NCBI GenBank assembly: GCA_963971405.1
Contig: OZ020486.1
Span: forward strand, 2,232,001-2,296,000
Source: Psococerastis gibbosa
Lineage: Eukaryota > Arthropoda > Insecta > Psocodea > Psocidae
Length of the DNA stretch: 64,000 nt
Direction: 5' to 3'
In this document: positions 1 to 64,000 of the stretch, piece by piece
How positions within the stretch are numbered: the first letter of the stretch is position 1
Layout of the letters: the number at the start of each line of letters is the position of its first letter
The notes under the pieces: generated by a model
Told to the model about the DNA's origin: nothing
Seen by the model: the letters and a program-made list of their open reading frames with translations, nothing else
The model's database searches: none
Translations under genes and position numbers: made by a program

Positions 1-1640
1 GAACAACAGAGCTCAAGTTAAACTCTTATGTAAATATTTAAATGTCAAATTAAATATTCATGGGAATAAAATGTATTTTAAAAATTGTAATGATTTTTTT
101 ACAAATTCTGAAACTATCACTAAAATCTCAATTTGAAACATATTTTCAAAAAGATAGTCCAAAATCAAGGACTGAAGGACGCACGCCATCCAGCCTACAA
201 GCCATTACTGACATTGTTCTGTTTACATTTTCAACTGGGCACTATTAGATTTTAGTTTTAGTAGAAAAATGCCGAAAGCTAGCAAAAGAAGAGTCCGAAG
301 GTCGTTCATGGGTTTCAGTTTTGACTTGGTAAAGTCATTCATACGACTATGTACATTTTGTCCATGTTGAGCTTGGCTCATTCTCTCATCGTGTCCATTA
401 TCCCTCGTATAGTAGATAGCATAAGTTGACATCGAAGACGTTTAACGGATTGCTAATAGAAAAAACAATCAATTTTGGTCGTTGGTATTAGGCATTCGAC
501 ATAGGACAAGTTTACTAACAGTAATCTAGAGTAATAAACAATGTGCTACGTACGGGCTATGAAAAAGTTTTTTTAGGACATTACGGGCTCTAGACTGTAG
601 CGCCAAAGAGTAAAAATAAACTACCGTATTAATGGGAATGTTCAGTACAGTATAAAAGTATATGAATAAAATTGAAATGTGGAAATTTAACGTTTGAACT
701 GCAATTGACTAACGCTGCCTACTGTATTACCGATACTTATCTACTTATCATACGTAAGCTTATTAGACTTTACACTGCCAATGGCACATTACATAATATA
801 AGCGTTGAAATACAGTCAACTGTCATTATAATGGAATATATAAAAAATAATATTAATCTCCATTGGAATATGGCAACTAAAATGTTACAGACCAAAATTT
901 GAATTTAAGCGGGAACGCTGCAAGCGCCGCGGTGCGGAAAAATTAATCTCCGTCCACTTAGCAGAAGACGGTTCTTAGTGGAAGAAAGGCAAAATTCCAT
1001 TTTATACAGCGTTGACAGCCCCCTGATTCACGTGCGTTTGAAGCTTAGATAAAGATTAAAGAAGTAAGTTTGAAGTGTTTGAACTTTGAAGGTTTGATTT
1101 GAAATTTGCCTGCTTGAACATTTCAAGATGTGATCATGTAATTATTTAATTTTACTGCTAATAAGTAAGATAAGTTTATTTATTTTTATTTAATACCAAG
1201 GAACACTCAACTAAATAAGTGAAGGCGGTTGTTGAAAATACAGTACTAACCGGTATGCTCAGCAGCGCCGGCTTCCATAAATTCTTAGCAGTTTATGTTT
1301 ATGTTAGCTATTTTCTAATCCAAATGACAAATTATTTGCCCAAATTAGGTGAAATTTAAAACACCTATCTTATTAAGAATGAGATTCGACTAATTTTTTT
1401 GGCTGACAAGTGACAACTATAGTAACAAACGATTTGATAAAATATGATGCTGTGCAAACTGCTGATTATTTCATTTATTTGTATTAAATTAGTTTATTGT
1501 CTCAAAATGTCACATATTCTCCCACTTGATTTGGCCGGTCAAGCTCATTGGGTTGGGATTTGGAACGGCTTCACTCACGGCTATTGCTAATTCGCTATGA
1601 TAACGAATGAACGATAAGACAATGAAATAGGATATATAGC
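1..1640. other. AT-rich intergenic sequence, no gene seen
   Basis: No open frame here resembles a known protein and no splice-bounded exon is apparent. The stretch is AT-rich, with one GC-richer patch near 905-1020. No repeat boundary was recognised. Confidence 0.5.
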
Positions 1641-1650
1641 GCCTTACCCC

Positions 1651-4600
1651 AAGTTTAGTTAGTTTAGTTTAGTTTATTTCTTACATCTGTGACCCACCGA
1701 GGTGGGATAGACGGCGTTCAATATAAAGTACAACTAGTACTACCTACACATTTAATGATTCAACCTATTTAAATAAAACAATATTGCCAAAGGCAATCGT
1801 TATAAGCGAAGGTATTGACTGCTGTAGTCTGTCAAGAGATGGGGGTTTTGTAATCACCCCAATCTAAATCCCAGTACTCATTTAAACTATATAGAGGGCT
1901 TTCCTTCAGTTTCCTGTCAATAGCTGCTTTAAACAACGGGAATTTCATTGTCACAAGACCCCTAGGCAGTGCATTGTAATATCTGATGGCTGTGTTTGGG
2001 AAGGAGTCTCGTGATTTGCTCAGTCTGCATACTGGCAGATCCAGACGGTCAGCGTTCCTTGTTCCATGGAAGTGCACAACATTTCTCCTTTGGAAAAACC
2101 CATTGTTCGCTTTCATGTATAACAGGCAGGACTGAATGTACTGGCTGTATACCGTCAGGATCCCCATTGTGATAAACAGTGGTCTACAGTCTACAACCAC
2201 CAGACGCCACAATCCTAACTGCCTTTTTCTGCAACAGCAAGATGTTTGCCACACCAGCAGAGTGGCCCCATATAATTTGACCATAGCATATCTGGCTATG
2301 GAAAAGCGAGCGATACGCAATTTTTAAGTATGGCTCAGATACAAGGTGTTTCAGCCTTCGCAAAAGAAACACCACGCTCGATAGCTTACTGCAAAGCTGT
2401 GATGAGTGATCGGCCCAGTTTAATTTTGGATCCACATTGAAGCCCAACAACTTGACACTTTCCGTATTAGGGATTCCATTTTGAAGGGTACACGTCAGCC
2501 TCTGTGTCTTGCCTTTATTCAGCAACAGCCTGTTGTCCTGAAACCACTGTGTGGCTTCAGCGAGCAAGACATCAGCCATTGAGCGTGCCAAGGCAGGGGA
2601 GGGGCCTCTACAGTATATAGTGGTGTCATCTGCAAAGAGTATAGTTGGAAGATCCAAGTCGTTTATCATGATAAGAAACAGTATCGGTCCCAACACTGAT
2701 CCCTGCGGGACTCCGTACTTAACTGTCAAGGATTTAGAGAAAGCCCCCAACAGAGACACGCACTGAACTCTGTTAGGCATGATATAAAAGTCCTCAATAC
2801 CACGCCATCAATCCCGTACTTTTTTAGTTTTTGTATTAATATTTCGTGACTGACGCAGTCGAATGCTTTACTAAGGTCACAGAGGGTAAGCGAAAAAGAA
2901 TGGCCATCTTCAAAAGTTTTAAGTATCTTTTTGACTAAGGAAAAGAGGGCAGTAGTTGTTGATTTGCCTTTCCTGAACCCATGTTGGTTTGGATTAAATA
3001 AATGATTGCTCTCAAAATACTCCATTAGTTGGCGATTCATTATCGTTTCATACACTTTACCTAAGGCAGGCAGGATCGAAATGGGCCGATAGTTTGATAA
3101 TACAGTCGGATCTCCTTTCTTAAAGACTGGAATGGGTTTTGCCATTTTCAGTTCATCCGGAAATATTCCAGCCCTAAGGCATGCATTTATTGCAATAGCC
3201 ATGGGCTCGCTGAGTTCTCCTATTACTGACTTGAGTAACTTCGGAGACAAGCCATATATGTATGTCGGGGCTCGTGGAGTTTTTGAAACCTTTTACGATT
3301 TTGGTTTTGGTGTAACTTCATTCCAGTTTAGGAGGCTGGTTGGCCCTGTAGGCACTTCATCAACAGGGTTTCTCCCCGATTTCGGTAATTGGCTTATTAA
3401 GTTTTCAACTGAGCTAACAAAAAATTTGTTAAAGTCGTCCGGGCTATGGGTTGAGGTGATGCAGGAAGTGTTTTTCCTTACTTTGTTCACCAACTGCCAA
3501 GCAGCTCTACTAGGGTTTTGGGCACTATCAATAAGGTTTATGTTGAAGGATTTCTTTGCCTTATGAATATTTGTTTTGTTTCTTAGTTTGTCAATAATCG
3601 AAGTAGAGACGGTTCCTGTCCTCTGTTTCGGGAGCAGCGCTTTTGTACAAATCATTTAATAGCAAAACCCGATTTCTGAGTTGTCTCAGCTCGCTAGTGT
3701 ACCATGGCTTTGGGGACTGGTGCCTGGGATTTGGTGGTCCTGCTCTCTTTCGGGTGGGAAAACATAGGTCTATTTTGCTATTGATTGTATGAAAAAAGGT
3801 TTTAAAAGTGGCGAGAGGTTTATTGTTATCAATCATCCCTCGCCAGTTTACTAACGACAGGGATTTCAAAAAGGCGCAAGTCGCCGTATCGCTGATCTTT
3901 CTTGAATGAAAGATATAGTTTGGAGCCCAAGGAATGCTGTCCCGCTTTTGCCTGTCCCAAAGTAACTGCATTATTACAGCGCTGTGATCAGCAACAACTG
4001 GTTCAACGACCCTGACCTTATATGAACGGGGGTGGATTGTAGAGACTACAGTATCTAGACATGCCTCACCCCTCGTGGGTGTAAAGTTTCCTATGTGCAA
4101 GCCATGGCTGCAAATTAAGTTTGAAAACGCTTCTTTTTCGCCATTTTTATTTTCCAAATGGACATTGAAATCTCCCCCTAGTATCACTGTATTAAATCGA
4201 CGGGTCAGGTGAAAAGACAGGCATCAAGCGACGATATGAATCTGTCGAACGCCCCATTAGGAGATCTATAAACTGATACAACTATTGTAGATTTTCCCGC
4301 AAGTTCAAATGCAGATAGCTCCAAGTCAAGTTCCAAGCAAAAATTTGACAGATCTACCGCCCCACCATCCAGGCCTATTTTAGTTTATATAGCTGTACCC
4401 CCTCTTTTCCTATCTTTACGACAATATGCCAATAAGCTATAAGTATGGTCGATAGGTGATATTAGTGAAATCGTCGTGGAGTGGATGTCATTTAGTGATG
4501 TGACTAGGTGGTCCAGGCCTGAAATTTCCTTCTGCTCTTGAAAAAATGATTCCAGAAATTCTTCGCACTTTACCTTGGGTCGCATCTGCAGCTGCAGGAA

Positions 4601-4680
4601 TTGTTGATTGCTTGTTTTAGACTGTATTGGGCTTATCGCCAGTACCACCTGCTTACACGGGATCACCACCGTGGAATCGT
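1651..4680 (-). mobile_element. Jockey/I-type non-LTR retrotransposon, decayed
   Basis: The minus strand carries a degenerate LINE ORF2 in several frames. Endonuclease remnants lie at 4187-3591, with GGDFNVHL near the start and an ADHSAV motif further on. Reverse transcriptase lies at 3250-2184, with NYRPISILP, the LSKAFDCVSH motif A, YGVPQGSVLGP and the catalytic FADDT box. A C-terminal thumb/tail region lies at 2320-1832 (RLSKSRDSF, RYYNALP). The 3' end is a (TAAAC)n tail, seen on the plus strand as repeated AGTTT at 1651-1680. Frameshifts near 2750 and 3290 and stops near 4200-4385 show it is dead. ORF1 is not recognisable, so the copy is probably 5'-truncated. Clade assignment beyond Jockey/I-like is inference. 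Confidence 0.88.
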
Positions 4681-4838
4681 TGATTCACTGCGCTATTAAC
4701 AGAGATAATGATGCGGTCAATCGGTGAAATTCGGTCCAGTGAGATTATAGAATAGCTTCTGTCCTAGGCCCTGACACGTTAAGTAAGTAAGCTTCTGTCT
4801 TTGTTGTCATATTCTTAAAATCATTCTCTGCTTTACAG

Positions 4839-4984
4839 ATTATTGAGCCTGAGAAATGACCGAAGTGAACCCGGCCGGGGAGGCTGCCGCTGCAGTGCCT
4901 TCTAAGCGTCGAAGCCGATACATCAATATGGGGCGTACTTCAACATGTTTCAGAGTATTCTCTGCTACAGACTCGTCTTCTGAA
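4839..4984 (+). CDS. Zinc-finger gene, exon with start codon
   Basis: The acceptor is CTTTACAG at 4831-4838, followed by 17 nt of 5' UTR and the ATG at 4856. There are 43 codons (MTEVNPAGEAAAAV...), ending in ...SSSE at donor GTGAGT (4985), phase 0. The segment contains KRRSR, a small basic cluster. Confidence 0.8.
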
Positions 4985-7900
4985 GTGAGTGCAATGCAAG
5001 TAAATATTTATTCTTTGGCAATGCTTAAATACTACTAATAAGGCGGGGTTTCCACATACGTCAATTGTCAATGAAAATTATGAAATTGAAGGTTTAGCAG
5101 ACATTAAAGACATACTAAATATTCTGCTACCACGTCAAAACCATATTTCTCATTGACGATTGACGTATATGGAAACCCCGCCTAAGCCACCAACTTGCTT
5201 CGAAGGAAATAAATTTAATTTTTACTTTAATTTACTTCACTTTACCTAACATAATTTTTTGTTTTTATTATGGTGTACGAGCCCAGCATGAAATATATTC
5301 GTACCTCTGAAATCACTATGTCAAAGTTTTTAGCATAATCGTGTGTAAATTCTATAAGTGGTGTTGTTGTTGATAGTATCATGTAATGCTAATGATTGCC
5401 AATAATCCATCGATCACAGTTAAGTTGATTTAGTGGCACCACGAAGAGCCGTGCAATTAACTACTCCGCATAATTTTATACAAAGCACTCCTGAAGGCGT
5501 CCGACTTGTCGATCCTCTTGATTTCAGCCGGGAGTTTATTATAAATAAATAAGGACTTTTTGTTCTATTACTAAGCCAACCTAGCGGAGTTTGGGCTATA
5601 AAGCCCTCTCTTAAACTCAACTAGGGAGGCCCGGGACCGCCTGATTTACATGCCCTCTGAAGCATGGCCAGAAAATGTAGGAAGTGTAGGGCTCGAACCA
5701 GCAACCTTTCGGGTGAAAGTCAGAGTCTGTACCACTACTCTACATGTCCATTATAACGACTAATTCCAAAGTCAAATACAGAATTTTTCCCAAACATGGA
5801 ATTTTTATGTTCTAAAATGAAGTTATCAGCATTCCTGGTGTTATGACTATGAATGCAGCATTGATTAAAATGGCCGAAATGTCTTATATTTATGATGGTA
5901 TAACTATAGAGTTCCTCCCTAGGTCTCCAGCATATTTTACACAAAATATAGGCTATTGATTTCATCTTCCTGTGAGTAGTGGCCGGTGACACTGCTTACA
6001 CAGTTAGACTGTTCCACTAGCTAGTAATCTCTGCGGTCGAATAAGTTAGAAACCACTCTTGGGTTGTTATTTCAAAATGTAACAGACCTGAAGGTACCTA
6101 CTCCGGTGTTAATAAAATAGTTTTTTTAGGCTTTTTAATGATTGAAGGTACGAAACATTTGATGCTGGGCTCCTATGTATTGGAAATAATAGTCATTAAT
6201 TTGACTGAAAAGGGAACGAGAACAATCTCGACCGAGTGGGACTCGAACCCAAGATCTATCGCATGCCTTTATTAGTTTATATTATTTGTATTGTTTCCGT
6301 ATGAATTTTTGGCCATTGGCAAACTGTTATACGTTCTCGATGCCTACCTACACCGGCTACAAGCGATAATGGACAAGCTGAGACAAGCTTACAACTGACG
6401 CAATGGAACAGTCGAAAGCATGACTTAACCAATGACCAAGACTCGTATGCCTTTCCGGGACATAGTGATTGTAGTGTGACCATGTTGTCTACACTATCTC
6501 CTTGCTCTCGACCCCATATCATAAGATGTCCATCGTCAGCTTAGGTGTATGAAATCCTCAATAGGACACTAATCTACAGTTCACTAAAAAGCATACTTTC
6601 TGAGACTTGAAGAAATGCAATAGCCATATATTACTATAGCTTATGGAAATGTTGCAATTCGCGACAGCGTGAAAAGGCCTATCCGAGCGATGTGCATCAT
6701 TATATTAAGTACCGTATTAAGTCTAATTGGATTTTTTTCTTTTTTATTAAGTTTCAGTGTAGGTTAAATTGTTATAGGTAGGTCTTCTTGTGGGGCTTTA
6801 CAATTTTTTTTTTTAAATTGTTTTTATATTTAACATATCACATTCATTCATTCATGTATGGTCGGTGGTGTCACTGGCCGAACTGCAATTGCAGATAAGA
6901 GACTACTACATGCGGATCTGCTGGAAGTTGGCATTTCCTCGCTGTTTTCGTTTCCGAACCATTGCCGTCTCTTTCTCGTTACCCTCTCTACCAATGCTAC
7001 TTCCACCCTGAATTCACTTTCCATCACTTAATTTTCAGTCTCAACTGTATTCCATTCCAAATTTTCTTATGACGATAATATCGGTCCTGAAGATATATAT
7101 AAAAGTGTTTTGAAATAGTCTCATCACAATAATTATTCACAAGTGTTGGTAAATTTTTCCACAGCACTTAATCCGTCTCGACACAATTAATGAAACGGTT
7201 TTTATCTTGTAATTTCTCTAATTGGTCTTGTCATTGCAGGACGAGGTTCCTATACCGAGACAGCGCAAACCCAGAAAGTCTAAAACCAGCAAGAAATATG
7301 ATGAAGATTACGAGACTGGAGAAGATTTCGAGGGTGGCAGCTCAGACGAATGGCACCCTCCTGAAAAGGATAAGGCGCCACAGCCATCAAAAAAGAAAAA
7401 CCGCAAAAAGATCAAGAAAAGTCAGTGTAATCCATTAAAACGTCCTGCACAGACCAGAAGCAATGCCAATATCAGTATACCGCTGCAATCTACAAGTCGT
7501 GCTAACCAAACAGATAAAAAAGTAAGTTTCAATAATAAGGGCAGGGAAGTGCCTGCTGAAGGTCCTCAGAAAACAATAGTTTAACTTGTGTACCTAATCC
7601 ATAGCAAAGAAAAAATGTGTAAGAACCGGTAAGAGTGAACCCGTGCATGCTTTGCTATGTATCAATTAGTATAGGTACCGAGATAGAGAATGTTAATAGT
7701 CCCATGGTCAATTATTGTACTAGGGTTATATTTCGGTTGTCCCGATTTTCCCTATCACAAAGCACGAATTGATCGATGAGACGGAATGCAATGTATTCGA
7801 GCATGGATTATCCACAATTTCTTTAAAATATAAATTTGTATTCAAACCATAACTTTGCTTGGGAAAGTAACCTGTTCGGCTTGTTACTCTATTTAAGTCA

Positions 7901-10900
7901 GATAAAAAGATTCCGCAGAAAAAAGTAGTTTTTAGTCATTTTTCATGAAAATGGAGTCTTCATTTATTTTCCCCCAGAAACACACTATCAAGCGACCTAT
8001 TGAGTATGTATACAATGGTTCACATTAATTACGACTGCAATATACATAATGTGAGTTTAAAGAAAATCGTTGGAGCCGTGTTTTGATAAATCATTTTTTT
8101 AGTAGCATTTTTGGGTTAAAAGTTAGAATATGAGCACCTAAATACTGTTTCTATACGTATGACTAATGAAAATATGGCTGTGGCCGTACGACACAGTATA
8201 TATAACGTTACGCTAAGTAAGCTGGTAGCAAGATAAATCCGAGTAAACAATACTTTTATAGCCATATGCAATGTTCGAAGATATGCGCATGTCTTACATT
8301 AGTTTCGAAGGCAATGACAATTAAATCAAGCATTGTATAATTTTAATTTTTTGAAATATTTGTGCAGGTGACAGAGGCCGACCTGTTTGGGGCTATACCT
8401 AAGTACTCGAGGGCACAAGGCCGACCGTTTAAGGGTTTCCAAGACGACATAGCAAATATTTTCAAGTAAGTTTCTTGTTATTGCTTACCAATTTATACGT
8501 AGGCTAGTATAAGGAAAGCTTTGTGATGGTCGAAATTTTCGATTCCGAGATTTCAACGGATTTACACGTTTTCAGGTCCCAGGAACCCAACAAAGTGGTG
8601 TCTGTCTGTCTGTGCATCGATTTCCGGGCAAACTACTCGGTCGATTTTGATGAAATTCGGCATGTAGGTTCACGAAAATCATACCTCAGGACCAATTTTT
8701 TTTATTTGGGGCTAACTCAATTTGGGGGGGTTTTATTCTCAAAAAACTCAAAAAAAACGTCAAAAAAATTATTCCCAAAAACTGCTCCAACGATTTCTTT
8801 TAAATTCTCATATATTTCATATATTGTAGTCGTTATTAATGTTGACAAAATGCGGGGGGTCGCTTGCCCCTTGATAGTTTGTTTGTGGGGGTAAAAAAAT
8901 AAAAATAACTAAATTTTAATGAAAGATGACTAAAAAATAATTTTTCTGCGAAGCCTTTCTATCGATGATTTCTACCTTCAGGCATGTTTTAGGTATTAAA
9001 TTGAGTAACGAAACCGGATAGGTTGCTTTCCAAAAAAAAATATTTGGTTTTGCGCAAAACATTATTTGTTGAAAAAATGATAGAAAAAGTGACGTCAGGT
9101 GCTACGTCGATGGCTCTGAGTGCTACTATTGGTTTCTCTAGACCCTTTCCTTTAATGAAGGACTATGATCTTGCGGATCTCAATTTAACTGCTATAAACA
9201 ATAATAATATTGACCATATGTGGAAAGCGATAAGGGACAACATCAGCCATGAGAGTAATAGGTAAAGATGGACGGGAAGCAAAAGCAGATTGGATGACAG
9301 ACGAAATCATGGAACTGATCAAGCTAAGACGTAAAGCGAAAAGTGATGGCACTGAAAAAGGCGAGAGATTATACAAAACACTGCGAAACAGAATAAATCG
9401 AGAGTCAAGAATAGCAAAAGAGAATCACTACCAACGACAGTGTGATGAAATTGATCGTTGTATGGAAAGTGGCAATGTCGAACAAGCATATGCAAGAGTT
9501 AAAGTATTCTTTAAGAGTAGAACAGGAAGATCTGGGACCATGCAAGCAGAAGATGGGAAAATTCTTTTCGATTACGAGAAGGTCTGCGGTAGATGGAAAC
9601 AATATCTAGAATCTCTCTATTGTGGAAATGACGATAACATTAATATTGATCTAGAGAGTGAAAATGAGCTAACGGACATGGAAGGTGAGTTTGGTGATAG
9701 TATACTTAGATCTGAATATGACGAGGCAATAAAAAGACTTAAATCAAGAAAATCACCTGGAATCGACGAGATCCCTGCTGAACTGATCCAGAACTGCGGA
9801 GAAGCAAGTAAAAGTAGAAGTTTCAAAATGATAACTAACGCAAACGACTCGGGGGTGATACGCGATGATTTTAAAAAGTGCCTAGTAATAACACTGCCGA
9901 AAAAACAGGGAGCCATAAAGTGCGAAAATTTTCGAACTCTCAGTCTGATATCACATGCGTCTATAATCTTAACAAATAACTTATACTATAGTATTGAAGA
10001 GAATAGAACCGACTATAGAAAGAATACTCACTGATGACCAGTTCGGCTTCAGACGTGGAAGAGGTACCAAAGAAGCTATATTAGCTTTGCGACAACTTTC
10101 AGGAAAAATACTAAATAAAAACAAAAACACTTGTGGCATTTATCGATCTAGAGAAAGCTTTTGGTAAAGTATCGTGGGAAAAACTATTTGAAGTCCTGAA
10201 AAAAGCCAGTATAAAATACAAAGACCGAACAATTATCAGAGCCTTATACAAAGAATACATAGCGGTCATCAGATGCGGAAATGCAGAAGACCAAGCCAGA
10301 ATAAAGGCAGGGGTAGGGCAAGGCTGTTCATTGTCTCCAATACCGTTCAACTGCTATATACAGTTTGCTCTGGAAGAAATGAGAGAGGCACTCCAAGATA
10401 CCACTGGTATAAGGATGCAAGGAGAAAAAATCGATATGATCCGTTTTGCTGACGATATAGCATTAACTGCTGATAGTGAAGAAAAACTCACAAGAATGCT
10501 GTACTAAGTACCTATAACATGAAGTTAAACGTAAGCAAAACCGAAATTATGGTGATCACCAAGGCGGGGGCTCAAGCAAACGTAACTATCGACGGTGCTG
10601 CAATAAATAGGGTGAAATGCTTTCCATACCTAGGCAGCAAAATAGCACAAGAAGGAAAGTCATCCCAGGAAATATCCGGTCGAATACACTTAGCCAGACT
10701 AGCTTTTAACATAAAGTCAATGATATTCGAATCTAACAACATCGACTTTGATATAAGGAAAAGACTTCTCAAAAGTGTAGTGTGGAGTGTGCTCTTGTAA
10801 GTGAAACATGGTGCATTTACGAACATGACAAAAATAAACTGGAAGCCTTTGAGTTGTGGTGCTACAGATGAAACTTGAAATTCCCATGGAGAGACCACAT

Positions 10901-13900
10901 AACCAACGAAGAAGTACTCCATAGAATAAATGAAAAAAAGATCTATTGTGGCGACCATTTCAGCAAGAAGGGGCATATTTTGAGACATGAAGGGCTCCTC
11001 AAGAACATAATTGAGGGTATGGTTGAAGGCTTAGGTTTTTAGTTAGTTAGTTAACCTAGAAAATCCTTGAAACCTTGACTGCAGAAATGAGGGGCATAGC
11101 GTTCAAGTTACTCTGACTACAGGTTGCTGCAAGCATGTACAGCTTATTAGTCAGTCGACCACTATCTTCTTGCAATACTGTGCTGAACAATCTGAAGTGG
11201 CGTGGGAAGATGGAAAACCTACTGTAAACCATTTGTTCCATTACCAAAGGAAATAACCACATGTTTTCTCATTGAATGTGAGACTTCGTCTCCTAAAGAA
11301 TTTGTTTCAAATTTGTGAATGCCATTTTATTGCCTTTGTTATAGAACATCCAACGCGCGATCCCGTATCGATGACAAAGTCCTGGAAGCCATCTTGAAAA
11401 TGGACAAACTGAAGGGACGCGATATTGGGCCCGGACCAAGTAAGCTATTAGTTTCATAATGTAAACAAACTATATTTAAAATAAGTTCTATTCGCAGCTC
11501 CTGCCGCGGTATGATTGGAAAGTCAATAATTAGCAATTATTGCTAGTTTAGTGACCTCAAAAGAATAATCAGGTGAAAAATATAGAACTGTAACAATATG
11601 AATCTTTATGAAGAGTATTTAGAGGTGAAGTGAAACCTGGAACAGGGCGGACAGTAGCATAGCTAACACGATGCCCGGGCATAGATGGTCGTGGGTTCGA
11701 GTCCCACCGTGTCCAGTTTTTCTTGACTCTCCATTTTCCTCCTGAGGTGCCTCTTCAACCGCAGTCAATATAATTTCTAAAAAATGTGAAATATTGTAAC
11801 AGTGGTAGATAGAGTGTTCAGTGTCCCACGCCAGTAACATTGAGAAAGTAAACCGCTTGACCACGTAAATTATACAATTTCATTTTAATCAAAGCGCTTT
11901 TTTGTCATGTATCCGCCGAAGACCTTATCGGACACCCCCACTGCGCATTACTTTTTACAAATCACATTTTTCATAAAAAAAATATCCATGTCCATATCCA
12001 TCACTCGTCTAAAATGTAGCATCTCTCTGAAGTAGCGCTCCTCTACATTTTGGTGCAAGATAATTATGTGGCCGTCACCAACACAGATAGCTGCAGCAGT
12101 TTTCTTACTTCTTTCTCCCGACGCCACCCACAACCAACCGTTTCTTTTTTAGGTTAGATAGTTCTATAATTGTGGCCATTCCGTGCGTAGACGCACATAT
12201 CATTTCAAATTTAGAGGAACATTTCTGCTGGGATATTGTTGATGTAGCTCTACTATCGATATTTCATATTTTAATTTAATTTTTATACACTTGAAAGGCT
12301 TTCCCCTCCAATCGTTTTTGCATTGTTTATTGTATGTTGTTTTCTTGTAGTTCCTGACCCAGGACCGAACTTCAGACTTCCAAAAAGTGAGAAAGCCTTA
12401 CATACGCTGCTGGGCCAGATCAAATTACCAAAGAAAGAAAATGGAGAAAAACTTTCTGCGAAGGTACTGTATTCATGCGTGTATTTCCTTCCATAACGTT
12501 ATAGCTATGTTCATAAAGTAAAATAATAATAATTGAATAACAATTAAGTAACGACATCTTGTCAGGGATATTAGAGGGATTTTCAAATTAGTTTTATTTC
12601 TCCCATGTGGTAAACGAAATTAGAGGATATGGGAAAAACTGAAAGAAAGAAAAAATTTAATCCAATTAACACAATCAAAAATATAACTCTGTATCCCACA
12701 AATTAGTAATAAGAATAAAGAACCGGTCCGAGTTTACTCGAACATGCTTTCCAATTTATCAAAATTAGTAGATAGAGAAAATGAGTAATTTCATGGTAAA
12801 TAATTTTCCTATGGTTAAATTACCGATGTCCTGGGGGGGGGGGGGGGGGGGGGTTGTCCACCTGACGTCACTGGAGGTGAGGTAAATTCTAGATAGGTCA
12901 GACCAACACATTACCACACAGCAATACTGGCAGGGCACGCAATGCATTTGAGCGTGAATTTTCTATCATTTTTGCTTTCCAATTTATACGTAGTATAAGG
13001 AAAGCTTTGTGATGGTCGAAATTTTCGATTCCGAGATTTCAACGGATTTACACGTTTTGAGGTCCCAGGAACCCAAAAAAGTGGTTTTTACGAAATGTCT
13101 GTCTGTCTGTCGTTCTGTCTGTCTGTCTGTCTGTCTGTGCATGGATTTCCGGGCAAACTACCTGGCCGATTTTCATGAAATTTTGCATGTAGGTTTACAA
13201 AAATCATACCTCGGGAACATTTTTTTTATTTAGGGCCAATTCAATTTGGAGGGGTTTTATTCTCAAAAAAACGTCTAAAAAATTATTTCTCAAAAACGGC
13301 TCCAACGATTTCTTTTAAATTCTCACGCATTGTAGTCATTATTAATGTTGATACAATGCGGGGGGTCGCTTGCCCCTTGATAGTTTGCTTCTGGAGTAAA
13401 AAAATAAAAATAACTCAATTTTCATGAAAAATGACCAAAAAATCATTTTTCTGCGAAACCTTTGTATCGATGATTTCTAACATCAGGCATATTTTAGGTG
13501 TTAAATTGAGTAACGAAACTGGACAGTTTGCTTTCCCAAAAAAATATTGGGTTTTGTGCAAAAAAATATTTTTTTGAAAAAATGAAAGCAAATTCACGCT
13601 CAAATGCATTACGTGCCCTGCCATTATTGCTGTGTGGTAATGTGTTGATCTGACCTATCTAGAATTTACGTCACCTTCAGTGACGTCAGGTGGACCCCCC
13701 CCCCCCCCCCCCCCCCCGTGATATCCGAAATTTAACCATAAGAGAATTATTTAACATGAAATTAATCATTTTCTCTCTCTACTAATCGATAAATTGGAAA
13801 GTATGTTCGAGTAAACTCGGACCGGTTCTTAAAAAAAAATCATTTTTTTTTACAAAAACAAGTAATTTTTTGGGAAAGCAACCTGTCCGGTTTTGTTACT

Positions 13901-16900
13901 CAATTTAACATCTAAAACATACCTGAAGGTAGAAATCATCGATTTAGTAAATTATTAAGATTAAGTAAATCGGAATTCATCCATGGCTTCAAGAATTTAT
14001 GCTTAATTTTAACAGTCTTCTCATTTGTATTCTTCTTTATCAAACTTTTAATGCAATTTATAAACGTTGCTTTGTCAGCATTAATTTCTTTCAAAAATGC
14101 ATTCCATGAAAAAAAATTTAAATCACTTTGTAGCTGAGTTTAGTTAACACTATTTTCAGTAGAAGTTTTGTTAGTCAAATGCGAATTTGGTGCTCTGGGT
14201 TTAGTATTAATAGTCAACAATGTGGCATCATGGTCAGTAATATCACATTTTATAATAAAACCTAATACAGTATTATCGCCATTAATATTAGTAAACATAT
14301 GGTCAATGCATGTTTTGGTATTACCTTGAGTTCTGGTAGGAGAATTAATATAAGGTTTAAAACCGTATGACGCCAAGATCGTTAAGTAGTTTTGTATGTT
14401 TAAGTAGTTATCTGTAAATTAAGATTTATATCACCCGTAAATATGAAAGGATTATTTTTATTATCTAAATGTAGGTCACCAAGAAATGTATCCAAAGACT
14501 CAACAAATGATTTTTGACATCTTGGTCTTGGCGGGATTCGAACCCACGATCTACGCCTAACTGGGGCGTCGTCTAAAACGCTGGACCACAAGCCCCTCGA
14601 ATCCCGCCAAGCCCAGTTTTTTTCCATATCCTCTAATTTCGTTTATAACGAGGAGGTTACCTCTTCAACCAAAGTTAATTTGATGTCAGTGTTATATATA
14701 CCATATAATACTACAACGTAATAACTCCTATGTTGTGTCCAGTGGGCAGGGTTACTAGCACGGTTTTGGAAGTACAGTAATAGGCAATCTCTTAAGACAG
14801 CGGTTCTCCAATGGAATCTGGGACAGTAAATAGTCAATAGTGTCTTTAAAACGAATAATACTTACTGTGTTGTATCGTATTATATTTGCCTGTCCCATCG
14901 ATCAATTCAGTGCTTTGGGATAGGGTAACCCGAGTGCCCCCACTATAAACGTTTTTTTTTACAATGTCGATTTTCACATTAAATACTGATCCAAAATAGC
15001 CGATAAATAATAAAAAATTCTCCTCTGCATTTCGATATATGACATGTGGCCTTAACTAATACGATTGATTTTTAACACTTATAAGGCTTTTCTTCCTCCG
15101 ATTGTCTCTAAATTATGTTGGAACATTAATTACTCACGTTTTGCATCTTTGCAGGAAGCTACAGTGTCTGTAGTGGGACAGCTTGTGAGAGCGCTGGACC
15201 CGAGTATACGTCAGGACCCCATAAAGAATGCTCGGATGGTGTTTCAGCTTGGCAGGTACGTGAGCACGACCGAAGTCTTAAGAACTAAAGAAGTGACTTG
15301 GAGAAAAGCGAAAAGTTTGTCCTCAGCTGTGGAGGCGTGGTCATTCATTGCTGAGACTTCGCAGTCCATTCTACCAACCGTTCACCTTTTACCCGCATTA
15401 CGTAAAGTCTGGTCGCATTTGATATTTGAATAGGGGGCGGGGACCACATTTCACGCAGCTCCAGCTCCAGAACACGACGAAAGCCCCAGGCATGAGATAC
15501 TGGGAGGCTTGGGCTTAAAAGCCAGGCATTGGATAAAGTAATGTTCATCTTCAGTGGAGACTTCGCATTCCTAGTGTCCACTGAAGTTGTCTATCGCAAT
15601 CATTTGGGGAAAAAGTGTCGAGTCGCAATTGACAGATAACATGACGAGTATAGTAGCTGAATATTGATGAACTGATGTATGATGTAAGAACAATGCAATA
15701 ATAACGTACATAAGTTCATAGTTTGTTTTCCTAAAGCAGCTGTTGGCTTAACATATGCAAATACTTTATACTGTAGAAGCGTAGTTTATTTTGATATGTT
15801 TTATAAATGATGTTTAATTTAATTTCAGAGAAGTTGATAAAGCTGCCGAAGAGGTTGCAAGAAGGAAGGCCAATAACCAGAATGTCTTTCAGGAAATGAC
15901 CAAGGAAAATTTTAAGCTTACCCCAGAGATAATTGAGTAAGTCGTTTTCAGATATTTTAATTTTACCAACACCGTTGGAACGTTTATATTGCGATTAACA
16001 GTAAATCATTGCAATCGATGGCATTTCGATCTTTATATTCTGTCAAGATTGACCCTGTCGCAATACATTGAAATGTCAACTGGAAACAATTTCATACAGT
16101 CAAGGCTTTCTTGTAAATTAACTTATTGTAATCGGGGTTTAGCTTCATATTCAGTTGACACTTCAGAAATTACTATAGGGTAATACTAAAATTGTTGGCA
16201 TGGATCCCATAGTCTACATGACAATTTTTGAAACCTTATTATAATGTGTAGATTTATTTTATAACCAGTGAAATTATTATTTTCCCTAAAAAGCTTTACT
16301 TAGTAGGGGATAAAAATATTTTTGCTCATGAATTTAAGTTTGATGGTTAAAAAGAGGTTCATAATTATGATTTTGGAATGTGACGTTATTGTGATGCCGC
16401 GGAATAGCCGCCGGCAGTAGAAGTACTAGTATTGGTATAAGCAGAATACAGAATGTGACGAAATTGTTGAGTCACCCATATCTGCAGGCGTTTTGGCCCT
16501 TGTAATCCATTATTTTTTAATATTTAAAATTTTTTCATGCAAAAACATTGTTTAACTAAGCTTTCCCTATCTAGCATATTTTATTTTGGCAACTGTCAAG
16601 TAGCCTATTGAGGTGAAGAACCAGTACAATCCGGACTGATGGGCCGTGGTCTCAATGAAAGTGAACATGCAAACGTTTCGTCAACATCTGCGGTCGACAT
16701 CTTCAGTGGCGCTGCGCTTCGAAGGTTGTACCTCGGGGGCTCTGGGTAAGGGGCAATGGCGGATCCACGGGGGGTCAGGGGAGTCAAAAAAAAAACTTTA
16801 CTTTTCAACAAAAAAAATTACCTTTTAAACTCACAAAAAACTTGTGACCCTTGTGACCCCCTCCCCACCCTAAATTTTCGGCTGGATCCGCCCTTGGTAG

Positions 16901-19900
16901 GGGGTTGCGCACTGACCTTTATACCTATGTATACTCACTACTTGAAAGTAATGAAAACGAAAGGCTGATGTTCGCGGACGATACTACGCTCATCATAACT
17001 GGTCCTTCAATAGAAGAAACTGCGATAATGTGCACTAAACAGTTAGATGACATAAGACTCGAATTTGCCACACATGGGCTCTTGCTAAACGAAACAAAAA
17101 TGCAACTTACAGTGTTCTCTAACTTCCAACCTGAGCTTGACATATACCCACGCATAGCAGGACAACCGGTAACTGCGACCGACAGCGTCAGATTCTTAGG
17201 AATGCAAGTTGACAAGGACTTAAACTGGAATAAAAGCGTGGTTGAGCTATTAAAAAATAATAAAAATAGTGGCTTCTTTGTAGTCAGGCGCCTTAGCTCT
17301 GTGTGTCCTCCGGAAGTTACTCTCCAGGCCTACCACTCACTTGTAATGAGCAATATAAACTACGTCATATTGGCCTGGGAAGGGACCTCCGTAGGGAACA
17401 TGGACGCTGTAGAATAGAATAGAATAGAAAAATTTTTTATTACATCACACAGCCGTAGCCCTTATGTGTATAAATATTACATAATATAAAGCGAAAAAAC
17501 AACAACAACAAAAATTCCTACTGTTTATAGCCTATTGTAACTTCTTATTAAATAATTTAAATTTATAAGAAAAACCTACCTAACTACCAAAGAACAACGT
17601 AATATATAAATATGTATATCCTAACTACCATTCTTACAATAAAATTTGGTTACAAGTTCCTCTGAATAATTCCAAGCTTTGCATAAATGGATCTAAGGTG
17701 TCATGATCATTTAGTAAATGAGTGAGCCTGTTTATTGGAGAATTTATGGCTACGTCAATCCTGTTTTGCGGCTGGTAAAATAAGTTAAAATTTCTTGTTG
17801 GAAACTGGGGTACAATAAAATTTAGTTTGCTCAAGAAATTTTGATTGTGTTCTAGGCCATTTAATACTTTATAGATATATATGGCATCAGCAATTTTACG
17901 TCGTGTGCACAGACTCTTCGCCTCATATTTTTCTAACAGAGTAGAATATGGTATATATGTGGGATCAATTTTATCAAACTTTCTCGTCAAATATTTTAAG
18001 ATTTTTTTTGCACTTTTTCAATTTGTTTTATTTTGTATTGTTGTACTCAGGCTTCAAAAGAGGGGAGTGCGATGCATGCTAAAACTGGGACCCCGTGACA
18101 GTTGTCGCTCTCACTTCAAATCATTAAAAATCATGACAGCCCCAAGTCTGTACATATTTAGCTGCATCTTACATATCTTAAAGCCTGAGGTGTGGGGGAA
18201 ATTTAAACAAAACGGGGACACTCACACCTACAACACGAGGCAACGGGGAGACCTTGTAAGGCCAGCGCCACGCAGAGCCAAGTGTGAGCGACTGGATCCT
18301 ATACTACAAGGTTTCGCCTACCTTAGAAAGCTCCCGATTGAACTGAGAGCGGCGAGAAATGCTTCTAACTTCCCTAAATTGCTTAGAAACCATCTCTTAG
18401 AGAAAGCTTTCTACACTGTCACTGAGGCACTTGCACAATGACAATAACAGAACTACCTGATTTTGACGATATTCTGACGATTTTATCTTATACTTTACAT
18501 GTATTGTACAATTTAAAGGAAATAAATATTGTATTGTATTGTACCTGGACGTTGTTGTTGTTGTGTTGAGAGCGAGGATTTGTTCGCTCTCAACACATGT
18601 TCCTCTGGGGAATTTCCATTACCTTGTTTTTCACAATTGGCCGACGTCATCCTTTTTGTTGTTGTTTTTTTCAGCGCCGGACACCAGAGTTCGTTCACCT
18701 TTAAGCCTTCTTCCTTTCTTTTGAAATTGTGTTGGTGCTTGTATATTTCAATAGCTTCTCTGTGTAGTCTGGGAAAATATAAGTAGCCCGTGACAAAACA
18801 GTCGCCTGTTTGTAGTGCACCCATTGGCGTAAATAGGGGGTCCTGGGGGGGGGCTTCCCCCAGGTCCAACCGTAGGCCCCCCCCCCAGGATTTTTGGTGA
18901 CAAAGACGTTATGGAGGCTAAAGGCATTGTATCCTCAATATTGAAAGGAAATTAATTCTTAGTATGCTTATTTTACAAAAAAAAATCAACATATTGACCA
19001 AGTACTTTCACAGACAATATATTACTCAAAATGCTTAAAACCTAAATACTTCAGAGCTATTTTTTCCAAATTTTTCTCCGGGCCCCCCTCATCGGCGTTA
19101 TAATATCTCACTTGTACTCCTTGCAAACATTGGCGTAAATAGGGGGGTCCTGCCCCCCCAGAAGCACCCGTAGCCCCCCCCCCCCCCCAGGATTTCTGGT
19201 GACAAAGACATTATGGATGCGAAAGGCATAGTATACACAATAACAAAAGGGTAATTAATTCTTAGTATACGTATTTCACATGAAAGACATCATGAAAAAA
19301 TCAGTACTTTCACAAAAATATATTACTCAAAATGCTTAAAACCCCAATTTTTCAGACCTATTTTTTCAAAATTTTTCTTCGGGGGAGACCCCCGGGCCCC
19401 CCTCAGTGGTAGGTTTATTTGTCTGTAAAATCGCAACTGTACTGCTTGCAAAATGCGTAAAACCTCCCTAATTTGGGACTACTCACCAATTTTTTTCTCC
19501 GGGGGAGACCCCCGGGCCCCCCTTTCTCCAGGTTGGAACATTTGTAAAACCTCACTAATTATCAATTATATTTTTTTTTTCTCCAGGGGGGACCCCCGGG
19601 CTCCCTTTTCTCCAGGGTATAATATGCGTAAAACCTCACTAATTTGGGTCCATTTATCGATTTTTTTTTTTCCGGGGAATGAGGTCTTGGGGTCCTAAAG
19701 CCTCCCCAGAAATTTTGGGAATTTACGCCAATGAGTGCACCGTGTGTCCAGATTGTGTTAGTCCGTCCTCAGCGATCGCAGACTTCTCCGGTTGTAGACG
19801 GCGGCAGCTTCGTTTATGTTCTTCTATCCTCGTATTTACGCTGCGTTTAGTCGTACCTATGTATACTTCACCACAAGAGCAAGGAATTCGGTACACACCG

Positions 19901-22900
19901 GCTGATGTTAATGGGTCTCTCTGATCCTTGGCTGATCTTATCATGCTTTGGAGGTGTTGCGTAGGCTTGAACACTGTTTTGATGTTATGACGTTCGAACG
20001 GCCCATCAGCCCGGTTTCTACTGGTTCTTCATTTGACGCCGGCCGTGAAAGCCTTTGCAGTTACATAGCCTATTGAGACTCTCAAGAAAGGCACATTTTT
20101 GACTAAATAGAGGTTATTTTCAGTACTGCATGCATCCTTTATTAATAAAATAAGTACGGTATTAGTACAGTGCTGACTAAAAAAGAAAGTCTAGGTTACC
20201 TGAACATGAATAATCAATTTGACGGTCTTCGCACATTTTCGGGCTACCAAGTCCCCCTGAAATTTTTCGGTCACAAAGCGATTTGGATTCAGATTAGGGG
20301 TTCCACTATTAATTGACAGTCACATTGATTGGCTATTGGAGAAATTGCAATAAATGTCTTGTTTCAGGACGCTCGGGTTTAATGAAATTCCCCTACTCGA
20401 TGACGATGACTCCTCTTTCTCCGAATTTGTAAGTATATAGCACGGAAGACCGCTGAGTTAGCTGTGAAATTGCATGTTAGAACTGTGTTGCTACCATATC
20501 TACTATTGAAACCTGAACCTGAAACCTATATTGGACTAATTGGCAGGTGTGTATCTTAGAACATGCAGGATTGTGTGTCATCATGTAACAACAATTAGAG
20601 GCAGGAGAATTAGAGGAAGACAAGCAAACTAGCAGTTTAGTACGTCATCAACGTAGGACAGGCAAAGGTTCGTGGGTGGCTTTGTGAGTGAGTTTCTGAA
20701 GCTAAACAGTAACAATATTTTGTAGGGCGTGCTTGTTTTAAATAGAAATCTTAATTTTCCGATCCACGGTTAGGAACACGTAACGAACTCTCGACTGGTC
20801 GATTACAGTATTTACGATAGAAAAGCGGTTGTATAAAATCGTGTAATTCACTTAATCGTATTTTTTAGTGGCATAATATTATCGGTGAGAAAACACACAT
20901 TTTCGGTATACGCTTGTGTATATGAAGTTTTCAAAAGAATAATGTAATAGGTTTGTGGCTGTGGACCGAGAAATTGATTAATTTCGTCAAAACAAAATCT
21001 GTCCGGCGTCCGTCTTTTATTTAGAAAATATTTTGAATTCCGTTCCCTTCATATTGTGATTTTTAACTATAGGAAAGTGATTTTGAGGAGGAAGCTAAAG
21101 CTTCTGGAAGAAATACCGGCAAATGGGAAGACCTCACCGAAAGTGACTGCAAGCAAACTCCAATGGACAGCCTGGTCTCTCGTTTCTTGAAGCTCACAGT
21201 CATTGGCAAATCTCCCAAGTCGTGTACGTATTCAAATAGAAAAAAAAATTGTTTTTATTTTCCATATAGGCGAATTTTGCAATTTCTAAGGTTAGGTATT
21301 TCATAGTAAATCCTCCGAAATAACTTTAAAATCCCTGGTGGTGGTGCTTCATCACTGCTTGTTTGTGGGTGTGACAAATGTATTATCTATAACTTTGCTT
21401 CTACTGCAGATCAGGCTTATCCACCCCGAAGTCCAGAAGGTAGGCCCGGCGAGCGACCTTGACCTTAACTTTAACCCTCAAAAACAGGCTAATTGGGAGT
21501 GCAGCTACCATAAAGGGAAACCCTAGCAGTGAAATCTTATACAACGTAATCGAGTGGATAAATTGTCTCTGGTAGGCCTAGAAAGCGGTGACGTGACCTG
21601 CTTCATCATCATTCACCCCATTCGACAACTATAAATAAATAATGTCTTTTTTATATTAATAAACCAACCTTGCGGAGTTAGGCAATAAAGCTCTCGCTTA
21701 CACTACTCTTGGAAGGAGACCACCTGCTTTGCATGCCCGCCGAAACATGGGAAGCTCATAGCTCCACTTTAAATCAAGTCACTTGCGTTGTTACTTGCCT
21801 AAAATTAGAAGCTAGGTGCTTTCTTTGAACGTAAAAACTTCCTTTGGGGGCAATGTCCACTGCAATTTCCAGAACTGTTACAACCTCTTATTAGTTAGTT
21901 TAATGCCAGCATTATACAGGGTCTGTCCGGAAAGTAATGTCAGTGAAGTTTTTTACGGAGACTGTAAGCGCAAGCGCGCGCTTTACAGGCTCAGATTTTG
22001 GTGGGGGGATCTGGCAACAAGTTCCAACAAGCGTCAGCTGGCTACCGATCGTAGTAATGGTCACATCAGTTGTTCCATGTGAGTCGGTACAGTAACCCGG
22101 TGCAAAATGAAAAAAAGCGATCGCTTGAGCAACGGATGGTGATGAAGTTTTTTTGTAAATCTGGAAAGTGCTGCGGAAACCATTATAATGTTGAAGAAGG
22201 CTTTCGACGACTATTGCCTTTCGGGAAGGCAAATTTTCCGGTGGAACAAGGCCTTCGCAGAAGGTCGGGAAGACGCCAACGACGAGCCCCGAGCTGGATG
22301 ACCATTAACCTCCACTATTGTTGTCTTTGAAGGTTTTAGACTTGTGCCACCGGAAAATTTGCCTACCCGAAAGGCAATCGTCGCCGAAAGCCTTCTTCAA
22401 CATTATAATGGTTTCCGCAGCACTCTTCTCCAATTTTACACAAAACTAGATTGCCAACGATTTTTTTCTTGCACCGGGTTACTCTACCGATTCACATGGA
22501 ACAATTGATGTGACCACTACTACGATCGGTAGCCAGCTGACGCTTGTTGGAACTTGTTGCCAGATCCCCCCCCACCAAAATCTGAGCCAGTAAAGCGCGC
22601 GCTTGCGCTTACAGTCTCCGTAAAAAAAAAAAAAAAAATTCACTGACATTACTTTCCGGACAGACCCTGTGTACGAAATAATGCTACCACATATTCCAGT
22701 GCTGTACTCAGGCAAGGCGAGACTTGATCATGATGGGGTGCATGGGGCAACTGGTATTAATGCCACCTGGTTAAAATTTGAAATTTCTACTTGTATCATG
22801 ATGTCCTATGCTCACACCATTTTTCCTTCTCCCTTACAGTTGCGGACTGGCTGAAAACAGAGCCAAAAGTGTTTCAACGTAACAAAACCCTGCCCGGCGT

Positions 22901-24203
22901 AGTACACACCCTCGTTGGCGATGAGACAAAGAAGACATACCGCAGTGGTATCAAGGTGACTAATACAGGTGTGCAGTATTATGGCCTCTGTGATGAAGAT
23001 ACGCTGCCTGCCGGACTCAAGAATGCCAAGACTGACAAGAATATTGCAGTTAGTGGAGACCAAGTGGGTGCAGCTGCAGACTCTGGTGGGGTAGATAAAG
23101 TTGTGCGTGGTGGTGTGTCTATGGACAATAGCAATGTAGATGGTTATAAGGCTGGTTGTTGGGTTGTTTCGACTGCTGTGGGCCGGTTTCAGTGTCCTGT
23201 TAGTGAGTATTCGGCTGGTCAGAGTAGTCAGTTGAAGGTTCATGTGGCTGTTAAGCATGGGAGTGGCAGTGTCGAGGTGGAGGAATGCCAGGGTACTGGT
23301 GGGACAACTGGGCACAGTTTACATGCAGCAGATGTGCATAGATCTGAAAATTTTAAAAAGTTCGAGTATCCCCACTGTGAGTTTAGGACTGTACAGAGTG
23401 GTGATTTAAAACTCCATGTAGCAGGGGTCCACGGTTATGAAGAGGATAAGAAACATAAGTGTCCCCACTGTGATTATAGGACTGTAACGAGTGGTAGTTT
23501 AAAAATAGATGTAGCAGGGGTCCACGGTGGTGAAGAGGATAAGAAACATAAGTGTCCCCACTGTGATTATGGGACTGTAACGAGTGGTAATTTAAAAGTC
23601 CATGTAGCAGCGGTCCACGGTGGTGAAGAGGATAAGAAACATAAGTGTCCCCACTGTGATTATAGGACTGTAACGAGTGGTAATTTAAAAGTCCATGTAG
23701 CAGCGGTCCACGGTGGTGAAGAGCATAAGAAACATAAGTGTCCCCACTGTGATTATAGGACTGTACAGAGTGGTAATTTAAAATTCCATGTAGCAAGTAT
23801 TCACGGTGGTGAAGAGGATAAGAAACATAAGTGTCCCCACTGTGATTATAGGACTGTACAGAGTGGTAGTTTAAAAATACATGTAGCAAGTATTCACGGT
23901 GGTGAAGAGGATAAGAAACATAAGTGTCCCCACTGTGATTATAGGACTGTACAGAGTGGTAGTTTAAAAATACATGTAGCAAGTATTCACGGTGGTGAAG
24001 AGGATAAGAAACATAAGTGTCCCCACTGTGATTATAGGACTGTACAGAGTGGTAGTTTAAAAATACATGTAGCAGGGGTCCACGGTGGTGAAGAGGATAA
24101 GAAACATAAGTGTCCCCACTGTGATTATAGGACTGTAACGAGTGGTAATTTAAAATTCCATGTGGTAAGGATCCACGGTGGTGAAGAGGAAAGGAATCAT
24201 TAG
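4839..24203 (+). CDS. Eleven-exon gene for an unrecognised nuclear-type protein ending in a C2H2 zinc-finger array
   Basis: Coding exons: 4856-4984, 7240-7521, 8368-8465, 11345-11439, 12351-12463, 15155-15255, 15829-15936, 20368-20428, 21073-21223, 21410-21439 and 22840-24203. All junctions are AG/GT and all phases agree, giving 2532 nt, or 843 aa plus stop. An upstream acceptor at 4838 implies a non-coding first exon outside the recognised part. The N-terminal 140 residues are Lys/Arg-rich with acidic clusters (PRQRKPRKSK, KKKNRKKIKK), typical of nuclear proteins. The middle part has no domain I recognise; an acidic stretch (LLDDDDSSFSEFESDFEEE) lies near residue 325. The last exon holds ten C2H2-type fingers, seven of them with all four ligands. 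DNA binding is inferred from the fingers; the role is unknown. Introns are filled with repeats. The stop is a nonsense change in a further finger unit. Confidence 0.82.
5042..5182. mobile_element. PIF/Harbinger-like MITE, 141 bp
   Basis: It is flanked by TAA target duplications at 5039-5041 and 5183-5185. The termini are perfect inverted repeats beginning GGCGGGGTTTCC, continuing imperfectly through the TGACGTA/CAATTG region. A 3-bp TWA-type duplication with GG...CC ends fits PIF/Harbinger. It lies in the first intron of the zinc-finger gene. Confidence 0.75.
5530..5755 (-). mobile_element. tRNA-derived SINE (family 2)
   Basis: Read on the minus strand, an A-box-like TAGAGTAGTGGTA and a B-box-like GGTTCGAGCCC form a tRNA-type head at about 5750-5688. 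A body follows that contains TCTGGCCATGCTTCA and AAACTCCGCTAGGTTGGCTTA. Related bodies occur at 21655-21770 (-) and 44726-44850 (+). Confidence 0.65.
6222..6400 (-). repeat. tRNA-like SINE relic plus a dispersed repeat
   Basis: The block at 6225-6268 contains, on the minus strand, GGGTTCGAGTCCCA, a B-box preceded by GCGATAGATCTT as in the other SINE heads. The block at 6275-6400 matches 35915-36035, sharing TTGTTTCC, GAATTTT, CCATTGGCA and ACAAGCTGAGACAAGCTTA-like words. The class of the second block is unknown. Confidence 0.5.
7240..7521 (+). CDS. Zinc-finger gene, exon 2 (basic/acidic region)
   Basis: The acceptor is TCATTGCAG and the donor GTAAGT at 7522, with 94 codons, phase 0 on both sides. 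It is highly charged: DEVPIPRQRKPRKSK, then an acidic DEDYETGEDFEGG stretch, then KKKNRKKIKK. It looks like a nuclear localisation or chromatin-type disordered region; no domain was recognised. Confidence 0.85.
7738..7795 (+). repeat. Short dispersed repeat (TTTTCCCTATC family)
   Basis: The segment TTTTCCCTATCACAAAGCAC, followed by GAATTGATCGATGAGAC, recurs at 29117-29155 (+) and, inverted, at 14883-14930. It is too short to classify. Confidence 0.4.
8368..8465 (+). CDS. Zinc-finger gene, exon 3
   Basis: The acceptor is TTGTGCAG and the donor GTAAGT at 8466. The frame VTEADLFGAIPKYSR continues exon 2 in phase 0 and leaves phase 2. An R1 repeat starts only about 16 bp beyond the donor. Confidence 0.83.
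8482..9091 (+). repeat. R1 dispersed repeat, 3' part lost at an RTE LINE junction
   Basis: It begins with a GCTTACCAATTTATACG variant of the R1 start and includes the shared GGAAAGCTTTGTGATGGTCG, GTCTGTCTGTCTGT and GGGGGTCGCTTG segments. R1 homology stops near 9091, just before the usual TTCACGCTCAAATGCATT, where LINE sequence begins. The repeat sits in the intron directly after exon 3. Confidence 0.8.
9092..11052 (+). mobile_element. RTE-like LINE, 5'-truncated and frameshifted
   Basis: The endonuclease is missing. The open frame from about 9155 runs through a region with LKSRKSPGIDEIPAELIQ. Reverse transcriptase motifs follow: FRRGRG (frameshifted), AFIDLEKAFGKVSWEKL, GVGQGCSLSPIPFNCYIQF and the catalytic IRFADDIAL. 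The thumb region is KCFPYLGSKI, then a C-terminal domain with frameshifts after 10800. The tail is a short TTAG repeat at about 11037-11052, typical of RTE-type elements. At least three frameshifts or stops inactivate it. It lies in intron 3 of the zinc-finger gene, in the gene's sense orientation. Confidence 0.87.
11345..11439 (+). CDS. Zinc-finger gene, exon 4
   Basis: The acceptor is TTGTTATAG and the donor GTAAGC at 11440. It accepts phase 2 and reads (K)TSNARSRIDDKVLEAILKMD, followed by KLKGRDIGPGP. It leaves one base. It has a predicted helical, charged composition; the family is not recognised. Confidence 0.82.
11648..11860 (+). mobile_element. tRNA-derived SINE (family 1 relative)
   Basis: The head at 11648-11716 has an A-box-like TAGCATAGCTAACACGATG and a B-box GGTTCGAGTCC, with GGACA...TGTCC ends that could pair. 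The body has CTCTTCAACCGCAGTCAAT, which matches the family-1 SINE body at 14665 and 24720. Expression as a real tRNA is unlikely because the anticodon arm is poor. Confidence 0.7.
12020..12330 (+). repeat. Dispersed repeat sharing CTCCTCTACATTT and CCTCCAATCG
   Basis: The pair of segments GCTCCTCTACATTTTGG and ACACTTGAAAGGCTTTC, followed by CCTCCAATCG, recurs in the same order at 14995-15120 and 62795-63045. This suggests one family of about 100-300 bp. Termini were not resolved. Confidence 0.5.
12351..12463 (+). CDS. Zinc-finger gene, exon 5
   Basis: The acceptor is TTTCTTGTAG and the donor GTACTG at 12464. It continues as IPDPGPNFRLPKSEKALHTL and ends ...KLSAK in phase 0. Confidence 0.82.
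12717..13946. repeat. R1 cluster: partial minus, full plus, partial minus
   Basis: 12717-12973 is the 3' third of R1 inverted (AAGAACCGGTCCGAG first). 12974-13830 is a complete plus copy, from GCTTTCCAATTTATACG to CGGACCGGTTCTT. 13831-13946 is an inverted internal piece (GGGAAAGCAACCTGTCCGG). The two outer pieces can pair with parts of the full copy. Long G and C homopolymers lie at 12832-12853 and 13696-13718. Confidence 0.8.
13980..14521 (-). mobile_element. LINE endonuclease fragment (Jockey/CR1-like)
   Basis: Minus-strand frames give FIFTGDINLNLQ and then ASYGFKPYINSPTRTQGNT, CIDHMF and CDITDHDATL. This is the order of the apurinic-type endonuclease in ORF2 of non-LTR elements. The reading frame breaks near 14390, and a SINE abuts it at 14522. 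No RT domain follows. Confidence 0.75.
14522..14740. mobile_element. Composite SINE: inverted tRNA-Thr-like head joined to a second SINE
   Basis: On the minus strand 14596-14522 gives a tRNA-like head with GGGGCTTG, TGGTCCAGC and GGTTCGAATCC. The anticodon stem ACGCC/GGCGT encloses loop CCAGTTA, so the source may be tRNA-Thr. At 14597 it joins CGAATCCCGCCAAGCCCAG on the plus strand and continues into the SINE body (CTCTTCAACCAAAGTTAAT). The same head-to-head arrangement recurs at 24530-24785. Confidence 0.75.
14883..14930 (-). repeat. Short dispersed repeat (TTTTCCCTATC family), inverted copy
   Basis: The reverse complement contains CCCTATCCCAAAGCACTGAA, followed by TTGATCGATGGGACA. It matches 7738-7795 and 29117-29155. 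Confidence 0.4.
14995..15120 (+). repeat. Dispersed repeat, second copy of the 12020-12330 family
   Basis: CTCCTCTGCATTTCGATA, GACATGTGGCC and ACACTTATAAGGCTTTTC, then CCTCCGATTG, match the other copies. The copy ends about 35 bp before exon 6 of the zinc-finger gene. Confidence 0.5.
15155..15255 (+). CDS. Zinc-finger gene, exon 6
   Basis: The acceptor is CATCTTTGCAG and the donor GTACGT at 15256. It reads EATVSVVGQLVRALDPSIRQ, then DPIKNARMVFQLG, and leaves two bases (AG). Confidence 0.83.
15829..15936 (+). CDS. Zinc-finger gene, exon 7
   Basis: The acceptor is TTAATTTCAG and the donor GTAAGT at 15937. It accepts phase 2 and reads (R)EVDKAAEEVARRKANNQNVF, then QEMTKENFKLTPEII. The composition is helical and charged. 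Confidence 0.83.
16600..16745 (-). mobile_element. Penelope-like element fragment
   Basis: The block from TAGCCTATTGAGGTGAAGAA to CTCGGGGGCTCTGG is shared with 40475-40610. The minus strand encodes KMSTADVDETFACSLSL, a segment that recurs in the other copy. The GAAGAACCAGT...CTGATGGGCC motif also occurs next to the GIY-YIG Penelope-like frame near 20000, which links these pieces to that family. Confidence 0.55.
16754..16896. mobile_element. hAT-like MITE, 143 bp
   Basis: The termini are CAATGGCGGATCCA and TGGATCCGCCCTTG, inverted repeats with one mismatch. They are flanked by GTAAGGGG (16746-16753) and GTAGGGGG (16897-16904), an 8-bp target duplication with one mismatch. Eight-bp duplications are the hAT signature. 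There is no coding capacity. Confidence 0.65.
16905..18542 (+). mobile_element. LINE 3' half, split by another LINE
   Basis: The first part (16905-17411) begins inside RT with LMFADDTTLII and continues through RFLGMQVDKDLNW, SSVCPPEV and WEGTSVGNMDAV. The second part (18046-18436) resumes at LRLQKRGVRCML and continues through KIMTAPSLYIF and YNTRQRGDLVRP to a stop. The 3' end has an ATTGT repeat at 18525-18542. The 38850-39150 copy reads straight through the split point, which proves the interruption is an insertion. A 4-bp TGTA lies on both sides of it (17408-17411, 18042-18045). Confidence 0.88.
17412..18045 (-). mobile_element. Second LINE 3' end inserted in the first
   Basis: The minus frame 17990-17634 is a LINE C-terminal region with LCTRRKIADAIYIYKVLNG and NSPINRLTHLLND, followed by a stop. 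The tail is a TTCTA repeat, visible as GAATAGAATAGAA at 17412-17428. It is 5'-truncated and carries only the end of ORF2. Confidence 0.85.
18543..20060 (-). mobile_element. Penelope-like element 3' part (GIY-YIG), interrupted
   Basis: The minus strand from about 20030 reads HNIKTVFKPTQHLQSMI, then GVYRIPCSCGEVYIGTTKRS, the GIY-YIG endonuclease with its Cys pair. It then reaches SGHTVH and is broken by an insertion at 19733-18822. Downstream, 18813-18600 holds the usual post-GIY-YIG segment REAIEIYKHQHNFKRKEEG. Frameshifts show it is inactive. The reverse transcriptase domain is not present. Confidence 0.85.
18822..19733. mobile_element. hAT-like non-autonomous element with 8-bp target duplication
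   Basis: It is flanked by identical AGTGCACC at 18814-18821 and 19734-19741. The inverted termini are CATTGGCGTAAAT and ATTTACGCCAATG. A second internal start (CATTGGCGTAAATAGGGGGG) at 19130 indicates a tandem or nested copy. The right part holds three or four degenerate units of about 80-90 bp containing GCGTAAAACCTCACTAATTT and a CCGGGGGAGACCCCCGGGCC palindrome. No transposase was seen. Relatives lie at 59011-59735 and 59966-60716. Confidence 0.8.
20368..20428 (+). CDS. Zinc-finger gene, exon 8 (acidic)
   Basis: The acceptor is CTTGTTTCAG and the donor GTAAGT at 20429. It reads (E)TLGFNEIPLLDDDDSSFSEF, a short acidic exon ending in phase 0. Confidence 0.8.
21073..21223 (+). CDS. Zinc-finger gene, exon 9
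   Basis: The acceptor is TTAACTATAG and the donor GTACGT at 21224. It begins ESDFEEEAKASGRNTGKW and ends ...LTVIGKSPKS plus one base (phase 1). Confidence 0.82.
21410..21439 (+). CDS. Zinc-finger gene, candidate 30-nt microexon
   Basis: A good acceptor (CTTCTACTGCAG) and donor (AAG/GTAGGC) bound exactly 30 nt. It enters and leaves in phase 1 and adds YQAYPPRSPE before VADWLK, so the frame holds with or without it. It may be constitutive or a cassette exon. It is predicted from splice signals and phase only. Confidence 0.55.
21655..21770 (-). mobile_element. SINE family 2 body fragment
   Basis: On the minus strand, segments near GGGAAGCTC, the GCATGCAAAGCAGGTGG region and AACTCCGCAAGGTTGGTTTA match the body of the SINE at 5530-5755. 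The tRNA head is absent. It lies between the microexon and the last exon of the zinc-finger gene. Confidence 0.5.
21915..22671. mobile_element. Palindromic, internally deleted mariner element
   Basis: The ends are mariner-type YACAGGGTCTGTCCGGAAAG, with TA at 21913-21914 and 22672-22673. The arms run inward about 330 bp as near-perfect inverted repeats, around a loop of about 100 bp near 22250-22345. Each arm carries the 5' end of a transposase reading frame. The right arm, on the minus strand, encodes a mariner-like helix-turn-helix segment (MLKKAFGDD-like, then WHKAF-like, with breaks). No catalytic domain remains. It is a foldback derivative with no coding capacity. Confidence 0.88.
22840..24203 (+). 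CDS. Zinc-finger gene, terminal exon with ten tandem C2H2 fingers
   Basis: The acceptor is CTCCCTTACAG at 22839 and the exon reads (V)ADWLKTEPKVFQRNK... to a TAG at 24201-24203. After about 110 residues without a recognised domain come ten finger units, C-x2-C-x12-H-x4-H in form. Finger 1 (CPVS) and finger 2 (YPHC) have lost a Cys, and finger 3 has Asp for the first His. Fingers 4-10 keep all ligands. The linker GGEEDKKHK replaces the classical TGEKP. Unit-to-unit changes are confined mostly to T/Q, N/S and V/I/F at a few sites in the finger helix. The unit is 31 aa. Confidence 0.85.
23350..24190 (+). repeat. 93-bp tandem repeat encoding zinc fingers
   Basis: Nine near-identical 93-bp units (31 codons) run in frame with the terminal exon. 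Synonymous sites are as uniform as the rest, so the array looks recently duplicated or homogenised. The opposite strand is open for 199 codons only because the repeat keeps it so. Confidence 0.92.
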
Positions 24204-24206
24204 TGT

Positions 24207-24791
24207 AAAAAACTGGGCTTGGCGGGATTCGAACCCACGATCTACGCCTAACCGGGGCATCGTCTTAACCCCTGGACCACAAGTCCCGACTAGTCCAGTA
24301 ATCGCCAAATCCTCTACTTATGCTCTAATTGACATGATTCGTGTTGCTATACAGGTTAGTACAACTACACATCTGTCTAACCGAACAAGTCTGTGAGCTT
24401 ACTTAATTGCATAAAGGCAATGCTTTACTCAATACATTGCAGGATTATATGGTATATATAACACTGATATCAAATTAACTTTGGTTGAAGAGGTTCGTTA
24501 TAAACGAAATTCGAGGATGTGGAAAAAAAACTGGGCTTGGCGGGATTCGAACCCACGATCTACGCCTAACGGGGGGGTCGTCTTAACCGCTGGACCACAA
24601 GCCCGACAAGTCCCGCAATCGCTAAATCCTCTACTTATGCTCTAATTGACTTGATGACGAATCCCGCCAAGCGCAGTTTTTTCCATATCCTCTACTTTCG
24701 TTTATAACGAGGAGGTTACCTCTTCAACCAAAGTTAATTTGATGTCAGTGTTATACACCATATATACCATATAATACTGCAATGTATTAAA
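24207..24791. mobile_element. Multi-part SINE insertion in the zinc-finger array
   Basis: A 9-bp duplication CATTAGTGT flanks it (24198-24206, 24792-24800). The order is: minus head (24212-24285), a spacer, a minus SINE body (24445-24520) with its head (24530-24605), then a plus SINE starting at GAATCCCGCCAAGCGCAG (about 24660) and running to 24791. The heads have GGTTCGAATCC B-boxes and GGGCTTG/CAAGCCC ends that could pair like a tRNA-Thr acceptor stem. It separates the last intact finger from a decayed finger unit. Confidence 0.8.
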
Positions 24792-24800
24792 CATTAGTGT

Positions 24801-24965
24801 CCCCACTGTGAGTTTAGGACTGTATTTATGTTTCATTATTAATGTTTTAAAAAAAGCTTGTAGCAGGTTTACACGGAGGCCGTAGGAAGTAAATAGTTAC
24901 AAGACTTTAGTATACTGATTGCGATTACAGTGCTGAGAGACGTGTTCGGTTACAGAAACATATTG
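24801..24965 (+). pseudogene. Decayed zinc-finger units beyond the SINE
   Basis: CCCCACTGTGAGTTTAGGAC at 24801-24820 continues the finger unit in register. TTGTAGCAGGTTTACACGG at about 24858 matches its second half. A further stretch encodes a finger-like tail ending KHIECHDG (about 24940-24976). Stops and gaps separate them, and they lie after the TAG at 24201, so they are 3' UTR or dead sequence. Confidence 0.7.
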
Positions 24966-25014
24966 AATGTCACGATGGACCCAATCAAGTTACTGTTTAA
25001 TGTAATGCAATGTA

Positions 25015-25020
25015 AATAAA
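25015..25020 (+). terminator. Candidate polyadenylation signal of the zinc-finger gene
   Basis: AATAAA lies about 810 bp after the stop, beyond the SINE and the decayed fingers. This placement would put the SINE in the 3' UTR. No transcript evidence is available. Confidence 0.35.
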
Positions 25021-26301
25021 TGCCTGGGGCATCGTGTTTCCATTGCACTCTCTCTGACCATTAACAAGATAGCTGTAGATGTTGAGAGACAAGTGCAGTT
25101 ATAGGGAATGCCCCGGAAAAGCATATAGGACAGGTCATGGATTTTTTTCCGATTTTTCTCAATTCCCTTTTCGACATTGGCTGTAATTCAATGCAATAGC
25201 TTGTATTACTTGAAAAGTTCATTATGGTGGAGATTTTCAAATATTTTGTAAACGCATAATCAATGCCTCGTTCTGCTGTAGCACAGATATGAAAATGGCG
25301 AGATGAAAATATTATAAATTACATTGTGTCTCCTCCCATCATTTATATAATTTCATGAATCATTTATAGCCTACGGATGTCAGTTATTCAGACGGGTAAT
25401 TATCCTGCCTTTTCGAAAAGCTTAATTTTTAATTTATTTTTTTATCCGGCCATTTTCATAAGATCTTAACTACTGCAATATGAAAAATTAATTAATTTCG
25501 ACCAAAAAATAATTGGTTTACTAGTTGGTTTGAATTTTCTGCCTTTCAACTCAATGCGTATGATTTATTCCAGTTGAGTCAGCTATAGGTTCCGCTTATT
25601 TAAAAGGCATATTTTGTTCAGGAATATTGTGATTTCGAACACAAAATCAAGTTAAAAATTTGACCAATCAGGAAATAGGGGGAATCTAAGTGAAGAATGT
25701 AACAAAATATACTTTGTTATAGGTTGTTCCAAGCAGTTAACACGAATATTCACGAGTATAACTTACACGACTACGCTCCGCCCCCTTTTGTAACAAAATG
25801 CACCTGATAGAGTAAAACTACAAGTCCGTATTCATTAACAAAATAAGCCTCCCTACTGTATAGCAGATTATTGGAGTACCTAATGACCGTATTAGATATA
25901 CAGTAGGTACTGTATAATAAAATTTAATTGTTGTGATAAAATTGGGCAACTGTTGGCTAATATTTAGCTGGGTACCTATGGCCCCTTTGGGTGTAAGTTA
26001 TCTAAATTGTATAAAGGATAATAGCCTGATGGCATGATTACCTGCAAGCGTGGTATAACAATTCAGCCTAATTGTTCTTGGAATACTACGATATTTTGAT
26101 TGACAGACTGTTAGTGTCGCCTTTAATAGCAAATTATATTATATATAATGTTTATTTAAATAATGCTTTATACTTTGTATTTGCATTAAGGCTATAGTAA
26201 AAATATGGGTATGTTTAAATTGTTAATAATAGCCTAAATAACAGTAACTTGGAATCCTTAATAAAATTGAACTGGCATTTGAAATGAATATCTTATTTAT
26301 T
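25021..26301. other. AT-rich intergenic sequence
   Basis: No coding, RNA or repeat signature was recognised between the zinc-finger gene and the next R1 copy. Confidence 0.4.
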
Positions 26302-27083
26302 GCTTTCCAATTTATACGTAGTATAAGGAAAGCTTTGTGACGGTCGAAATTTTCGATTCCGAGATTTCAACGGATTTACACGTTTTAAGGTCCCAGGAAC
26401 CCAAAAAAGTGGTTTTTACGAAATGTCTGTCTGTCTGTGCGTCGATTTCCGGGCAAACTACTCGGTCGAGTTTGATGTAATTTTGCATGTAGGTTCACAA
26501 AAATCATACCTCGGAACATTTTTTTTTATTTGGGGTTAACTTAATTTGGGGGGGTTTTATTCTCAAAAAAACGTATAAAAAATTATTTCTCAAAAACGGC
26601 TCCAACGATTTCTTTTAAATTCACATATATTGTAGTCGTTATTAATGTTAACGAAATGCGGGGGGTCGCTTGTCCCTTGATAGGTTGCTTCTGGGGGTAA
26701 AAAAATAAAAATAACTAAATTTTAATGAAAAATGACTAAAAAATAATTTTTCTGCGAAACCTTTCTATCGATGATTTCTACCTTCAGGCATGTTTTAGGT
26801 GTTAAATTGAGTAACGAAACCGGACAGGTTGCTTTCCCAGAAAAGTATTTGGTTTTGTAAAAAAAAAAATGTTTTTTTGAAAAAATGATAGAAAATTCAC
26901 GCTCAAATGCATTGCGTGTCCTGCCAGTATTGCTGCGTGGTAATGTGTTGGTCTGACCTATCTAGAATTTACCTCACCTCCAGTGACGTCAGGTGGACAA
27001 ACCCCCCCCCCCCCCCCCCCATTTACCATCTACTAATTTTGATAAATTGGAAAGCATATTCGAGTAAACTCGGACCGGTTCTT
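26302..27083 (+). repeat. R1 dispersed repeat, full copy
   Basis: It runs from GCTTTCCAATTTATACG to CGGACCGGTTCTT. It has the GTCTGTCTGTC tract at about 26424, the TTTTATTCTCAAAAAAACGT block, the CACTGGAGG/TGACGTCAGG-type segment near 26975, and a C homopolymer at 27003-27020. No target duplication is visible and no ORF shows coding character. Confidence 0.85.
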
Positions 27084-30000
27084 TTTTGTAAGTGGCCTAC
27101 ATATCATTTAATAACCTATTAGGCCTAGTTATGCTTTATTGCTTCTTATTCTGTTCTGTCTATCTACCGTTGTTATGTTTATTAAGTACTGTAACCTGTA
27201 TTTAACTATAGAACCTTGAAAAGTAGGCCGACTGCTCTATATGCTGATGTATGATATCTAAAATAAGGTATTAATAAGTACATTTTCTAATCTAATTAGT
27301 TGAGTTTTATATTTTTATAAATGTTGGACCTACTCAGCCCACAATTGTTACAACTACATTATATTGTATATGATGTAGCCTTACTGCTCTTTCGTACGAT
27401 GTAACCAAAGTACACGGCTTAGCTAAGATTAAAATGTTGTAGTGTTTTAGTTCATTCTAATTCATTGTTTTTGTTATTTTTGCTTTTGTTGGCTCTACTG
27501 AGCCCAAATCCGTTTAAGCCAAAAAATGAGTTCTATGTATCTTTGTTTCATTACGATACGATATATTTGTTTTTTATAAACTTATGTTTAATGTATTTAT
27601 CTATGCGATAGTTATCGTATAATATTTGTTGAGTTGCTTTGTATCTCTTGTCATAGCGATATGTTGCCGGCATGTGTTTGAAACCTGAAATCATACGTAA
27701 AAAAATATGTAAGAAAATCATGAGGAACCGACCTAGCACGAACAAACAACACAACAGTAACTTAACAATCGGGGTGAAAAGATTTTTTTCTTTATTGCAA
27801 TAATTTTTCAACTCACCTAAACCCTGGGTGTGTTATTTTCTTCCTAAATGGGACAAATAATTTCACTAACTGTCGGTAAAAAGAAGTGAAACTTTAAGTA
27901 ACGCCCTTGTTTTATTAGCATACCTCTCAAGCTGGTAATAATAAAATTACATTATTCTACCAATCTCTTTTGGAACTAACATGTTAAATTGAGATTCTAC
28001 TCATTCTCATTGTTATGCTTCTCTCATAACAACAATATGAATGCAACTTACGTACATAAGGCCAATTTTGGCCCTGCCCCACCATCGCTTTAAAAGTATC
28101 TGTTATGAATGCAGGAAAGCACCGCCATCTACCGATGCATACCGGGCAGTATTCCTTACAGAGACTTTTCAAGCTATTCAAGCCCTGACATGGCCAATTT
28201 CATACACTTCTTAGGCTTTGTCCTGCGTTGCAAGAGATTTTCCCAGGCTAATTCAGATTTTGGCCTTGTGATTTTTTCCATTTATTTTATCCTTGTATTT
28301 CTATATGTTAAATATTCTTATGTCACCGTTTTAAAACATTTGATACCACCAGTATAATATATATTTTCTTTGGGTAAACTGTTTTTTTCTATTATTTCTT
28401 GAATCTATGTCTCTTCTGTCTTAAGGTCGGTCAATCGGATTTCTGGATGTAGCCTAATGATGCCCAGGGAGGTTGCCTTCCCTGCTTACATAAGTCAATT
28501 AAATGGCGGTATCATATATACGGTACAGTATATGTACTGCAATACAAATTTAAAATTACGATAAATTTTATTGTGGTTGAAATTAGCTCCAGCTAATGCA
28601 GACCCATTGTAAACTATAGAATAATTATAGGTACTACAACATTATCGACTTCGATAGCCAGGTGGTAGTGTGCTTGTACATGTGCGAGTCTCTACACGCC
28701 ATGCGATCGGGGGGAGACGTGTCGTTACTCGACACAAGTACCTATTAGGTAACTTAGTGAGGCGACTGAAGAGGTCAATCGGATACATTCATTGAATTGT
28801 TTGTATGGGATTAACCTTTTTTAAAAAAAAAAAATATCAGTTGGAATGGGTTATGAAATGGAATGCAATTATAAAATTAGGTTTCTTGACTTTGTACCGT
28901 ACACTGGACTATGCAGTCAAAAAGCTTTAGCGACCATGCAACATTCTTAGGTTTCCCCCTAGTCATAATACCTTTCCACTAACGTCAATTTAACTATAAT
29001 TTATTCAGAAAAACTGGCACAAGTGAAACCATTCGTAAACGCTTTAATTCCTACTTATTAATTAGTATTTAAGTACAGTAATAGTTGCATCGTAAATAAT
29101 ACCGGTTGCCTGTAGATTTTCCCTATCCTAGCACTGGATTGAGTAATGGGACAAGTGCACAGTAAATAATGGGCTGGCCAATAACTATTATAATAATGGT
29201 ATGGTAGCGCCTATATGCAAGGCATTGGGGTTCGGATTATTAAAAAAGAAATTATTCTTCATTCAGCATTCCTTGATCATCAAAAATATGCTCTTTTCTA
29301 TGCTTTAATTCATTTATATTTTACAAAACAGTAATATTGCCTTTGTTTTAATATTCACAAATAAATGATGGTATTTATTCTTCAAGTAGGTACAATACAA
29401 TATTAAATTCATTTGTTTGTGCTTATAAGTGTTCTGTCATTAATTGATAATAAGTCTCTACCATACTTATAACTTAATTAATTATAGATAAGTTAAGTAT
29501 CTACTTAATAGTATATGCTTAAAACAAAAATCTTATCAATTATACTTTTGAAAATCTTAGGCTACATTTTGCAAAACAAAAGCATTATTAACTAATTTTT
29601 AACACGGATAATCCATAATAATATCATCATAAAATATTTGTATCTTCGGAGTTCGGGGGTGGGGCACATAACTTTATTGTTGCAGATTATGTGCTGACTA
29701 TAAAAACACTTACATACAAGTATACCTATTACCGGTACCACGTAGATTGTTTGTTCAGGTAAGCAATATACAAGGTACGTGGCAGGTTGTAAGGGGGGGG
29801 GATTAGGTAGATAATTGGACAGAGCGGGATGAGGGTACAGTCCGGGGGGCGCATGCCTCCCATTTTCGATTGAGGGGTGACCTAGAAACCGACCGTGGCG
29901 ATATACGAGCGATAGCGGGCTTGTTTCGTCGACGCGCAACATATCTACGGTGAGTTAGCCAGCGTCATTTTAACCCAGGGATAGTAAAGAACTCGTGACT

Positions 30001-31804
30001 CATTGAAAAATAATAATAATAGGCCTAAGCTTAAATGGTTAACTACTATTTTCTTTATACTGGTATTATAATAAGTGTGTTACTGCTGATGAGTGCGCTA
30101 AATGTAAGGGGTAGGTCCTTACTTAATGTAATAGATTGCCATCGACATTACAGCATGTTATAGTGTTATACTGACGTACCAACTGTAAATTATGTTTCTT
30201 GGAGGCGCATATACTTGAATTTATCTCCAAATTTGAAGTTATGCAACCAAGTTAGAGGTTGAATATAATCATAGATGTAAAATAATTATTTCTGTGCAAA
30301 GTCGAAGACCAAAGAGTAGTAAAGTTCTCATATTTTACTATTTTGAAGAGAGTTGCATGGACATTAGCCTATGTCATTAGCCTTTAAACTTTCTGTAGCC
30401 AATCGTCCAATCGTGTTTCCACAATATAGTCGTACTGCTGCTATGAGGCTATCGATACGATAAGCCGCAGGCCCGTACCCAAGGGGGGGGGCGCAGGGGG
30501 GGAGGGGTATAAAAAATAATAAATAATGTAATAGTTTTAGCTAAAACTACTAAAATCACAACGGATGTAGGCCTACTTATCATTTATTTAAAAAAAAAAT
30601 GTTTACAGACGAAGATTTAGCATACAGTATATACAGCTACTGCACACAAGGGGTCCGGGGCGAGCGATATTTTTCCTAAATATATACAAGCTAGGTGGAA
30701 AAGAGGGGGGGGGGGGTTACGAATTTTGACGGCAAAAACCTAAGTTATATAAGTTGTTCACTTCACTTCGTTATGCATACCTATACCTAGGCCTATATTC
30801 ATTATTTACAGGCCTTGAGAATAAAATCATCTTTGGGATGTGGGAGCATCCCTTAATTATTATTTGAATTGATCTCATTTGCTCTTACTGGGCTGCATAT
30901 ATATCCTAGTTTGTTTTTTTAGAAATATCCGAATGATGCATCCCTATAATATTATTAGAAAGACTTTCACGGCCGGAGTTACGTGATGAAGCAGTAACAT
31001 CCGTGATGACAGGATGATACGACCACGACCTATCATTCCAAATTCTACTGCTTCATCACGATTCATCCCTAACATTGACTATTCTCACTTAAACGCCTGC
31101 ATATTTCAAGTTAGGCAATCAAGTTAGAAAGTTTACACGTGGGAGACCTTTTGCGTGTGTCCGGGTTAATAATCATAAAAACATCCAGTGTTGAGCTTAT
31201 TATTACGGCCTATAAGGCTCTTCAACTTGTAATTTTGTCCAAGAAGGCTAGTTTTTTTTAAATATATTTTCATGATTGCGTGATCTTTCATAATTTTCAT
31301 CATGATCGCAGCGTATAAATAACAAATCACTATCCTTACTTTTCTCTGATCATATTATGCGTCTTGGCTTCGCCAGTATTCTTATCGTCATGGAGCTAGG
31401 AATTATTGAAGAAAAAGCAAATCGAGCACACTAGCTAGCCTACTAGTTTTTTGTATACAGTCGAATTTCACTAGAAATAGGTATTCATTGTAGAGCTAGG
31501 CAGACGTAGCCCGTAGGCTAAATATCACAGCCATTAGGAGAAAGATTTCTCTACATTTTGATACGTGATGATACCGTACATTGTATCCAATGATTAGCTT
31601 TAAGGCCAAACCGGAGGGGTCACGTGACTGGCCTGGAAATGTCTGTGCAGGGGGTTCGTAATATATCTTTTTAACCGCAGGGGTATAGTAAAAATCGATA
31701 GAAGGGTATAGTCTACGCCTAGACATGCTTACACTATTGACTGAACCAAAAATTACAATTACATTATAGGTCTAAAATTTGTGCATGAAGCAATTAAAAA
31801 CATA
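27084..31804. other. Intergenic, AT-rich, with small repeats
   Basis: No gene was seen. It holds a small inverted-repeat element at 28061-28184, a TTTTCCCTATC-family piece at 29117-29155, and G-rich low-complexity patches at 29791-29801, 30480-30510 and 30704-30716. An A-box-like stretch near 28655-28680 (TAGCCAGGTGGTAGTGTG) may be a SINE relic. Confidence 0.45.
28061..28184. mobile_element. Small MITE-like repeat
   Basis: It resembles 61441-61568. Both have a CCACCAT(C/T)GCTT start, a CCATGCATTGG-type middle with a stem-like CTACCGATGCAT core, and a GAGACTTTTCAA end. The ends are partly inverted (TTGAAAAGTC against GACTTTTCAA in the other copy). Confidence 0.45.
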
Positions 31805-33118
31805 TAGCCCAGGGTAGATTCCCTGATAAATTGTAAAAAAAACATTAAATTATAGTAGAATGAAACCCATTGGAAATGGAAGATAATATGACAGGAATTA
31901 AAGAAAAAATAAATTACGGGCGATCTGAGTTCGGGGGGTAGGTAATGGTGGTTTTTAAGGGTGAAATACGTTAAATCTTCATTTCCGACAAAACTAATTT
32001 ACATGCCCTAAGGAAAAACGTCAGTAGCAGGTAGGCTAGGTAATAAAAATATGTACAACTTTAATAATTACACTTTTTTCACATAACCTCAAATTTTATG
32101 AGAAAAATGCCAAAAACCAGGGTTTTGGTTTTTTATTTTTAACTTTCCTAATAAAAAGCATTTTTAAATGAAAATTGGGGAAAACTTACTTTTGTATGTT
32201 CTAAATACACCGTAATTTTTTTGATTTAAAATATTAATTTTTTCCAACTAATTTCGACATAAAAAATTACAATAACTCGCATCTATTATTGTACTAAAAT
32301 ATCATTCGATTTTATTTTTTTAGGTTATGTAACGTAAAACCTACTATTTAAGAACGAAAATATTTCTATTTTTATTTTTGAGTTGATTGACACAGATATA
32401 AATATAGGGCCTCGGTAAACTAAATTGACCGGACTATATATGTTTAAATATTAAAGACATCATTTTTCGATTTCGATTTTTGCATTTTTAAGAAAATTTT
32501 GCACAGTAAGGTATATTGTTTTTTATACCATCGGAAAGTAGAGATTTCAACGAACAAAAAGCCCACCTATTTTTTTTTGTTTTTTTTTTGTTTTTTTTTT
32601 TTTTTTAAATCGATATTTTGACGTGAGATTTTTCGATTGAAAATTAGGATGCTTTTTCAATATTGGCCTATAGCCTAGTCAAAATTAGTTGGAAAAATTA
32701 ATATTTTAAATCAAAAAAATTTACGGTGTATTTAGAACATACAAAAGTAAGTTTTCCCCAATTTTCAGTTAAAAATGCTTTTTATTAAAGTTAAAAATAA
32801 AAAACCAAAACCCTGGTTTTTGGCATTTTTCTCATAAAATTTGAGGTTATGTGAAAAAAGTGTAATCACTAAAGTTTTACATATTTTTATTACCTACCTT
32901 ATTTATGCTATTAGACGTTTTTCCATAGGACTTGTATAGTTTTGTCGGAAATGAAGATTTACCGTATTATATCCTTAAAAACCACCCCTACCTACCCCCC
33001 GAACTCTGATCGCCCGTAATTTATTTTTCCTTTAATGTCTGTCATATTATCTTCCATATCCAATGGGTTTCATTCTACAATAATTTAATGTCTTAAAAAA
33101 AATTTCTAACCTGGGCTA
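31805..33118. repeat. Long inverted repeat, arms about 450 bp, spacer about 425 bp
   Basis: The left arm (31805-32255) and right arm (32681-33118) are inverted copies with scattered differences. Paired landmarks are TAGCCCAG/CTGGGCTA at the ends, GAATGAAACCCATTGG against its complement, ACGGGCGATCTGAGTTCGG against CCGAACTCTGATCGCCCGT, and CCAGGGTTTTGG against its complement. ATA lies at both outer edges and may be a 3-bp target duplication. The spacer is T-rich. There is no coding potential. It is probably a foldback-type DNA element, but a source of hairpin RNA is possible. Confidence 0.88.
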
Positions 33119-33838
33119 ATACTTTTTTATAACATTTTTACGTGCCCCTCAGGGAAGAAAAACCTCCAACTTTTGTAATAAAAAGCACTTCAGTCAGAAG
33201 CTCAACACATTAATTAGACAATAAAGCGCCAGAAATAGGTAAAACTGCAATTATTAGTGTAGCCTGCACAAGAAAAGTACGCAATTCGGTGGGGAAATAG
33301 CCTGCACAAGCTAACTACTAAACTACAGAGGTTTTGACCGGGTCCAGGTATCCGCTTTGCTATGCTGCAATGTGTAAGACTTCGATATTTTTTGCGTTGG
33401 TACTTATCTCTGATAATTGGCTTATGGTTAACGGGTGCCTCGTAAGGCATATTAATGGCTCCCTCCGCTCCAGTTATATTATATTTCTATGTATTCAACG
33501 CTCAATGCTCAAGGTCAGAAGCCTCCGGTTTGGCCTTAAAATTGGCAAAGTTAATTGGATTCCGCATGACTCGAAACCTAGCCAACCATTGCTAGAGAGC
33601 AAAAATAAGGTGTGAGCTTATGACCAGACGATAGAAGTGAAAATAATAAAACAGGAAAAAATAGCTTTTGTTATTTCTTGCCCAAGAATCAAATCTATTA
33701 ATGAAAAAGCGACATAGTGGTTAATCACATTGTACAAATAGCGGCTGCGATATATTGTACTGTAAAGGTTTTTTTGTATTCCTATTTATATGCAGTACCG
33801 TAGTACAAACGAAATTAGAGGTAGTGGAAAACCGTAGT

Positions 33839-34018
33839 ACCCCTTTTCCGTCCTTTATCTTCATCTTTCCACGCCCGGAACACCAAAGAAAAAATAAATT
33901 ATCCTTTCCAATCCATATATCCCAGGCCGTATCTTCTTCATTTTCGGTTCAGGCGCTGAGGCTTTGGAACTCTCAGCCGACCCGATCAGAAATGAAAAAA
34001 AAGTTTAAAGAAGTTTAA
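33839..34018 (+). mobile_element. LINE ORF2 C-terminal fragment
   Basis: The frame ends KLSFPIHISQAVSSSFSVQA, then LRLWNS, then a stop. The pattern of hydrophobic tail plus S-F-S-V-Q-A-x-R-L-W-N is typical of the end of CR1/Jockey ORF2. It is directly followed by R1-like sequence. Confidence 0.6.
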
Positions 34019-34260
34019 GGACCTTGTCACAATGTTTGTCTGCATGTCTGTCGGTTTGTCTCGGATCTTTTTTTTTTGTTGGTAAACTGCTCGGGGGATT
34101 TTGATGAAATTTGCTACATGTATGTAAGTTCACAAAAATCATATCTCGGGGCAATTTGGGGGGATTTACCTTCCAAAATTTCCAAAGCACGGTTCCAATG
34201 ATTTTTTTAAAATTCACATAAGCTATATTGCAGCAATCCGTCGTTGTTAATATTTATAGA
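34019..34260 (+). repeat. Divergent R1-related fragment
   Basis: It has GTCTGCATGTCTGTCGGTTT, GATTTTGATGAAATTTGC, GTAAGTTCACAAAAATCATA and TTTTAAATTCACATA in R1 order, but with many differences. It is an older or related subfamily. Confidence 0.6.
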
Positions 34261-34271
34261 GTATCATTATT

Positions 34272-34358
34272 AATTATATTATTTCAGTTGCGCTATGGCT
34301 GACTTGAACCTCTGACCATCAATATGGTCAATCGCGAGATGAGCGCTTTACCAAAAGT
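34272..34358 (-). repeat. tRNA-like SINE relic (third head type)
   Basis: On the minus strand GGTAAAGCGCTCATCTCGCG resembles an A-box region and GGTTCAAGTCA a B-box. The spacing suits a tRNA-derived head. No body was recognised. Confidence 0.45.
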
Positions 34359-34639
34359 AAGTACCTACCCATCTTATACTTATAATATAAGTATGTATAT
34401 ATATAAACAAAAAATAACAAAAACTTAGAGTTTTAGAAAAACTTGTTATAACAACCCGAATTAGTAAAACCCAAATAATCGTTAAGAAATTAACTTTGTC
34501 TAAGAAACCCACTTGTGTTAGTATAAAACCCTGAGCGCTTTCGGCAAGAACTGCCATCTACAGAGGGAAACCCACTAGCACAGTTACACCTTATCTGTGA
34601 TTTGAGACTTGCTCAACTCGAGGAGAAGATGCAAATGTG

Positions 34640-35260
34640 ACTAGGGAGAGGAAACCTTGGTTTATATAGGACTGGGAGCGGGGGGAGGAGGGGGTGGGAG
34701 GGGGCGTGGCTGGTTACCTATTCCTAACCTACTAGCTAGATCTATTAGAGGGGATGATTGTGTGAATGTTATGTCGTTTGTTAATTTTTCCCTATTGTGT
34801 AAAGCTCTTTTGATTTCAACATTTTCAAAAAAATTTAAAGTGTAACTTTTCTTTATTTTGTGTAGGGCTGTCCAATTGTGAGGATCGAATGTGTGGTTTT
34901 CCGAGTTAAGGTGTTTCGCGAATGTGCTGTTGGTGTTGGTGTCTCCTATACCTGCTATATGTTCTCTGACCCTAGTTTTAAAGCTTCTGCCTGTTTGGCC
35001 TATGTAAATTGCGTTACAATCGTTACAATTTAGACGATAAACTCCATTGCCTTTTTCTTTTTCTGGTTTGGTTTTGCAGTTCATGAGTTTATTGGCCAAA
35101 TTGTTGCGATTGTACGGGGCTGGTGTTTTGTCTGTTGTAGAAGAAATGAGGTTACTAATTTTTTCTGTGATTTTTTCTACGTATTGTATCCTGAAATATG
35201 ATTTATTGGTTACCGGGTTTAAGCTCCCTGGGGGGTAAATTAGTTTGAGGTTGTGTTTGA
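34640..35260 (-). mobile_element. Penelope-like element 3' part with GIY-YIG endonuclease
   Basis: The minus frame is open from about 35235 to 34662. An upstream linker (YPPGSLNPVTNKSYF, then ISNLISSTTDKTPAPYN) leads to GVYRLNCNDCNAIYIGQTG. This is GIY-YIG with the paired Cys usual in Penelope-like elements, followed by RSFKTRVREHI and the HLNSENHTF His segment. The frame ends in a poly-Pro run caused by C-rich sequence. The RT domain is absent, so the copy is 5'-truncated. It differs from the copy at 18.5-20 kb. Confidence 0.88.
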
Positions 35261-35914
35261 TATATACATAAACTTTTATTGTATAGCCTATAAGAAATTC
35301 AACATTACAATTTTAAGGTATCACCTGTATTATTAACATTTAGCAGTATTGCAAGGCCTACGCGTCAAGTTTGGCAAATATATACGTTCTATTATATATA
35401 TACGGTCTATTTTTTTACACCAATATAAATATATATGGATTTCGTTATAGGCCACATAAAACTGTCCTAGATACGGCTAAAACCTAATAACTTTAGACGC
35501 TCACTTTGCCTTATTTAAGCGGGTAAGCCTATTTTCTCCGGTTTAGGCCTATTTAATCTACTAATGCATTGTACTTGGTAGCTAATGTCTTATTATACCG
35601 CCATCATTGAATTATTTGAAGGACTTTTCTTCGATATAGACCAATATGCAAATAATAAGTGGCCTATTAAGTCTTAATTGCTCACTGCCAAACACCTTAT
35701 ATGTATTTTCGGTCATATTATATAGTTAAATACTTTCCAATAATTTCGTTTTTAAAAAAGATACCCAAAATTTCACTCCTACCTTCGATGCCGCTCAGCT
35801 CAGACTAACTCTGCTAAGCGCCCACAGCCCAGGTGCATGGCCCGGGTTGCTGACTAGACGATTGCCCCGTCAGCATGGGAACCCAGCATTGGCAGTTGGC
35901 AGGGACGTAACTAT

Positions 35915-36035
35915 GTATTTGCATTGTTTCCTCATGAATTTTGACCATTGGCACACTCGTACATGTTCTCAATATAAACCTAATCCTGCTACAAACTGTA
36001 ATGGGCAAGCTCAGACAAGCTTATATGATTGATGC
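35915..36035 (-). repeat. Dispersed repeat matching 6275-6400
   Basis: It shares TTGTTTCC, ATGAATTTTGACCATTGGCA, GTTCTCAATA and AAGCTCAGACAAGCTTA with the segment at 6275-6400 at moderate identity. The class is unknown. Confidence 0.5.
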
Positions 36036-36822
36036 ATTGTACTTGGCGTCCACATGTGGACTTTTAACACCAAGTTCAGGTACGAGTCAGTTATACATAC
36101 GCTACAGCAGGCTAAACTCTAACTGGCAATCAGACTTTTTAAGTTTAAGTTAGGTATACCTACCTGTGATTATATACAATAGCTTACAGCAACATCAATT
36201 ATTGTAAGTTGACAGACTTAAATTTAATATTTCCTGGCCTATGTACATGCTTTGGGATAAGTTCGTAGAAACTAATAAGACAGTTAGGCTTGTAAGGAAG
36301 GATCGAGAGCTTAATTATTAACCCCCCCCCCCCCCCCCCGTGCCCTTCCTCCAACATCTAGAACGCAATAATGCTCGGGCAAGCAATTACGAAGGGACAA
36401 AGGCTTTTTCGTCATCATGTCTAAACATTCCCCCTCCTCCTCAGAGAAACACTTTACACTCCTTGCCTCAGCACTCTCCCATTCCATTTGATACAGAAAT
36501 ACCATACCTACCTGCCGAGTCTTTCTTGAGTGGATGCTGATGGACTTCCTGGAGGCGAGTCAACGCAGCACGTTATAGCAATGTTCAGCATTATGAGAGA
36601 CATAGGTACCTGCAGAGAGCCAACATATGGTAGCTCTTTACCCTTAGCATTCTGTATACAGTTCATATCCATTCATGGCAGTTAAATATAGCCACCTGGC
36701 CCCGACCTTGGGATTTCGCCCTTCTGGGCAACAAGTCTTCCAGCGCCTCCTACCCCATTAAATCAAAATGCTGCGAAAGAAATTGTCCTAATGCCCGCAT
36801 GCGTATGCTCTCACCATGGTTA

Positions 36823-37576
36823 AAGAACCGGTCCGAGTTTACTCGAACATGCTTTCCAATTTATCAAAATTATATAGTAGATAGAGAAAATGAGTAATTT
36901 CATGGTAAATAATTTTCCAATGGTTAAATTTCCGATATCTCGGGGGGGGGGGGGGTGTCCACCTGACGTCACTGGAGGTGAGGTAAATTCTAGATGGTTC
37001 AGACCAACACATTACCACACAGCAATACTGGCAGGGCACGCAATGCATTTGAGCGTGAATTTTCCATCATTTTTTCAAAAAAACAAAAAAATTATTTTTT
37101 AGTCATTGTTCATTAAAATTTAGTTATTTTTATTTTTTTACCCCCAGAAGCAACCTATCAAGGGGCAAGCGACCCCACGCATTTCGTTCATATTATAATA
37201 ACGACTACAATATATGTGAATTTAAAAGAAATCGTTGGAGCCGTTTTGGAGAAATAATTTTTTTAGACTTTTTTTTGGAGTTTTTTGAGAATAAAACCCC
37301 CCCAAATTAAGTTAGCCCCAAATAAAAAAAATTCCGAGGTATGATTTTTGTGAACCTACATGCCGAATTTCATCAAGATCGACCGAGTAGTTTGCCCGGA
37401 AATCAACGCACAGACAGACAGACAGACAGAACGACAGACAGACAGACATTTCGTAAAAACCACTTTTTTGGGTTCCTGGGACCTCAAAACGTGTAAATCC
37501 GTTGAAATCTCGGAATCGAAAATTTCGACCGTCACAAAGCTTTCCTTATACTACCGGTACGTATAAATTGGAAAGC
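36823..37576 (-). repeat. R1 dispersed repeat, full copy, minus strand
   Basis: It starts AAGAACCGGTCCGAG and ends CGTATAAATTGGAAAGC. It carries a G homopolymer at 36942-36955 and an ACAGACAGACAGACAG tract near 37411. A CGG insertion near 37555 breaks the terminal palindrome. Confidence 0.87.
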
Positions 37577-38616
37577 AAAAATAATAAACTCATATTTCCC
37601 GCCATTTTTAGATGCTTGAAGTCCGCAGCGTTCTTTTTATTTATTTCATATTATTTTACCAAAATGTCATGAATTTCGTATGACTGTATGAGGTAGTTTT
37701 TAATTTCGGGCTAATGCCCAGTCTGCCCATTAATGGGACAGGGCCTTCTAGCCACATGTTAGCTAAACTTGATTAGATCTAGCGGTGCTGTCTGTTGTTT
37801 TGCTTTTTTCGAATTAAATGCTCAAAGTCCATACTCAAGAACACGTTCAAACAAACCCAGCAGCAATGGCATAATGCACTCCCCTGAGTGACGTCACCCA
37901 TCCCCCCGCGCACTTTGCCTTAAACTGAACGACTTTATTAGCACAAGACAGCAGGGAGAGTTCTACACCAGAGATGTACTTACAGTAATAGCTAAAGTAC
38001 AGACCCTTAAGTCCCTTCCAGTTCCACTCGACATGAATAGCCTAGGTGCCTAGCTTCTGTGTATAACAAGATGCCTCAGGTCGTCTCTTCGTGCAAGTAC
38101 ATATATTTATAATATACTTCAAAGGGTGCAGTGCGATAATTAAAGACAATTTTCTTTCTTCATTCTTTTATGCGACAGATTAAACTTACATTATGCTGGC
38201 TTGTGTTGCATTGTAATCCCATTAGTGGTAACATGCATTTAAACATATTAATGGTATCAGCTAGAGTTAAGTTATAACCACATTATTTTATAAAAATGTT
38301 TGCCCCATTGTAATTTTTCATAAAGTAAAGTAGCCCACAGTATGTCTACTATAGATACATCATTGCTGGCTTAGCAAAGTGGAAAATTCAGCAAATTGGA
38401 CCACGGTTTTTAAGCTTTTAGCATTGAATTGCTGCACCCAAGGATGTATTATCACATACTGTAAAACACTAAAATGACAACTGATGTAAATGTCTGTTTG
38501 GCCTATAGGCGATTGTTGTATAAATATAATTTATAAAAGTAATAATATATTATTGTAGCTTAAATTGACCCACGCTATGATACACAATTAAAGTATAGCC
38601 GGTACCTAATAAGATT
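37577..38616. other. Sequence upstream of the syntrophin gene
   Basis: No repeat was recognised here. It may hold the promoter and 5' UTR of the syntrophin gene if 38617 is the true start. No TATA box or CpG island is evident. In-frame stop TAG at 38596 bounds the first coding exon. Confidence 0.4.
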
Positions 38617-38766
38617 ATGATGCAGGTGCGATGTGGTTGCGTGTGCGTAAGCGATGGCAAGCGACGACCAATGCCCATGAGGCTACACCTCACCACAGAG
38701 CTGCTCAAATTGCAGAAACACCAGCCAGAGAACAACTACGTCCAAATTGCCCCAGTCGACACCAAG
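38617..38766 (+). CDS. Syntrophin exon 1 (N-terminal half of PH1)
   Basis: ATGATG at 38617 opens a frame that includes CVSDGKRRPMPMRLHLTTEL and ends VDTK, with donor GTATGA at 38767, phase 0. Alternatively CAG at 38623-38625 is an acceptor and the start lies upstream, but its pyrimidine tract is poor. Confidence 0.8.
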
Positions 38767-41700
38767 GTATGATAGATATATCTACAAGTGTTGAAGGAAC
38801 TGCTGAATATTGAAATTCGACACAACAATTGTACGAGGAGCTACCTACTTTTATTGCTCCTTACTACGGCATATTGGCCTGGGGAAGGACCACCGTAGGG
38901 AACATGGACGCTGTACTCAGGCTCCAAAAGAGGGGAGTCCGCTACATGCTACAACTGGGACCTCGTGACAATTGTCGCTCTCAATTCAAAACATTAAAAA
39001 TCATGACAGCCCCAAGTCTGTGCATATTTAGCTGCATTTTACATACCTTAAAGACTGAGGTATGGGGGAAATGTAAACAAAACGGGGTCACCTACAACAC
39101 GAGACAATGGGGAGACCTTGTAAGGCCAGCGCCACGCTTGAGAACGGGTAGGGGATCTCCACTTTTGTTCATTGTTCTATTTGGGATCTTGCGGTCAGCA
39201 ACACGTCCGTTAGCCGTGTTTTCCCCAGCCAGTACGTGAAGGTAAGTTATCCATTACGGTTGGGTAGACCCCAAATTTTCTTCTTTTAAATCAATATTTT
39301 CATAATGTATAGTTCTTTAACAATTGAACTATATTCCTGACCTAAATTATTATTTAAAAATCGTATTGAAAAATAGGGGCATAATATATAAAAAATTATG
39401 ATAGGGGCAACCTCTCTCGGAGAGTGCTTGTTTTTGTTTATATCCGCTTACCGGCAATCGAGTAATCATAATGAGTTTTTATCGTTTCCCGCAGGAGAGG
39501 ACAGTAGTGCTGACACGGTTAAAGGAGTTCGGACTGGGTTTCAGCATCAAGGGTGGCCACGAGCACAAACTGCCAATCATGGTGTCAAGAGTCTTCCCCA
39601 AACAGCTACCTTCCTCGCAACAGCTGTTTGTCGGTGACGCCATCATCAAAGGTAAACATCAACAACATTATGTAGCCTTCTTCCTCTCTAGTCACAAACT
39701 ATCAATTGGTTTGCAGCAAATCTTTCCATCTTCACTTCCATTCATCTCTGTCCAGTGCCATTCCCTTGAGTTCCACGTTGGTTTCATGTCATATCATATC
39801 TTGGTTGAGGTCTTCCTTGGTCGACCGGTATTGGTGCCGTCAATGATGCCTTCTATAATGGTGCTTATGGAGTCCCTCATGTCTTTTATCATGTATCTCA
39901 TCAATATGGTTATACTTACGGATATGAAGGTAATTATCATATAGTTCTCTGGAGCTTCACTTTGTTTGCTATGGATCTCTCCATGATATTTTTTTGGCAT
40001 TCTTCTATTAGCACCACATTTCAAAGGCTTCCAACTTCTTCTTGAAGGTCATGTGCAAGTAGGCTATATTAATTTAGAAGGTAATATAGTATGGTAATTG
40101 AAACAACGAAAAATCCATCAAAGATATCAATCAAATACCGCAATTATATAGTACCTACCACAGTTTACCAGAGCTCATGTGTAGCCAAACGTCCCAAAAC
40201 ACATGAGATTCGTCTCAATTTTTGAAGTGAAACTTGTTATGGGAGGGCACTGAAATTCTGATCCACAACCTTTTCGTGTGACGAAAAGCAGAGCTACTAT
40301 CTTGTTTATCAAGAGGCAACTTATAGTGTCGAGGTTGTCCACTAGGTGTTTCTAGTCACGATACCAATCACCAATGATTCAACATTGAATGAAAATTATG
40401 AGACCGAGAAGGAAGATATTATATCATATTTTTTAAGTTCATTTTTTTTTTTGCATGTAGGTATTCAATAGGTTGAATGAAGAACCAGTGGAATCCGGGC
40501 TGATGAGCCATGGTCGATATGAAAGTGAACTTACAAACGATTCGTCAACATCTGCGGTCGACATCTTCAGTGGCTCTGTGTAGACTTCCAAGGCTGTACC
40601 CCGGTGGCTCCAGAGAGAGTCAGTTCACTTACATATCTACCACGGCCCATCAGCCCGGATTCTACTGGTTCTTCATTCGAGTCCGGCGAAAGCCTTTGCA
40701 GTTACATTATTCAATAGGTTTCCTATTTTTAGACATTTTCAACTTTATACAGTCATTTCCACCCCCCAGGGAGCTATAAATATGTGATAACTACGCAGGA
40801 TATTGCCCGCAAGCGTCAATTACATTTCGTTGTCATGCGATTACTGCAATGTAATCGATTTTTGAAAGCGTGGGAGGCAGTGAAATTTTGAAAATAGCCT
40901 ATATTGGTTTCGTCATGTTTTTGCTGGAGGATTGAAACCTTCATGTTCTTATTTGGAACAAGTGCATCCGGAGCAAGGCTGCTGCCAGAATTTGTCAGAA
41001 AGATGTCACTGCTTGGCAGGTAAAAACCAGTGAATTGCATGTTTGGAGAGAGGCGGTTTGGGAGAGACCAGAAATTATATTGGATATTGCATAGTAGTTT
41101 TTGTTGTTCCTCCCAAAATTTGATTCTATCTAGGGTCAAGACATTCCATTTGGGGGGGGGGGCTGAACCCCCATGAACTCCCCCTTGCCTATGTTGATGT
41201 ATTTGTAACGTTGCAGTGAATCAGACGTGGCTCACGGCCTGTTCCCACGACGAGGCACTGGACATTTTGAGGCAATCTGGCCAGCAAGTGACTCTCTTTG
41301 TCAAGCACTACCCTGCTGCAACACCTTTCCTACAACGCACAGGTCGGTATCATGGTCACCATTAAGTTATTTCTGCCCCTTCCGAAAATAGCGGCGCACA
41401 ATACCAACTCATTGCCATATGGAAAAGGGGCAAAACCTACTGTAGTTAATATGCTATTATTATTTCCGTGGTACGATTATATATACAGTAGAACTCCAAT
41501 TATCCGAATTAATGGGGACCGGGACCCATTCGGATAATCAAATATTCGGATAATCGGATTTTTTTTTTAAAAAATTGCCATTGGAGAGAATAAAAGCTAC
41601 GTTTTGATATTGCACTATTTTTTTTTTTAATTAAATGAAAGAAACATGAAATTTTCACATGTTTTAAATATAAATAAAATGTACTTATGTACAAGTTTAG

Positions 41701-44700
41701 AAATAAAAATCATTGTTTTTTAAACATCTCCGTCAATGTAAGCTGTTTTGCGGTCTTCAACCGTTTTCGGGCAGCCAGGTCACGCATTCGCTTGACGGTG
41801 AGCAGTTGCAAGTGGTCACACTCGGGCTGACGCTCCATCCACTTCAAAGCAGTCTCGAGGCCGGCAAATGCTTCACTAGCTGATGGTCCAGCGTCTACTT
41901 CAACATCAGTAGAAAGTTCTTCTTCCACTTCCACTTCAACATCTTCTCTCACACTTACAACAATTTCATCGTCATTGAGAATTTGAAAACCAGAGTCAGA
42001 CGTGTCACATAGCGCACTTAGACTTTTTTGGGCCAATTTTTTGTGATTCGGATAATCGGCGATTCGGATAGTCGGAGTTCGGATAATTGGAGTTCTACTG
42101 TAGTTTTAACCGGCAAGGCATAGATCGTAGGTACGCATCCCGTCAAGCCCAGATGTTTCTTGATTCTCTAATTTTTAAGGTATAATATTTATTGGTGTTT
42201 ATTAATATTTTTGCACTTTAGCTCATTATTTGTTTTCAATGTTACCGGAACTTGTGCGTACTCTTGTATACTGTAATATGCGTATAGGCCTACTTCTGTA
42301 AAACATGATTCGCAGTATAATTAATTCTGTATAAAGTTCACAATTTCTATAGGAGCCGCGGCTCCCAGATAAGCTAAACACTGTTTTATTGGACCATTTG
42401 AAATGCCCAGCTCAAAATGGGCTCAGAAAGGTACAAAAGAATTGTATAGACTAGCATATACAATATTAATGGTTTATAGTTTCGCGTATATATCAATATA
42501 TATATATATATATATATATAGAAACCCCAATGTTTCGATTGTTCGGGCTGATGATTTGTTAAGCGCAAACAATTTCCTACACGAAAGTTGTCCATTACAA
42601 AAGTACAGTACGCGTTTTTGCCGAGTGTACTCCACTTACTTTTGTCAGTCTAAATAGTAAGAGATGCAGTTAAGGATTCAATATGTATAGAGTATAGAGT
42701 ATTGGTATGCATATTTCACATTCTCTTTCAGGTTCCAAAGAAAGTTACCTGAACGAAATAGATGATGTTAGAATAGAAGAATATGCGGACACTGTAGATG
42801 AAGAAAATGCCTTGGGCAGTGCAAAATATATCGACGTCATAACTGTCCCTCTAATGATGGCTTACGTTACAAGGTAATCCAATCTATACCAATGGACACC
42901 TATCATATACAGTATATCGTATTCAATGTATTCATACAGCCTTTCATCACACCAAATTAAATTCATTTTCTCAACGGTTGTTTCAATAAAAATTGTTTTC
43001 ATTGGCTGGTTATTAACACATTAAAAGAAATTTTCCCCCGAAAGGAAGATATTCGTGGTTTTCATGGTATTGAAACTTCAAATACTCCAACTCTTGCTGA
43101 TTTTTCGTGATTCAGATGAACTTTGGGCTTCACTGGCGTGGGGTTGGCAGAATACAGGGCCCAGAAACTAGGACACCCTGGACACGAAAACGTAACTAAT
43201 TTTACAATTTTCAGGTATATTTTCGGGACAGACAAGCTCCGGCCTAACGCTTTCGAAGTGCGAGGGCTGAACGGCGCGTCAACTGGTATAATTCATTGCG
43301 CAGACGCAGCGACCTGTTCACAGTGGCTCAAATATATTACTGATAACATTATTGGACTTACGCACCTACAGGTACGTCTTTTTATATCTCATACAAAAAA
43401 CATCTTTCACATTTGCTCTATAATACAATATAGGTAGGCTACCTTCTATATTAAAATAATTGATATATTATTCGAATTGACAGAGATAGAAACTGAAATG
43501 CATCGTGAGCTAGGGTGGTCCAACCCTTTTGAATCTGGATAGTAATGGCAATAGGTATATTATCTCCGAGAGTTGGGAGTCCGTAGATGGTGGAGGGTCG
43601 TACACAACCGAGATCACTGGAGGAGTATTGTTGTTGAACAGGCCAATAAACCATCAAGGGCTGTACAAGAAAGAAGAACTTCTGTTGTCATATTTCTGTT
43701 TTGTATTATAATATTTAATTATTTATTTTGTATTGCAGATAAAGCTGTACAATCGCAACTTCCCGCAGTCGGAGCGGATCGACTACATGGGCTGGGTCAA
43801 CGAAGGTATCAGTGCTGGTAACATACCTTGGCTCACCTACAAACCTAGGTTTCTCACTCTAAAAGGAACCGACGTTCTCCTTTTCGAATCCCCTCCGGTA
43901 CTTAATTTATTTTACTCTTATTACCGCGTAAATTTTAATGGAAACTTTTATTTGAAGGAAAATATGAAAATGTCTCATTTTTAGAATAGTTTTGGTTGAA
44001 TATAACGTATAGTATGTGTACTATTTTTTTTTTACTAGTAGGCCTATATACCTGTGCTATCTTTATTTTCCAAAAATATCTTGTGTTAGCTATTTGCATA
44101 CTTCATACTGTATTTGAAGTACTTTTCAGAAATTATGCTGCTCAAATAGAGGATTCTGCTTGGTCGCTAAGGAAGTTATAGGCACTAAAGCTTCTACATC
44201 CAGTTTTATTCATTTTAATGTCAAGTATATAGGCTTATGTAGACAATCTCTTGTTTAATTTTTTGACACCTGCATAAGCTTGCATTATACATGCCTAATG
44301 CAGTAGTATTGTATTATGAAACACAGCAGCCATATTTAAAAAAAAACTCCAGTCTGGTGATGTTGTATTAGGTACTCAATTTTTGCCGATCCCTATGTAT
44401 CTACTGTATGCACATACATTGTAAAAAGGGCCAAACACTGAACAGAGCTTTTGGTTATTCCAGTTGAATGTAATAGACTGGCTGCAGTGCGGCCTGATTT
44501 TCAAAGTATACCAGACCATGTTCCGTGTACTGAAGGACTCTGAACACAAGGACGAGCGACAGCACTGTTTCCTGGTCCAGACGTGTGGACAAAACAGTAG
44601 ATATCTGTCTGTGGAGACACGACAGGAACTGCTCAGGATAGAAGGAGCCTGGCACTCGGCTGTCTGCACCGCTGTAGCTAAAATTGGGGTTAGTACATAC

Positions 44701-47222
44701 AGTAAGTAGGCTATGTAATACTGTAGATGTCAGGACCTGCAGTGGTTTGAGCCCCACACTTGCTACATTTTCTGGCCATCCTTCATGTAAAGGTCCCCAG
44801 TCTTCCTATAATTGAGTGTAAGCCCTAATTCTGTTACGTTGGCTTATTATAATTATAATTATTTACTGACGCTGCCATCCATAAAAAACCCTTCAATAAT
44901 AATAATAATACTTCTATGTTTAGTGATGGGCCAGCAAATGGCTCTAACGCAGAATTAGCCCTACAGTGTATCCTCAAAGACCTCAAGCCGAACACATCCA
45001 TGTAAAGCTACAGATTCTCCGAATTCTATACAGTATATAGGACTAAGTTTCCTCGATAGGTAATGACGATCATGTTTTTTGACGCAGAGCAAAACGTTCC
45101 AAGTGAAGTGGAGTGGTCAACAAAGCGCCCTCACACTAGATTGGCACTACGGGTTTATTCTCAAAGACCTTGAGTCAAAAACATCCATGTGGAGCTACAG
45201 ATTTTCCCAGCTCAAGGGTAGTTCTGATGACGGAAACTTCAGGCTTAAGCTCCATTTCCAACAACCTGACACCAAAATTATTGAGACGAAGGTAACGACC
45301 ACCCTACCTGCTGACTTTCCTGTATATACAATAGTACGTGCAGCCTACACTAACTCCTAGTTGCTTTCCAATTTATACGTAGCATAAGGAAAGCTTTGTG
45401 ATGGTCGAAATTTTCGATTCCGAGATTTCAAAGGATTTACACGTTTAGAAGTCCCAGGAACCCAAAAAAGTGGTTTTTACGAAATGTCTGTCTGTCGCTC
45501 TGTCTGTCGCTCTGTCTGTCGCTCTGTCGCTCTGTCTGTCTGTTCGTCGATTTCCGGGCAAACTACTCGGTCGATTTTGATGAAATTAGGCATGTAGGTT
45601 CACAAAAATCATACCTCGAGAACATTTTTTTATTTTGGGCAAATTCAATTTGAGGTGGTTTTATTTTCAAAAAACTCCAAAAAACGTATATAAAAATTAT
45701 TTCTCAAAAACGGCTACAACGATTTCTTTTAAATTCACATATATTATAGCGGTTATTAATGTTAACAAAATGCGGGGGTCACGTGCCCCTTGATAGTTTG
45801 CGTCTGGGGGTAAAAAAATAAAAATAACTAAATTTTAATGAAAAATGACTAAAAAATAATTTTTCTGCGACACCTTTCGATCGATGATTTCTACCTACAG
45901 GCATGTTTTAGGTGTTAAATTGAGTAACGAAACCGGACAGGTTACTTGCCCTAAAACCTATTTGGTTTTGTGCAAAAAATGTTTCTTTGAAAAAATTATA
46001 GAAAATTCACGCTCAAATGCATGGCGTGCTCTGCCATTATTGCTGTGTGGTAATGTTTTGGTCTGACCTATTAACTATATAGAGTTAACCTCACCTCCAG
46101 TGACGTTAGATGGACAACCCCCCCCCCCCCCGAGATATCGGAAATTTAACCATATGAAAATTATGAAAATTATTTACCATGAAATTACTCATTTTCTCTG
46201 TCTGCTAATTTTGATAAATTGGAAAGCATGTTCGAGTAAACTCGGACCGGTTCTTCAACTTGTTTCAGAGGAAAAATTTACCATTTTGTGGGGTAAAGGC
46301 GTGCTTCCCATAATTCAATGTTCTTTTTCATTGCAATAATTAATATTAGGACGCCACTACGTAATGAGCCTAGTTTGGGTGCTACTGAGTTTCCAGCCGA
46401 AGAAATGTCAACGTATGATAAACCAGCTTCAATCAAAATGCAAGTATAGACTACTTTGCAACTATACATTGTCATTGAATATATAGGCTACATAACTCAA
46501 ATAAGTAGTGGAACGAGGAGGGGGGGGCGGGGTGGATAAACTTTTTGGCAATTGATCCATCATTGCAACATGTCTTTCTCTGAATGAAAGTTAATAAGAA
46601 AAAAGAGAGGCTGAGCCCTCTTCTTTTTCAGGGGCACCCCATCAATTAAGTGAAAAAGGCTATCACTGCAATAAGTACCACGCTTTTGTATAAACTCAAT
46701 ACTTTGCGCCTATTATCAAAAAATTCCCCGGGGGACTCCCTAGCCCTCCTCCCCCCCTTATTTGTAGTAATACTCTTCGTCTGTAAAATGTAAACGTTAC
46801 TGCTATCAAAATGCATCAAACCCCTCTATTTCAGTCATATTTCTTTCCAAGCATTTCCCCCGGTGGAGACCCCTTTTTCTACATATTTAGGAAAATGGGG
46901 GGGGGGGGAGGTCGCCAAATGATACACCGCCCCTTCAAAACCCATATCGTTACACCGCTGCATAATTATAGCGTTGCAGAGCGTTCTCGTTTGCGTGCAT
47001 GTCTTCCTCACAGTCATAGAAGTTGCCTATTAGTGATCTTTTATTTGAAAGCTCGTACCACTGTATATATAACTATTTAGGTAGCTTTCTATTGTTTTTT
47101 TGTTGTTGCAGGAACTAGAGTGCACATCATTGCAAAGCGTTCTGTTCTGCATGCATGCCTTCCTCACAGCCAAAGTTGCTTCCGTAGATCCGGCTTTCCT
47201 CAGCTTCCCGTACAACATGTAG
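38617..47222 (+). CDS. Gamma-syntrophin-type adaptor protein, complete, nine coding exons
   Basis: Exons: 38617-38766, 39495-39651, 41217-41342, 42732-42873, 43215-43371, 43739-43897, 44464-44688, 45088-45291 and 47112-47222. They give 1431 nt, or 476 aa plus TAG. Syntrophins are scaffold proteins of the dystrophin complex under the plasma membrane: the PDZ domain binds channels and enzymes, and the C-terminal part binds dystrophin or dystrobrevin. Residues 1-50 are the first half of the split PH domain (MRLHLTTELL). Residues about 51-145 are PDZ with FGLGFSIKGG. Residues about 190-285 complete PH1 (AFEVRGLNGASTGIIHCADA). PH2 follows to about 372 (YMGWVNEG). The syntrophin-unique domain ends the protein (YRFSQLKGSSDDG). 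Length and order fit the gamma class, near 500 aa in vertebrates. All phases agree and no break is seen. ATG 38617 or 38620 could start; both are in frame. Confidence 0.93.
38850..39150 (+). mobile_element. LINE fragment, relative of the split LINE at 16.9-18.5 kb
   Basis: It encodes YYGILAWGRTTVGNMDAVLR, then LQKRGVRYMLQLGPRDNCRS and KIMTAPSLCIF, and fades after RPAPR. The uninterrupted MDAVLRLQKRG gives the empty-site reference for the nested insertion at 17412-18045. It lies in syntrophin intron 1. Confidence 0.85.
39495..39651 (+). CDS. Syntrophin exon 2 (PDZ, first part)
   Basis: The acceptor is TTTCCCGCAG and the donor GTAAAC at 39652. It encodes ERTVVLTRLKEFGLGFSIKG, then FVGDAIIK. 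The GLGF loop that binds target C-termini is intact. Confidence 0.93.
40475..40707. mobile_element. Small Penelope-related insertion with inverted ends
   Basis: A 13-bp duplication TATTCAATAGGTT flanks it (40462-40474, 40708-40720). The block GAAGAACCAGTGGAATCCGG...GTGAACTTAC at the left is repeated inverted at 40618-40674 around a loop of about 95 bp. The right end, GGCGAAAGCCTTTGCAGTTACAT-like, also occurs at about 20045-20070 beside the GIY-YIG Penelope-like element. The left half matches 16600-16745. Confidence 0.65.
41217..41342 (+). CDS. Syntrophin exon 3 (PDZ, second part)
   Basis: The acceptor is GTTGCAG and the donor GTCGGT at 41343. It completes PDZ with NQTWLTACSHDEALDIL, then VTLFVKHYP. 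The conserved helix His (ACSHDEAL) is present. Confidence 0.93.
41486..42100 (-). mobile_element. pogo/Tigger element, internally deleted
   Basis: The termini CAGTAGAACTCCAATTATCC and its inverted copy at 42081-42100 are flanked by TA (41484-41485, 42101-42102). The sub-terminal AATTAATGGGGACCGG is a pogo/Tigger hallmark. The minus frame 42036-41710 encodes only the transposase C-terminus: FAGLETALKWMERQPECDHL, then RDLAARKRL and a TLTEMFKKQ end, as in jerky/CENP-B-like transposases. The DDE catalytic core is absent. It lies in syntrophin intron 3. Confidence 0.92.
42115..42180 (+). repeat. SINE family 1 relic
   Basis: GGCATAGATCGTAGGTACGC, then ATCCCGTCAAGCCCAG and a TTCTCTAATTT tail match the SINE head-body junction at 14540-14640 with a damaged B-box. 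Confidence 0.5.
42496..42520. repeat. TA microsatellite
   Basis: An uninterrupted run of about 12 TA units in syntrophin intron 3. Confidence 0.85.
42732..42873 (+). CDS. Syntrophin exon 4 (linker into PH1 C-half)
   Basis: The acceptor is TCTCTTTCAG and the donor GTAATC at 42874. It reads GSKESYLNEIDDVRIEEYAD to VPLMMAYVT, an acidic linker and then a PH strand. Confidence 0.9.
43215..43371 (+). CDS. Syntrophin exon 5 (PH1 C-half)
   Basis: The acceptor is CAATTTTCAG and the donor GTACGT at 43372. It reads YIFGTDKLRPNAFEVRGLNG and ends with the PH helix WLKYITDNI. Confidence 0.93.
43573..43680 (+). other. Possible LINE ORF2 end relic
   Basis: One frame gives RRWWRVVHNRDHWRSIVVEQ, resembling the W-x(8)-W-R-x-I-V ending of RTE-type proteins. 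It lies in syntrophin intron 5 with no further support. Confidence 0.25.
43739..43897 (+). CDS. Syntrophin exon 6 (PH2 start)
   Basis: The acceptor is TGTATTGCAG and the donor GTACTT at 43898. It reads IKLYNRNFPQSERIDYMGWV, then PRFLTLKGTDVLLFESPP. Confidence 0.93.
44464..44688 (+). CDS. Syntrophin exon 7 (PH2 end)
   Basis: The acceptor is TTATTCCAG and the donor GTTAGT at 44689. It reads LNVIDWLQCGLIFKVYQTMF to GAWHSAVCTAVAKIG, the C-terminal helix of PH2. Confidence 0.93.
44726..44850 (+). mobile_element. SINE family 2 fragment
   Basis: TGGTTTGAGCCCCACACTTG, then CTACATTTTCTGGCCATCCT and a GTTACGTTGGCTTATTA end match the SINE at 5530-5755 in the opposite orientation. Only the end of the B-box remains. 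Confidence 0.6.
44971..45026 (+). pseudogene. Decayed duplicate of part of syntrophin exon 8
   Basis: It aligns with 45158-45213 with 12 differences in 56 bases. The codon frame is kept (ILKDL, TSM, SYRFS), but TGG (Trp) is now TAA. Weaker similarity may extend upstream to about 44932. It lies in intron 7. Confidence 0.8.
45088..45291 (+). CDS. Syntrophin exon 8 (syntrophin-unique domain)
   Basis: The acceptor is TTGACGCAG and the donor GTAACG at 45292. It contains YRFSQLKGSSDDG and LHFQQPDTK, the most conserved part of the syntrophin-unique domain. A decayed partial copy lies at 44971-45026. Confidence 0.95.
45363..46255 (+). repeat. R1 dispersed repeat, full copy
   Basis: It runs from GCTTTCCAATTTATACG to CGGACCGGTTCTT. 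The tetranucleotide tract is broken by GCTC units (45488-45545). A C homopolymer lies at 46118-46130. It starts about 70 bp after the exon 8 donor. Confidence 0.87.
46620..46905. repeat. Degenerate relative of the 18822-19733 element
   Basis: TTCCCCGGGGGACTCCC, the GTAAAATGTAAACGTTACTG segment and AAAATGCATCAAACCCCTC, then CCCCCGGTGGAGACCCC echo the repeated GCGTAAAACC/CCGGGGGAGACCCC units. The ends are not resolved. Confidence 0.5.
46974..47031 (+). pseudogene. Decayed duplicate of part of syntrophin exon 9
   Basis: 46974-47013 aligns with 47130-47169 with 6 differences in 40 bases. The frame LQSVLVCVHVFLT is kept and most changes are conservative. After a small indel the match continues over AAGTTGC, then TAG stops the frame. 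No in-frame acceptor is visible upstream. Confidence 0.8.
47112..47222 (+). CDS. Syntrophin exon 9 (C-terminus and stop)
   Basis: The acceptor is GTTGTTGCAG at 47111. It reads ELECTSLQSVLFCMHAFLTA, ends SFPYNM, and stops at TAG 47220-47222. A decayed copy of its middle lies at 46974-47031. Confidence 0.93.
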   Translation, partial: ELECTSLQSVLFCMHAFLTAKVASVDPAFLSFPYNM

Positions 47223-48574
47223 GGGCGTCGACAGCAGCAGGACTTCATAGAGGCCTTCATTTAAATGATGAGGAGGAGTTACATGGAAATGTTGGGGACA
47301 GGGCGGTACAAAAGGCCTTCGATATATGAAATTAGGTAAAATTTGGTTCAAATTTAATGTTTGTGTGAACAGCAATGTTCGTAAAAGTAAAACGTTACAT
47401 GGAAAAGCTGGGAATAGCTTGGTACAAACGATGTTATTAATGTCCTAGAAGAATTTGATTTTGAAATAAATGGTTTAAAGACGTGCGATAGGCGTATAAT
47501 TAGAACTGAAGGCATAAGGCAATATTTTGTGAAATATCCAGCTACTTCATTGGAGAACTATAAAATCGCTATAATGTTCAAATTTCCTCAGGTCTCCAAT
47601 ATCGAAAGCCAGTAGGCACTTTAAATAAAGTCAATATAAATGTCTTTAAAATTGGAATGAAAAGTCAATCACTGAGAATTAGGGAGACGTTGCAGGCCTA
47701 TTTACTGTATATTATACTGTAGGGTAGGCATTCAGACTATAATATGTTATGGGTAACTATCCACTGTAAGTTAGTAATGAACTTTTCCGGAGTGTGCTGC
47801 TTTTCCATAGCATGCTAGTAGGGTAAACAGTATTCCTTAACGTGACTTTTCAAATGATCGTGGGACTTATCTTAAATGATAAATCATCCGGTAATAGTGA
47901 AAACAATTTTTTCAGAGGTCTCAAAGTTACCTTTTTACCTGACACTATATTGCATAGCCAACATCATGTACTTGCAACCGTGAAATTGAAGCAAAGTCGG
48001 GTCATAATGCCTTATTGCCTTCTGTATAGTACCTAACGTAAATAGGCCTACAAATTATACAATACCAGGGCTGTAATGCATGTGTTTTATTGTATTTATT
48101 GAAAATAGCAATTGATTGTAAGTACATTGTGTACAATTGTATTGTAGTTTCTGTCATAATACTCATAGTTGATATCTATGAATCTGAGTATTTCGCACAT
48201 ATTACGAATTAAATAAATTCATTGTAAGATGTAGGTTATACAGTATCTATACTAGTGGCCTATAACACATTTTCGGTATACCAAGTATACAACTCTGTAT
48301 TGTATGAATCTGTTTTATCTCCAGGCAGTGATAGCCCAGCAGATGTTTTACCGACGGGGGTTTCACTCGAGTATTCTTCGATTTATGGCCCATAAGTTGT
48401 CTCGTGTATACAATGAAAGTTTGTTCCTCATCTATGTAAACCTGCTGCTTTTCTTCTTAAAATATAGGCTACACAAAAAGAACAATCCATTGGAATACAA
48501 CAGCCAACACATATCTACGAGATACTGTAAATAGTTATTTTCTCTTGCGCGCAGTCGTTTATTTATGCCTGAGT
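47223..48574. other. 3' flank of the syntrophin gene
   Basis: Candidate AATAAA signals lie at about 47464 and 47623. A piece resembling the MITE at 61441-61568 occurs at about 47828-47867 (CAGTATTCCTTAACGTGACT). No coding sequence is evident. Confidence 0.4.
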
Positions 48575-48870
48575 CTAACTTTATGGTGGATTTGTAAAGG
48601 TTAATGGCACTGATATAGTACTATTTAACGAAGGGTTAGTTGTACTTACATTACCTTCTGTGTTAATAGCCCCCTTCCCCTGACACAGCAGACAATGAAA
48701 CAACAACTAAACCTTTGTTAAACTAACTTTATGGTGGATTTGTAAAGGTTAATGGCACTGATATAGTACTATTTAACGAAGGGTTAGTTGTACTTACATT
48801 ACCTGCTGTGTTAATAGCCCCCTTCCCCTGACACAGCAGACAATGAAACAACAACTAACCCTTTGTTAAA
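48575..48870. repeat. 148-bp tandem duplication with internal hairpin
   Basis: Units 48575-48722 and 48723-48870 differ at only a few bases, and a 12-base start of a third (CTAACTTTATGG) follows. Each unit holds an inverted repeat: TTTAACGAAGGGTTAGTTGT pairs with ACAACTAA(A/C)CCTTTGTTAAA, and CTGCTGTGTTAA overlaps GACACAGCAG. The unit is probably a small palindromic element duplicated in place. Confidence 0.9.
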
Positions 48871-49206
48871 CTAACTTTATGGCTACATACCCATGAATGT
48901 TAAGGCACAGGGCAACTTCTATACTTCGGAGGGATTTTAATGTCAGGAGTATTCAGTCTATATCTGGCTATATTTCCTCAATCCTAGACTATTGCAGCTC
49001 ATTTTTAAATTAATTCCAAAGTCACAGGAAATATCGGTCGTAGACCCATAAGTGAGGTGAAATCCAATACTGAACAAAAATCTTAAGTGTAGCCTAATTA
49101 ATGACGAATAAAAACTATAATCATTCTTCCTTCAACATATTCAAGACTCGTGGAAAACCGTGCAAACGCGCTATTTTGAATTGATGTTGTTCTATTGCAC
49201 TCCTTA

Positions 49207-49582
49207 GGTGCCCATTCCATTGACCGGCTAGGGCTATTTCCAAAAACGGTGACGTGGTAGCAGACATTCAAGACTTAGGTGGCGTCTCCACCGACCTCGC
49301 ATTGCAGAATTGACGGAAATGTTTATTTTCCTCTATGCCGTAGTTAAAATTGATCAATGATCATACAGTAAAATCACAAACTAAAATTAAAAAATTGCTT
49401 CATGGGATATGTTAATTACAAACATTTTAATAGATTTCTATAAAAAGAAAAACAAACATTTCCGTCAATGTCATTTGTAATCTGCAATGCGAGGTCGGTG
49501 GAAACGCTACCTAAGTCTTGAACGTCTGCTACCACGTCACCGTTGTTGGAAATAGCCCTAGCCGGTCAATGGAATGGGCGCC
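49207..49582. mobile_element. Palindromic PIF/Harbinger-like MITE, 376 bp
   Basis: TTA duplications lie at 49204-49206 and 49583-49585. The arms begin GGTGCCCATTCC / GGAATGGGCGCC and stay paired for about 110 bp, through CTAGGGCTATTTCC, ACGTGGTAGCAGAC and AGACTTAGGTGGCG. A more divergent inner palindrome with CCGACCTCGCATTGCA follows. There is no ORF. The size, 3-bp TTA and GG...CC ends suit PIF/Harbinger, like 5042-5182. Confidence 0.8.
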
Positions 49583-49585
49583 TTA

Positions 49586-52129
49586 CCAGCCTATGGTAGA
49601 GGGAAAAGCCTGTCATGACCACTAGGGGACGGAATATAGCGTCAGCCATTGATCCGTATGGGTTTTAGACGGTTTAGGGCGCGTGATTGGTCGTATTTGG
49701 CGTCGTACCTTTGTTTCCCCTATAGCAACTGCGGAGGATATCGCAGCGTGCCTGGCGACAGAGAGTTACAAACTATAATTTACATGCATAAAAATATAAT
49801 TTACTCATACAAAGAAGAATATGTTTGAATTATTTTTTATATTTTCTCAGATAGCCTAATGTAAAACAATATCATATTTTTGGAATTTAATTTAATAATG
49901 AATTCAATAAGAAAAATAATTAAATTACGAAAACAAACGAAAAACGTTCGTTGGTGCTACTCCAAATTTTGCTGTGTGCGAAAAGTAACTACTTTACTAC
50001 CTTAAATAACTGAAAAATGCCAAAGAAAGGGGTACCGCAATCAACCAATCAGAGCCCCGTCACGGTGAAAGTAGTGCAGTATATGGCATATATAAGCAGC
50101 CTAGATAGGTACTCCAAATCTTCCTCAGACATTCACTGCAAGGTTTTTATTAATTAATGGGAAAAAAAGAAAGTTCATTTCAAAATACCTATAAAACGTT
50201 CCATGATTTTCTACACATCTTGAATAGGTACCAATTTCCTTTATTTTTCCATTTTCGCATGCCTAAAACGTTTTTAAATGAATTAATTTTGTGAACTCTA
50301 AGTTATAATAAATTCTACAATGTATAATATTAATTAGGTAATCCTGTTGATCCTGTTGTAGGCCTCCATATTGTTCAAATTATTGTCTGTATGACTTGTT
50401 ATTCCTTACCAGTTACCGTACCTATTTAAAATGCACACAATCCGTCACATTTCTTACGTAGATAATAAATAATTTTTCACCTTGTGAGCTGTCGTCAAAA
50501 CTTTAGCTGTCTGCTCTTTGTTGAGTAAGCCAGTGGCGAAATGTAAAACGAAATTAACTAATGTAAAGCACAGTTTACCAGATATAAAAAAAATTACCTA
50601 TACAATATAATAATTAATACATATATATACAGTATAATAAATTTTTACAACAATACAAGTCATGCAACATGCAAAACCAAAATGTTCCAAAATAAACATC
50701 TTGGATTTTAATGTAGCGTTTTAAATTTTGAAAATCTAAAAATACCAATCCCCATATTACACACTCGAATATTGTTCCAATGTTGATCCAAAAAATTCGA
50801 AAAAACCTAAAAGTACCTAAATTCAGATTCAAATCGTATTACATCAACGGAAACAACCCAAATATTTCTTCAATCAAATAAATAGTCAAGTGTAATGACT
50901 ACCAATGAGCTAGGTAGCCATACATCTGACATTGGTATTTAAAGTACTTTTAGTTTTCACCTATCACCCAAGGTTTGGCTGTAAAAATTAACAAATATAT
51001 AGCAAAAATCCATGGCACACCCTGTAAATGGCAGGTCTTTCGATGCGAAGGTTCGCGAATAAAGACTAAAGTAATTCATCATTTTATAAGCAGTGCTCAA
51101 TAGCTTACAATATTGTAATTCTCTACATGGCTACAGCGCAATAATTCAGTTACAGCAATAATATTTGATAAAAAATTGGTTTATTTGTGCATTTATAATA
51201 TGAAAAATAAAAAAACTTGATGATGGAAGGCAGAAGGCAGAAGCAAAGTTTTGGTGGCGAGTCAGTACCTTAGTCAGCACAATTCTTATTAAAGTCCAAT
51301 CAAAAGTAGGTGCTCTTGTTATCGACCAAAAGTTTGTTATTATATTTACTATATATACAGTATATAGAAAGAAAATATTATGGTCTATAATATAATTATT
51401 ATAATTTACATTATTCAATTATTTCCGCTTATTTTTTTCCCATTAGGTACCTGTCTAATATTATCAGCAGTGTGAATACTTATGTATATATGTAGACATT
51501 TAACCCTAGGGCAATTATTTAGTATGGAGCTCCAGTAGGTACTCATAATAATTATCTATTCTTTGCGGTAATAAGTTATAGATATGAAAGATATGTATAT
51601 AGGTTCACTAAGAATTTGCCTTGTTCAATTTTTTAACCGAGCTTGGGTTGAAGTTTTGTTTTGTTTTAAAGCCAAACTCCAGGTCAAACCAAGCCATTGC
51701 ATGGACTCTGCCCCATGACCAGTACGAAGCAGTGTACACTGTACACCCACAAGCTGGGTTGTGTTTGTGGTGTGAGGGTAACTACCCCAGTAAAAGTTTG
51801 GTCGTGGGAATAGTAGGTTATTCCGAGTCTCAGCACGTGGCTCGCACGCGTCCCGCTCGATACTCTTGCTCTTTATTAAAAACTTTGCTGGGGCCACGAG
51901 TACAATATATTGTCTTGCATTGGGGAGTACGCAGTGAGGGGCACACACACATCACTGGCAAGGGGTTGAAACTACACCTAGTTTACCATACTAATATCCT
52001 TTTTTAGCCTAATTACTTTCACTACATTTTCAAGGAATAGCAGAAAATTTTTTTTTTAAACTCACTGTCCTTTTTAATATATTACGGAGATCATGCCGCG
52101 CCAAAGTTTTGCGACCCAAATCATATGTA
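49586..52129. other. Intergenic sequence without recognised gene
   Basis: It is AT-rich. One frame at 51621-52007 is open for 128 codons but shows no family resemblance. No repeat termini were recognised. Confidence 0.35.
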
Positions 52130-52183
52130 GCCTACTAATTGATAAATAGGAAAGTATGTTAGAGTAAACTCGGACCGGTTCTT
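52130..52183 (+). repeat. R1 3' end fragment
   Basis: TTGATAAATAGGAAAGTATG, then AGTAAACTCGGACCGGTTCTT-type sequence, is the last 50 bp or so of R1 on its own. Confidence 0.7.
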
Positions 52184-53800
52184 TTCCTTTAACCGTGACC
52201 GGTTTCTAATTAAAATAGCTTATTACTGTTGCGCTGCTGTAATCTAGAGAGACTTACTATATATTCTACATTTCCACAGATAAAGCATACATACTGTGTA
52301 TAGGTAGCCATAAAAATCTATCGAAATTCGAGACAGGCGCGGACTTCCCCCATGCATGAAATAGGAAATGCATTGGAAGTGGAAAATTATTTTTTGACAT
52401 TTGAAAGTTTTATTTTTATTTTTTTTAAGTTTTACAAACCTACGTGCGAGAAGAAACTGCGAATCATCGAGTTGGTGATGTTTTGTGCTTGCTGTTAGGG
52501 ACGTCCAATTTCGACCAATTACTTGATTTTGGAACCGAGTACACAAAATGAAGAACGAAAATCAGATAGAATCAGAGCACTCTAACGGAATCGATCATCA
52601 TTGACCCATAAGCTTTGGGCTTTGCACTATCAGGGGCTGTCAGTTCTGGGGGGGGGGGGGGCTCCGGGCCTCAGCCTTCGGCTGTGACCTCCCCCCAGTT
52701 TTTTTTTATAACGATCCTTGCACAAAAATGACGTCACACTGGTCACATTAGATTAGATCTTACCCTGTTCCATACAGCTTATTAAGAAAAATTTGTTTGT
52801 ATTATGTATTATGTAATTCACAATTGAAATTCTAAGCTAATGACACAGAAGCAATACCTATAATATTGGACATACCGACAGTAACGAACCGATATACCAC
52901 TCGGAATCAATGGCTCTGTAATCGATAAGAATTACTCGATTCTCGAATCGACTCGAATGGAAGAGGTAGGAGGTTCCTACCATCTATACCTTGTTGTTAA
53001 ATACCCCAAATTGTTAAACGTTACCAACAGCCGCCGTACACTGCAAGTGTAGGCTTAGTTAGCTAGGATGTAGTAACCAGGCTAACTGTGCGCTACGAAG
53101 ACATTTGGCGAAAAGCTAAACATTAGCAAAGATAAAATGTTAAAAGATCAAGTAGGTGAAATACAATTGAGGTGTCATAAGGGCGGAGTGTGGGAACTTG
53201 CGTTTAGTTCCGATCTCATTCCGCAGTGAAGGGGTGAAATGTCCAAGCCAGCAAGGGCCTATCTGCACTACCCCAATACATATTAAAGGACCCCTCTTGT
53301 TCTCAGTTAAAGGCATGGATCTGCGTAACAAGGGCCTATGTACATGACCCCCCAAACACACACCAGTTGATAATAATGTAATAACCACTTCTGTTGGGGT
53401 ACCATATTGTTGAAATCGTATATTATTGTTTTTCGTCCATGACTCATTTCAAGCCGTGTGGGAAAGGCGAGGTATCTGAAAATGTAGTCGATAAACGGGG
53501 TCTTGTTGAGTTGTTGTCTCCAATTGACCGCAAATTGCGGTCCGCAATCATTATAGGGCTGGTTTCAGAAAAATTAGAGAGAAGAAGAATGGAGGAAAAC
53601 TTAGAAAAAATACTGATGATGGGCAAAGGGCCTATCAAAATATGGTAGGGTACCGTGGTCTTATGAAAACGAGACAGCTAAGATGGCTGCCACCCTGCTG
53701 TATCGTACCTATATTTAAAAAAAAATCCCCCGGACCTCTGCAATCTGTATGCAGGGTTGTGGGTAGGTATTACACAACTAGCCTACAACAGGGGCGTAAA
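52184..53800. other. Intergenic sequence
   Basis: No gene was recognised. A G homopolymer lies at 52650-52661, beside a GGCTCCGGGCCTCAGCC patch. The frame at 53394-53648 (84 codons, charged C-terminal half) has no recognised family and no splice support. Confidence 0.35.
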
Positions 53801-54015
53801 GTTGATGGGGTCCATCTTGCCCCCCCCCCCCCCCAGCCTCGAGCATTGTAAGACGCGGTTCATGGAGACCCCCGGGCTTTCCTGTTTGCAGCAATATGAA
53901 TATAAGCATTCCTTTGTTAACTTTGTAAAATCTACAGTAGCTATACTTTACTACTATATTAAAATGCGAAAAACCCCACGACAGACCCCCGAGCCCCCCC
54001 CCCCCCTCTTTGGTT
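53801..54015. repeat. Degenerate relative of the 18822-19733 element
   Basis: A C homopolymer (53819-53834), GGAGACCCCCGGGCTTTCC, then AAAATGCGAAAAACCCCACG and a second C tract follow the order seen in the 59-kb copies. Confidence 0.5.
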
Positions 54016-54111
54016 AAATGTAATTTTATTTCTATATAATGTTAACCTTCGTAATGATAATGTTTTGAAATCATTCGAAGTTCAGAACTATATCAAACGC
54101 TTTAAATTTTT

Positions 54112-55008
54112 GCTTTCCAATTTATACGTAGTATAGCCTAAGGAAAGCTTTGTGATGGTCGAAACTTTCGATTCCGAGATTTCAACGGATTTACACGTTT
54201 TGAGGTCCCAGGAACCCAAAAAAGTGTTTTATACGAAATGTCTGTCTGTCTGTCTGTCTGTCTGTCGGTCTGTCGGTCTGTCTGTTCATCGATTTCCGGG
54301 CAAACTACTCCGTGGATTTGGGTGGAATTTGGCACGTAGGTTTACAAAAATCATACCTCGGGACCATTTCTTTTTATTTGGGGCTAACTCAATTTGGGGG
54401 GGTTTTATTCTAAAAAACTAAAAAACAAAGTCTAAAAAAATTATTTCTCAAAAACGGCTGCAACGATTTCTTTTAAATTCTCATATATTGTACTCGTTAT
54501 TAATGTTGACAAAATGCGGGGGGTCGCTTACCCCTTGATAATTTGCTTCTGGGGGTAAAAAAATAAAAATAACTACATTTTAATGAAAAATGACTAAAAA
54601 ATAATTTTTCTGCAAAACCTTTCTATCGATGATTTCTACCTTCAGGCATGTTTTAGGTGTTAAATTGAGTAACGAAACCGGATAGGTTGCTTTCCCAAAA
54701 AAATATTTGGTTTTGCACAAAAAATTATTTTTTGAAAAAAATTATAGAGAATTCGCTCTCAACTGCATTGCATGCCCTGCCATTATTGCTGTGTGGTAAT
54801 TAATGTGTTTGTCTGACCTATCTAGAATTTACCTCACTTCCAGTGACGTCCCTGACGTCAGGTGGACAACCCCCCCCCCCCCCTCCTCCCCCCGAGATAT
54901 CGGAAATTTAACCACTGGAAAATTATTTACCATGACATTACTCATATTCTCTATCTACTAATGTTGATAAATTGGAAAGCATCTTCGAGTAAACTTGGAC
55001 CGGTTCTT
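54112..55008 (+). repeat. R1 dispersed repeat, full copy
   Basis: It starts GCTTTCCAATTTATACG, with CC inserted in GTATAGCCTAAGG, and ends TTGGACCGGTTCTT. It contains CTGTCTGTCTGTCTGTCTGT and a C-rich tract at 54870-54894. An 8-bp CCTGACGT duplication near 54846 is private to this copy. Confidence 0.87.
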
Positions 55009-58000
55009 GTGAATTTGTGATTCCGAGAAAGGGGAAGCCTATGCATCAATAATATCCTTACGAAAAGCCTAATGACGGCATACACAGTGTGGCGAAATCT
55101 TACTCTCTGTCGGTAGTCCATCTCCGTAAGATTGCCACGTTATGTACAATACATACCTCAGCATATATTGTTTTAATTTTTTTTGGTTTGTTCGCATAAT
55201 TTATTTTCATAAATATTCAATCATTAGAATTCCCTTCTCTCAACCATATTGTTTATCATTTTCAGGCATGCAAACTTATTAGAGCAAACTTTCTTAACCA
55301 GTAAATAGTTTGGCGGGCATTTTGAACTTCCATCTCTATTTTCTTTATTTATACTTACTATTATTTATTATATTCACCTCCTTCAATATTTCCAATAGAT
55401 AACTTAAATATTAATAATTATAATAATAATGTAATCATAATAGACATAGTAATAATTATTTCTTCTTTCATTTAAATCTATTATTTTTCAAATCTTTATA
55501 TTTTGAGATTTTTTGATATCCGTTCTATGTCGCGATCAATTTCCCAGCCAACTCCCAATATCTGGCCTTCATCCTTCATTCCAAAATATGGCGTCTGGCG
55601 TAAATAAAGAGAGGACCTGTTACTATACGAAATCGATTTAATTATATTTATTAATTATATTTTCTATACGCCTTCTGGATTTTGAAATAAAAATGTTAAC
55701 ATCTACCTTCGGTAAGTCTATACCTCATAATTGAAAGCTTTTGGTCTTATAATCTTCCGATTTGATTGAGAATTGTTCCTAATCGCACACGTGTCTTTCA
55801 GAATGAACCCATTGTACCCTCCTTGGAATGGCTTAAGCACTCGAGGTGCGGGCCAGTACAGAGGACGAAGCCAAGATGTAATACTTAATTCCTATGTTGC
55901 CTAGGATGGGCTACCGACAGAGGGAGAGTGGTGTTGCCATCAACCGACAGCCGACCGGATCAGGCTAGGCCGAGGGACCCTCTCCTGTAAATATGTACAT
56001 TTAAAATTGTAAGTAATGTATATTTTGTACATTAGGGCCATGTAAAAATGTAAATTTAAAGTAGCTTTTATAAACAATTTCGCAATAATAATTTAGTAGC
56101 TTTTTCATAAATATTCATCTAGCAGTTTTGACACATTTTGTGAAAACAATTTCGCCATGATAACTTAGTAGCTTTTTCATAGAATAACTTAATAGCTTTT
56201 TCACATGATTTTTTTCATAAAATAAATTTAGTAGCTGATAAAATATTTTCGATAGTAGATTCCTTAAATAATGAATAATAGTATTAATTACAATTTTCGA
56301 CAAATTTAGTTTCCTTATAAACATTTTCGCAACGTTTTTTAAATAATATTTCGAATCAATTGTAAAGCGCAATTAACTTAGCCTACCTGAACTAATTTCA
56401 TTTATTATTTCCTTAACTTATGTTTAGTAAACTTTTATAGTGATTTAGTAGTAGCAAATACTTGAAATGTATTTAATCATTTATTGAAAATTTAGTTGAA
56501 CAATTTATTAGAACGCTGGTTAGCTTTGCCAAGGTTGGCTCAGACGCCTTAGTACCCTTTTTAGATAGGGTGGGTTTTCTGAGGCCTTAGGTGGAGGCCA
56601 TCGTATAGTAGTGGTTGTATGGTTAGCTAGAAACTGATTAGTTTGTACTTTAGTCCCTATAGTAGTGGGAGAGTATAATGTCGGTATTCTAGGCCAGACT
56701 TCTTAGTAGTTAGATAGTTAGTTAGTGGTCGTATCCAATAGTAGTTGTCGTTTGGGGGTTCTTCGAATATAATTTAGTACTTCGTCTTGTCAGGTAGGCT
56801 AATAACATTTTTAACTTTTCAGCATTAACGTTTTCTTTTCACAGGTCGGCGTGGCTGTCTCTTTATCAGTATTCCCGCAGCGTTTTGTGATCGTGGTTCA
56901 GAGCGTAGTAATACTACTTCCAGCCAACCGCAAGCCTGTTCTTTGGGGCTGCTGGTTTGGAATGTCGTATTCGATGTTGCGGTGACGCCATGTAGATCGT
57001 CCAGCCTGTCCATTTTCGACAGAGTTTCGGATGTATTCGAAATGGTCTTTCCCAAAACTATCCGCCTGTACCGCGAATTCACAATTCCGTAAGTAGCCTT
57101 CTGGTTGCAGAGGTTCTTTGTCTCTTCCAGATGTGCTATGCTGGGTTGTTAATTTTCCCTATATTTGAAATAACTAGCTTCTTGTGTTGTATCTTTTATG
57201 GATCCACTTGTTGTCATAGTTGAGGCCCTACTCTTCGCGAGTAACGGTTCTATTTATTCTCTAGTCACGTCAGCCTTATTTAACTTTGGTTTAGTATAGT
57301 TAGTTAGTCTTGCATAATACAGTATATAGTCATCTTGCCCTATTAGCGATTAGGGATAGTAGGTCTCTTATTTTCCAGTATGAATGTTAGTCAGTGTGAA
57401 TGGAATTCTGTATATTATATATTTAGTGGGTTTCAACCTTGTTTAATAATTGATATCTTCGATCTTCTGCTTACCTGGGTACACATAGTTAAGCTATTGC
57501 GCTACATTAGTTGTGCTATTCGCATATTTTTACTTAATCATTGCAACTTCAGTGCTTTGAAGTTTAGTAACCTTATTCCTGGTAATAACAATATTCTAGA
57601 TACATTTCTTATAATAATTGAATATAAATTGAACCATGCTTGACATAAGCCTCTTTTTATAATATAATTTCATATTTTAATAAAACTTGATTTAAAATAA
57701 ATAATCTAATGGTCTAAACTTAATCTTTAATTGGCATCAATTTAGCTAAATGCTTGCTCCTTAAGCGAGACTCTATTATACTTTTATACTTTTGATAATG
57801 TTTGATCGTTCATTAACTGGTAGGAGAGGAATAAGCCATTTATACGGTCGTACAATTATATCTATATATATTCTTTTGCATTATAATAAACTTAAATTTA
57901 TTAAATCTGTATTCTCCTTTCCAAGATAGGGTTCCCTTCGGATCTAGTGCGATGGATGGTATGGCTGTGTTGGCCTATTTTCTAACAAGCCCCTGCCAAT

Positions 58001-58734
58001 ACCCGACGAGAGCTGCCGGTGCGCTCAAGTGTGGTAACTGGCCCACAAACTAGGAGTGGCCCAATTACAACAGGGTCATTTCCATCCGTTATAATCTGTA
58101 TCATGAGCTAGGACTAATGGGTATTTTTCAAAGGGGCGCCGTGGAAATAACTCGCCCCACCCTTATGATTGCCCCCACCCCTCCCCCCTAAATCTTTGAT
58201 CCTTAGATCCACTAATGGTCAGTTACTGGTGAAGGTATAATATTTACCTGTTACTTGTGACATTTTGTCCCGAACTTCGTCTTTCTGATTTATAATGATG
58301 CACTTCTTTACGCTCCTACAGCAGCAGAACTACTCCGGGCCGCATTGTACTATACCTGCACCTAGTTTTATTATTAGTTAATCTCAAATATTTAAGAAGC
58401 CTATTTCAGTGCCAAGTAATAGGACTGCCGGTACGGTAGTGGTTTCCGTAGGGAGGAACGGCTACAACTTACAAGAGGGTGCAACCCTTGGTATTAACGT
58501 GATGTGGTCGTGTGGCCTCCTCATTTGCCTTCTTTGTAATTTCCTCTTTCTTGTTTGCTGCAATCAATATGAATCAATTTTTACTCACTTTACTTGATGC
58601 CCATTATTCACCGAACATTAATTGGTTCCACTGGCCTTTAAACATCATAGCCTCTGCAACTCCGTCGTACGTCATTCGCGTCTAACGAAGCCCCCTTTCT
58701 TCTTCAGTTGGAAACTTTAAGCTTCCCGCCAATT
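55009..58734. other. AT-rich region with degenerate short repeats
   Basis: No gene was recognised. At 56055-56240 the motif TAGTAGCTTTTTCATA occurs several times at irregular 35-60 bp spacing. At 56500-57400 TAGTTAGTTAG-like words are frequent. Minus frames at 56825-57082 and 56115-56372 have no family match. Part of it could be an unrecognised retroelement, but no RT, integrase or LTR pair was found. Confidence 0.3.
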
Positions 58735-58967
58735 CCTCGGTCTTCCCGTACATGTTTTGCATACTAGATCATAGGTTATCACATCCGTAAACCCTACATT
58801 TCCTTTCCAGTTTTATGCATCCCCGGGCCCCGGCAACCATTCTGGCATTCCACTCATTTCAGCCTCGGCGTTCCCATAGATATTTCGCATGCTGGATCAT
58901 TGCCTAGCACATCCTTAAACAATACGTTCCCTCTCCAGTTCAAAGCGTCCGTGGCAACCATTCTGCC
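58735..58967. repeat. Two diverged tandem units, period about 128 bp
   Basis: CCTCGGTCTTCCCGTACATG (58735) and CCTCGGCGTTCCCATAGATA (58863) start parallel blocks. They share TTTTGCATACTAGATCAT-like, CACATCC(G/T)TAAAC, CCAGTT and GGCAACCATTCTG(G)C segments. Confidence 0.7.
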
Positions 58968-59010
58968 TCTCGTCTCACGACGACGCCGCGCGGCCTTTCG
59001 CGTCCGGTCC

Positions 59011-59735
59011 ATGCACGTAGCCAGGGAGGGGGCTTTGGGGGTTGAAGCCCCCCCCCCCCCCCGAAATGTTAAAAAAAGGAGAGTTCTGGTGACAAAGACG
59101 TTATGGTGGCGAAAGGCATTGTATCAACAATAACGACAGGGAAATTAATTCTTGGTATGCTTATTTTACATGAAAGGCATCATAAATGAAAAATCAACAA
59201 ATTCACCAAGTACTTTCACAAAAATTTATTACCTAAAATGCTTATAATCCAATATTTCAGACCTATTTTTTCAAACTTTTTCTTCGAGCGAGGCCTACAG
59301 GCCCCCCTCAGTGGTAGGTTTATTCATCGGTAAAATTTCAACTGTACTGCTTGCAAAATGCGTAAAACCTCACTAATTTGGACCGATTAATCAGACCCCC
59401 GCGCCCCCTTTCTCCAGGGTATAATATCTTCTTCTTCAGCCTTTGTCCTTGGCTGGTAGGACATTTGACGCCGTGCCGCGTAATAGAGCAGGGCCAAATC
59501 CAGGGTATAATATGCGCAAATCCTCACTAATTTGGAACTATTTATCCTTTTTTCTTCTCCTAGGGAGACCCCGGGCCCCCCATTCTCCAGGTTCAAATAT
59601 GCGTAAAACCTCACTAATTTGGATCAATTTATCAATATTTTTCTGCGGGGGAGACCCCCAGGCCCCCTTTCTCCAGGTTATAATGTGCGTAAAATTTTGG
59701 GGTCCTAAAGCCCCCCTAGAAAATTTACGCCTATG
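59011..59735 (+). mobile_element. Relative of the hAT-like element
   Basis: The C homopolymer is followed by GTGACAAAGACGTTATGG, GGCATTGTATC and TTAATTCTTGGTATGCTTAT, then several GCGTAAAACCTCACTAATTT / AGACCCC units. It ends AAATTTACGCCTATG, one base from the CGCCAATG end at 19733. The left terminus is damaged (CATGCACGTAGCCAGG). Confidence 0.7.
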
Positions 59736-59965
59736 TTTTTTGTATACATTTTTATGGAACTGATTTATTAATAAAAGTAATTTTTACATTGAATATTCTG
59801 TGTTTGGAAGAGATCACACTTGAATTTTCCTAAACTTTTTGCACGTTCACATTTTTTGGTATACTCTTCCGAAAGGGTATTAATAGTACATTACATTGTC
59901 AAATATGCTGTATTAGTGGCAGGTATAGGCGGAAAGGCTGATAGGTCTAAAATAAAGCAGCTAGT

Positions 59966-60716
59966 GCCATTGACGTAAATTCCCAAAATTTCTGGGGTGG
60001 GGGACCCCAAGACTTTGACTCATTACTCATTCACTTCTGAAGTATAAGTATGCCTATTAAATTACATGACTTTTTTTTTGTTTAATATGCATGAAATACA
60101 CTATTCACTAAACTACTTGTATATTCAAGTTCAGTAAAACAAAGAAATTATAAAGTAAACTTTTGTTTTCGAACTTTTAAAAATTAAAAAAAAAAAATTG
60201 TTTATAGTCTCCTGAAATTTTTTGACAAGTTCTAACACGCTCAGCAACCGCGACGTCTCATCCTCTATATCCATGACGACCAAATTGCTGAATCTATTCT
60301 AAATGGTGGTACCGGGCGCGGATTTAGACATTTTTCTCGGAGGGGGCGGTAGAATTTAGCCTAAAATTGGTACCTATGCACTCAACTTCCAAGTATAAGT
60401 AACCAATACACCCTGGAGAAAGGGTGGTCCGGGGGTCTCACACGGTGAAAAAAAAATTGATAAATGGGCCTGAATTAGTGGGGTTTTACGCACATTATAC
60501 CTTGGAGAAAGGGGGCCCGCAGGGGTCTCCCGTACTTGGTAAATGTGTTGATTTTTTTATGATGTCTTTCATGTAAAATAAGCATACTAAGAATTAATTT
60601 CCCTTTCGTTATTGTGGATACTATGCCTTTAGCCTCCATAACGTCTCTGTCACAAGAAATCCTGAGGGGGGGGGGGCTACGGATGAACCTGGGGAGGCCC
60701 CTATTTCCGCTCATGG
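59966..60716 (-). mobile_element. Inverted relative of the hAT-like element
   Basis: Its plus-strand left end is CATTGACGTAAATTCCCAAA, the reverse of the 19733 terminus. The right part carries GCATACTAAGAATTAATTTC, the complement of the 19250 segment, and a G homopolymer. The right end CCCCTATTTCCGCTCATGGC is a damaged CCCCTATTTACGCCAATG. Confidence 0.7.
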
Positions 60717-61440
60717 CTAAAGCTAATTGATATGATTATCTATGACGATTGACGTACGCCGGCATGTATTTTATATTGAAATTAAACAGCACCTGTTATG
60801 CTATTGTGCATGGCCGAAGACTTAATTAGGTAATTTCTTTGCACATAAAGAAGGCCGATAATATACTCATGTCAATCAAATAAGTTATAAGGCATTACCG
60901 ACTATAGTTTTTAGTTGCTTTATAATTGACCAGCAGGACCGTGCCATAGGTACTAAGGTACCGTAGTTTAGTTTTATATTATTGCAATACGATTAAATTG
61001 CCATGAAGCCTGCTCTGATTGGAGTAGACTACTTGGGATGCTTTCAAATAAGATACGATAGTATGGTGTACACTGTACAGACGTAGCGTGTGTATCCATC
61101 GTTGTTATTCATTTTGTAATTGACAAGTATCAATTCAGTACCGTAACGATCAGTTTACGAGTGGGACGTGGGACGATGTCTCATTGGCCACCCCCGTCTC
61201 ATTTTCATGAAAATGCAGAAAAAGGGAATATTTTTTAAACTATTGTATATAAGTGCGAAATAGGCTAGTGGCTTTCAACGCATTTTGATAGCAAAAAAGT
61301 CTCCTCAGGTGGAAATGTTTAGAATAAATATGCACAAAATACTGAGTTTATACCTGAGGACATTGGCGTTCGTAAATATTTTTTTGTTATTAATGTTCAC
61401 TCAGAGCTTTTCACAGAATTACAATGACTTCGTTAGGACC

Positions 61441-61568
61441 GGTCCCACCATTGCTTGAAAAGTCACAGTAAGGAACACTTCAATTAGTCTACTCTGCCGT
61501 CTACCAATGCATGGCGGTGCCTTGTTATATTCCTCAACGAGACTTTTCAAACGGTGATGGGAACCACC
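61441..61568. mobile_element. Small MITE-like inverted repeat, 128 bp
   Basis: The ends are GGTCCCACCATTGCTTGAAA and TTCAAACGGTGATGGGAACC, imperfect inverted repeats. The middle has TACCAATGCATGGCGGTGCC. Related sequence lies at 28061-28184 and about 47828-47867. No target duplication was defined. Confidence 0.6.
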
Positions 61569-61839
61569 CATAATCTCCGTAACGTAGCTGGAGTCTTCAT
61601 AGGTACCGCTCCTAAGCCACTAAACTTATCTGCCAAGCCCCTTTAGAACCGTAATGCATGGAAACGGAAAAGAAGACACTTGACCACCACGGTGCTTACA
61701 CCAATTTACATAATCAAGCTAGCGCAAACCCGGAAGCATTACGCCAGTCGTGCGCAAGTCGTGTGCGCTCCGAATAGGCAAACAGCCAGAAACCCCCAAA
61801 ACAAAAAATTCACACGCCACCGTTTAATGAAATTCATAG

Positions 61840-62180
61840 TGACTAAGGGTGCACTGTGTGGGAAAGGGCCGCCCCTATTGGCAGAAGACCAACCCCCTGT
61901 CGGCCGCGGGGGCTCATTCAAGCGCTGCCGGTCGCCGCGTCCACGCGCCGCGCGTCTGTCCCGCACGTCCGTCCGCACTTGCGTCGTGTCCGGCGTGACG
62001 TCTTCGTCCTAAGACGTGTGTCTGCCACTTGCGGCCTATCTAGTGGGATTCCCAATACACGTGTGCCTTAAGTCAACCTGTTGCTGTTAAGTGTCTTTAG
62101 TGGTGAAGGAATTTAATGTGTAAGTGTTTAGTCTAGTGTGAATTTTTACAGATTTTACGGGATTTTATTTGAAGATTTTG
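61840..62180 (+). promoter_or_regulatory. CpG-rich promoter and 5' leader of the 3' gene
   Basis: This is the only strongly GC- and CpG-rich block in the window (about 61860-62030). It has an inverted CCAAT box (CCTATTGGC at about 61874), GC-rich runs and a CRE-like TGACGTC (about 61996). It passes into AT-rich leader and a consensus donor GGTAAGTTATT at 62181. The next good acceptor in this orientation is at 63775, just before an ATG. The transcription start is not fixed. Confidence 0.55.
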
Positions 62181-62794
62181 GTAAGTTATTTTCCTTATAT
62201 GTATGCCATGTCTAAGTATTTGTAACTACGTACCTACGAGTAATATATTATAAAATGGGGAGAAATATATGATATATATATATTATTATCTGACTTGGTA
62301 TAACTAACTAGGTTCACTCATCATTATATGTTCTAATAGGGGCGAGGTTTATTTTATTTTATTTTTATTTTTTATGCTATAGTATTGTATAGTGTACGCA
62401 TTAAGAAACCTTAACAATTTAACAATTTAAACAATCTATTTTTTTTATTTTCACTAGTAAATAAAATCATCAACAATGTATTCAATACATCAGATATTGT
62501 CGAAGGTACATTACAGGTTTATTTCCTCAAAAAGGCATAATTACATTATATATACAATACAATAAATTTATATTTCCATAAAAGTTAAGTTACAGTTATA
62601 CAGTATTCAATATAGTGCAGGGCACAGCCCCTGTGCAGCTTTAATTTGAAAAAAAGCTTAATCTACGTTCAGTAAGTAAGTCAGTAAGTAAGTTGTTCAG
62701 TCTTCGTTTGTCGTTGACAATATTTTTGTCTATAAGTTACCATGATCGATAGTGAAAAAATATCGATTGAAGAGCCGTCAAAATATCCGTTAAA
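62181..62794. other. Putative first intron, AT-rich
   Basis: This is simple AT-rich sequence with TA and TTTTA runs. No repeat or coding feature was recognised. Confidence 0.35.
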
Positions 62795-63045
62795 TTAGAA
62801 GAAATGCTCCTCTACATTTCGATAGGACATGTGACCTTCACTGACACCAATATTGGGACACCAGTAAGTTGTTGAACTCCTTCCCTTGGACTTTTGATTG
62901 TTCAAAATAGATTCAATACTGTAGTAGTCAATCTCTGTAAGAAAGAGAATATTTTTTTCTGTTTGTCCTGATATTTTTGATAGCTCTGCGAATAACTTGT
63001 ACACTTACAAGGCTGCCCCCTCCGATTGTATCTTTATTAGCATAA
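62795..63045 (+). repeat. Dispersed repeat, third copy of the 12020-12330 family
   Basis: GCTCCTCTACATTTCGATAG, GACATGTGACCTTCAC and then ACACTTACAAGGCTGC, CCTCCGATTG keep the order seen at 12020 and 14995, with a longer middle. Confidence 0.5.
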
Positions 63046-63557
63046 GTCGGGTAGAACCGTAGCTACACGAGTAAGAAGTTTCCGGGTGATTGCACAAAAT
63101 TTAACAAAATTAGACTGATTTTATGGATTTTTAAACCCATTCATTTTACCGCCTTCATGGTTGACCTAAGCTCATGTTTGGACAAGAATTATGTTCCAAA
63201 TCGCATTTTATAAAATAAAATTGATTAGGAAAATGTACGTACGGTACCTAATCTAATCTAACGCAGTATAATGTAATATGTAGTAATTTTACTACTATAT
63301 TAGTCGTCATTCATTTCCTGCGATTTTAGCTGATTATACATCCGTGCACACAAAAGTTCCGTTGGACGGACACCTGTTGAGCTATGATGAGTGCACATTC
63401 AACAACCCTAAGCAAGGCCGTAACCGGGGGGGGGGGGGGGTTCAGGCACCTCCTGGACCCCCTCTTGCAGTCCCTCATTCATTATCATTCTTATCAATTT
63501 ATTAAATTGTTAGACGGAAGAGGCAACCTCCTAATCAGTCATTAACCGAAATTATGT

Positions 63558-63655
63558 GGTAAGTTAGTGGTGGGTAAGTGGTAATACGATGCCTCGGCAA
63601 ATCATCGTGGGTTCGAATCCCGCCATGACCAAATTATTTTGTATTCTCTAATTTT
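63558..63655 (+). mobile_element. tRNA-derived SINE (family 1 relative)
   Basis: GTGGTAAGTTAGTGGTGGGT, an A-box-like GGTAAGTGGTAATACGATG and the B-box GGTTCGAATCC form the head. ATTCTCTAATTTTGACA follows, as in other family-1 tails. Confidence 0.65.
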
Positions 63656-63775
63656 GACACACTCATTCTCATAATATAGTAATATTCTGTTATAATATAA
63701 TGTACGACTCAAGTGCTCATCTCCCAACCCTCTCTTGCCGGACCGTCTCAACTTATTCTCACGATTTCATTACAG

Positions 63776-63969
63776 ATGCAGAGCATGGGAGACGGACACC
63801 TGTGGAGCAGCAGTGGGTACACAGTCAACAACCCCAGTGCCTGGGGGCCTCCCATACCTCCTGCCCCTGCCGCACCCCCTCCAAGATTCGACCTTCGACC
63901 TCTGAAACGACCTCTTAGCGAAAGTGACGACTGTGAAGATGCCTTTAGTGAAGGATCTTCCAAAGACCG
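63776..63969 (+). CDS. First coding exon of an unidentified gene, continues beyond the window
   Basis: The acceptor is ATTTCATTACAG, with ATG as the first exon bases. There are 64 complete codons plus two bases, ending at donor GTAAGA (63970). The protein starts MQSMGDGHLWSSSGYTVNNP. A Pro/Ala-rich segment (PPIPPAPAAPPPRFDLRPLK) follows, then an acidic/Ser segment (SESDDCEDAFSEGSSKD). Such composition is common at the N-terminus of transcription regulators, but I do not recognise the family. The leader is probably the CpG-rich exon ending at 62180. Confidence 0.7.
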
Positions 63970-64000
63970 GTAAGAGTTGAAAGGGTTGGCTGTTGGGTGA

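Follow-up and report, generated by a model that had tools for sequence, protein, structure and literature searches.

A concertedly evolving C2H2 zinc-finger array in the last exon of a probable arthropod gene from Psococerastis gibbosa

Gene model and its surroundings

The window analysed here, a 64,000-nt stretch of the Psococerastis gibbosa genome, yields a gene model with ten coding exons on the plus strand, from 4856–4984 to 22840–24203, which when spliced give 833 codons and a stop. The joined exons (2502 nt) contain no internal stop, their phases agree and GT-AG borders are found throughout. The model is based on genomic sequence only and exons 1–9 were selected by eye for open frames, so that their openness is partly built in and independent support is confined to the agreement of phases and splice borders. 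Coding exon 1 (4856–4984, plus strand, aa 1–43), which starts with MTEVNPAGEAAAAVPSKRRSRY, has an open frame and a GT donor, and a splice-acceptor-like sequence lies 5′ of its ATG, making a further upstream non-coding exon plausible. Such an exon could account for the eleven given in the preliminary description, of which ten were found as coding exons. Coding exon 2 (7240–7521, aa 44–137), characterized by the motif PIPRQRKPRKSKT..GEDFEGGSSDEWHPPE, and exons 3 (8368–8465), 4 (11345–11439), 5 (12351–12463), 6 (15155–15255), 7 (15829–15936), 8 (20368–20428) and 9 (21073–21223) all lie on the plus strand, with GT-AG borders and open frames. Exon 10 (22840–24203, plus strand) comprises a non-finger lead, relic fingers, a nine-unit finger array and a TAG stop, and coincides exactly with the segment singled out in the preliminary description. 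The nine exons upstream of it encode 379 aa rather than the 430 residues stated there.

The N-terminal part was searched as a 423-aa query consisting of exons 1–9 and the start of exon 10. It matched no Pfam family at E up to 10 (HMMER filters drop most matches above 0.1), SET/PR, KRAB, ZAD and BTB domains included, and no significant chain in PDB, where a death-domain protein was dismissed as insignificant (E = 0.75). As far as Pfam and PDB are concerned, the N-terminal part is thus indeed unrecognised. A search of its own genome, in which the best candidates were scored, gave 11 matches to the query, ten of which are its own exons, the remaining one being located on another contig, at C13:17884719–17884922 (54% identity over aa 40–107). 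The 50 kb around this match contain two exon-2 copies in the same orientation, both disrupted (C13:17881067–17884980); they are 81–82% identical to exon 2 where aligned, and over some 280 bp each is interrupted by a stop or by several gaps. Between them lie degenerate finger-like segments, 32–40% identical to the array. Judged by its sequence, C13:17881067–17884980 is a small cluster of dead paralogs, and the presence of exon-2 copies beside relic fingers suggests that the exon-2 motif probably existed with fingers apart from the homogenised array. The upstream exons had been described as single-copy, which is nearly right, the two disrupted copies of exon 2 being the exception. Comparison of exon 2 with the better copy yielded pS of 0.16 and pN of 0.09 over 43 codons only, which is too short for a test. 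The main evidence of constraint is that the C13 copies are broken while the 2502 nt of the window gene are open, in exons that were chosen for open frames. Searches with both halves of the protein (tblastn) found no relative in viral contigs, each half matching one pattern only.

The window also contains various mobile-element remnants. Reverse transcriptase fragments are located at 2184–2807 on the minus strand (RVT_1, E = 4.1e-13) and at 16857–17417 on the plus strand (RVT_1, E = 1.1e-4, below Pfam's cut-off). GIY-YIG-type endonuclease fragments, each perhaps from a Penelope-like element, are found on the minus strand at 19723–20028 (by eye) and 34662–35312 (Pfam, E = 2.4e-5), and intron 9 harbours a palindromic element with ends that match by eye (21920–22675), perhaps a derivative of a mariner-type DNA transposon. 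Two segments on the plus strand, 39405–39944 and 43120–43437, are probably exons of a syntrophin gene: alpha-1-syntrophin is the PDB match of the PDZ part (E = 1.2e-8), and the second piece, which has no match in Pfam, resembles a syntrophin PH part. At 48575–48882, a 148-bp unit is repeated in tandem (2.1 copies, 98% matches). TTAGG is the usual telomere repeat of arthropods, and in the genome as a whole (TTAGG)5 occurs 13,701 times in forward and 7,614 times in reverse orientation, including a long run on contig C1, whereas the reversed control gave counts of 0 and 1; this agrees with an arthropod source.

The finger array and its edges

Tandem Repeats Finder reports a repeat with a period of 93 at 23365–24206 (9.1 copies, 93% matches, 0% indels), in which nine units of 31 codons each can be delimited (23367–24203, plus strand), in agreement with the preliminary description of a 93-bp unit. 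The reading frame of the exon-10 array is open across 473 aa. The 93-bp period also keeps open a long antisense frame (293 aa) across the array, which was not taken as a gene. The units follow the C2H2 pattern Cx2Cx12Hx3-5H, and seven of the nine (units 3–9) have all four zinc ligands, units 1 and 2 each lacking one: the first Cys is replaced by Tyr in unit 1 and the first His by Asp in unit 2. Eight of the nine unit DNAs are distinct, with units 6 and 7 being identical, and units 2 and 8, which are six places apart, differ at 3 nt. The canonical finger linker has seven residues and that of the array has nine. The linker GGEEDKKHK, noted previously, is exact in units 2, 3 and 5–8, and is found with one substitution in unit 1 (GYEEDKKHK) and unit 4 (GGEEHKKHK), while unit 9 ends with GGEEERNH and the stop.

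Exon 10 matched zf-H2C2_5 in nine stretches (E = 1.2e-59), and the best 25 of its 33 matched Pfam families are finger-type or represent generic matches inside fingers. The best match of known structure is CTCF (E = 1.2e-21), which we regard as a generic C2H2 match, since the aligned CTCF fingers are unlike each other whereas those of the array are near-identical. The AlphaFold2 model of exon 10 is beta-rich (mean pLDDT 56.3, single-sequence input) and that of two fingers is poor (mean pLDDT 43.5, input of six near-identical sequences), neither displaying the beta-beta-alpha fold. Given these inputs, the models are treated as uninformative, although they do not help the finger reading. The array DNA was located once in the genome (409 Mb, 68 contigs) by a search that scored the best candidates only.

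Beyond the array, decayed fingers are found on both sides. Upstream, a relic finger of the form CPVS..H..H, with Ser in place of the second Cys, is apparent in the translation of 23193–23258 (plus strand); local DNA alignment of this stretch to the unit gives a score of 36 against a maximum of 35 in 200 shuffles, which is weak on DNA alone. Ten fingers had been counted previously, of which nine are the repeats, two with an incomplete ligand set, and the tenth is probably this degenerate finger. A second upstream relic, shortened (CQGTGG...SLHAADVH), is possible by eye in the translation of 23286–23339 (plus strand). Downstream, the protein ends at a TAG stop in the last codon of unit 9 (24201–24203). 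This stop is included in the left copy (24198–24206, plus strand) of a 9-bp direct repeat, CATTAGTGT, whose right copy is located at 24792–24800 (plus strand). The two copies represent the target-site duplication of a foldback-type insertion of 585 bp (24207–24791) with inverted arms of 25–49 nt and two tRNA-Thr-like genes. Since TAG is present in both copies, the stop is probably older than the insertion. A relic tenth unit, in which the frame breaks, follows the insertion (24798–24895, plus strand; local alignment score of 66 against a maximum of 35 in 200 shuffles), implying that the array was formerly longer. A possible relic of an eleventh finger, YTDCDYSAERRVRLQKHIECH, perhaps the old C-terminus, can be recognised from translation and sequence at 24911–24973 (plus strand), although its DNA alignment is not significant (35 against a shuffle maximum of 36); it is followed by TAA at 24998–25000 and AATAAA at 25015–25020. 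The preliminary description suggested a rapidly expanding or gene-converting array; rapid expansion is not supported, since both ends of the array are eroding and its C-terminus has been truncated by a stop and an insertion.

The foldback insertion itself looks like a mobile tRNA-containing repeat. Its tRNA-Thr-like genes have the anticodons ggt and cgt, and a related sequence, identified by eye, is present at about 14521–14730, with a tRNA-Thr-like copy at 14523–14595 (anticodon agt).

Homogeneity and variation among the units

Within the Cys-to-His core (17 codons) of the nine units, none of the 500 same-residue codon comparisons shows a synonymous difference, whereas 22–69% of such comparisons do so in 18 further arrays from this genome. 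Likewise, the mean nucleotide identity of the core is 0.92 in the nine-unit array and 0.41–0.69 in the other 18. These arrays, with at least three fingers each, come from protein-match loci (26 matches at 20 loci, the nine-unit array being one locus and excluded from the 18) and were thus chosen by similarity to the array protein and not at random; some are few-fingered, the smallest comparison including 18 codons. For whole 31-codon units, the Nei-Gojobori estimates are 0.079 for pS and 0.097 for pN. The earlier wording, almost no synonymous divergence, therefore holds exactly in the core but somewhat overstates the case for entire units. The period-93 tandem structure and the lack of synonymous differences in the core led us to reject a chance repeat. 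A local cluster of similar arrays was rejected as well, because the genome search yielded the array DNA a single time and identity to the array protein is only 30–40% in the 25 other protein matches; the arrays at the 19 other loci mostly have ordinary linkers of the TGEKP type. A genome search with zf-H2C2_5, in which the best 150 of 263 candidates were scored, gave 11 matches, five of them inside the array; the six outside it contain, by eye, no runs of near-identical units. Two zf-H2C2_5 matches on contig C12 are presumably lola-like finger exons.

The units also appear to have exchanged segments. In 8 of the 10 pairs among codons 10, 13, 16, 20 and 21, all four combinations of the two commonest alleles are present at some nucleotide pair, the exceptions being pairs 13–16 and 20–21. 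This pattern suggests exchange among units as the simplest cause, although recurrent mutation could mimic some of it. Together with the silent identity of the core, the four-gamete patterns support the earlier view of a homogenised array, its units exchanging segments. Unequal exchange would be expected to leave the centre homogeneous while the edges decay. Concerted evolution of the nine-unit array is clear.

Among the nine units, 17 of the 31 codons vary, but codons 10, 13, 16, 20 and 21 are the only ones at which two or more amino acids each recur in at least two units. Helix positions were counted back from the first zinc-binding His, which is position 7 in the standard numbering. Codons 10, 13 and 16 correspond to helix positions −1, 3 and 6, codons 20 and 21 lie between the histidines, and helix position 2 is an invariant Gly. 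Positions −1, 3 and 6 are named as the main DNA contacts of C2H2 fingers in PMC2604467. Recurrently variable codons are enriched at contacts (Fisher P = 0.008), and so are the inferred events, with 8 of 27 falling in contact codons for all nine units (binomial P = 0.018), 6 of 14 for units 2–8 (P = 0.005) and 6 of 20 for units 2–9 (P = 0.036). These P values are optimistic, because the 14–27 events come from linked units and the contact set (−1, 2, 3 and 6) was chosen by the analyst. The concentration of variation in a few helix positions, noted previously, is thus seen as clustering at −1, 3 and 6. By contrast, a dN/dS-type comparison among the units revealed no nonsynonymous excess under neutral simulation: the nonsynonymous to synonymous ratio against the consensus is 23:4 for all nine units (20.7 nonsynonymous expected under neutrality, P = 0.22), 11:3 for units 2–8 (10.8 expected, P = 0.60) and 17:3 for units 2–9 (P = 0.33). 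Variation is therefore concentrated at contact positions without an overall nonsynonymous excess. With nonsynonymous change at the neutral level, the case for selection comes from the clustering (P of about 0.005–0.04), which is only suggestive of selection on contact positions, and relaxed drift fits as well.

Explanations, known systems and possible function

The data are best explained by an intact gene with a concertedly evolving finger array, a reading in which we have good though not full confidence. An alternative is that the gene is dying and that exon 10, free of selection, is a neutral minisatellite homogenised by replication slippage or unequal exchange, with the clustering at contacts going back to a few founder units. 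The neutral ratio of nonsynonymous to synonymous change is consistent with this, as are the loss of two zinc ligands, the stop, the foldback insertion and the decayed fingers past it, and the fact that both paralogous exon-2 copies are already broken. However, the 2502-nt model is free of internal stops, has fitting phases and retains every GT-AG border (its exons having been chosen for open frames), unlike the 81–82% identical C13 copies, which are broken within about 280 bp; every zinc ligand is kept in units 3–9, and the recurrent variation is not randomly spread over the unit. We therefore consider a dying gene unlikely.

About as unlikely in our estimate is that homogeneity simply reflects age, the array having arisen in a single very recent burst that would make continuing exchange unnecessary; this is compatible with an intact gene, and its odds overlap those of the preferred explanation. 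The near absence of silent differences in the core and the identity of units 6 and 7 would be expected from such a burst, but the units are chimeric, 8 of 10 codon pairs having all four allele combinations, which calls for exchange or repeated mutation, and the edge units are clearly more diverged. Finally, assembly is prone to errors in 93-bp tandem repeats, and collapsed or misjoined repeats might have produced a wrong copy number or unit order. We consider this highly improbable, as the array (837 bp) would fit into one long read, the assembly has 68 contigs and the one in question measures 50 Mb, eight of the nine units can be distinguished, and no frame break occurs in any of the nine.

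Among known systems, the array works like those of PRDM9 and KRAB-ZNF proteins. Prdm9 undergoes concerted evolution with change at helix positions −1, 3 and 6, signs of which are also reported outside vertebrates, and it appears to be lacking in the Drosophila melanogaster genome (PMC2779102). The array shares with it the near-identical tandem fingers in the last exon, the concerted evolution and the variation at −1, 3 and 6 (PMC2779102), but it belongs to an arthropod genome, its N-terminus has no SET/PR or KRAB match, and its linker has nine residues instead of being of the TGEKP type. Vertebrate KRAB/poly-zinc-finger proteins likewise vary at the contact positions −1, 3 and 6, although the analysis in PMC2604467 concerns positive selection between duplicated genes, whereas here units are homogenised within one gene that has no KRAB match. 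The insect ZAD-ZNF proteins Nicknack and Oddjob, which localise to heterochromatin, are encoded by insect zinc-finger genes with turnover (PMC7655104), but no ZAD was matched here in Pfam. Hemipteran ZF271-like proteins are lineage-specific insect C2H2 proteins with varying finger sequence and length and with pseudogenes; as far as PMC6444547 describes them, they consist of finger arrays only and are partly tandem-clustered, in contrast to the single gene with nine further coding exons found here. The shuffling of these hemipteran arrays (PMC6444547) is the nearest case that the literature search gave. No homogenised finger array of this kind in arthropods was found among the titles and abstract openings searched in one open library, which is weak evidence of absence. 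By the Pfam domain test, the gene is PRDM9-like in its mode of working, yet it is not PRDM9, KRAB-ZNF, ZAD-ZNF or BTB-ZF, and its N-terminal region is uncatalogued.

Taken as an intact gene, the locus is probably a real, functional arthropod C2H2 gene with a final exon that behaves like a coding minisatellite. A single ancestral finger of 93 bp would have been multiplied in tandem, and unequal crossing-over and/or gene conversion, a process we infer from the sequence pattern, would keep removing silent differences from the central units, whereas units at the edges would exchange less, diverge and die. Most of the differences that have survived and been shuffled among units affect the helix residues responsible for DNA specificity; the array may thus keep altering the DNA motif that it reads, with selection being only suggestive. 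The seven complete fingers would bind DNA, the nine-residue linker may loosen the spacing of neighbouring fingers, changes at −1, 3 and 6 would shift the bound motif, and the basic/acidic N-terminal region may recruit chromatin partners. The protein would probably serve to bind DNA targets that shift over time, for instance transposons, satellites or heterochromatin. Insect ZAD-ZNF and vertebrate KRAB-ZNF proteins (PMC7655104, PMC6444547) provide the analogy that makes repeat or heterochromatin targets likely. That fast-changing repeats in particular are the targets of the array is a tentative proposal, with the balance somewhat against it. Most likely, the gene would encode a lineage-restricted DNA-binding protein involved in chromatin or transposon silencing. 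It is unlikely, though conceivable, that it represents an independently evolved arthropod genome surveyor resembling PRDM9, that is, one intact gene with its own uncharacterised N-terminus, whose motif is rewritten as its fingers evolve in concert, under pressure from either an arms race with repeats or meiotic recombination.

The evolutionary pattern of the array is clear, and its function is what we infer from it. Proteins in conflict with DNA targets that change can be recognised by homogenised finger arrays whose variation falls on the residues contacting DNA. The most familiar example is PRDM9, which determines where recombination takes place and, in mammals, has been linked to hybrid sterility. 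With a comparable array on an arthropod protein that lacks the PRDM9 domains, one could ask independently whether arrays of this type evolve in response to repeats or in the service of recombination.
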